40,689 nt of DNA from Salisapilia sapeloensis. Its lineage: Eukaryota > Oomycota > Peronosporomycetes > Peronosporales > Salisapiliaceae. The translations under genes and the position numbers were made by a program. Position 1 is the stretch's first letter, and the number at the start of each line of letters is the position of its first letter. The stretch spans positions 1 to 40,689 of the forward strand of contig JAADVB010000173.1 of assembly GCA_023334545.1 (NCBI GenBank). The letters run 5' to 3'. This document shows positions 1 through 40,689 of this stretch, in pieces. The notes beneath the pieces were generated by a model. That model did not search any database, was not told the origin of the DNA, and saw only the letters and a list, made by a program, of their open reading frames with translations.

Positions 1-211
1 CTGAACACCACCGACATCTTGTAATCTGCACCACAACGTCAGTAAGTAAACCTCATACAAACCAAAAGTACGCATACCGAGCAGGTCGTCCAACGCAGCA
101 TTCCCCGTCACCCACCCGAGCTGTCGACTAGGACTCATCGCAATGTTAAGCTTATTGTGTACGAGTATCTTACATGAGTAGTGAAAGCAGTTGTCGCTGC
201 CCCTCGTTCAT
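1..211 (-). CDS. 5' end of an unrecognised gene, cut by the window edge
   Basis: A minus-strand gene appears to start at 211-209 and run off the left edge. Exon 1 (211-174) reads M-N-E-G-Q-R-Q-L-L-S-L-L and ends in a GTAAGA donor. Exon 2 starts at 127 after a TCCTAG acceptor and stays open for 42 codons to base 1. The 46-nt intron has a good branch-point candidate (CTTAAC), and the phases join as AT|T to give Ile. The 55 visible residues are rich in Leu and Trp and look like alpha-helix; I recognise no domain. It lies in tandem with the TMEM42-like gene upstream of it on the same strand. The splice model is my inference; the open frame across exon 2 is seen directly. Confidence 0.45.
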
Positions 212-552
212 CCCGATTATCACTATACATAGGTAAAAAGTAAGGTCATATAGATCGTCCTTGCTGTAAATATGCTAGTGTGCGCTCGATCGTTTACTTT
301 CTGAATGATAATCTGCCGAGCCATTTACGGCACATGTAGTACGATCGAAGTTTCCATTCAGCACAAACAACAAAACGATCAAAAACAAAACCTCCCTATA
401 GTTGAAGAATTATCAGCTTCCAAACGCACGCTTTCTCCTGCTCAACGTAAATCTTCTTGTGTGCAATGGTATATGAACTGTATTTCAATGCCAAGACGAG
501 CGGAATGATTATACGATGAGAGCAAACATGGAACGTTGTTGTGCGGGCATTT
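212..552. other. Intergenic spacer, nothing recognised
   Basis: This spacer lies between the stop of the TMEM42-like gene and the start of the partial gene at the left edge. The short open frames here (for example plus strand 305-508) have no recognisable content. It presumably holds the 3' UTR of one gene and the promoter of the next. Confidence 0.4.
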
Positions 553-1257
553 CTATTGCTGTTTCTTAATTTCCTCTTCGGCTGTCGGGTCGCTATCTCC
601 ATGAAGCAGAAAAGCGACACCGACCAAAATGGCCGTCGCCCCGACGAACCATTGAGCTGGCAATGGTTCTTGGAAGAGTATGTAACCACTAGCAGCCTGC
701 AATAAAGATAAGTATAAGCGGAATATCCAACTTAAAGAATCGAGAGACGTACAGAGAGGATAAAGTTCGATGCAGAGCTCGTGACGGTGGCTGTGAGCGA
801 GTCCGTTTCATGCAATCCGTTAACAAAAAAGCGAAGCATGACAGCGTTTGAAGCCAGCATCAACCCAACGCATGCTACGCGAGTGATTGCAGCAATCTAT
901 GGATTTTATGAGCTTGATAGCATATCGTGCCGAGAGAGAGGTGTACCGTGTCACATGATACACTGATAGCAGTGGCACTCGCGAGTGTGGTGCATTGATC
1001 GACTACGATATCCAGAAATGATGTGCTGCCATCAGCTGCGAGCTGAGCAACGAGATTAGTTACAAGAGTATCTTGGCGTTGCGAGGAGCTGCTGCACCTT
1101 GCCAAACGTGCCGCCGAGAGCGCCGCATGCGCCAGCGAGAGCACTAGAATAGCCGCGTGTGAGCTAATTGGACCGACTAGATGTATGGAATATGGAGCTC
1201 GGAACAAGCGACGTCGTAGCGCATCAGCACGAGCGTGCTTACCAACCTTGATCGCAT
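553..1257 (-). CDS. TMEM42-like multi-pass membrane protein (EamA/DMT-like), 4 exons
   Basis: I read a four-exon minus-strand gene of about 122 residues: exon 1 1257-1243, exon 2 1163-1098, exon 3 896-753, exon 4 696-553, all joined in phase 0. Exon 2 carries ALAGACGALGGTFGK, the glycine-rich first membrane helix of TMEM42. Exon 3 carries a helix ending LMLASNAVMLRFFVNGL and the segment SLTATVTSSASNFILS. Exon 4 carries GYILFQEPLPAQWFVG and a last hydrophobic helix, then a short acidic/basic tail and a TAG stop. This order matches TMEM42, a small relative of EamA drug/metabolite transporters; its substrate is unknown. Intron 3 (697-752, GTACGT donor) is very secure. The exon 2 donor (GTGCAG, leaving an intron of about 200 nt) and the five-codon first exon are less certain. 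The human protein is somewhat longer, about 159 residues. Confidence 0.65.
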
Positions 1258-2078
1258 TATCGTTTATTGTTGTCGTTTGAAGTGTCCGAGGAATTGTGAA
1301 TGGGTTCAGTAGGAGCTACGCCGCGACGTCTGAAGGATACGCTGCTTTAAGAGACGTAGAGGTATTCTTACAGCTCGCCTTGGTTGCAAGAAATATGCAT
1401 CGCATGTGTATGCTGTGGATGATACGGATGCACAGGAAGGCAATGTAGCAATATCTGAATGGATAGGCACTCGTACAAAGAGGTGCATACAGTAAAGTGG
1501 TGAAAGGAGCTAAACTCAGCTGGAATAAGAAAGGCGCAATGGAACGAGGAAAGAAGCGAGAGTCGCTGACGACAGAACCAGTCTTGGGATTGTGTGACCG
1601 TCGAAGCGGTGAATATTTGTTTGCATGCGAAATGCACGCGAAAATGGTAACTGGGTGTAAATTGACGTGTTTGCACGTGATGGCCTGTTAGAAGGAACGC
1701 GAAGACCCATGTAACTGGCACGCGCAGCATTGTAGCAGCAAGGACAAGCGAGAAAAGATAACGGTCGCCCATTGTAGCTGCTGGATTGCTGTATCTTGCG
1801 ACGATTCACAGTGCTGGTTGTTCATTGGTTATTAAAGCATTGGACGCCAGTGATTGGACTGCGTGGCTTGAGTGGCTCTGGGCAATACCAAGAAATTATT
1901 CAAACCGTAAAAAGCAAAGGGCGCCTGCATGGCAGAGGTCTCTTCGAGAAGTAGCGTCAATTTTATGTGTGTGGTAGAGTTTGTAGCCTGTATATCTTCG
2001 GAATTCTCGGCTAAGGATCTCTGATCCAGAGTTATGCTTCAACCGTGCATCTCTCTACATCCGCGGCCGTAGAGCAAG
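1258..2078. other. Intergenic region without a supported gene
   Basis: Several short open frames exist on both strands. One at 1368-1772 (minus) has a hydrophobic N-terminus and one at 1786-1977 (plus) is Trp-rich, but neither shows a recognisable domain, splice pattern or composition that would support a gene. The stretch probably contains the promoter of the TMEM42-like gene. Confidence 0.35.
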
Positions 2079-2389
2079 TTATGGGCGCTTAGGGATCGTT
2101 TTGGATGCCTCTTTTGGCGTGAAAAAATGGTTTTCAAAGTGCTCTCCATCCAGACCAGCGCTTTTGTTCCCAGCGTACGAATCTTTCCCGTGCAACTGGG
2201 TTCGAAGCGCCAAGAAACGTAGCGAGCATAGATGTATGACATCCTCTAATTTTTTAACGTCGTGTCCACGAACTTCGAATAAATATTACCCTCCACAAGC
2301 TCTGTGACTCGATGCAAGAGCCGCGCGTCGTTCGCTTCGATCGCTCTTGGCCTTGATAGGAAGAAACGTCTGGCCTCCTCGTAGCGCAT
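2079..2389 (-). pseudogene. Frame-broken coding relic of unknown family
   Basis: On the minus strand, an ATG at 2389 opens a frame reading MRYEEARRFFLSRPRAIEAN and continuing through RLLHRVTELVEGNI. At about 2276-2290 that frame ends soon after, while a second frame takes over with FEVRGHDVKKLEDVIHLCSL and runs to a TAA at 2081-2079. Together the two pieces read like one soluble, charged protein of about 105 residues broken by a one-base shift. I do not recognise the family. It could be a decayed gene, a very short unspliced exon pair, or a sequencing indel. No upstream exon is evident, because the next sequence toward 2415 carries in-frame stops. Confidence 0.3.
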
Positions 2390-2562
2390 CTTAAAATTAG
2401 CTAATTTGTCCCGCTTATTGACCAGTCACATACTGAGCGCCAGTCACTCCAAGTTTACCAATCCATCCGATGGTCCGTCCCATATGCTTTTGGCTCTTGT
2501 AGGCCGGGACGAAGCTCACTTGCAAATTTACGCCGCATTGGATCACCCGTACTGCCTCCAGG

Positions 2563-2910
2563 ATGTCAAGCCCAGATGCACGCACGCCATCGCCTTGGAA
2601 GAAAGACGGGACGTACATTGTCGAACCGATCAAGAAGCACACGAGTGCCTGCTGCCGAGCCTGTGAAGCTGCATTGGACGTCGGCCAATTGCGCGTTGGT
2701 GTCGTCTTCCAGCATCGCAACGGTTTCGTCTGCATCAACTGGTACCACATTGAGTGCTACGGCCCGCACTTGCGAAGCATTCCTCTCCAGAACTTGGAAG
2801 GCTATGATGAGCTAGACGCCGCGCAGAAAAAGTTACTGGAAAGTTACCACGCCTCGGCGTCCAACGCGACGGATCGATGTCTGCCTCACCCACCTACATG
2901 CTCGGCATGA
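2563..2910 (+). CDS. Small PARP-type zinc-finger protein
   Basis: A 115-residue intronless frame contains one PARP-type zinc finger (zf-PARP). The visible ligands are the Cys pair in CCRAC (around residues 30-34) and the His and Cys of WYHIEC (around 61-66), separated by about 28 residues as in PARP1 and DNA ligase III fingers. The finger's typical glycine-rich strand (VGQLRVGVVF) and a helix beginning LEGYDELDAAQKKLLES follow in the expected places. In PARP1 such fingers bind DNA breaks. Here the finger stands alone with no catalytic, BRCT or ligase domain, so a DNA- or nick-binding accessory role is inference. The ATG at 2563 fits, since all finger residues lie downstream of it. A further upstream exon cannot be excluded. 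It is followed on the same strand by a TAZ zinc-finger gene. Confidence 0.7.
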   Translation: MSSPDARTPSPWKKDGTYIVEPIKKHTSACCRACEAALDVGQLRVGVVFQHRNGFVCINWYHIECYGPHLRSIPLQNLEGYDELDAAQKKLLESYHASASNATDRCLPHPPTCSA

Positions 2911-3218
2911 GATTCATTTTTGGACCAAAGATGATGCTTTCTTAGATGAAGAAATTGCCACATACATGTATTTAAAGCAGTGACTGATAGTCGAGGCCCA
3001 TACTCGAATGAAATATATCCCATTTTCCTTCCCACCTACCGCGTCGTCTCGTTGCAAAAGTTTGTTCAAAATTCGTTAGAAACAGGCACAGACGACAAAG
3101 TTTCGACCAAGTCGCGACGTCGAAGTCGAGTTAGTTGTCATCGAGTCTACTGCGGTCGATCGCGCACCTACGTCTTGTTCCAACGCAAGACTATACACAA
3201 ACGGGATCTCCAAGGCGG

Positions 3219-3804
3219 ATGGAATCGCTCGGCAGCGGTTCACGAGCTGATAAATTGCACGCTTACAACGATGCGCTGGTCCATTCCGCGACGTGCTCGG
3301 ACTCACACTGCCAAGCCTACAATGGTCGGTGTCATAAAGTAAAAGTTAGCCGAAAGCACTTCGTCGAGTGCTACGGACCACGGCGAAATTATTCACCTGT
3401 CGAAAGGTACGGCATGCTATCCACACGAGCTTGATAGACGACTGATTTATACTGGTGCTAGCTGTGAATCGTGCTCGAAATTCTGGGGACTCTTGTGCTT
3501 CCACGCACGAACGTGTGAGGCGCCTGCAGGACAACATTGTATCGTACCGCAATGTGATTATTTGCGAGTGAAGATTGCTCGAAAGCGGAACCAGGATAGG
3601 CACGAACAGGTTCGAGCTAGGGAACAGATCCAGCAGCAGCGGGACGAATGGCCGGTGGAAAGACGGATTGCTCAAGTGGAACAGGACCGACAACAAGTGC
3701 TTCAGATCATTGCCGACATTAAAGCTAGTCGAGGTCAGCAGGTTGCTGCTCCGAACGACGAAACCCCGATGAACGCCCACCCGTCGATGATGTCCATTGG
3801 ATAA
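3219..3804 (+). CDS. TAZ zinc-finger / coiled-coil protein, copy 1 (one intron)
   Basis: Exons 3219-3406 and 3462-3804 join to 176 residues. The 55-nt intron (GTACGG...GCTAG, with a CTGAT branch candidate) was placed by matching the intronless paralogue at 9169: after splicing, VESCESCSKFWGLLCFHARTC lines up with LDSCPLCAQFWQLLQFHARTC without a gap. The protein has one TAZ domain (around residues 20-95) with all three HCCC zinc sites intact, then a Gln/Arg/Glu-rich coiled coil (about 100-150) and a C-terminal MMSIG tail also seen in the paralogue (MMSMG). TAZ domains, as in p300/CBP, bind transactivation segments of transcription factors. A nuclear adaptor role is therefore likely but inferred. 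The start at 3219 gives an N-terminus like that of copy 2; an upstream in-frame ATG at 3135 is possible. Confidence 0.8.
3407..3461 (+). other. Intron of TAZ copy 1, absent from copy 2
   Basis: These 55 nt begin GTACGG and end TGCTAG, contain an ACTGAT branch-point candidate, and carry stops in the reading frame. Removing them restores the second zinc cluster (SCESC) at exactly the spacing of the intronless paralogue at 9169-9687. Confidence 0.8.
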
Positions 3805-4634
3805 TACAGCTACGTCGACTTGCATTCATAGAAGCTTCTGAAAGCATATAGGCGAGCATAGTTAGCATTGTGCTGGCGCACCGTCACGGTTGGCACCACC
3901 CGCTAACACATAATACAATCCAGCGTTCTTACTAAGCATACAGAAAGCAAAAGCAGTCGTTCGGTCACGATTAGATACTAATCATGCTATTAAACTCATA
4001 CAAACAGTACCCGAGGTGATGGCCGACGTTTACAACAGAGAAAAGGAAGCTCAAGGTTGAAGACAGCCGAAAGGATGGATGCTTGAACGCCTTCTAAAGA
4101 TCAATAAGAGCTTTAGTGGTTTAAATGCAAGTCGAAGCGAACTTCAATCGAGAATGGAAACGATAGAAGAAGCCCTATCGAGAAACTGCTTGTTCTTTTA
4201 CTTATACATTCTTCAACGTTTTCTTATGAGCTCTAAACGCCCAGAACATGGACAGTACGAACTGATCGGCCTAGTGATATGATCTTCATCACGACCACAG
4301 AGTCAGTACGTCAGATGCGTACAGTATCGTTACTACTTCTCGTATATATCTTGAAGAGTTTTGATTTTGCATCGTGGTGATACTTCCCCATATCCGATTT
4401 GCATTTTATTTTATTTTAAAGAGTGAAAGATACAAGATCTGGCATATACCCATTCCAGATACCGTTTCTCTGATATACTTCCTTTCGAAAGGTACACAAG
4501 GGAAGGACGGGAAGAGAGGAGGTGTAACTGTCACAGGAGAGAAAGCAGGAACAATAGGAAGAGCTTGTTCGTATTCTCCTCTGCCAAAGCTCATTTGAAA
4601 ACGGCAAGCCGTTTCCTCCCACCTAGAATTGATG
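3805..4634. other. Gene-poor spacer
   Basis: No supported gene. A plus-strand frame from 4019 (M-A-D-V-Y-N-R-E-K...) is interrupted by TGA and resumes at 4079 with a short helical stretch, which could be a relic. The right part is AT-rich and leads into retrotransposon debris. Confidence 0.35.
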
Positions 4635-5195
4635 TTAAACAAATGATATCTGAACAACCAAGTTTTTTTGGTATTGACGTTTGATGAAAGTAGCACGAAC
4701 AGTAGCTTTGTCAAGGTAGCGTGTTGCATCAGCTGAAGCTACGAGCAATGGAGTACTCCATCTTCTTTTTGTATAATATAGAGTAACACCGAGGTAGATG
4801 ACGAAGCGAGTCTCCAGATTATATGGTCGTACTCGACCGAGCAATATAATTTAGCGCATCACAATCTTTTGCAAACTCTTTGCAATTCATATGAAGAGAT
4901 GAGCTTGCGCCTGAGTCAAAGATGATCAGAAAACGCTTTCATACTCTGAAGACTTCCATGGCAGAATCATAGCAGTCATAGGTATACCTCTGCCATTGTA
5001 ATAGTTAGCCTGTATACTGGGACACCATTTTCTACGACTTTCTACCATGCGAATACCAAAGTTACTTCCTATACCAAAAGTGTTTATAGCATGTGCATGG
5101 CCAGTACCCATCTGTCGTTTCTTTAAAAGAAACCTGCGGACGAAGACCGTCCTATGTACACTTCGGAACTGTGTACCGAAGCGGGAATTTAACAA
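4635..5195 (-). mobile_element. Ty1/copia retrotransposon relic (protease region)
   Basis: On the minus strand, positions about 4936-4822 translate to LIIFDSGASSSLHMN followed by CKEFAKDC. This is the aspartic-protease motif of Ty1/copia Pol (I/L-D-S-G-A-S...HM). Just upstream on the same strand, near 5000-5060, pieces in two frames recall a Gag zinc knuckle (a Cys, then YYNGRG, then YDCYDSA), but the CCHC spacing is broken. Downstream the frame stops within about 20 codons. No long terminal repeats or reverse-transcriptase domain could be seen, so this is an old, truncated and frame-broken copy. The boundaries given are only the extent of the suggestive open frames. Confidence 0.55.
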
Positions 5196-5576
5196 TGAAT
5201 CACCAAAACAAGCATACAGCTAGTGCTGTATGTTGTTTTCTAAGCAACATCATCGTGTGTGATGATTGGTTAGCACTCCTTTGTGTTCTTTAGGCCTGCA
5301 TCTTCATTGCAATGCTATTTCCTCTTTTAGGGCTCGCAGCACTTTGAAAATGCACATTGTGCCAGATCACGAGTACTGGAGTGGTTACTTGTCTGCATCA
5401 ACCGATTCATTTCGCCTTTCAACTGTAAGATTGACGATAGAGATACACAAAAGAGATCACATCGTCGAGTATTTTGCAGTTTGATTCTCATTGACGTTAT
5501 GGAAATCTAGAAGATGGTTTCGTTCCAACTTCAACACAACTTCAAGAAAACTGTACAGATAGTTTTCCAAGTATTG

Positions 5577-5771
5577 TCATTCCCGTTTAAATTCACCGAC
5601 TACCGGGTATTCTAAGCGAAAAAAGAAATCTGGCATCCATACTGGTCTCCCGTATGCGCTCGACAATATATGAGTGTAGACGGCTACGCATATCTGCAGC
5701 ACACGTGCCGCATAGCTTTCCGCCCACATGAATCCCTCACAATACCGCCGACGTCCCTTTTTCATATGCAT
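5577..5771 (-). mobile_element. Ty1/copia integrase fragment
   Basis: A 64-codon minus-strand frame resembles the end of the copia integrase core: MWAESYA, a run of hydrophobic residues through AVYTHILSS, then GRPVWMPDFFF and a closing YPVVGEFK. The family pattern is WAEA...AVYL.NR.PS...G.TPYE.W...P.V..LR.FG. Several normally fixed residues (Asn-Arg, Thr-Pro-Tyr-Glu) are changed, so it is degenerate. It lies upstream of the protease relic on the same strand, opposite to the gag-protease-integrase order of an intact element. The two pieces therefore come from different insertions or from a rearranged one. Confidence 0.45.
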
Positions 5772-6639
5772 ATCTCCAATGGCCGTGCTTTAGCGCTCGC
5801 ATATCTTCGCTCTGTGCATCTTCTTCTGTTCATTTCGGTCGTCGAAATGTCCGTTGTCAGCTGCCTTTGTATGTCGGCTCCTTTACGTTGCCTTGCCAGA
5901 TTTGTTGAATGCAAGCTATTTCAGTCATACTTCGAGCTCCCTCCGGCTGACCGGCACGCGTTGACGAAGGAGTGACCTCGAGGAAGACCCGGCCTCCCCG
6001 GAGGTCTTGCACGCTGAGCGCGGATTGCTTCTGTTCGGTTGCGCACTATGAGGAATCGGAGAATGAGCAGTTTTGTTCAAGGCTTGAAAGAAAGGATGTG
6101 ACATTAGGCTGGAAGGGTAGCCAAAAGGTCCGAGACGACTACGATGGATAATGTAGATAGATAAGAGAAGATTGAAGATAACCAAGAATCAGCACTGTCC
6201 AACGCGAAAAGTCTCTACACTGCAGCCATATTCCTCTTTCATTCATCACCCTTCATAATATATCGAGAAACTAAAAAGATTTTCTTACTGCTACCGTTCC
6301 GAAAACTTCTCCGGAAAGTCCTCTTTGTATTCTATTTCTCGATAATTCATTTTTGGCAGTCTAAAATGTACATTTAAGAGGTCTGGCGATTCGAGTCTGG
6401 CGATTCAATGAACCGCTGTAGGAAAGTTTGAGTAGAACCAACAATAACTTTGTAGCTGCTCACATTCGGGAAGCACTTTTGAAATCAAACCACCGGCCTT
6501 CCTCCCTTCACTTTCGCTTCCGTGGTAATATGGAGCAAACAGGTCCAGTATTCGTCTCTAATTGATGACGTAGCTAAATTTGTCACTGCCTTCCTTAATC
6601 TACGAGTATACCCATTTTAAAAGCGAGTACATATTACTC
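5772..6639. other. Non-coding spacer with a short tandem repeat
   Basis: No gene is supported. The stretch holds a small GC-rich patch (about 5970-6040) with a weak inverted repeat GACCTC...GAGGTC, and a tandem duplication of GTCTGGCGATTC at 6381-6392 and 6395-6406. It presumably contained the promoter of the dead ankyrin gene that follows. Confidence 0.4.
6381..6406 (+). repeat. Two tandem copies of GTCTGGCGATTC
   Basis: The 12-mer GTCTGGCGATTC occurs at 6381-6392 and again at 6395-6406, separated by GA, so the unit is 14 bp. Its function is unknown; it may be a replication-slippage duplication or a pair of binding sites. Confidence 0.8.
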
Positions 6640-8292
6640 GATATATCTTCTCCAGCGATGGTGCATCCTCGCCGAGTGCTCTGGCCCTCGTGATGAGTGG
6701 GATGATGTAGTCACCAATGCTTCCAAAGATGGTCGCTTCGACATGGTTGCTACTCTTCATATCTTTCGTCCAAAATGGTACCTTCCACTACAAACAATGG
6801 AAGCTGTTGCCATCCACAGCTAACTGGCCTTAGCTCAATGGATATATGCCAATCGACCGTTGAAGTCTTTTACCTACCAAGGCATGGATAACGCAGCAAT
6901 AGGAGGCTATATAATAACAATTCAGTGGCTCCATTTACTTGGAGATGATGACGGCGGAGGCGCTACACGCCATGCGATGGACAATGCTTGCACCGAAGGT
7001 TGTCTGGAGCTATCTGAATGGCTCCACCAGAATCGAAGTGAATAATGTACGACAAGTGCTCTGAATGGGGCTACAACGAATGGTCACTTGAACGTATTGG
7101 AGTGGCTAGAAGGAAGCCGAACGGAAGGTTTTACGATTGACACAATGAAGGGACCAACTCTTAACGACTATATTTGCATTCTCGAGTGGTTATCTACTCG
7201 AAAGATGAAGCGAGGTCCTAAAACGTCACCTCACATGCTCGAACTGGTCGCCCGGAACGGTTATATGTAAACAATCAAGTGGTTGTTGGTCTATCGAGAG
7301 GAAAAGCTAGCGAGAACAAATGCGATTGATGAGGCTGCTGGGAATGACCACTTAGAAATCGTTCAATTTATATTTGAACGAGCTTCAGCGTACAAGCTGA
7401 AGCAATTGATCAAAACGTTGTTGCGTAGAATCGGTTTCATAACGGGCGTGAAGGTACTGCGTTGGCTATTGCCCAAGGGTGCCTATCAGAAGTTTTCCGT
7501 TAAGCTTGGACTCGAGAAGTATATTTGTTTGGGTGGCCTCGAGTGCGTTCGTGTACTGCGTGAGTACTATCCGAAACTATTTGAGCGAAACGAGAAAAGA
7601 ACGGCTGCAGTTGCAGTCAATCATGGTCAAGTGCGTGCCGCAGTATACCTCCTAGGTCTGTTGCAGGACGACTCAGAAACCTATGGTCAGTTGGAAGTAG
7701 CGGAATGACTGCACACTATAAGCCCATTTGCGAACACAGATAGAGTGCAAGATGTAGTGATACGAGATGGTGACATCGAAACAATTTCTTTTCTTATGGA
7801 AACAGGAAAAGTGGATGCGGCTACATGTACTCGAGACGCAGCTAGTTGCGGTCATTTAAAAATGATTAATATTTCTTGGAGAAGCCATTTATCGAAGTGG
7901 ACGACTAACTTATGCACATGGCAGCGGAATATGGACACATGAGCATCGTCAAGTGTCTGCATGAAAATCGACCGGAAGGATGCGACCAAGATGCGATGGA
8001 CAATGCGATAGAAAGCGGATGAACCAATATCGTCAAGTTTCTCAATGAGAACCGGACGGAAGGATGCTCGGAGCATGCAATTAAATATGCGGCCTTTAAT
8101 GGACAGTTAAATACGCTCATCTATCTCCATCACCACCGACCAAAAGGATATTCAGTGATCACGATTCGAGTGAGTATAGAGGCGTGCCAAGACGAAGTGA
8201 CGCATTGGCTCAAGAAGCATAGCCCGGTCTTTGCTGAATGTCGGGAGTGTCAACGAGAGGTGAGATCGAATAAGATGCGCCGTCGAGGATGA
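6640..8292 (+). pseudogene. Decayed ankyrin-repeat gene
   Basis: A single plus-strand frame can be read as ankyrin-type repeats for more than 1.2 kb, but in-frame stops cut it at 6821-6823, 7043-7045, 7268-7270 and 7706-7708. Between about 7866 and 7918 the reading moves one base, and the new frame has a further TGA at 8020-8022 before its final TGA at 8290-8292. The repeats are of the short kind with a Trp: examples are TTNGHLNVLEWL, AAGNDHLEIVQFIF, AAEYGHMSIVKCLHENRPEG and AFNGQLNTLIYLHHHRPKG. Repeats continue smoothly across each stop, so these are point mutations in a once-intact gene rather than exon ends. The C-terminus, with a C-x2-C in ECRECQ, is preserved. The N-terminal limit is uncertain. 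Proteins of this type form large families in oomycetes; the cellular role is unknown. Confidence 0.8.
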
Positions 8293-9168
8293 GGTTGTGG
8301 AGAAAGAACGAAAGAAGACCAGATTAGTTTTAATTTCGAATACATAGCGATGTTTTATTTATTTTAATTATTTCAGATGAGTTAATTTTAAATCACCTTC
8401 AAATAGACTATATTCATTACTGTGATATGAATGCAACGACGCAGCTACACAGTAATTCAGAGCTGAGACTACTCTTTCTTGTAAACACTGCTGTCTAATC
8501 GCATTTTTGAGTTAGGTTATTTGATTTGCTTCTATCCTAGTCGTTCGTTTAGCATCATTGACTAGAACCGGTTACCATGGATCTGCATTTATATGTCGTC
8601 ACATGCTGAGAAGAAAAAATAAGCTTCTGGCGTGTGTGATGGAAGAAATTATGCTGCTCTATGTTGTGCTAGTAGCTAGAAGTTCATCTACGTACTCAAT
8701 GTTATAAGAGGAATCCTTCCTTTATCCGACACCAAAATCGTTTCACTGGAAGGTACTGGGACAAAATGGTGACATTAGTAGAGAGATAGCTGCTATTACA
8801 CGAACTAAACTGTCTAGACAAAATTTGCTACGACTTGCTGCGATCCAGACTTTAAGGTTACTTTCCAAAATCAGCCCAAGTTTCAATATGTAGGTGACCA
8901 GGATTGCCCTATCTCTTCAATTATAAACTTCGGTACGAATAGCAGCCATTTTTATATGGTATCTTAGCAGTCGATGGATGCAAGAATGGCGACTCGAAGT
9001 ATCCCAACGTACCGTTTTAGTCGTCATCTGATGAAGTCAAGTTGCGTCGCCGAGTGTCCGTGTTTTACCCGCGTTCCGATTTACGGTAGCTACAAGAACA
9101 AACTTTTCAAGATGAAATAGTGCGCACAAAACGAGATTCCCCGTGGAAAACAACAAACGGCATTCGAA
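8293..9168. other. AT-rich intergenic region
   Basis: Many stops occur in all frames and no repeat, RNA gene or coding similarity is visible. The right end must contain the promoter of TAZ copy 2. Confidence 0.4.
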
Positions 9169-9687
9169 ATGACGGAGATGGAGGTCGAAGCGCAGGCGAA
9201 CCCCGGAACGAAGGACCGGTCAGCTGATCTAAGCAAATGGAAACTATATAATGAAGCGCTCATCCATTCTGTTTCATGCTCGAACCGTGAGTGTGGTGCG
9301 TACGGAGGGCGATGCGTCAAAGTCCGCCAACTTCGACAGCATTTCGCCCAGTGTTACAGCAAGCGTCGGGCGATATCGGCACTGGATAGCTGTCCACTAT
9401 GCGCTCAGTTCTGGCAGTTGCTACAGTTCCACGCTCGTACATGTCAACAAGGCAATGGGTGCCAAGTACCACAGTGTAATTCTCTGCGGGAGAAGCTGGC
9501 GCAGCGGAAGCAAGAGGATCAACAAGAGTTGGAGCGAGCTCGAGTACAGTTGCAGAGGCAGATAGAAGAACTATCCGTGGAGAATCGAATCGCAAAGGTC
9601 GAACGGGATAGGCAAGAGGTGCTGCAAATGATCGCGCAGATCCAGGAAAAGAGACAGGAGCAAGCAACCATGATGTCCATGGGCTAA
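9169..9687 (+). CDS. TAZ zinc-finger / coiled-coil protein, copy 2 (intronless)
   Basis: This single-exon frame encodes 172 residues. A TAZ zinc-finger domain spans about residues 28-108 with three complete HCCC zinc sites: H33-C37-C42-C49, H58-C62-C75-C78 and H88-C92-C98-C103. A coiled coil rich in Glu, Gln and Arg follows (about 108-160), and the protein ends MMSMG. The paralogue at 3219-3804 has the same plan but carries an intron inside the second zinc cluster. In CBP/p300 the TAZ domains dock transcription-factor activation domains. Here there is no acetyltransferase, KIX or bromodomain, so the protein is more like a free-standing adaptor that may dimerise through the coiled coil. The first ATG of the frame is used. 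Gene duplication with the copies about 6 kb apart, now separated by pseudogene and transposon debris, is evident. Confidence 0.88.
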   Translation: MTEMEVEAQANPGTKDRSADLSKWKLYNEALIHSVSCSNRECGAYGGRCVKVRQLRQHFAQCYSKRRAISALDSCPLCAQFWQLLQFHARTCQQGNGCQVPQCNSLREKLAQRKQEDQQELERARVQLQRQIEELSVENRIAKVERDRQEVLQMIAQIQEKRQEQATMMSMG

Positions 9688-10932
9688 ACAAAGGGTACGG
9701 TCAAGTGCCTCGATCTACCTCGTAGCCGCTCTTGTGCTGGGATAACTGCTTTTAATACATGTCTGCTTTCTTTTATTTTTCTTTGATGAAGATGCTGTGA
9801 TCTCTGGTTGAAGATGGGGGTATCTGGCACTAGGAGAGCTATCAATTCGTTCGGACACGACCCGCCATGACTTTAGATGGCTTGATGCTCACCCGTTCTC
9901 TGGTATATCATGCTTACCGGACGCTAGGAGAGTGGGTTGTATCCGATCGCTCTCTTGATCGTAGATCATGTGTGTACGATGCAGATGGGTCTACGTACTG
10001 ATTCCGAAAACCGTCACTAGGTCCATCTCTTTCTCATTAACTCTCCCACGGCTACAACCTTCTCCAAAAACTTGATGACGAGTAGATCATCCGAAGAATG
10101 GCATGCGTAGGAATTTAATTAGAGAAGAAGCGAAATGGCTCCATCTTTCTGTAAAATTCGGTGCTGCTGATGTGGATTGTGGATTATTCATACACATTAT
10201 GGTCGCTGCCGTGATAGCTAATGTGGCTACACAGTCGTCACACCCTGGTCATGTGAAGACTGTTCCACTGGCTCGTGCATCACATTCATAACGGGTGTTT
10301 CCATCGTGCATTACACGTTTAGGACGGAGAATACATGGCGATGACCCTACGATCCACTCATGTCTCCTCAAGCTCTCCGGCGAGTACTTTTGCGTCACAA
10401 TCGTCTTTTGGATTTGATGCGCCTGTCTTTATTAGCCCTGCGATTAAATGGATCTTAAATTCTGTAAACTATACAGACACGTTACATCATCCCTGATTCG
10501 AACGACGTACGGCACTAATGACACTCTGTCTGACGTGAGGGGTCTACTTTATTAAAATTAAGACTGTAAAAAAGTCACTTACTATTGTAATTTTGTAGTA
10601 AATTTGTATTTCATAGAGCATATTTTTCGAGATCACACGACTATGAAAACGATAACATCCCTCGTTACAAATCGACGAAACCAAGTGAGCCCAGAGCAAC
10701 CGTCAGGCTGTTCACAACGAGAAAGCAGAGACGGCACAAAAGCTTGTACGGCCACGGCTTTCCTCCCTTTTATCAGGTCCAAAGGGAACGAAAGATCTTG
10801 TGTCTTATCTCTAGCCAAAGTAGCTCGAGTACGTTTTTCTCGTGTGTTTCTTTCTCATCCAATTGTTGTTCACGTCACAAAGAGCACCTCTAGACGCAAC
10901 ACATCGTGTGGCCGGTAGAACGACACGCCTCT
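9688..10932. other. Upstream region of the giant myosin gene
   Basis: About 1.2 kb without a supported gene. A plus-strand frame at 10604-10918 has no recognisable content. The region is moderately AT-rich up to about 10650 and presumably carries the myosin promoter. Confidence 0.4.
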
Positions 10933-10960
10933 CCCATTCCCCTTTTTTCATTCGGACTTG
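10933..10960 (+). promoter_or_regulatory. Candidate oomycete Inr/FPR start-site element
   Basis: CCCATTCCCCTTTTTTC, directly followed by TCATTCGGAC, lies 28-55 nt before the myosin ATG. It resembles the oomycete core-promoter composite of an initiator (TCAYTYY-like) and a flanking T-rich element (AWTTTNYY-like). The match is by eye; the transcription start is not known. Confidence 0.45.
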
Positions 10961-10987
10961 AGGGTCAACACTAGATAGACAAGTAAC

Positions 10988-13900
10988 ATGCCGGCGAATC
11001 CAGGCGGGACGCGAAAAGAGCGCTTGATGCGTGCTAAGATGAAGAAGAAGATCCAGGAGGAGGCATCCGATCCGACTGCATCAAGTGCTGCGCTCACGTA
11101 TGACGATATCTTGCAAATGTCCGACCTGTCGGAGAATTCGCTCTTGGAAAACTTGCGCAGGAGATACGAAAACGATATGATCTACACGTACGTAGGTCCG
11201 ATCCTCATTGCGATTAACCCGTATCAGGGCATGCCAAAGCTCTATAGCGAGCGGCGGATGACCGAGTACTACGGTCGAGAGATCGGATCCTTACCTCCAC
11301 ATGTATTCGCACTCGCTGACTTTGCCTACCGTCAGCTCATCCAAGGCGGTGCAGTCGATCCACAGAACCAGTCGATCATCATTAGTGGCGAGTCCGGTGC
11401 AGGAAAGACCGAGACGACAAAGATCATTATGCAGTACTTGGCACGCGCCACGAGCTACAAGCGTCCTCCAACCGCGAATGGCGTCGAGCCAGACCATGAG
11501 CCGATCAACGGCGACGCACCCATGTCCGGGACTCTAGGCAAGCTAGAAGAGCGTGTGCTCGAGTCGAATCCGTTGTTGGAATCCTTTGGTAACGCCAAGA
11601 CGCTACGTAATGACAATAGTAGTCGATTTGGTAAATTTATCGAGATCCAATTCAACCATCACGGCAAGATCGTCGGTGCGGAGATCATGAACTTCTTACT
11701 GGAGAAGACGCGCATCGTGTCGCAAAGCATTGGTGAACGGAACTACCATATCTTTTACCAGCTACTGGAAGGAGCAGACGATGAATTGAAAACTCGATTG
11801 CGACTCCAGACGGTGCATGACTATGAGTACTTACGTCATAGCGAGTGCTTTACGATCCCAGGATGTGACGACGTCGAGGACTTTGCCACGACAAAAAAGT
11901 GTATGGAGACGATTGGTCTTGACGCTGGTAAGCAAGAGAACGTGTTTGAACTTCTTGCGGCGGTTCTGCATTTGGGTAATTTGCGTGTGGAACAAGAGAA
12001 TGAGACGGCGAAGCTTGCAGATGAAGAGTCGGAGCAGAGCATCATGTTCGTCGCGGAGCTGCTGCAAGTGTCTGGAGACGCGCTTCGGAAAGCCTTGTTG
12101 ACACGACAGTTACATGTTGGTGGGAAAGTGATTGAGCAGCAGCAGAATGTGGATCAAGTGGTGGATAAGCGAGATGCATTAGCGAAAGGCATGTACTCTT
12201 CGTTATTCATCTGGCTCGTGCAAGAGTTGAATCGTACGATCTCTCGGCCTCGTGACAAGTGGGGATTCATCGGTGTCTTGGACATTTACGGCTTTGAAAA
12301 GTTTGACTGGAATACGTTCGAGCAGTTGTGTATCAACTATGCGAACGAAAAGCTCCAGCGACACTTTAACCAGCACATGCTCGAGGTGGAGCAAGAAGAG
12401 TATGAGAAGGAAGGAATCGACTGGACACACATTGACTTCCAGGACAATCAGCCATGTCTAGATTTGATTGAAAGCAAGTCGCTGGGGAAGCCTGGCATCT
12501 TCATTACGCTCGATGACATTTGGCGATGGAAAGGAGATGAAGCGAATAAGAAGTTTGTCAGTATCTTGCACGCGAACTTTGGGAAAGACACGAGCAAAGG
12601 TCCAGCGAATGCCAAATCGCAGCATCCGTTCTACATCCAACCAAACGTTGATGCAGACTTGACGTTCGGGATTAAGCACTACGCTGGAGAAGTCCTGTAC
12701 GACGCAAGTGGTTTCAACGACAAGAACAATGAGAACTTGAATGACGACATGAAAGACATTGTACGCGATAGTAAGAATCCGTGGATCCGAGACATCTTTT
12801 CACTCAACGTCCAGTCGCTTCAGGCCATTCCTGGTGGTGGAGCTAAGCGTCCGACGGATAATGCGTCTCGAAGACCTTCGGAGAAAGGGATGAACCGTCG
12901 GGCGTCGGACGTGAAAGGCGGAAATAAGGGTGGACGCAACCTTCGAGAAGTGTCTGTCGGAGCACAATTTCGTTTCCAGTTGCAAGAGCTCATGGGTAAG
13001 ATCAGTGCGGCGAACCCTCGATACGTTCGTTGTCTTAAGCCGAATGAGTTCAAGCGTCCTGGTGAGCTGAATGATGACGACTGTGCTCGACAGCTCAAGT
13101 ACTCTGGTATGATGGAAGCAATTCAGATCCGTCAGCAAGGGTTTGCTTTGCGGGAAGACCATGACGTGTTCTTCTATGACTATCAAGGTCTAGCTCCGTC
13201 AGCCGAAGTCATTGATGATCTCGTCAAAGTGATTTCATCAACTCTTGGCGCAGGAAAAGAGCAGTGGCAACTTGGTAAGACGAAAGTCTTCCTACGACGT
13301 GAATTCGCATTTAAATTGCAAAAGCTCGACCAGTTCCGAAGTAAAGGTGCTGCGAGGCGTATCCAGCGATGGGTTCGGTACCTCCGGATGAAGAACCAAG
13401 TCATTGTTGCTCAATCGGTCGTCCGCCGGTACATTGCACGCAGAAAGTTGAAGACGTTAAAGGCTGCTGCGAGACGAATCGTAAGTATTTTACGTGTTAA
13501 AGTTGCTGTGAGCAAGTTTGAAGCTCTGCGCTTTGAACATCGATACAAGTCGCAGCATGCGATTGTAATCCAAAGGATTGCACGGGGCTACTTAGTTCGT
13601 AAGCAGCAGCTATTAGATCCATTCGGTGGTTTAAATGCAAAGGATTTGGACGCGAAGATTAAGGAACTGGAGGCTGCAATCGCCAAGGCGGCGGAAGATA
13701 AACAGTTTGAGCTTTGCTCCAAGCTCCAAGTGGACTTGGAACCTGTCGTGAATGCACGCAAGAAAGTTCGTACGGCTAAGGAACTAGATAATGAGATTGT
13801 TCGCTTGAACAAGGCGGTGGATGAAGCTGCGGGGAGTAAGCAGTATGCCAAGTGTGCAGAGCTTCAGAAGGAGTTGGAAGAAGTGCAGGAACAGCGGAAG

Positions 13901-16900
13901 CATGTGAAGGAAGACTTGACCGAGTTGACGGCATCAGAACTGGATGAACGGATTGCACAGATGGAAGGACTGGTGAAGGAAGCTATGGATGCTCGGAACT
14001 TTGAAAAATGTGGACAGCTGCAACATGATTTAGATCAACTCGTTGCGATTCGAAAGACGAAGCAGAGTGCAGAGGAGATGGATGACGAGATTGAAGCTGT
14101 TAATCAACAGCTTGCGAATGCCATGAAGGAAAAGAACTTTGGCAAGTGTGCGCAGTTGCAAAAGGAGCTGGATGATAAGAAGAGTAAGCGATGGGAACAG
14201 TATCCTGATACGCCAGTTAAGGAGAAGCTACCGGAGAGAGAGGGACCAGTGCCGACGGCACCTACGACATCTCCTGCTGCATTGCAAGGGAAGGATGCGC
14301 CGAAGCCGACGCCGAAGAAGACGCCACCGCAGAAGGCTACAGCGCAAAAGACACCTGCAGCGCAGAAAAGTCCTGTGCAGAAGACTCCTGCGGCACAGAA
14401 GAGTCCGGTGGCGAAACCGACTGCACCTGTGCGTCCAGCGAATGGAAACCGAGTGAAGGCGAGTGTCCAGGCTCCGGCCGTGTCTCCTCCGCAAGTGGCG
14501 AGAGGACGCAAGAGCGTCGACAGTATCAGTGGCATCGGTCGTCCTCGATCCGACTCGAACGGATCGGCTGTATCGGCGTCGTCGCATGCTCGATCTACCA
14601 TCTCTATGCGCTCTACTGTCTCCAAGACGCAGCGCAAGGGAGAAGACGCATCGCGTACAGTGTCTCGCTTACGTCCGGCCAAGGCGTTGACGATGGGAGA
14701 GGACGTGACGGTCGCTGAAGCTGCTCGCGAGATGAAGAAGAAGCGAACTTCGGCGGTGCTTGCGACGAACGCCCAGGGAGCCTTGACTGGAATTCTAACA
14801 GACACCGATACGGCACGTCGTGTCATCTCCCAAGGCCTCGATCCAGATGATACGCTGCTTAGGGACGTCATGACAGGCAACCCGAGCTGCGTGTCGCTTG
14901 AAGACAGTGCGATTGAGGCACTGGACTTGATGCTCAGTGGCAAATTCCGACACTTGCCGGTGGTTAGTCATGACAATGGAAACGTTGTCGGTGTCTTGAA
15001 CGTCGCCAAGTGTCTCCATGACGCCATTCGTCGATTGGAAAAGGTCACGTCGTCTCTACAGGAAGAGCTCGAGAACTCTCCTCTGCGCAGTATGCTGGAA
15101 AAAGTACTTGCACCGACACTACGTGACGTTTTATCCAAGTCGGATGAACCTGAGACGCCAGTCGTGTCTCCAGAAGACACAGTCGCAGACGTGACGCTGC
15201 TAATGGCCAAGGATAAGAAACCAGCGCTTGTTGTGTCGGAGATGGGAGAATTAGTCGGTATCTTTACACCCAAGGATCTCCTCCATCGTGTCATTGCAGC
15301 AGGATTAAGCGTCGATGATACGCTCGTGGAAGAAGTCATGACAGAGCATCCAGAGTCTGCTTCTCCCGACACGACTGTCCTCGATGCTTTCCACATTATG
15401 CACGACGGCAAGTTCCTCAATTTGCCAGTGGTTGACCAAGAGACTGGTGAGATCTTCGGCATTGCAGATGTCCTCTCTCTATCCTCGTCTGCTTCCCTAG
15501 AGCAAGGAGAGTCTGGACAGCTCTGGAGCGCAGCGTTAGAGTTACCGACACAAGGAAAGGATGTCTTCGATGACACGGCGTCCATGTCGTCCTTTACCAG
15601 TCGAGCTCGACAGCGTAAGGAGAAGGAGAAACCTTCTCGAGCTGTCTCGAGCTTACGTCCGACGGCTGCAGTGACTGTATCCTCCCAAGGCTCTGTCGTC
15701 GATGCAGCTGTGCTCATGAAGCAAAAGCATACGGACGCGGTGCTTGTAGTGGACGATTCGAGTGGTCTACTCGTTGGTATTCTTACAGATACAGACGTGT
15801 GTCGTCGTGTGCTTGCGAAGGACCTGGATCCGGAAGCTACGACCGTCGCGGATGTCATGACAGGTGACATTCAGTACGTTGCGCCGGAAGACAGTGCCAT
15901 CGATGCGCTGTTGACGATGCAAGACGGACACTTTCGACATTTGCCGGTCGTGGAGAGAGACAGTGGGACCATCGCAGGTGTGTTGAACATTGGCAAGTGT
16001 CTTTATGATGTATCAAAGCGTCTGGAGCATGCATCCGAGTCGACGGAGCAGATGAAAGCGTCACTCGAGTCCCAAGGCAGTGCCGTCCAAAAGGTACTTG
16101 GTCCTATGCTCCAGCGCATGGCGGATCCGACCATCGATTCGATCCTCCAAGCTCAACGGAAGAAGGGAGATGCCGGCGCTCCGACCGTCACGCGCAACAT
16201 GACAGTGTCTCAAGTCGCGAAGCTCATGGGAGAAAGCAAACAAGCAGCTCTTGTCATTGAGAATGAAGTGACAAACCGACTTATCGGTGTCTTCTCTCCT
16301 TATGAACTAGCGATGAAAGTGATTGCGCAGGGTATGGACCCAGAGACGACACTTCTTCAAGAAGTCATGCTCACAGACCCGGATGTCGCGACACCTCAGA
16401 CGCAGGTGGTGGAAGCGCTGCAGATTATGCATGAGACTCAATGCCTGAACCTTCCTGTCGTCCAGGATGAAGGCAGCAGTCGTGTCGTTGGTCTTGTCGA
16501 CGTCCTGGCGTTGAGCTACGGTACGATCGATGCGTTGTACGGTCAGAACCGAGAGCAGATGGAAGAGTTCTGGAGCGCAGCGTTGACGCTAGAGCAACCT
16601 TCCCAGCCTGGTGGCAAGGCGACGCACAAGCGTACACTAGCAAAGGTCGCGGATAAGGAGAAGAGCCGGACGGTGGAACAGCTGCGTCCGTCCAAGGTGC
16701 TGACGATTGAAGAGCACGCGACTGTTGATGAGCTGAGTGTCATGATGGGTCGTAGTCGATCTGATTGTGTCCTTGTGGTGTCGGACGATGGAATGCTCGT
16801 GGGTATCGTCACCGACACGGACTTGGCGCGTCGTGCCGTGGCGCAGAATCTACCGACGGATATCACGACGGTCGGGCAGGTGATGACCAAGGACCCGGCG

Positions 16901-19900
16901 TTCGTATCGACTGCCGACCCGGCCATTGACGCGCTCTTCCGGATGCTTGAAGGCAAGTTCCGACACTTGCCTGTGGTCGAGACACCAGAGAACGGCGGAG
17001 GTGTCGTGGGTATCCTCAAGATCGACCGCTGTCTATACGATGCAATTCGGAAGATGGAAAAGATGGAGGCATCGACGTCTCAAATGCGCCAGACGCTCGG
17101 AAAGCGAGGCAACTTGTCAACGCTGCTAGGTCCGATGGTCGATCGCATGTTCTCTCCGAACGTCCAGACGATTGTGAATGGAGACACAGCGGCACCGCGT
17201 GTCCAGCCTTATACGAGTGTGTTGGAAGTCTCGCGGCAGATGGCGAGTACAAAGAAAGCAGCACTTGTCGTGAGCAATCGTGGACAGTTCTTTGGTGTCT
17301 TTACACCGCAGGATCTCGTGGACAAAGTTTTGTCGAAAGGACTGCCGGTGCACACGACACCTGTGTGTGAAGTCATGACGGAACCGACGCAAGCCCTCGT
17401 GTACGCTGAGAACACGGTGTTGGATGCGCTGCATGTGATGCACGACCAACGATCTCTCTACCTTCCAGTCCTCCAGTCGGAGCAGTCGCCTACAGCGGTT
17501 GGTCTCGTGGACGTGCTGTCGCTAAGCTTTGGATCGTTCGCCAAGGGCGATCCGAGTGACTGGCGTGAGTTCTGGAACACGTCGTTCGAAGCTGCGGGCG
17601 ATGATGACGAGACGTCTTCGCACCATAGTCTCCAGAGCTCTTTCTCCATGAGTCGTGTGACGGGGAATAAGGAGCCTCGTAAGGTCCAGACCGTCACGGG
17701 AGACGCTCGACCTGTGTCGAAGCTGCGTCCGAGTAAAGCTGTGACGATCTCGGAGAGTGCGACAGTTGCGGATGCAGCAGCCGAGATGGGCAAGACCCAC
17801 ACAGACGCTGCACTCGTGATTTCGAGCGACGGAATGCTCAAGGGTATCTTGACCGACACAGACGTGACGCGTCGTGTCGTTGCGCTCGGGAACGATCCGA
17901 ACTTTGTGAGCGTAAGTGCTTGCATGACACCGAATCCGAAGTTTGTGAATGAAAAGGATAGTGCCATGGATGCCATGTTCACTATGCTGGATGGTAAATT
18001 CCGACACTTGCCTGTTGTCGATACGCAAGGTCTTGTCGCCGGTATGCTTCGTATTCAAAAGTGTCTCTATGACTCGATTACGCGTTTAGAAAAAGCACAA
18101 AAGACATCTAGTAGCTCTTTACGAGAGAATCTAGAGAAACAGCTCATGTCGTCTGGATTCGGACAAGGCCTCGGGAAAGGACAAGGCGCTTTGGATGAAC
18201 TCGTGACGCCGATGATTGAGAAACTCTTGTCGCCGACGTTGGATACGCTAGTCAGTCGAGAGGATATGCCGCCGCTTGTCCATCCTACGGTCACGGTCAT
18301 GGAAGCTGCAAGGCAGATGGCATCTACGAGGAAAGCTGCGTTGGTCGTAGAGGACTTGGAGCTCGATGGAGACCTCGACCGACGCTGGAGTAACGCTAGC
18401 TCTGCTACTGGCAAAAGACTCACTGGTGTGTTTACACCTAAAGACCTTCTTCTTCGAGTCGTTGGAGCCGGACTGGACCCTGCCATGACGCTTGTCAAGG
18501 ACGTGATGACGTCTAATCCCGAGACCGTGGCGCCTAGCACGTCGCTTGTGGATGCACTGCATATTATGTACGAGCATACGTTCCTGCACTTGCCAGTAGT
18601 AGAAGACGGATCGAGCACGATCATGGGCTGTGTCGACGTGCTGTCGCTTTGCTACGGCACCTTTGCCACTGGCGCAACGGAAGGTGGAGGCGACTGGCGC
18701 GCCTTTTGGGATATGTCCCTCGCACTTACCAAGGACGATGATGAGCGCAGTAGTGTCAGTCGCAGTGTCGCTGGGTCTCGACGTCCGGCTGCTAGTAAAC
18801 GCGGAGGTCGATCACGCAGTCACACGGCGTCGTCTGCTGGTAGTCAGAAGAAGGAGGAAGTGAATCGCCCAGTGTCCAAGCTCCGGCCGAGACGTGTCAC
18901 GCAGATCGACGAGTACTTGACTGTCTCGGAAGCTGCGAAACGTATGCGAAAGGCACGTGCGGATGCTGTCGTGATCACAAATGAAGACGGGGAGCTACAT
19001 GGTATCCTAACCGATACGGACATCACGCGACGTGTACTTGCACGGAACTTGGATCCGGATGTGACAGATGTATCTGCAATCATGACGGTGCATCCGAGCT
19101 GCGTACGTAGTGATGAGCAGGCGATTGAAGCTGTCACGAAGATGCTGGAAGGACGCTTTAACCATTTGCCAGTGACGTCGCCGGAAGGTGTCATCCAAGG
19201 CATGCTGGACATTACCAAGTGTCTCTACGATGCGATCAACGGGATGGAAAAGGTGCAACAGAGTACTGAGGCAGCTGCATCGGAGCTGTCGAGAGACTTG
19301 GGGCCGAACGCTTCGAGCTTGAACAAGTTGCTTGGACCGATGATGGATAAGATGGTGCGTCCGACTGTCGGCACAGCGTTGGAAGGAGAGAAGATGCCTC
19401 CGATTGTGGATCCTCAGACGTCTGTGAGTGAAGCTGCGATGCTCATGGCAGAGACGAAGAAGGGCGCCGTGGTACTGGATGACGGAGAGCTCGTGGGTAT
19501 CGTGACACCCAAGGATTTGCTCCGCAAGCTTGTTGCGAAGGGTCTGACTGCAGACGAGACGGCTGTGGAGGAGGTCATGTCCGTCGACCCAGAGTACGTC
19601 TGTCCGGACGCTCGTATCCTCGACGCTTTGCGACTGATCCATGACTCTGGTCAGCTCTTCGTTCCGGTGCTGCATGAACAGAGTAGGCAGGTGATTGGCA
19701 TGGTAGACGTGCTTTGTCTTAGCTATGGTCAGTTCGCTTCATCTTCTGGTAGCTCTGGTGGAGACTGGCGCCAATTCTGGCAGACAGCGATGCATGCGCA
19801 GGATGAAGCGCAAGGCATGTTTGATCATGATGATACAGTGTCGGTTGGTACGATTGAAGAGTTTGAACGGAGCGAGATGCAGCATGAGATTGGATACGCT

Positions 19901-20563
19901 CGTGCGCCATCTCAGACCGGATACTCGGAGCTTGGCGAAAGTGTGTCTGTTGTTAGTGGCGCGCAGTCGATGGCAACGACAGCCATGGCTGCACAGATGC
20001 GTGACGACCAGTTCATCTTCAAGGTGAGTGATCGAGCGACGGGGAGTTACCATCGTCTGATGAGCCGCTTTGACTCGCTCGATACGCTTGTGAAGCAAGT
20101 TCGAGCCAAGGTGAGTGCCACGGCTGACGATGAAGTTCGACTTAAGTACGAGGATGATGATGGCGACCTCGCTCTCTTGACGACGGACGAGAGTTTGATT
20201 GAAGCTGTTCAAATGGCCAAGAACGCTGGGTGGAAACGCATTGTTCTCTTGGTCGACATTGTCAAGTCTGGTGAAGACGACAAGCAGTCGAAAGGCAAGG
20301 GTAAGAGCAAACGTAATCGGAAGCTTACGGCTGTGGAGGAAGATGCAGATGAGAGTTCGAGCTCGGAAGACGAGAGTTCGGATGAAGAGGACCGAAAGCG
20401 ACGGAAGAAGAAAGGAAAGAAAAAGGGCGGGAATCGCAGTAGTTGGGGTGAAATGTGGGGCCGAGGGTCGTTTGGTGACAAAAAGTCGCTCTTGATCGCC
20501 GGTAGCTCGGTGCTGGTTGGCATCGGGTCGATGGCAGCGATGTTCATGCGAAAGAAGAATTAA
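10988..20563 (+). CDS. Giant myosin-CBS-PB1 fusion protein with C-terminal tail anchor
   Basis: One uninterrupted 3191-codon frame. The myosin motor fills residues about 38-775, without an N-terminal SH3-like domain. Its P-loop is GESGAGKT (134-141), switch I NDNSSRFG (208-215) and switch II DIYGFE (432-437), so ATPase activity is expected. Three or four IQ motifs follow (about 788-878), such as IVIQRIARGYLVRKQ. Four helical repeats resembling UVR motifs come next (about 885-1073), each with a K.F..C..LQ..L core. A Pro/Lys/Ala-rich linker (about 1085-1160) and a Ser-rich linker lead to five tandem modules of two CBS pairs each, starting near 1225, 1553, 1896, 2243 and 2629. A PB1 domain (about 3006-3093), an acidic-then-basic stretch and a hydrophobic segment (3167-3186, ending RKKN) close the protein. 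CBS pairs usually bind adenine nucleotides; PB1 mediates protein pairing. The tail resembles a C-terminal membrane anchor. I infer an organelle-attached actin motor with nucleotide-responsive regulation. Confidence 0.95.
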   Translation: MPANPGGTRKERLMRAKMKKKIQEEASDPTASSAALTYDDILQMSDLSENSLLENLRRRYENDMIYTYVGPILIAINPYQGMPKLYSERRMTEYYGREIGSLPPHVFALADFAYRQLIQGGAVDPQNQSIIISGESGAGKTETTKIIMQYLARATSYKRPPTANGVEPDHEPINGDAPMSGTLGKLEERVLESNPLLESFGNAKTLRNDNSSRFGKFIEIQFNHHGKIVGAEIMNFLLEKTRIVSQSIGERNYHIFYQLLEGADDELKTRLRLQTVHDYEYLRHSECFTIPGCDDVEDFATTKKCMETIGLDAGKQENVFELLAAVLHLGNLRVEQENETAKLADEESEQSIMFVAELLQVSGDALRKALLTRQLHVGGKVIEQQQNVDQVVDKRDALAKGMYSSLFIWLVQELNRTISRPRDKWGFIGVLDIYGFEKFDWNTFEQLCINYANEKLQRHFNQHMLEVEQEEYEKEGIDWTHIDFQDNQPCLDLIESKSLGKPGIFITLDDIWRWKGDEANKKFVSILHANFGKDTSKGPANAKSQHPFYIQPNVDADLTFGIKHYAGEVLYDASGFNDKNNENLNDDMKDIVRDSKNPWIRDIFSLNVQSLQAIPGGGAKRPTDNASRRPSEKGMNRRASDVKGGNKGGRNLREVSVGAQFRFQLQELMGKISAANPRYVRCLKPNEFKRPGELNDDDCARQLKYSGMMEAIQIRQQGFALREDHDVFFYDYQGLAPSAEVIDDLVKVISSTLGAGKEQWQLGKTKVFLRREFAFKLQKLDQFRSKGAARRIQRWVRYLRMKNQVIVAQSVVRRYIARRKLKTLKAAARRIVSILRVKVAVSKFEALRFEHRYKSQHAIVIQRIARGYLVRKQQLLDPFGGLNAKDLDAKIKELEAAIAKAAEDKQFELCSKLQVDLEPVVNARKKVRTAKELDNEIVRLNKAVDEAAGSKQYAKCAELQKELEEVQEQRKHVKEDLTELTASELDERIAQMEGLVKEAMDARNFEKCGQLQHDLDQLVAIRKTKQSAEEMDDEIEAVNQQLANAMKEKNFGKCAQLQKELDDKKSKRWEQYPDTPVKEKLPEREGPVPTAPTTSPAALQGKDAPKPTPKKTPPQKATAQKTPAAQKSPVQKTPAAQKSPVAKPTAPVRPANGNRVKASVQAPAVSPPQVARGRKSVDSISGIGRPRSDSNGSAVSASSHARSTISMRSTVSKTQRKGEDASRTVSRLRPAKALTMGEDVTVAEAAREMKKKRTSAVLATNAQGALTGILTDTDTARRVISQGLDPDDTLLRDVMTGNPSCVSLEDSAIEALDLMLSGKFRHLPVVSHDNGNVVGVLNVAKCLHDAIRRLEKVTSSLQEELENSPLRSMLEKVLAPTLRDVLSKSDEPETPVVSPEDTVADVTLLMAKDKKPALVVSEMGELVGIFTPKDLLHRVIAAGLSVDDTLVEEVMTEHPESASPDTTVLDAFHIMHDGKFLNLPVVDQETGEIFGIADVLSLSSSASLEQGESGQLWSAALELPTQGKDVFDDTASMSSFTSRARQRKEKEKPSRAVSSLRPTAAVTVSSQGSVVDAAVLMKQKHTDAVLVVDDSSGLLVGILTDTDVCRRVLAKDLDPEATTVADVMTGDIQYVAPEDSAIDALLTMQDGHFRHLPVVERDSGTIAGVLNIGKCLYDVSKRLEHASESTEQMKASLESQGSAVQKVLGPMLQRMADPTIDSILQAQRKKGDAGAPTVTRNMTVSQVAKLMGESKQAALVIENEVTNRLIGVFSPYELAMKVIAQGMDPETTLLQEVMLTDPDVATPQTQVVEALQIMHETQCLNLPVVQDEGSSRVVGLVDVLALSYGTIDALYGQNREQMEEFWSAALTLEQPSQPGGKATHKRTLAKVADKEKSRTVEQLRPSKVLTIEEHATVDELSVMMGRSRSDCVLVVSDDGMLVGIVTDTDLARRAVAQNLPTDITTVGQVMTKDPAFVSTADPAIDALFRMLEGKFRHLPVVETPENGGGVVGILKIDRCLYDAIRKMEKMEASTSQMRQTLGKRGNLSTLLGPMVDRMFSPNVQTIVNGDTAAPRVQPYTSVLEVSRQMASTKKAALVVSNRGQFFGVFTPQDLVDKVLSKGLPVHTTPVCEVMTEPTQALVYAENTVLDALHVMHDQRSLYLPVLQSEQSPTAVGLVDVLSLSFGSFAKGDPSDWREFWNTSFEAAGDDDETSSHHSLQSSFSMSRVTGNKEPRKVQTVTGDARPVSKLRPSKAVTISESATVADAAAEMGKTHTDAALVISSDGMLKGILTDTDVTRRVVALGNDPNFVSVSACMTPNPKFVNEKDSAMDAMFTMLDGKFRHLPVVDTQGLVAGMLRIQKCLYDSITRLEKAQKTSSSSLRENLEKQLMSSGFGQGLGKGQGALDELVTPMIEKLLSPTLDTLVSREDMPPLVHPTVTVMEAARQMASTRKAALVVEDLELDGDLDRRWSNASSATGKRLTGVFTPKDLLLRVVGAGLDPAMTLVKDVMTSNPETVAPSTSLVDALHIMYEHTFLHLPVVEDGSSTIMGCVDVLSLCYGTFATGATEGGGDWRAFWDMSLALTKDDDERSSVSRSVAGSRRPAASKRGGRSRSHTASSAGSQKKEEVNRPVSKLRPRRVTQIDEYLTVSEAAKRMRKARADAVVITNEDGELHGILTDTDITRRVLARNLDPDVTDVSAIMTVHPSCVRSDEQAIEAVTKMLEGRFNHLPVTSPEGVIQGMLDITKCLYDAINGMEKVQQSTEAAASELSRDLGPNASSLNKLLGPMMDKMVRPTVGTALEGEKMPPIVDPQTSVSEAAMLMAETKKGAVVLDDGELVGIVTPKDLLRKLVAKGLTADETAVEEVMSVDPEYVCPDARILDALRLIHDSGQLFVPVLHEQSRQVIGMVDVLCLSYGQFASSSGSSGGDWRQFWQTAMHAQDEAQGMFDHDDTVSVGTIEEFERSEMQHEIGYARAPSQTGYSELGESVSVVSGAQSMATTAMAAQMRDDQFIFKVSDRATGSYHRLMSRFDSLDTLVKQVRAKVSATADDEVRLKYEDDDGDLALLTTDESLIEAVQMAKNAGWKRIVLLVDIVKSGEDDKQSKGKGKSKRNRKLTAVEEDADESSSSEDESSDEEDRKRRKKKGKKKGGNRSSWGEMWGRGSFGDKKSLLIAGSSVLVGIGSMAAMFMRKKN
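14660..19800 (+). repeat. Five tandem CBS-CBS coding modules (about 1 kb each)
   Basis: Within the myosin gene a unit of about 330-385 codons is repeated five times, beginning near 14660, 15644, 16673, 17714 and 18872. Each unit opens with a [V][S/E]xLRP motif. It contains a first CBS pair with the signatures GILTDTD...RRV and KFRHLPVV, a bridging helix, and a second pair with GVFTPKDL-type and LPVV...VDVLSLS signatures. It ends with a linker carrying FW (for example DWREFW, DWRAFW, DWRQFW). Units are clearly diverged, so the amplification is old. Unit 4 is longer because of a roughly 20-residue insertion in its second pair. Confidence 0.92.
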
Positions 20564-20685
20564 GACTGGCGGATTAGAATTGCATAGTTGGTTTTTTGAC
20601 TTTTAAGGCACACGCACGTCGAGTGGAAAGGTGTGGTAGAACAAGGAAAGGATGAAGACCTGACGATTGTTATCTAGTATGTAGT

Positions 20686-21654
20686 CTAGACGCTTTCACT
20701 AGCAGTGTCGGACATGCTGTCTGAATGCTCTTGTTGCTTTTCATGTGCAATGTCGTCGGATGTGGTAGGCGAATCGGAGTGGAGAGAGATTTGGGAATGG
20801 CCGCGACGAGTCTTCTTTTTGAGAAAGCTGTCTTGGATCCAGAACTGGATGGCGTTCATCAGACACGGACATACGATCATGACGATCGCGAGTTCAAGCT
20901 TTGGGTACGGTATCAATGGCTCGAATAGCCATGCAGCAGCGGCTTCCAACGGAGAGTCGAAGAGGACGATGAATGATGCGATGATGAGTTTGGCGATGAA
21001 GATGATCACTAGCCAAGATACAAGCTGTAGTAACCATGCACTAGGACATGAGATAAGTCACGTTACACTATAAAACTGTGTACTTTTTGAGAAGTACCTG
21101 ACTTGTACGGGCTGACCGTAGTCGCCAGGCTTGGTCACTGAATGCCACTGCATGTTCAGTGCAATGTACGAGAAGAGCGAGAGGAGTGCCCAATTGAGCA
21201 CCACACCGATTGTTGTATCCAGTGTAAAGTTTACAAAGTACAGAGCACACTACAATGTAGACACAGTTAGAAGAGCTTTGAACATAGCGTCTTGTAGACT
21301 GTACCTGATCCGCTCCACCTGTGACTGCCCCGAGCTGGTCAGGATGACCTCTCTGATAGAGCACAATGGCAATGAATAAGTTGACAACATGTGCAAAGCC
21401 TGCACCGATGAGCTGCTTAGCTGCATCAAACGACCATATCTAGAGCATCCAAGATATCACTATGAACAGCAAATGCATGTGAACCGGCGTTTGAATATAC
21501 GTACGACAAGTGGCCGACGAGGTTCTTCCAGATATCGCTTGAGTACGAGGACAGAGATGGCAATGAGACCCAAGGCTAGTTGCACGAGAGCTGCAAAGCC
21601 TCCACTGAGCAACTTGCAGTCTCCTTCCGCAGCCACTTCGGCACTCCACCACAT
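20686..21654 (-). CDS. STIMATE/TMEM110-like ER membrane protein, 4 exons
   Basis: Exons 21654-21505, 21439-21305, 21249-21098 and 21040-20686 join to 263 residues. Introns are 55-65 nt with GTACGT, GTACAG and GTACTT donors. The spliced protein follows the STIMATE plan: a first hydrophobic helix, a basic RRPLV/IWSFDAAKQLIGAGFAH junction, the YFVNFTLDTTIGVVL segment, a GDYGQPVQ loop, another helix, and the hallmark KLELAIVMIVCPCLMNA with FWIQDSFLKKK. The C-terminus is Ser/Asp-rich and cytosolic. In animals STIMATE (Pfam vacuolar membrane protein family) sits in the ER and promotes STIM1 function at ER-plasma membrane contacts. The oomycete role is inferred to be at similar contacts. An upstream in-frame ATG at 21711 would lengthen the N-terminus by 19 residues. 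The gene converges on the myosin gene, 122 bp apart. Confidence 0.87.
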
Positions 21655-21768
21655 GAGTTCGCTTTCGTGTTGTATTACGTTGTCAAAAGAAAAGAATATC
21701 AGGCACGTCAAATTCTTTCATCCTCTATTTCGCTATGAACTATTTTCCAGTACTTGAGCATTTTGTGT

Positions 21769-24325
21769 CTACCGAACGACCTCTTCCATCGACACACTTC
21801 GTTCACAATTCGCCACCTCCGTAGTACACTTACTACTGGACGAAGATGACGAGACAGATTTGGAAGACGAGGGCGAAGTGTCTTCTTCCAGTCGAGTCAT
21901 CGGATCAAAGTACGATTGAAGGATCTCAAAGTTCGAGGCGATTGTGCCACCCAAAAAACCACCCACGGAGCCAGATGCACCCAGATTCTGTCGGCTTGAA
22001 TCGCTCTTCGGCACTGGCGTTACACTTACAAGCACCCCGTCATCTTCCTCGCCATCCTGTTCATGCACAAACATGCCTTTCGAGTCGTCTGTAAAGACCT
22101 GATTTTCCAATGCCGAACGCAGCTTTGCGCTCTCTTCCCTCAACGTCTCGAGCTCAGACTCTAGGTTCGAGTTGTACTCCACTTGAGACGCCAGCTTCTG
22201 TGTTGCTGACTGGAGCTGGTCTTGCAATTGCCTCTGATTCACCTGCACTTCTTTTGCCCATGCATCCTATCGTCACATAGGTAAATATATTATTACTCCG
22301 TGGACATGCCTATAATACGAACTTGAGATACCCGAGAATCGTTGGATTCGAGAGATCGAAGGTAAAAGGTCGTCCAGATCGCGAGAAAGCTCGTGTGCCA
22401 CTTGTACTGAAGAACGCGAGGAGATCGATCGGACCCATTGTCGTCGTCCACTGGCAGTATGAAGAACGGATTGTAGAACTCTGCTGCCTGTGGATGAGCA
22501 CGTAGTAGTGTCCAAGCTGTTAGACACCTCGAATGCACTTTGGCATGCACCCGAGCCTGTTCACAATCGTAGAGGAACGTCGCGCTCTGTTTCGCGTACA
22601 CTTCATCCAACAAAGCAATGAGGAAGCGTTCATTGAACTCAAACGAACAAGGAAATTGACGCATGAGCTGCCACACGGCGTCTATAAACTGCATAAAGAC
22701 AGGAGATGATCGTTCATCTTCCCAATATGCACCGTTCTCATCCGTCAGTCCTGACCGTGATCGGAATTGATATCCGAACGCAAGCCACTCCTGCTCCACT
22801 AGTACTTGGAACCCTTTTAACGTTCGATAGTAAGGATCTAAACAGAGTTTCGTCAACGCAACGATCTGTGCTGTTCGGTCCCACCCGTCAGAGCAATGGA
22901 TAACAAGACTAGACTGTTCCTCCGCTACTTTCGACACACAATTGGAGCTCGCGACAAGGACGCTCCGAACGTGTTCCAGCCATCGCGTGCTTTCGAGACA
23001 TGACCACCATTTGGCACGTTCTTGCCCTCGGACTTCGTACTTGACAAGATCAAAGAGCTTACGTAAGGAGTCACGCATTGAATGGATGTTTTCAATGCCC
23101 ATGAACATCATACTAGTGTTTTTATAATAGTCAAGAGATTCAAATCCGCCACCAAGTGCAACGTTGCCATAGGCACTCGTCTGGCTACGACAATCGACGA
23201 ACACGAGTTTCCCCGTAGCAGAACGAAGCGCTTTAATCAGTGCTTCATCTTGCGTACATCGACGACGACGGATACCGACGAGCGGTTGGGCACATCGAGC
23301 GATGATGGCATTGTTGATGTGGCGATATGTAACGGCTGGGACGCGTCCTCTCGCCCGAAACTGTGCGATTTTACGCAACTCGCCATCGTTGACGGCCGTC
23401 GGGACGACGATGGAGCTTGGGTAGGTAGAGCAGAGTCTGTAGTGTTCATTGGCAGAAGAAAGGCGGAAGCCACCGAGAGATGTGGAGCTGTTACGGAGGT
23501 TGAGTCGAGCAAATTCTGCTTGGGCGTCAAAGAGCGACCAACCGTCCACGTCTGGTAACTGCTGCGACTGTGGGAAGACGAAAGCAGTTTCAGGCTGAGA
23601 CGTGTGGAGGATCTGATTGACTTGGACGTACACTTCACTATGGAGACTTTTAGCACGAAATAGGTGCTTCATGACGGTGAGGACGTACCTTGATGCAGAT
23701 TCGGACGGGAAGTTAAATCTGATAATTTCAAAGTTTTTGCACGAGACTTCCAGTTGTGATTGGATCGAGAGAGAGCCATCTCCAGACGTAGATATGGAAG
23801 GAGTGATTTCGGCCATTTCGGCGATGGCATGTAAATTAATGCTCACGAGTTCCTGTACTTGTTCATTCTCTTCTCCTTTCTACAGCTTCTTCAGCGATAT
23901 GACTCACTAACCATTACGACAGTTTTACGTACATGAAAGGAGAGGAAGAGTAGACGTTGGGATGTGAGGAAGAGCGTGCCGTGGTGAGAAGCACGAGGGG
24001 CGGCCGAGACACCAACTAATCCTGTCGTCGACTTATCGCACAATGCGTATGCCTTGAAGTGGACACTCTCCCCTGCGTAGAGGGAAGTCGTGGGGTCTTC
24101 CATGACCAAGTACATATTGTCCGAAATGTACGTCGTCTATTCCCATGCCACATTTGTTCTTTATCAGTCCAGACGTTCGGAACACGTATCTACCGAATGA
24201 CGAATATAGAAAGATCAAGCACGTACAGCCATATCGAGTTCTTGATGATCGACGGACGTCCAGGAGTCATCATCATACTTTCTCGACCAAGATCGCGTAC
24301 GGCTTTTCGCCATCGGCGTCGCCAT
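21769..24325 (-). CDS. Myotubularin-family phosphoinositide 3-phosphatase, 4 exons
   Basis: Exons 24325-24227, 24136-23933, 23879-22323 and 22266-21769 all join in phase 0 to give 785 residues. Introns are 90, 53 and 56 nt (GTACGT, GTACGT, GTTCGT). The N-terminal part is a PH-GRAM domain (about 50-190; GTLFLTSQRLLFLSFH then a strand with CKNFEIIRFNFP). The phosphatase domain contains the substrate-positioning ENIHSMRDSL and the active-site loop HCSDGWDRT, with catalytic Cys at about residue 430 and Arg at 436. Both are intact, so an active rather than dead family member is expected. It would remove the 3-phosphate from PI3P or PI(3,5)P2 on endosomal membranes. The last exon encodes a coiled coil (about 621-690) and a Ser-rich tail, as in MTMR dimers. 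The start ATG is the first of MATPMAKSR. It is 114 bp upstream of the STIMATE-like gene. Confidence 0.9.
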
Positions 24326-24503
24326 CGTCTGCGTCTGTACAAGTTTTTCGTTGTTTCGTGTTTTGCATGCAAATGGTTTGGATGGTTGCAAAGCCTGGCC
24401 GAATTAACTTAAACTTTGTATAGAATACAGAATGTCAGATCTGAGAATATACACAACTTCAACTTAAATACAAAAAGGAAATCGAAGGGATCTTAAAGAG
24501 TCT

Positions 24504-25484
24504 TTAGGCGCCAAACACAGCTTGGAGGGCTGGACGAACACGCACTTCCATGTTGTCGTCTTGCTCGCTTTGAGGAAGAGGAGGGATGACGTTGAAACTG
24601 CGCAGGATCTCTTCCTTGGCTTGTGAGAATGCGTTGAAGACAGTGTCATCGATGCACACGACACCGATTTTACCGGTCCATTGCGTCGCTCGGACACTAT
24701 TTTGCATCGTTCGGAGTCCGACATGTGCCGATGCAATTGCAGGCACGCCGAGACTACCAGTAGAAATGGATGTCATGGCTATGCACTCTAATTCTTCATC
24801 CATAGCTCTATTTACGATATTCGCATACGTATCACGTAGCAACTCGTAGCACTCTGGTCTCCAGATCGAAGGACCGATGCAATGTAGCAGACGTCGGACA
24901 CCAGCATTGAATCCAGGTGTGACGACGACATCACTCCTTTGCCGAGGTCGTCGATACTCTGGCTGTTTCAGGTACTCGACTAGCTCATAGCCAGCACGTC
25001 CGAAGACAGCTCCAGCGGAGCCGATTCGAGGGTTCATCAAATGAGATGCGGTCGGGAAGGCAATTCCGTCAATCGGCTGATCGTCAATGACTTGTATCTT
25101 TGCCAGGTTGCCTTTAATCACTTGAAAGGTCGCATTAAAGCAGGACCTTTCATCACCGGACCGGAGGAACTGATGCAATTCGTTGCAAATTCCAGCTTGA
25201 TCATAGCTCATCCAAGGCCGTGGCTGTTCAATATATGTCATGTGCTGTAAGTACTCTGGCAATGGTCCTCCAAAATGCTGTACGAGCTGGTCTTTCCAGA
25301 ACACGTGATCGAGTAGGATGGGATTGCGAGTGACGTGAAGAAAGACGAGTAGGCTGTCAATCGAGTCAAAGTCTAGGTACGACAGCACATTTCGGTTGAT
25401 CTCTTGGACTTGCAACAGGTCTAACAACGATCCCATCGTCTCGAACGTACTCGTACGCAGTCGTTTCGCTTGTGGCTCTGCCAT
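24504..25484 (-). CDS. F-box and macro-domain protein
   Basis: A single exon encodes 326 residues. Residues about 24-68 look like an F-box (INRNVLSYLDFDSIDSLL...FWKDQL). Residues about 120-290 form a macro (ADP-ribose-binding) domain: GN at 125-126, IDGIAFPTAS at 138-147 where the family has VDAIVNPAN, GSAGAVFGRAG at 155-165, the strand LLHCIGPSIW at 199-208, and ISTGSLGVP at 240-248. F-box proteins recruit targets to SCF ubiquitin ligases and macro domains read or erase ADP-ribose. A link from ADP-ribosylation to ubiquitination is therefore suggested, but it is inference. The NPAN motif is altered to FPTAS, which argues for binding or a changed ligand over MacroD-type hydrolysis. It is divergent from NAA10 with 194 bp between starts and in tandem with the myotubularin gene. 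Confidence 0.82.
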   Translation of the reverse strand: MAEPQAKRLRTSTFETMGSLLDLLQVQEINRNVLSYLDFDSIDSLLVFLHVTRNPILLDHVFWKDQLVQHFGGPLPEYLQHMTYIEQPRPWMSYDQAGICNELHQFLRSGDERSCFNATFQVIKGNLAKIQVIDDQPIDGIAFPTASHLMNPRIGSAGAVFGRAGYELVEYLKQPEYRRPRQRSDVVVTPGFNAGVRRLLHCIGPSIWRPECYELLRDTYANIVNRAMDEELECIAMTSISTGSLGVPAIASAHVGLRTMQNSVRATQWTGKIGVVCIDDTVFNAFSQAKEEILRSFNVIPPLPQSEQDDNMEVRVRPALQAVFGA

Positions 25485-25678
25485 GCTTGACGAGAAATGC
25501 TCGAGCGACCGGAGGTGGGTACGACTGCAAGTTCGGCACGACGACTATGACCAAAAGAGGGTACAAAGTGTCGAAGAGGAAGGGGTAAATGTATCTCGAT
25601 ATGGCGAAATCGTGGATAGACTTGCGATTTGTATACTTGCGGCGCAACTTGATTGTCATCGAACAACCTATCGCGTCA
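25485..25678. promoter_or_regulatory. Shared divergent promoter between macro-domain gene and NAA10
   Basis: Only 194 bp separate the two start codons, so both promoters must lie here or overlap the 5' UTRs. No clear Inr or CCAAT element could be assigned by eye. Confidence 0.4.
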
Positions 25679-26394
25679 ATGGTCTCGATTCGCGCTGCCC
25701 GAGTACGTGATAAACGACATTTACATGTGTATACGTGTGTACTAGTGACTGCATGTACTCATAAGAAGATGAGTAGGTGGATGACATCCTTTCGATGCAA
25801 CACACCAACTTGTGGTGTCTGCCGGAGAACTACCAGATCAAGTATTATTACTACCATATCACGACCTGGCCGCAGCTCCTCCAAGTAGCGGAAGATCACA
25901 ATGGTAAAATCGTCGGCTACGTCCTTGCCAAAATGTAACATCCATCTACTATTTCTTACCCGTACTGTATTCACAAGTTGCTGTAGGGAGGAGGAAGCAA
26001 CGGTTCCGCATGGACACATCACGTCCTTGGCTGTCCTTCGCACCCACCGCAAGTGTGGCATTGCGACGAAGCTCATGAAAGCAGCTCGTATGTATACATG
26101 TTATTTTTGTCTATTTACAAAGTCTCATTCCTTATAGAACGCGCCATGGTCGAGAGTTTCAACGCCGAATACGTCTCTCTTCACGTTCGTGAATCGAACG
26201 TCGCGGCCTTCCACTTGTACCACAAGACACTTGCGTACCAGATCTACGACATTGAGAAAGGATACTACGCTGATGGCGAAGATGCTTATGACATGCGCAT
26301 GCCGTTCACGGACAAGTGTCGTCAAGCCTTTGCTTCCAACGTCCAAAAGTATGAAAAGATTTTGGCGGACAAACAAGCGAGTAAAGCCAAGTAG
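25679..26394 (+). CDS. NAA10: NAA10/ARD1, catalytic subunit of NatA N-terminal acetyltransferase, 4 exons
   Basis: Exons 25679-25702, 25777-25934, 25987-26087 and 26138-26394 join to 179 residues. The introns are 74, 52 and 50 nt with GTACGT, GTAACA and GTATGT donors. The spliced N-terminus [16 protein letters not shown], then [16 protein letters not shown] and [15 protein letters not shown], follows ARD1 almost residue for residue. The acetyl-CoA loop is RKCGIA (the RxxGxA motif) within [19 protein letters not shown]. Further on, [15 protein letters not shown] and [12 protein letters not shown] are also typical. The short basic C-terminal tail is family-like. NatA acetylates Ser, Ala, Thr, Gly, Val and Cys N-termini co-translationally after Met removal, working with the auxiliary subunit NAA15, which is not in this window. 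It converges with the C2 gene, 186 bp apart. Confidence 0.95.
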
Positions 26395-26580
26395 ACGACG
26401 TACAGACTTGAATACAAAGCTCCATGTGGAAGCAATAGTTAATACTGGTTCTTGTTTCTTCCGAAGGAACTTGCTTCGCATGATAAAACGTCCAGACGTC
26501 CTAGAACCTCGGCGGAACGAGAGCTATTTACACAAATTCACACACATACAAGCTACTTGGCACAACGGATGGACAAGTGG

Positions 26581-28188
26581 CTACTTGGACAAGAGACTCG
26601 CTCGATCGACGTCATCAATGAGCGTCTGCCGGACGGGAAAGTCGAGCATCGGCATGCTGTCCTGTCGACTGCGACCGGTTTCATCTACTAGAATGACGTC
26701 ATCCACTTCATCTTCTTCTGCCTCATCCTCCTCCATCAACACGTTGGCGCTGTCTCGAGTTAGAACGTCCATGAGCGATGGATTGAAGCGCATGCGAGGG
26801 GAATCACCGTCGAAAAAGTCGGATTCTTCGCTGTCCGTATCGAACTCGTCACTATTTGTAGACGGACGCTGGGTCGTTGGGCCGACGTCACTGTGCATCG
26901 AGTGACTCGCATCATCTCCGTCTGAACCACGACTGGTAGCTAATTGACAGGCGTTAGTTTCTTCAGCATGGTTCGAGGTGAAGAAAAAGTTACCATTGCC
27001 GTCTATACCTTCGTCGCTATGAGCTCGACTACTGTAGCGTGCAGAGAAGACAGAGGATTCGCTAGCTTGGAGGATACTCAAGTACTTTTGATCTGTCCGT
27101 CGACTTGCTCGTTGGGTAGGACGAGAGGATGCGTATGAATTACGCGTGCTTTCATCTTCTGTTGTCGCCGTGTCCTCTTCTATGGCTTGTGCATTTTCAC
27201 TATCGTTACTCGTTCGTTCCTCTGTCAAGTCCTTACAAGGTCCGGTCTCTTTCTCTGCTGGTACCTCACTCTCTATCGAAGCTTTCGAGTCGACATAGGA
27301 GTCGACAGACAGATTGACAACGGACGGAGGCGGCTCTTCATCTATACTGTAGGCCACAGTGGGCTCCTCGTCTGTCTGTTCATTCGGTTGATTCACTTTG
27401 GACCGACTGAGTCGACTATCTACTTTTGCCTGCCTAGCTTTATACTCCTTTTGAGATAAGGAGAGCATCCGCATCTGCAGTCGTAATTTCCCTGCTGATT
27501 TTTTACCAGCCTTGAGCTCCACCCACTTATCTACGCTTAAATCATCCAAATCTCGTAACGATATGGCACAGGCACCAATGGCCGGTGTCGTCATTAGCCT
27601 CGCGCTCTTCACGCGTATCGATAGAATTTCATTTGCAGGGTCTGATACCGGTATCTCGAACTTTTCATTCCACATCGGATTCCGCTTTCCTGGTGGCTGT
27701 GTCCCTGTCTTTCGAATATGGTATCGAGAGCCATTACGATGTGCGTCGTTGGGTAGATGCACTTCACCTGATGCTGCTTTCGTGTCCGGCACAGGTTCTA
27801 ATAACAGCATTTGCTTGAGGGAAGAACGACTGCCACGGGTCATGTCATGATCCGTTACGTAAATCTTACAGTACGTGCCGTGGGAACTGACATGCCTGAG
27901 GTTTTCTGCGGAATGGATGCGAAGTAGGAGCCGATACTTCATCGCGTCACTCGACCGACGTCGCGATGGCGAGTCCATACTCGCGCGTGGCGTGGATCGA
28001 AAGCTAAAGTAGTCTCGAAAGGACGAGGTGGTATCTACGGGGAGGTTCTGCACAGGGGAGGTTTCCGGAAGGGAAGACGCGCTCTCTGTGGCACTAGTAG
28101 ACGCTGTCGGCTTGCTACCCGCTTTCGAGACGCAGCACAAGAATGACATGAAGGCCTTTCCGCTGCGTCTAATATTTCGGAACTGCAT
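26581..28188 (-). CDS. C2-domain protein A with long acidic/Ser-rich tail
   Basis: A single exon encodes 535 residues. An N-terminal basic stretch with two cysteines (SFLCCVSK, possible lipidation) and a Ser/Thr-rich linker precede a C2 domain at about 84-242. Its core strands are YRLLLRIHSAENL, GTYCKIYVTD, PMWNEKFEIPV (171-181), ILSIRVKSARLMTTPAIG and WVELKAG...GKLRLQMRML. The aspartates that bind calcium in loop 1 of classical C2 domains are missing (SSHGTY in place of D.nG.sDPY), so calcium-independent membrane or protein binding is likely. The remaining 290 residues are disordered, rich in Ser, Glu and Asp. Two homologues with the same C2 layout lie at 32324-34030 and 34073-34789. The exact function is unknown; the family seems oomycete-specific to my knowledge. 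Confidence 0.8.
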   Translation of the reverse strand: MQFRNIRRSGKAFMSFLCCVSKAGSKPTASTSATESASSLPETSPVQNLPVDTTSSFRDYFSFRSTPRASMDSPSRRRSSDAMKYRLLLRIHSAENLRHVSSHGTYCKIYVTDHDMTRGSRSSLKQMLLLEPVPDTKAASGEVHLPNDAHRNGSRYHIRKTGTQPPGKRNPMWNEKFEIPVSDPANEILSIRVKSARLMTTPAIGACAISLRDLDDLSVDKWVELKAGKKSAGKLRLQMRMLSLSQKEYKARQAKVDSRLSRSKVNQPNEQTDEEPTVAYSIDEEPPPSVVNLSVDSYVDSKASIESEVPAEKETGPCKDLTEERTSNDSENAQAIEEDTATTEDESTRNSYASSRPTQRASRRTDQKYLSILQASESSVFSARYSSRAHSDEGIDGNGNFFFTSNHAEETNACQLATSRGSDGDDASHSMHSDVGPTTQRPSTNSDEFDTDSEESDFFDGDSPRMRFNPSLMDVLTRDSANVLMEEDEAEEDEVDDVILVDETGRSRQDSMPMLDFPVRQTLIDDVDRASLLSK

Positions 28189-28208
28189 CTAGAAACGGCA
28201 GAATGCGG

Positions 28209-28253
28209 TTTTTATAATGGTACTGGGCGGGTAGCTGTTCGGAATTAGCCAAT
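28209..28253 (-). promoter_or_regulatory. CCAAT and TATA-like elements of C2 gene A
   Basis: Upstream of the C2-A ATG (28188), the minus strand reads ATTATAAAAACC about 21-32 nt before the start. A CCAAT box in the opposite orientation (AGCCAATGGG on the plus strand, 28249-28253) lies about 60 nt before it. TATA-like boxes are uncommon in oomycete promoters, so the TATA call is tentative. Confidence 0.35.
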
Positions 28254-28295
28254 GGGCGGACCTCGTCGAAAGGGAGCGCTGGATACTCACGGCAG

Positions 28296-28661
28296 ATGGA
28301 GGATGCCAACAGCCAAGTCTTCGTTGACAACGACAGCGAAGTACCGACTATGGTAGTGTTGTCAGGTCTCGTTGCTCAATTGCCAGACGCTTTTAGTTCG
28401 ATTGAAACGGGCCACATCTTGCTATGGGACGCGACCGATAGCGACAAGTTAGACCGGATGAAGGGGCGCTCGGCCGTTCAGACGTATAGGAATACGGCGA
28501 GTGGAAACTTGCACAAAATTTCCACGCATCCGACTGAATTACCCACGATCGGACGCAAGCACGTCTTTCACCCAAGAAGCCAGCGATTCGATCAGAATGG
28601 AGAGTGCCTGCAGCTATCTAGGCCAAGCTACTGCACAGAGCCAGATTGGATTACGGCGTAA
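28296..28661 (+). CDS. Possible orphan gene of 121 codons
   Basis: An ATG-started plus-strand frame encodes 121 residues in an otherwise empty 0.9-kb gap. The first 60 residues look protein-like (MEDANSQVFVDNDSEVPTMV and a hydrophobic helix VLSGLVAQL); the second half is basic, His- and Ser-rich with no recognisable motif. There is no signal peptide, paralogue in the window or clear splice site. It starts about 100 bp from C2 gene A in divergent orientation, so it could share that promoter. It may equally be a chance frame or a decayed gene. Confidence 0.3.
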   Translation: MEDANSQVFVDNDSEVPTMVVLSGLVAQLPDAFSSIETGHILLWDATDSDKLDRMKGRSAVQTYRNTASGNLHKISTHPTELPTIGRKHVFHPRSQRFDQNGECLQLSRPSYCTEPDWITA

Positions 28662-29072
28662 TCGCTTTCACCGGTGCGAAAGTCCTGCCGATTTGGACGG
28701 CCCTTCTCAAATAAATACAGCACGCTGATACCATCACACAGCTCGTTTCGTCACCTCTGCTGACACTACAGCAAGGGCTCAGAGCGTGAGTTCCAGAGTT
28801 GTATCGCGGTGATAATGGCATGAAGCCACAGCACAGGTCGATTAAGATCCTCTCTCAGTGCATAGACGCTACTAGAGATACAGTATGAATCTGAGTCATT
28901 GAAAATACCACACTTATCTATTCCGAAACGAAACAACGATTGAGCAGGATTGTTTGGTAACCTCGCAGCTTGACATTACGTTTATGTCTCATTTGACTAT
29001 CCCAAGGCAATTTCAACTACTACCTACTTCCTCTATATCTCTGGTCAAGCTGCAAGTATAGCTTCCATCAGT
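28662..29072. other. Spacer, nothing recognised
   Basis: This contains the 3' flank of the minus-strand membrane-protein gene. No coding, RNA or repeat signal was seen. Confidence 0.4.
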
Positions 29073-30878
29073 CTAGGCATATTCAGCTGTAGCAGCAGCT
29101 ACTGTAATCGTTCCAGCTTCAGAAGAGTAGCCGATAGCTGAATCAGCTGTCATGACCATCGTCTTCGACACATCGAAGTAGCATTCGCTTCCTGGCGTCG
29201 AGTCGCCACTACGTGCCACTAGCCCACCTTTTGTCGTTGCGTAGTAGAATCCTGCCGTTTCTACAGTTGACACATCCTTCACATCGCCTCGAATCACCAC
29301 TTTCGCATCATTTCCAGACTCATAGTCGGCGAGCACACCCATGGGCTTTCCATAGTTTTCAACAAGTGCCATACCGTTGTAAGCGTTCTTGCCGCGCTTG
29401 CCGATGTATCCAACCATGACGCTGTCATCAGCAACGTTCAACGAGTCTAGCGTCACAGTGCCTGCAGGCGAGTCATCCGACTTGGCAATCGTGAGCGAGA
29501 ACGTCTCGCTTCCGATCGGTAGAACAGGAGTCAGAGTTTTGAAAGCCATCGTACTTGGCGAGTACTTAAGCAGACGGGTGCATGGCTTTCCGTTCATGGA
29601 TGGATTGAAGAAGGATACAGCGATTCGGTTACCACTGAGCATACGTAGGCTAGGCATCGTGTTGAATGGATACTGACCAAGTCCGAACTCAATCTCGCCA
29701 CGGACATCCGAATCGACGTACGAAGCTCGGAAACGTACACTATCGTCGGTGCTAGATAGCTCGATGACTGAAGTCGTGAGTGCATGATTCTTCATCTTGT
29801 CATGATACGACACAGCGACTGCTTCGGTGGACAATGGAAGGACGCCCAAGTACATGTCTGGACTGACATTTTCATTGCACGTTCCTTCTGCAAAGGTGCT
29901 AAACTCATTTTTGGTTTGCGAATAAGTCGAAGTGGTGATGCAAAGTCCAGAGCCTTTGCTAGTATAGTAAGCGACAGCGACCAGCTTATTGTTATCTGGA
30001 AGTACAAAAGGTCTCGAAAACGTAGTCTGTCCATTTTCTCCTCCGTTTTCCGGGCCAAAGGTCTCGCTGTCTCCGAGGCTAATGCTACCGGAAGCAACTT
30101 TACCGGCAACAATCCTTTGGCCGTACGGACTGGGATCATAATATTCATAGTACGCTACGGCAAACACATTGGTGTCGACTTTGGAGATGAAGTTTGCAAC
30201 GGATCCGACAGCTACTGTAACCTTTTCGCCTAGCTTCAACGTAACCGTCGCTCCATCGATGTCTACGGGAGCAACGTAGACAGTATAGGTAGAATCTACA
30301 ATGAGAATGACCGCAGTGTCATCCGAGAGGGTCACAACGCCACGAATGACTCCATCGGATACGATATTGGAGTCTGGGATGGATTCTTCTGGATCAACGG
30401 ACTTGTCGGCATTATTCAAAGCCATCGTCGTCACAACACACTCCGTTTTACTATTCTTCGTTCGGCAGTATGTAACTAAGCCGCGAGAGTACGAAGTTTG
30501 GGAAATACCAAGCGGAGCCATATTCATGTACGAGTACTCGTAGTCAGAGCTAAAGGTGGTAGCATCGAGGTATCCGGTAGTACCAGCGCCATTACGGAGT
30601 ACTGACATACTGTTGAAACTGACGGCATCTCCGGTGGTTGGAGACACCGATGGCATTTCCTCGAACTTGGAAAAGGTGAGCTCTGCTCTACCCGATGGCT
30701 TGTCGGTAAAGTGGATGATGTACAATGCGACGAGATTGATCATGATCAACGCGCAGACCACGATGGCGATCATGAAAGTGGAGCATGAACACCATGTTTT
30801 GGATTTCGGAGTATCTTCAGGTGCTGCAGCTCCGAGATTGATCTCAGCAGAGTCTACGGGTTTCGACGGTGGACCCAT
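29073..30878 (-). CDS. Type II membrane protein with a large propeller-like ectodomain
   Basis: A single exon encodes 601 residues. A short cytosolic N-terminus (about 33 residues, with WCSCS) is followed by one hydrophobic segment at about 34-57 (FMIAIVVCALIMINLVALYI) and a large lumenal or extracellular part. The ectodomain has no recognisable catalytic motif but repeats a strand pattern: VFAVAYYEYY, KLVAVAYYTS, AVAVSYHDKM, RIAVSFFNPS and SVMVGYIGKRG, spaced by about 60-80 residues, each in an 'x-x-V-A-V-x-Y' context followed by a turn. This suggests a six- or seven-bladed beta-propeller-like fold. Cys residues are few and mostly paired in the middle (ECVV, LCITT, TCNEN, PCTR, ECYF), consistent with secretion. 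I do not know its function; an oomycete surface protein or adhesin-like receptor is a guess. Confidence 0.75.
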   Translation of the reverse strand: MGPPSKPVDSAEINLGAAAPEDTPKSKTWCSCSTFMIAIVVCALIMINLVALYIIHFTDKPSGRAELTFSKFEEMPSVSPTTGDAVSFNSMSVLRNGAGTTGYLDATTFSSDYEYSYMNMAPLGISQTSYSRGLVTYCRTKNSKTECVVTTMALNNADKSVDPEESIPDSNIVSDGVIRGVVTLSDDTAVILIVDSTYTVYVAPVDIDGATVTLKLGEKVTVAVGSVANFISKVDTNVFAVAYYEYYDPSPYGQRIVAGKVASGSISLGDSETFGPENGGENGQTTFSRPFVLPDNNKLVAVAYYTSKGSGLCITTSTYSQTKNEFSTFAEGTCNENVSPDMYLGVLPLSTEAVAVSYHDKMKNHALTTSVIELSSTDDSVRFRASYVDSDVRGEIEFGLGQYPFNTMPSLRMLSGNRIAVSFFNPSMNGKPCTRLLKYSPSTMAFKTLTPVLPIGSETFSLTIAKSDDSPAGTVTLDSLNVADDSVMVGYIGKRGKNAYNGMALVENYGKPMGVLADYESGNDAKVVIRGDVKDVSTVETAGFYYATTKGGLVARSGDSTPGSECYFDVSKTMVMTADSAIGYSSEAGTITVAAATAEYA

Positions 30879-30919
30879 GAGTTTGGTGACGCGCGATGTC
30901 CTGAGGTGAGTACAAGCGA

Positions 30920-30938
30920 GCGGAAACTGGAATGAACC
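30920..30938 (-). promoter_or_regulatory. Oomycete Inr/FPR-like element of the membrane-protein gene
   Basis: On the minus strand GTTCATTCCAGTTTCCG lies about 45-60 nt before the ATG at 30878. It fits the oomycete start-site composite (TCATTYY initiator followed by a TTT-core element) better than any other promoter in the window. The match was made by eye. Confidence 0.5.
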
Positions 30939-32323
30939 GAGTCATGGTGGTTTGATGCTTGTATATTTTTATTCACCCGTTTCGTAGAATGGAAACCCCT
31001 CATTTATAAAAATAACTTTGTATGATCCTTTGCTGGGAAGGACAAGAATAAACTCTACAGGAGCTCGGGAGAAAGTAGGCATTTACATCATATTCATCCG
31101 AAATCCATTTCATATCAGTATTGGTTACACTAAAGTTGAATGCTCTTTAATGATGTACCGGATAGAGCTACCAGCATATTTGTAAGAACAATTACCATGT
31201 ATCATTTGAGAGATAACGATCGGTGGATGTATCACATACAATTGCTGAAAATAAGCCCTACATAGTCGATTCAACGGCTTGCCAATTAAAGATATAAACT
31301 ATCGAAGACATTCTGCTTAAATGGTAAATGCAAGTCCGTCAATCCTTTCATTGGTATTGCTCAGAATCAAAGTCGGTGCCAAAATAGACAGTGTTCTTGA
31401 TCTTAGCTTTTTCGAGGATGATAGCTTTTTATTGTGTTGCTAGGAATAATAAGATCTACGTATATATTCCAAGCCAGCTATCACTCTAGAATAAATACTA
31501 TTCGTTGCGTCGATAACGCTTCCTATACTAGTGAAAGTAGGCGAATCGTATCTGAGTACTCGAAGGATAAGGATGTTAGCTAACGATAAAGTCATCAAGA
31601 TAAGAGGAGTCGAGCACCGAATGACGCAAACAGCATTTAAACCTTCTTGGCTATACAAGACGCACACCATTCATCAGGGCGGGTTTCATGCTAGCTAGCT
31701 TCGCAGTCACCTTACCTATCCAACAAGCGTATATTAGCAAATACAACTGACTATCTATTTGTAATTATACAAGCATTCGGAGATCAGGCCAGACTTGCAA
31801 AGTTGATGGGAGCTACAACCAGCTATCCACTAGAAACACATTTCCCGTGTGCCATAGAGCATAGCTACAGAAATTGGAAGTGTACACTACCGAATACAAA
31901 TGTTTATCTATCTTGATGAATAAAATTTATTGCACTACTTTTAGTATCTTCTTATCTAGCAATTGCATGATGCAAAATCCACACTAGTTATTCGACTCAA
32001 CGAATATCATTAGGCTCGAACATCATGATACCACGTTGTTTCACCTCCGCTTTAATTCTTCCTACCGATCTATCAATGTGACGATCAGGTCAAGTGAAAG
32101 GTCAAGAGTAGCTTCAAGATGGCACCATCCGCCGTCTGGCAGCACTAATTTCACGGCATGCATCCTATCCGCACTCTATTTTCCTATACAAAAGTGGCGC
32201 TTTGAATAGACATGCTCCTATTTTCCACTTGAGCACGAAAAGCCCAAGTGACCAGGAAAAACTGGACGTTCGACACCTCTTCTACCATTACCATACGAGC
32301 AGGGAAGAAGAAGAGTAGTTTAT
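30939..32323. other. AT-rich gene desert of about 1.4 kb
   Basis: No supported gene. The only longer frame (minus 31440-31670) has a short RVLRY stretch that recalls copia reverse transcriptase, and nearby CASCIAKK on the minus strand recalls a copia pre-integrase Cys pair. Neither is enough for a call. The right end must hold the promoter of C2 gene B. Confidence 0.35.
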
Positions 32324-34030
32324 ATGTATACGACCTCTCCTCATCAAGGTCGCGGATCGACCTACAACCAACGGACGTCCGTCTCGCAGCCGAGCTTCCA
32401 CTTATACGTTCGTGTCCACAGCGCTTTTGGGCTTAAAATCTCATCTCAAGGCGCGTATGCGAAAGTGTACTTAGCCGACGGTAGCATGGCCATGGGCAGT
32501 CGAGCTGCCGTCTCTGCCGACCCGCACGCACGTGCGCCAAGCTACACGTTCCACACGCGCGTCGCGCCACCGAGCCGGGACCCTCGACGAGCATCTCCGA
32601 TATGGAACGAAAAGTTCCAAATGGCTCTACCATCCGACCGTCCGTTCGATCAAGTCTTGACGATTCGTGTGAAAAACCAGCACTTGCTCTACTGTCCGAC
32701 GATTGGCACGTGCTCAGTCTATATACGTGAATGGACTATTGGCGAGCTAGGCGAAAAATGGGTCCCGCTCACGGATAAACACGGACGAAAGGTCGGACAA
32801 TTACGTTTACAATATCTATTGGAGCGCTCGGAAAATATGCAAACGCCAAATATGCCGACGCCAAAGCCTTCGTACATGTCGACACCGACGACCCCGAATA
32901 TGCCGACGGGAGGACGTCGTTCGAGTGTCCAAGCCAGTCCGTCTGGAGCGCCACCAGGAGAGTACTATGGTGCAATCGACTACACACCGTCCAAACCGAC
33001 GTACACAAGTACGTATGATAGTTCCTGGTCTGGCGTCAGTGGTCGCAAGTGGAATAAACCTCAGGGCGACTCTTATCGACAAGACACGGGGGAAAACTGG
33101 AGTCAAGAGCAAGCTCTTGCAGAACATTTCGCCAGTACAAAGCAGCATTCAGGAGATGATCTATCCCAGTACCTGGCAACAGCATCCTTTGGTATTAATT
33201 CGAACAGCTCCGGTTCAAGGGATGGTCGAGCCAGATCTGTCGCGCCATCCAGCACGTATAAGAAGTATCCAGGTCCTTCCGTACGACGGAAGACGACATC
33301 ACACGCCTCGAGTGATGAGAGGAGTACGCCGTCTTATTCACCTACGAGTGACGATCATGAATACACGCGTCGAAGCTTAGCAGGCGCAGTGGACGCAGAC
33401 GTCTCGAACGTCATGATCGACAATCTCCCGTCATCAGACGAGGAGAGCGACTCGGACGAAGAAGCCGCTGCGTGGCTACGACGGCGAAACGAAAGTTTAC
33501 AGGCAAGACAGAAGGGTTCTCGTCAGGAAACGAATGTGTCTGGTCTGACGTCTCCTTCGATCTCCGTCTCGTCAGAAGATCGAGTCGGAAGTGGACGGTC
33601 GCAAGAGTATAATGTACCGCCACCAGCATATGAACGCGTCAAGAACGAGGCGTTGGCACAGAGCCATTTCTTTGGCGAATACAATCCACCGTCTCCTCAG
33701 CCATCTCAAAGGAGTGATGGGTCTCTTGCCTTTCGCATGTCGAAAGGAACGGACCTGGCAGCCACGGCACCTGTGCGAGCTGAGAGCACGGATGACGTTC
33801 GTCGGACGAGAAACTCGACCGCGTCGTCAGATAGTTCGCGAGGTCTCTCATTATCGTCGAGTGACTATGGGGACAAGTTGTCAGGCGATGAGTATGCGGA
33901 GGCAGAGGTGATTGAGACTGCACGAGAGATGGACGGACTGAAGGTGGATGAGAGGGATATTGATGCCGAGGTCGGAAAGCATGGGCATGACTGGTGGCCT
34001 CATTCGAATGGGAAAGAGGTGACGTTGTAA
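32324..34030 (+). CDS. C2-domain protein B with long Ser-rich tail
   Basis: A single exon encodes 568 residues. A short N-terminus (about 23 residues, Ser/Thr/Gln-rich) leads into a C2 domain at about 24-167: FHLYVRVHSAFGL, GAYAKVYLADG, SPIWNEKFQMALP (91-103), VLTIRVKNQHLLYCPTIGTC and WVPLTDKHGRKVGQLRLQYLL. As in C2 protein A, the loop 1 calcium aspartates are replaced (SSQGAY). A Pro/Thr/Met-rich repeat follows (NMPTPKPSYMSTPTTPNMPT, about 175-195). The rest is a disordered Ser/Arg tail with an acidic cluster SDEESDSDEEAA and a conserved-looking C-terminal acidic helix. It probably acts as a membrane- or lipid-associated scaffold; this is inferred from the C2 fold only. The gene is convergent with C2 gene C, whose stop is only 43 bp away. 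Confidence 0.82.
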   Translation: MYTTSPHQGRGSTYNQRTSVSQPSFHLYVRVHSAFGLKISSQGAYAKVYLADGSMAMGSRAAVSADPHARAPSYTFHTRVAPPSRDPRRASPIWNEKFQMALPSDRPFDQVLTIRVKNQHLLYCPTIGTCSVYIREWTIGELGEKWVPLTDKHGRKVGQLRLQYLLERSENMQTPNMPTPKPSYMSTPTTPNMPTGGRRSSVQASPSGAPPGEYYGAIDYTPSKPTYTSTYDSSWSGVSGRKWNKPQGDSYRQDTGENWSQEQALAEHFASTKQHSGDDLSQYLATASFGINSNSSGSRDGRARSVAPSSTYKKYPGPSVRRKTTSHASSDERSTPSYSPTSDDHEYTRRSLAGAVDADVSNVMIDNLPSSDEESDSDEEAAAWLRRRNESLQARQKGSRQETNVSGLTSPSISVSSEDRVGSGRSQEYNVPPPAYERVKNEALAQSHFFGEYNPPSPQPSQRSDGSLAFRMSKGTDLAATAPVRAESTDDVRRTRNSTASSDSSRGLSLSSSDYGDKLSGDEYAEAEVIETAREMDGLKVDERDIDAEVGKHGHDWWPHSNGKEVTL

Positions 34031-34072
34031 AGTTGGAAACGAAGAAAAGTTTACTTGGTACGTGTTATAGTG

Positions 34073-34789
34073 TTAGACATGGAAGCTAGATCGTTCTGGA
34101 CTATGGACGGTCGACTGGTTTCCATCCAAGTGCTTATAAGAAGATGAGTTGGTCACGTCGGAACATCGGTTGCCGCCTCTGGAAGGTTTTGCCTTTCGTT
34201 CATACTTGTCTACGAGTTTCTGCATCGCTTGATGCGGATCATACTTGATGATGTTGGCGGTTCTAGATGTGGCGTTGAGATGGTCGTTGGAGTGGTTTCT
34301 TGCATGCACTTCATCCTGGTTCGAGTGCATGTGTGAACGATATTCATCGGGAGATACGATCAATTGTATCTGGACTCGACCTACGACGTGGGTATCCTTG
34401 TCCAAGACGTCCATCCACTGCATGGCTTGTTTGCCGAGACGGAGACCACATAAAGAAAGAGCACAGGAACCTAATGTCTTTCTAATCAACAGTCTGGATG
34501 CCTTTTGTTTGACTCGAATGGCGACGACTTTGCTATCTGGTTCCGTGACACCGACATCAAATGTGTCTTGCCATGTTCTCGTATGAGGTGGCAATGGTTT
34601 TGTCGACGTCCGGATAACACCTTCCGAGAAACGGCTGACTGCCGGTCGATGTTGGTCCGGTTCGCCCATGTTGACGATGCGCAGGTCGCAGTACGTGTTC
34701 GTTAAGTCGATCTCATGCACAGGGTCAAAGCGGATGACTCGAAGGAACAGCCGATAGTGCTTATGGCGAAGGTAGGCATGTCGAGCCAT
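34073..34789 (-). CDS. C2-domain protein C (short)
   Basis: A single exon encodes 238 residues from ATG 34789 (MARHAYLRHKHYRLFLRV). The frame extends to a TTG at 34822, but that is not a likely start, and an initiator-like CACTTTTCATCC lies just upstream of the ATG. The C2 domain covers about 11-145: RLFLRVIRFDP, NTYCDLRIVN, TWQDTFDVGV, VVAIRVKQKASRLLIRKTLGSC and WMDVLDKDTHVVGRVQIQLIV. It is the most diverged of the three C2 paralogues: the P-x-WNEKF motif has become TWQDTF. The tail is short (about 90 residues; basic, His/Ser/Asn-rich). Its function is unknown. Confidence 0.75.
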   Translation of the reverse strand: MARHAYLRHKHYRLFLRVIRFDPVHEIDLTNTYCDLRIVNMGEPDQHRPAVSRFSEGVIRTSTKPLPPHTRTWQDTFDVGVTEPDSKVVAIRVKQKASRLLIRKTLGSCALSLCGLRLGKQAMQWMDVLDKDTHVVGRVQIQLIVSPDEYRSHMHSNQDEVHARNHSNDHLNATSRTANIIKYDPHQAMQKLVDKYERKAKPSRGGNRCSDVTNSSSYKHLDGNQSTVHSPERSSFHV

Positions 34790-34806
34790 ACGCGTTCGAG
34801 TGAGTA

Positions 34807-34820
34807 GGATGAAAAGTGAC
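34807..34820 (-). promoter_or_regulatory. Initiator-like element of C2 gene C
   Basis: The minus strand reads GTCACTTTTCATCC 18-31 nt before the ATG at 34789, resembling the oomycete initiator TCAYTYY followed by a T-rich core. The close spacing to the ATG would give a very short 5' UTR. Confidence 0.35.
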
Positions 34821-34982
34821 AAGGAGCGGAACTTCCCAGCACAACTTCATGTCGCTTGATGCGCATCACCGTTAGAAAATTTAATGATGAAACCTCATGG
34901 GAAAAGAACCAAATTTTTATCAGATTCAGCTTCAAGCTGCGAAAAAGAGTATTTCAATGGCATCATGTTCCGTTTGTCCTCT

Positions 34983-36977
34983 CTATTCCTTGCTGGCTGC
35001 TTTCTGGCGCCGTCCTTCTGCTATGGCGTTAAGTGACCCACGCAGCTCCTCCATGCGACGGTCAAAGTCTATCCAAGTCCAAGTTTTGTTTAACACATAG
35101 CTGTCACGAAAGCGAAATGGGGTGCATAAGAAGCATCACATACCTTTAAATACACTTGGGGAATGGAGTGGCCGCTGTTTATTACGTGTTTTGGATGCGT
35201 CGGATTCATGATCAGTGGATATAGAGCGTGATTTTTTGACATTCGGTTCATCTTGCTTGTCAGTGCTTTTGGAAGCTAAACTTGATACATGCCGGTCCTT
35301 TCTACCACTCTCTCGGCTGTTCTGGACATTGCTACTCGATTTGTTCGAGAGACGAGACAGAGCTAGTGACTCGCTTTCGTCACTATCCGTAGACTTGAAG
35401 TTGTCGGTCTCTTTCTTTCTACTGCGCTGCTCCTCCTTACCTTCTTTGCTAGCATCCGATTTAGGCGGTCGATTCGAAGGCGATTCAACTAACTTGCTTC
35501 GATAGTTATCACTGTTCTTTGTTTCTTTTTCACGCATACTTGACTTTCGACTGAAACTTGGCGCTGGTGCATCGTCTAGTGGTGCCTTTGCAAACTTTTT
35601 CGCCAAAACCTGGTAACTGCTTCGTAGCTCACTTAGATCTGAAAACACTTGAGAAGCACGACGCTCCGCTTCTTCAATCATGCCCAATTTGAGCTGTGGA
35701 ATGCCAGTTGCCGGATCGGATTTGAACGAGTCACGATGGGCGTCGATCATTTCGTCTGCCGCGCCAAACACATCTCGCATTCGCTTACGAAATTCATATA
35801 ATTTTTTGCGCAGTGCTTCGGCGTCACTTTCAGTAGCTTGGTTGGATAGAGAATAACGCGAATCGCCACCTCGGACCGATCGGGGATGACTTTGATTAGA
35901 CGCTAATGACGCGTTTGAGCTCGCTCGGGAAATGCTCGAGTGACTAGTAGTGTTTTGTTTCGGTCCACCCCAATTTTCTTGTGCACTTGAAGCTGAGTGC
36001 GTCCCATCAGCTTCGTACTTGGATCGATTGTTGCTTTCGACTGAAGGACGTTCAAGCGAGCCATCATGACGAGACTTGCTTGATTTGTAGGAAGAATTTG
36101 GACTACTTGCACGGTGAATACTTTCTTGCGACTCTCGTAGTCTTGAAAAAGAATCCTTTTTACGTCCAAGGCTCGATTTCTTATATCTTCTAGCAGGTGA
36201 ATCAATAAGATCGTGGTTTTCGCTATGCAAAGGCGATAGTTCTAGTGTATCTCGACGACTAAGGCGCGCATGCTTCTCCTGGGTGCTAGAACTATAAGGA
36301 GAAGCGTTTTCGGAAGCTTGAGAACTTCGACGTGACCGGTAGGGTGGAAGCTCTCTAGATGGGGTGACTTGTTTTGCTCGTACGTCCTCATCGGTATCAC
36401 CATCCATGGTTTCATATCTGGTATATACTGCTTTACCAGACTCATCGAGATGGATATCTCTCTTTGGGCGCCGTTCATCGCTTGGACGGTAGGCCCGATC
36501 TTTTTGCACAGAGTCCTCCTTCCAAGTAGATAAAGGGCTTGTGTGTCTATCGTCCTTATGCCGGCGTCGATACGCAGTTGCATAGTCATCGTCTGGATCG
36601 GGCTGTCGAGTTTCTTTATCTTTGAAACCTTGTGAAGGACGCTCATGCGGTGAATCAGAGTAGTTCATACGATGATCACTTTCGCTATGCTTTGTGTTCT
36701 TGCTGTATGGTTTTGGCGAAGATGCTTTGTACGTCTGGAACGAGTCAGACATTGGTAGAGGGCGTTCCATCCTTGATTTTCGGTCACAATTGTATTCAAC
36801 CTCGTCGTCGAACTGATTGGAAATATATCTATCCGATAGTGATCGCGAGGAGTACGTGGACATATTGCGTCGTGATGAATTCGTATTGTCTTTTATTGGT
36901 TCTTGCTGAGAGGATAAGTCAAGTTTCCGAGGTATCGGACGCCTCATCGAGCTGTCATCTCGTTCAATCGCTGGCAT
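34983..36977 (-). CDS. Ser/Arg-rich disordered protein with a conserved-looking helical C-terminus
   Basis: Exon 1 36977-35144 and exon 2 35068-34983 join to 639 residues. The 75-nt intron has a GTATGT donor and GGATAG acceptor, and the junction reads SVFK-D-FDRRMEELRGSLNAIAEG. Without splicing, the protein would end two residues later at an in-frame TGA. Residues 1-375 are low-complexity, rich in Ser, Arg, Asp and Tyr with many RRxS-type phosphorylation-like sites. At about 380-460 comes a well-ordered helical segment (ALRKKLYEFRKRMRDVFGAA, later IPQLKLGMIEEAERRASQVF), then another charged disordered stretch and the exon 2 helix. I recognise no family. It is in tandem with the OFD1-like gene, 187 bp downstream of its stop, but no functional link is known. 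Confidence 0.7.
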
Positions 36978-37163
36978 GCTTTCCTTGGATGAGGTTAACG
37001 TACAATGTACTAGAACTAGAGGCTAAAAACTTGATCTGGTAACCAACTAGTGACTCTCCACGAAGATCACAACGTCTCACATATGCAGCGAGAAGTTTCA
37101 AGTATTGTTTTCGTCTCATAACGTTTATTTAAGCTATGCCTATGATACCCTTCAATCAATGTG

Positions 37164-40100
37164 TTAGAAGGATCCACTGCTTTCCGCCAGACTACGTTAT
37201 CAATAAATTAGCGTTGACGAGACTCAAGCTATCAAGTTCTCGTAGTATACATACCTTGATTCGGCAAATGATCCCCCAGATAGTTCCTGTGCATCATCCG
37301 AATCTGCAAAAGATTGATCGTCTTGTGTCTGAAACTCTGCTTCAAATCGCTCTTTCTCTTCTTTCTCTCGCTGTTGCTGCGCTTCTACCTCTGCTAAACG
37401 CTGTTTTTCTGCAGCTTTTCTCTCGAGAACACGCTGACGATATGCAGCCATGACGTCTTCATCCTCTTTCTTCTTAGCCTCCTCCTCATTCTGCCTCGTT
37501 TCTGCTTCGAGCTCTTCCGGAGTTTTGGTACTGATCACTTCAGGACTATATTCTGTTGCTGTTAGAACCTCCTCCGCCGGAAGACTAGTGTCAACCACAG
37601 TATCTGAGGCTTTGTTTTCGGCGATAGCTTCGTCTTCGTCACTGCCCGGTATATCGATTGCTTCCGAGCTACTAGGGGCATCAAACACGGATTCGTCTGG
37701 ACTCTTCTCTTGTGCATCTGGCTTATAACCATGGTCATCGACATCCTCCATGCTATTCACCTTTCCTGATCTTTCATTCTCGATTTGAGCGATGCCAGTC
37801 TCTTCGTCTTTGTTCACTTCGTCATTTACTAGTATTTCTTGAACAATAGATTCTACTTGTTGCTGCTCATCTTGCGCAATGCGCTTTTCATAATTGTTTT
37901 CCTCGTCTGCAGACACCATGAATCGATCTTCCTTGCTTTGAGTAGACTCTAAATCTTGTGCCTTTTCACTCTCAACTTCTTTATCAACGCTCACGTCAAC
38001 GGAGGCATGCACTTGATCAACATCAATATTTGGGTTCTGGACATTACTTTTAGCAGTGCTATCATCCACTTTGCTTGTAGTATCCTCGGGTCCTCGGGGC
38101 TTTGTAGAAATGTCTTCAATTGGATTATTGTTGTCCTTGTGCCCATTAATAACCTCCTTTTTCTCACTGTCACGGATTGCATAAAGAAGCTCAGACTTTG
38201 GATCAAGGATAGATGGCTCAGTGACTGCATTTACATCATCTTTGCGTTTGCTATCAACCAGTTTCATTTCTGTTGAGTTTACAATGTGGTCTTTACCACA
38301 TGGCATTGGAGCTTTCTGCGTGACGATATTTAGCGATTGTCTGCTTTCTAAATTACTTGGTTCTTGCGAAACAGGTATTTTAGCTTCATTTCTAACAACA
38401 TGGTCTGCAGCACGTTTTTCCTGCTTTTCGTCGAACAATTTTATCTCTTGATGATTTTGTTCTTGCACTCTAATGTCTTCATGTCGTCGGCACTCCATAT
38501 CTTTATCCACATTCCGCCTTTCACCATTGTACACCTGATATTCGCGCCTCTCTCGAGCCTGTCGATCGTCTTCTTCACACCGATAGTAGGGTATTTCTTG
38601 AGAGTACTGCATGGGTTGATTTGGATAATGACGCTCTTCATACCTCATGACAGGTCGGTAATCTCGACCAAAAGTCCCCATCATCTCCATCATTTTAAGC
38701 AACAATGTTCTCTCAGATACGCTGTCGCTTCTGTCACTTGTATGTCGTCGATGACTTGACGGACGATCTCGCCACTCACCAAATTTTGCATGAATCGATG
38801 ACTGTGCTTGCGATAATAGCGTCGTTAAACTAGCAACTTCCTGCTGAAGTGACTTAACACGAACATGCTCGTCTTCATATTGACTACGATATCGCTCCAT
38901 AGAAGCTTCACTCGCCGTTGCACGGTCCTGCGCATCTCTCCATTTGAAATACAGCTCTTCTTCCTTATCACGAAATTGCTTCCGTTCATCCTCTACAAGC
39001 TGTATTAGGCGTTTTCTTTCTGCTACAACTGCATTCCCTTCTGCCATCTTCAAAGCCACAATTTCGTCTTGCAACGACTGTATTTGAGCACTAGATGATT
39101 GAGTTTGCTTTGAACGATCACTGCTTTCGTTCATAAGTCGATCTACCTCTTCTTTCAATCGCGCATTCTCTGACTGAAAGTGTGCAACTTCGACCTTCAG
39201 GTCATAAACTAATTGCTGCTCCGTTTCGATTTGACACTTTTTGTCGTGTACTTCATCTTCCAAGCGAGCTTTCTCTTGAGATACTTGGGATGCACGTAGT
39301 TGTGCATCACGATAGTTACTTTCTGCCTCTAGCAACGTCGCTTCGAGCTTTTCCCATTCGGATTGAAGATGCTTCCATCGCTCTGTCTGTCGTTTTAACG
39401 CCTCTCTCTCTGCACTAACTTCAGCTTCTCTGTTGGTCAACTCTACGTCCCGATTATCCACGTCTTTCAATAGTTTTTCCCGCTCCAACTGCCACTCCTG
39501 TTCTTTTACTTTAACATTCTTGTCAATCATCGCTTGTATGTTATGCTCCTGTGTGTCTAGACGTGCTTCCCATAACTCCATCCGCTTTCTTTCATTCTCA
39601 AAATGCTTACTATCAGCTTCGTCTTTCTTCCGCAATTCATCCTCTTTCTTTCGACAAGTCTCCATCTCCTGAAATAACGATTGTCTAGTACTAAATAGCG
39701 ACGACTCGACATCTGCATGCTTCTTCTGGTAACATCGATCCAGCTCTCGTTCTCGATCTTGTAGCTGAACTACTTTACTCTGATGCTCCTTAAGTAAGGA
39801 AGTTCGATACTCTTCTATTTCATGTTCTACTTTCTTACGTTCTTCTCTCCGGACGCTTTCGATTTCTACATTACGAAACCTTTGGAGCTCTGACTGTATC
39901 ATTTGCTTCGCTTGTGCATCACATTCTTGTTGGTATTGAAGCATCCTCTCTTCGATCGAGAGTGTTGGACGCTGATTGTCTATCGATGTTTTACTCAAGT
40001 AGATATTCTCGACTCGACGCAGTTGGTTCTCAAGTGCGAAACGATGGTCTCCTATATCTACGGATGTCTGTGTGCTCGATGTCATCGAATGGATGTTCAC

Positions 40101-40589
40101 ACGACGAAGTAGCTCGTCCATGAGAATGTCGAGTAAAGATGCTCCTTTATAAAGTTTTGCTTCCATCTCTTGATGTTGTGTCGGAGGAATATGGAGCATG
40201 GATAACAATGCATGAGATGACATTTGATTCGCAGTGTGACCTGACTCGGGTGTAAAGACTGCAAGTGTATGCTCTAGTCGATGACTTTTTAAATAGTCTG
40301 CTAGTAATCCATGAATAAGCTCCTTTGCTGTAGCACAAGGTTGTCTATCCGAGCCTTTTGTCACTTGATTCGAAGTACTTTTAGCTTTACGAAGTTTCAT
40401 GATAAACTCGCGCCGAACTTGTGCCTACACAAAGGTAATTTATCATTCGCATGATCACCAATGTGGTGAGAAAGCGCTTACTTTAATGGAATTGACAGCA
40501 CCGGTATCTACTAGATGCCGTAACATTCCTTCTTGAAGCTTGTCCACAGAGACTTCCGTACCATCGTTCAAGGCCTTCCAGTCTGACAT
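37164..40589 (-). CDS. OFD1: OFD1-like LisH and coiled-coil centriole/basal-body protein, 3 exons
   Basis: Exons 40589-40482, 40424-37255 and 37191-37164 join to 1101 residues. Introns are 57 nt (GTAAGC donor) and 63 nt (GTATGT donor, CTAAT branch point). The N-terminus (LQEGMLRHLVDTGAVNSIKA then QVRREFIMKL) resembles the OFD1 start. A LisH motif follows at about 67-100 (ELIHGLLADYLKSHRLEHTLAVFTPESG), and the short STQTS motif after it also occurs in OFD1. Residues about 170-600 are continuous coiled coil. The C-terminal part is acidic and disordered, with a Glu/Lys/Arg-rich helix of about 60 residues (around 1015-1075) and a close in LAESSGSF. OFD1 builds distal centriole appendages and is needed for cilia and flagella, so this gene points to basal bodies and flagellated zoospores. 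Orthology rests on domain order and short motifs; other LisH/coiled-coil centrosomal proteins remain possible. Confidence 0.78.
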
Positions 40590-40689
40590 CTTTCAGTCTT
40601 CTGGACGAAGACAGGAATGCAGTATCGAATGGTGTGATCGAGAGTCGGCCGCTAGTAGTCACTAGCTCCTTTGAAAGGTCGCTCGACGC
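40590..40689 (-). promoter_or_regulatory. 5' flank of the OFD1-like gene
   Basis: The last 100 nt precede the OFD1-like ATG. On the minus strand they contain CCATTCGATACTGCATTCC, which has two CATTC initiator-like cores but no T-rich flanking element. The promoter call is positional. Confidence 0.3.

Follow-up and report, generated by a model that had tools for sequence, protein, structure and literature searches.

Class XXIX myosins, in print since 2007, are the closest described relatives of the gene analyzed here. According to the passages of Odronitz and Kollmar that deal with this class (PMC2375034), their long tails combine three IQ motifs and short coiled coils with as many as 18 CBS domains, a PB1 domain and a C-terminal transmembrane domain, and members came from all Stramenopiles sampled by these authors. 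Within the literature searched, which left most subscription journals outside, we found no functional study of class XXIX and no paper joining CBSCBSPB with tail anchoring. The terms class XXIX and myosin 29 returned nothing relevant there, and the words CBS and PB1 are absent from the main texts of PMC5583752 and PMC3942036.

The window refers to the whole stretch of DNA that was analyzed, namely 40,689 nucleotides of contig JAADVB010000173.1 (assembly GCA_023334545.1) from the oomycete Salisapilia sapeloensis. Positions 10988-20563 of its forward strand hold an uninterrupted ATG-to-stop frame of 3191 codons (3191 aa), which is, with near certainty, the class XXIX ('myosin 29') myosin gene of an oomycete. 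A preliminary description made from the letters alone had read this frame as a myosin fused to a CBSCBSPB-type protein, and had left undecided whether such a fusion was already described. The fusion is real and the doubt is settled by the published class (PMC2375034, in its account of the tail): the architecture is already known, and the window gene is a copy from one more oomycete genome. More specifically, the class XXIX tail order (many CBS, then PB1, then a C-terminal transmembrane segment) is present in the window protein, whose domains run from the myosin motor through weak IQ motifs, a helical-hairpin neck, 20 CBS domains in five repeats and one PB1 domain to a C-terminal anchor. The features are as follows, with the evidence in brackets.

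10988..20563, + strand: myosin gene, near-certain class XXIX, single exon of 3191 codons (frame, Pfam, codon bias)
11102..13297, + strand: motor domain of the myosin (residues 39-770), P-loop and both switches intact (Pfam; motor alignment)
12125..12127, + strand: Lys380 at the presumed TEDS-rule position (motor alignment)
13361..13600, + strand: neck with three loose IQ motifs at residues 792, 808 and 861 (motif match; Pfam on the neck)
13640..14200, + strand: four predicted helical hairpins, UVR-like, residues 885-1071 (AF2 model; UVR in relative P0201)
14261..14650, + strand: Pro/Lys-rich low-complexity linker from neck to CBS modules (sequence itself)
14651..15562, + strand: module M1, four CBS, T-x-x-D in CBS1 and CBS3
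15635..16585, + strand: module M2, four CBS and FW, CBS3 motif altered to SPYE
16664..17587, + strand: module M3, four CBS and FW
17705..18721, + strand: module M4, four CBS and FW
18863..19792, + strand: module M5, four CBS and FW, predicted AMPK-gamma-like disc
20009..20257, + strand: PB1 domain (Pfam; start set by the first modelled PB1 strand)
20483..20560, + strand: tail anchor at the C-terminus, its basic end reading RKKN (hydrophobic stretch; conserved in relatives)
9169-9687 (+), 22293-23816 (-), 24504-25484 (-), 26581-28188 (-), 32324-34030 (+) and 37224-40400 (-): neighboring ORFs in the window

A search with the tail, in which 2410 candidates were scored, yielded 72 relatives, some of them named myosin 29 in the database (Plasmopara halstedii, Albugo laibachii, Tribonema minus). 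Below, the oomycete set denotes P0001-P0033, that is the window protein, 27 oomycete-labelled proteins and five that rank and group with them. The 37 other relatives are P0034-P0072 minus the Albugo-type paralogues P0039 and P0040, with P0056 included.

The single exon of the preliminary description holds: there is no internal stop, and at this base composition a run of 3191 codons would stay open by chance with a probability of about 10^-66. With the motor part as reference, the true frame exceeds both shifted frames in all 16 blocks of 150 codons and in the short last one, and its codon bias is maintained across the IQ-CBS junction and through the tail to the gene end. The Pfam scan proposed as a check matched three families significantly, with Myosin_head at residues 39-770 (E 3e-223), at residues 3029-3090 (E 3e-9) the single PB1 domain that had been read and, in place of the absence of CBS hits named beforehand as counter-evidence, 18 significant CBS stretches (E 1.5e-142).

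These results bear on whether the frame is an artefact in which two adjacent genes were joined in reading. Certain database models look as though this were so, since P0005 and P0009 begin 10-12 residues ahead of M1 and hold no motor match, nor do 10 of the 37 other relatives, and the Pythium insidiosum model P0208 (1213 aa) combines a motor with no more than fragments of one module. However, the window gene is one unbroken frame with continuous codon bias, and motor and modules stand in one model in 31 of the 33 oomycete-set proteins, the window's included. Moreover, P0057, which is labelled as a transcript of the RNA-based MMETSP collection, extends from the motor over three modules and a stretch that looks PB1-like by eye to the anchor. 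We therefore reject the two-gene reading as highly improbable, although some database models do lack a motor. Because the closest relatives have full models, we argue that P0005 and P0009, the two motor-less models of the oomycete set, are annotation splits. The motor is truncated in P0002, P0003 and P0006, by roughly its first third, and in P0010 most of it is missing.

Around the gene, neighboring ORFs match myotubularin-type phosphatase, macro, C2 (two ORFs over the cut-off), LisH and TAZ zinc-finger families; the Pfam matches of the six ORFs reveal no evident link to the myosin.

The P-loop of the motor at residue 134, its switch I at 208 and its switch II at 432 are, as had been read from the sequence, all intact. 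At the TEDS position, presumably 16 residues before DALAK, lysine is found in 30 of the 33 oomycete-set proteins, the residue being absent from the other three. Of the 37 other relatives, 13 carry K, seven S, two V, one N and one E, and 13 are without the residue. Read off the motor alignment, the 20 other myosins of the same genome carry E (9), D (6), S (3), T (1) and, in L028, K. A lysine means that the usual acidic or phosphorylatable residue is missing there, which would fit control through the tail.

The neck departs in part from the preliminary description. Its IQ motifs are present as three loose matches, weak enough that the Pfam IQ model reaches E 0.011 with the whole protein, below the cut-off, and passes with the neck alone (20.7 bits, cut-off 20.3). 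The UVR suggested there has no Pfam match in the window protein, whether the whole protein or the neck is scanned, and a fold search with the hairpin model returned no confident match and nothing below E 0.49; we accordingly dropped UVR as a formal domain call. What stands is that an AF2 model of residues 885-1091 predicts eight helices arranged as four hairpins (pLDDT 85), and that the UVR profile matches ahead of the first module in two relatives, P0201 at 28.1 bits (cut-off 21.5) and P0210 at 17.9 bits, the latter below the cut-off.

To place the fusion itself, the phylogeny of the motor proposed in the preliminary description was run as an unrooted quick tree of 42 motors, with 22 CBS-tailed motors of our own choosing, rather than published class XXIX reference names, set against 20 other myosins of the same genome; 16 underfilled fragments were dropped, and the row of L028 is very long. 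A single branch (SH-aLRT 99) sets all 22 CBS-tailed myosins apart from the others, which favors a single ancestral fusion of motor and CBS tail. The CBSCBSPB-type nature of the tail is borne out by plant CBSCBSPB3 and fungal CBS-PB1 proteins, which match M5, PB1 and anchor together with E values of about 1e-67 to 1e-50.

The 19.5 Mb assembly contains at least 20 other myosin heads. L028 (G000:C400:22096-24219) resembles a myosin motor but diverges strongly; both its P-loop, which reads GTMGSGKS, and its switch II, DPIGME, are altered, and it is perhaps not an ATPase. The same genome also has a standalone CBS and PB1 gene, L038 (G000:C418:42500-46500, contig about 43405-45203), apparently of several exons and with its own tail anchor ending in FLSRRR. 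Descent of the fused tail from L038 was considered and is unsupported: on a long branch, its CBS3-4 half sides with the plant and fungal proteins (99/88), apart from the fused modules.

The five repeats span residues 1222 to 2935. Each module has four evenly placed G-h-h ends, and five modules with four regularly spaced ends make 20 CBS domains, so that the five-fold count of 20 in the preliminary description is upheld by the module alignment while Pfam itself counts 18. An FW motif closes M2-M5, with LW in its place in M1. CBS1 retains the ribose-binding T/S-x-x-D motif in all but one of the 164 oomycete modules (163); the CBS3 motif is retained in 0 of 33 M2 and 7 of 33 M3 modules of the oomycete set, and in only 65 of 127 modules of the other relatives. 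A four-CBS module is predicted to form an AMPK-gamma-like disc; AMPK gamma and its archaeal homologue MJ1225 are among the top hits of the fold search.

Every oomycete-set protein has five modules (33/33), with split profile matches merged and M1 partial in P0022 and P0023. The 37 other relatives range from five modules (5 proteins) through four (14), three (14) and two (3) to one (1, labelled partial). Module trees were built with FastTree from 314 modules and with IQ-TREE from 75 modules of 23 proteins, and their outlines agree; five single-module proteins of plants and fungi served to root the IQ-TREE tree. The IQ-TREE set leaves out P0039, P0040, P0051 and three of the five near-identical modules of P0034; in the FastTree tree, P0039, P0040 and P0051 lie partly outside the main groups.

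The IQ-TREE tree contains a clade of ochrophyte-type modules (100/98) and a second one that unites the modules of oomycetes and P0056 (98/91), in which the three modules of P0056 sit on long branches. Oomycete M1-M5 each group by position, with the lowest support at 98/93 for M4, and non-oomycete copies cluster largely by protein or lineage. This sorting indicates that modules multiplied, or were homogenized, separately; separate multiplication and homogenization after the split both fit the trees. AU tests holding all first or all last modules together rejected both constraints (p 0.00095 and 5.6e-58), and they are unable to tell independent duplication from homogenization, because near-identical copies of the same protein are forced apart. 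M2 is closest to M4 (86/66) and M3 to M5 (87/80), and these pairings hint at a block duplication behind the oomycete modules. The later amplification of the CBS part, claimed in the preliminary description, is thus borne out by the module tree, with the additions that the FW linker was multiplied too, that PB1 and anchor stayed single, and that the oomycete and ochrophyte-type events were separate (or homogenized).

P0039 and P0040 represent a second, divergent five-module myosin of Albugo type, whose modules 1-3 have low scores with the minimum at module 2 (44 and 37 bits), as though they were in decay. For a one-module class XXIX ancestor, a length-permissive search scored the 7998 candidates with most words in common; among these, two proteins have a motor and at most one module, P0072, labelled partial, and P0208, neither of them convincing, and the species of P0208 has five modules in P0009.

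The array could be a passive spacer or scaffold, a long rod or valency platform from motor to membrane whose copy number drifts and which senses no nucleotide. Module numbers from 1 to 5 among the 37 non-oomycete relatives would suit it, as would the loss of the second motif from M2 and mostly from M3 and the near or full identity of some copies (up to 100% in P0034, 100% for M1/M2 of P0055), as in a length-tunable repeat. Such identical modules may be very recent duplications, products of homogenization or assembly repeats. Yet the CBS1 motif persists nearly throughout the oomycete modules despite 34-45% identity within a protein (measured in P0001, P0013 and P0029), and their module count is constant at five. 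We consider the spacer unlikely, and note that the motif residues could be retained for folding.

Nor do the modules have to read the AMP/ATP ratio. CBS domains take varied adenosyl ligands, as reported in the relevant part of PMC6429129, and the fold matches also include ATP-, ADP- and NADH-bound structures, so that SAM, Mg-ATP, NADH, a dinucleotide or a protein partner might be sensed instead. The presence of AMPK gamma and MJ1225 among the best matches speaks against this alternative, to which we give a rather low probability. Conserved fold and motif alone do not establish a ligand, and a predicted fold shared with AMPK gamma does not by itself decide it.

Following the modules, the PB1 domain combines the conserved lysine of its family near the start with an acidic YEDDDGD stretch. 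The hydrophobic C-terminus, which had been read as a membrane anchor, is conserved: a hydrophobic stretch with a basic end is present in 33/33 of the oomycete set, 32/37 of the other relatives and 98/105 standalone proteins (plant, fungal and others, leaving out the probable fused-tail pieces P0075-P0083, P0091, P0111, P0117, P0141 and P0144). P0031 is counted as anchored solely via a PF00137 (V-ATPase c-type) stretch that ends its gene model, which is probably a merged model.

Our main reading joins the class XXIX identity to an anchored, PB1-joined, adenylate-controlled actin motor or tether, and as a whole we give it a probability of about 0.5. Ligand, membrane and regulation are the parts that we infer. 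The C-terminal anchor would fix the protein to the cytosolic face of an organelle, with the mitochondrial outer membrane or the peroxisome favored over the ER because the hydrophobicity of the anchor is moderate and its end basic, two properties that guide tail anchors to their target membrane. PB1 would link copies, or a partner, head to tail, since its sequence has both the basic and the acidic conserved sites. Five AMPK-gamma-like four-CBS discs would together offer up to nine [T/S]xxD sites to adenine nucleotides. The occupancy of these sites would alter how stiff the long tail is or how it associates with itself, and the state of the tail would set whether the distant motor engages actin or parks. 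Adenylate control of motor or cargo grip is plausible, the predicted AMPK-gamma-like fold and the conserved ribose-type motifs making the mechanism reasonable. Against the proposal stand the loss of the CBS3 motif in M2 and mostly in M3, the weak IQ motifs and a TEDS lysine that is not universal outside oomycetes.

A more specific version, offered tentatively, is an organelle-anchored myosin with five serial adenylate sensors, in which energy charge would control the grip between organelle and actin in a graded or cooperative manner, the sensor having multiplied separately in oomycetes and ochrophytes after one fusion and TEDS-type control having been given up. Should adenylate binding be shown, the cytoskeleton would have a motor that carries its own energy gauge and, with no kinase involved, ties the position of an organelle to the ATP state. 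Given the module histories, copy number becomes a testable variable.

Compared with known systems, the window protein shares with class XXIX as characterized in PMC2375034, in the passages on this class, the motor, many CBS domains, PB1, C-terminal transmembrane segment and stramenopile range, and its three loose IQ matches and predicted helical stretch may correspond to the IQ motifs and short coiled coils of the class; the published maximum is 18 CBS domains versus 20 here, and the protein is of the same kind. The CBSCBSPB and Mug70 proteins of plants and fungi have four CBS domains, FW, PB1 and a C-terminal anchor homologous to the myosin tail, but are standalone, with a single module and no motor. 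AMPK gamma and MJ1225 resemble the class XXIX modules in the predicted four-CBS disc and the ribose-type motif, whereas identity is only 14-17% in the listed alignments, and the window protein strings five modules on a motor, with adenylates as candidate ligands. AMPK gamma is the regulatory subunit of a kinase heterotrimer; we do not file the window protein there, and by analogy its working is possibly similar.
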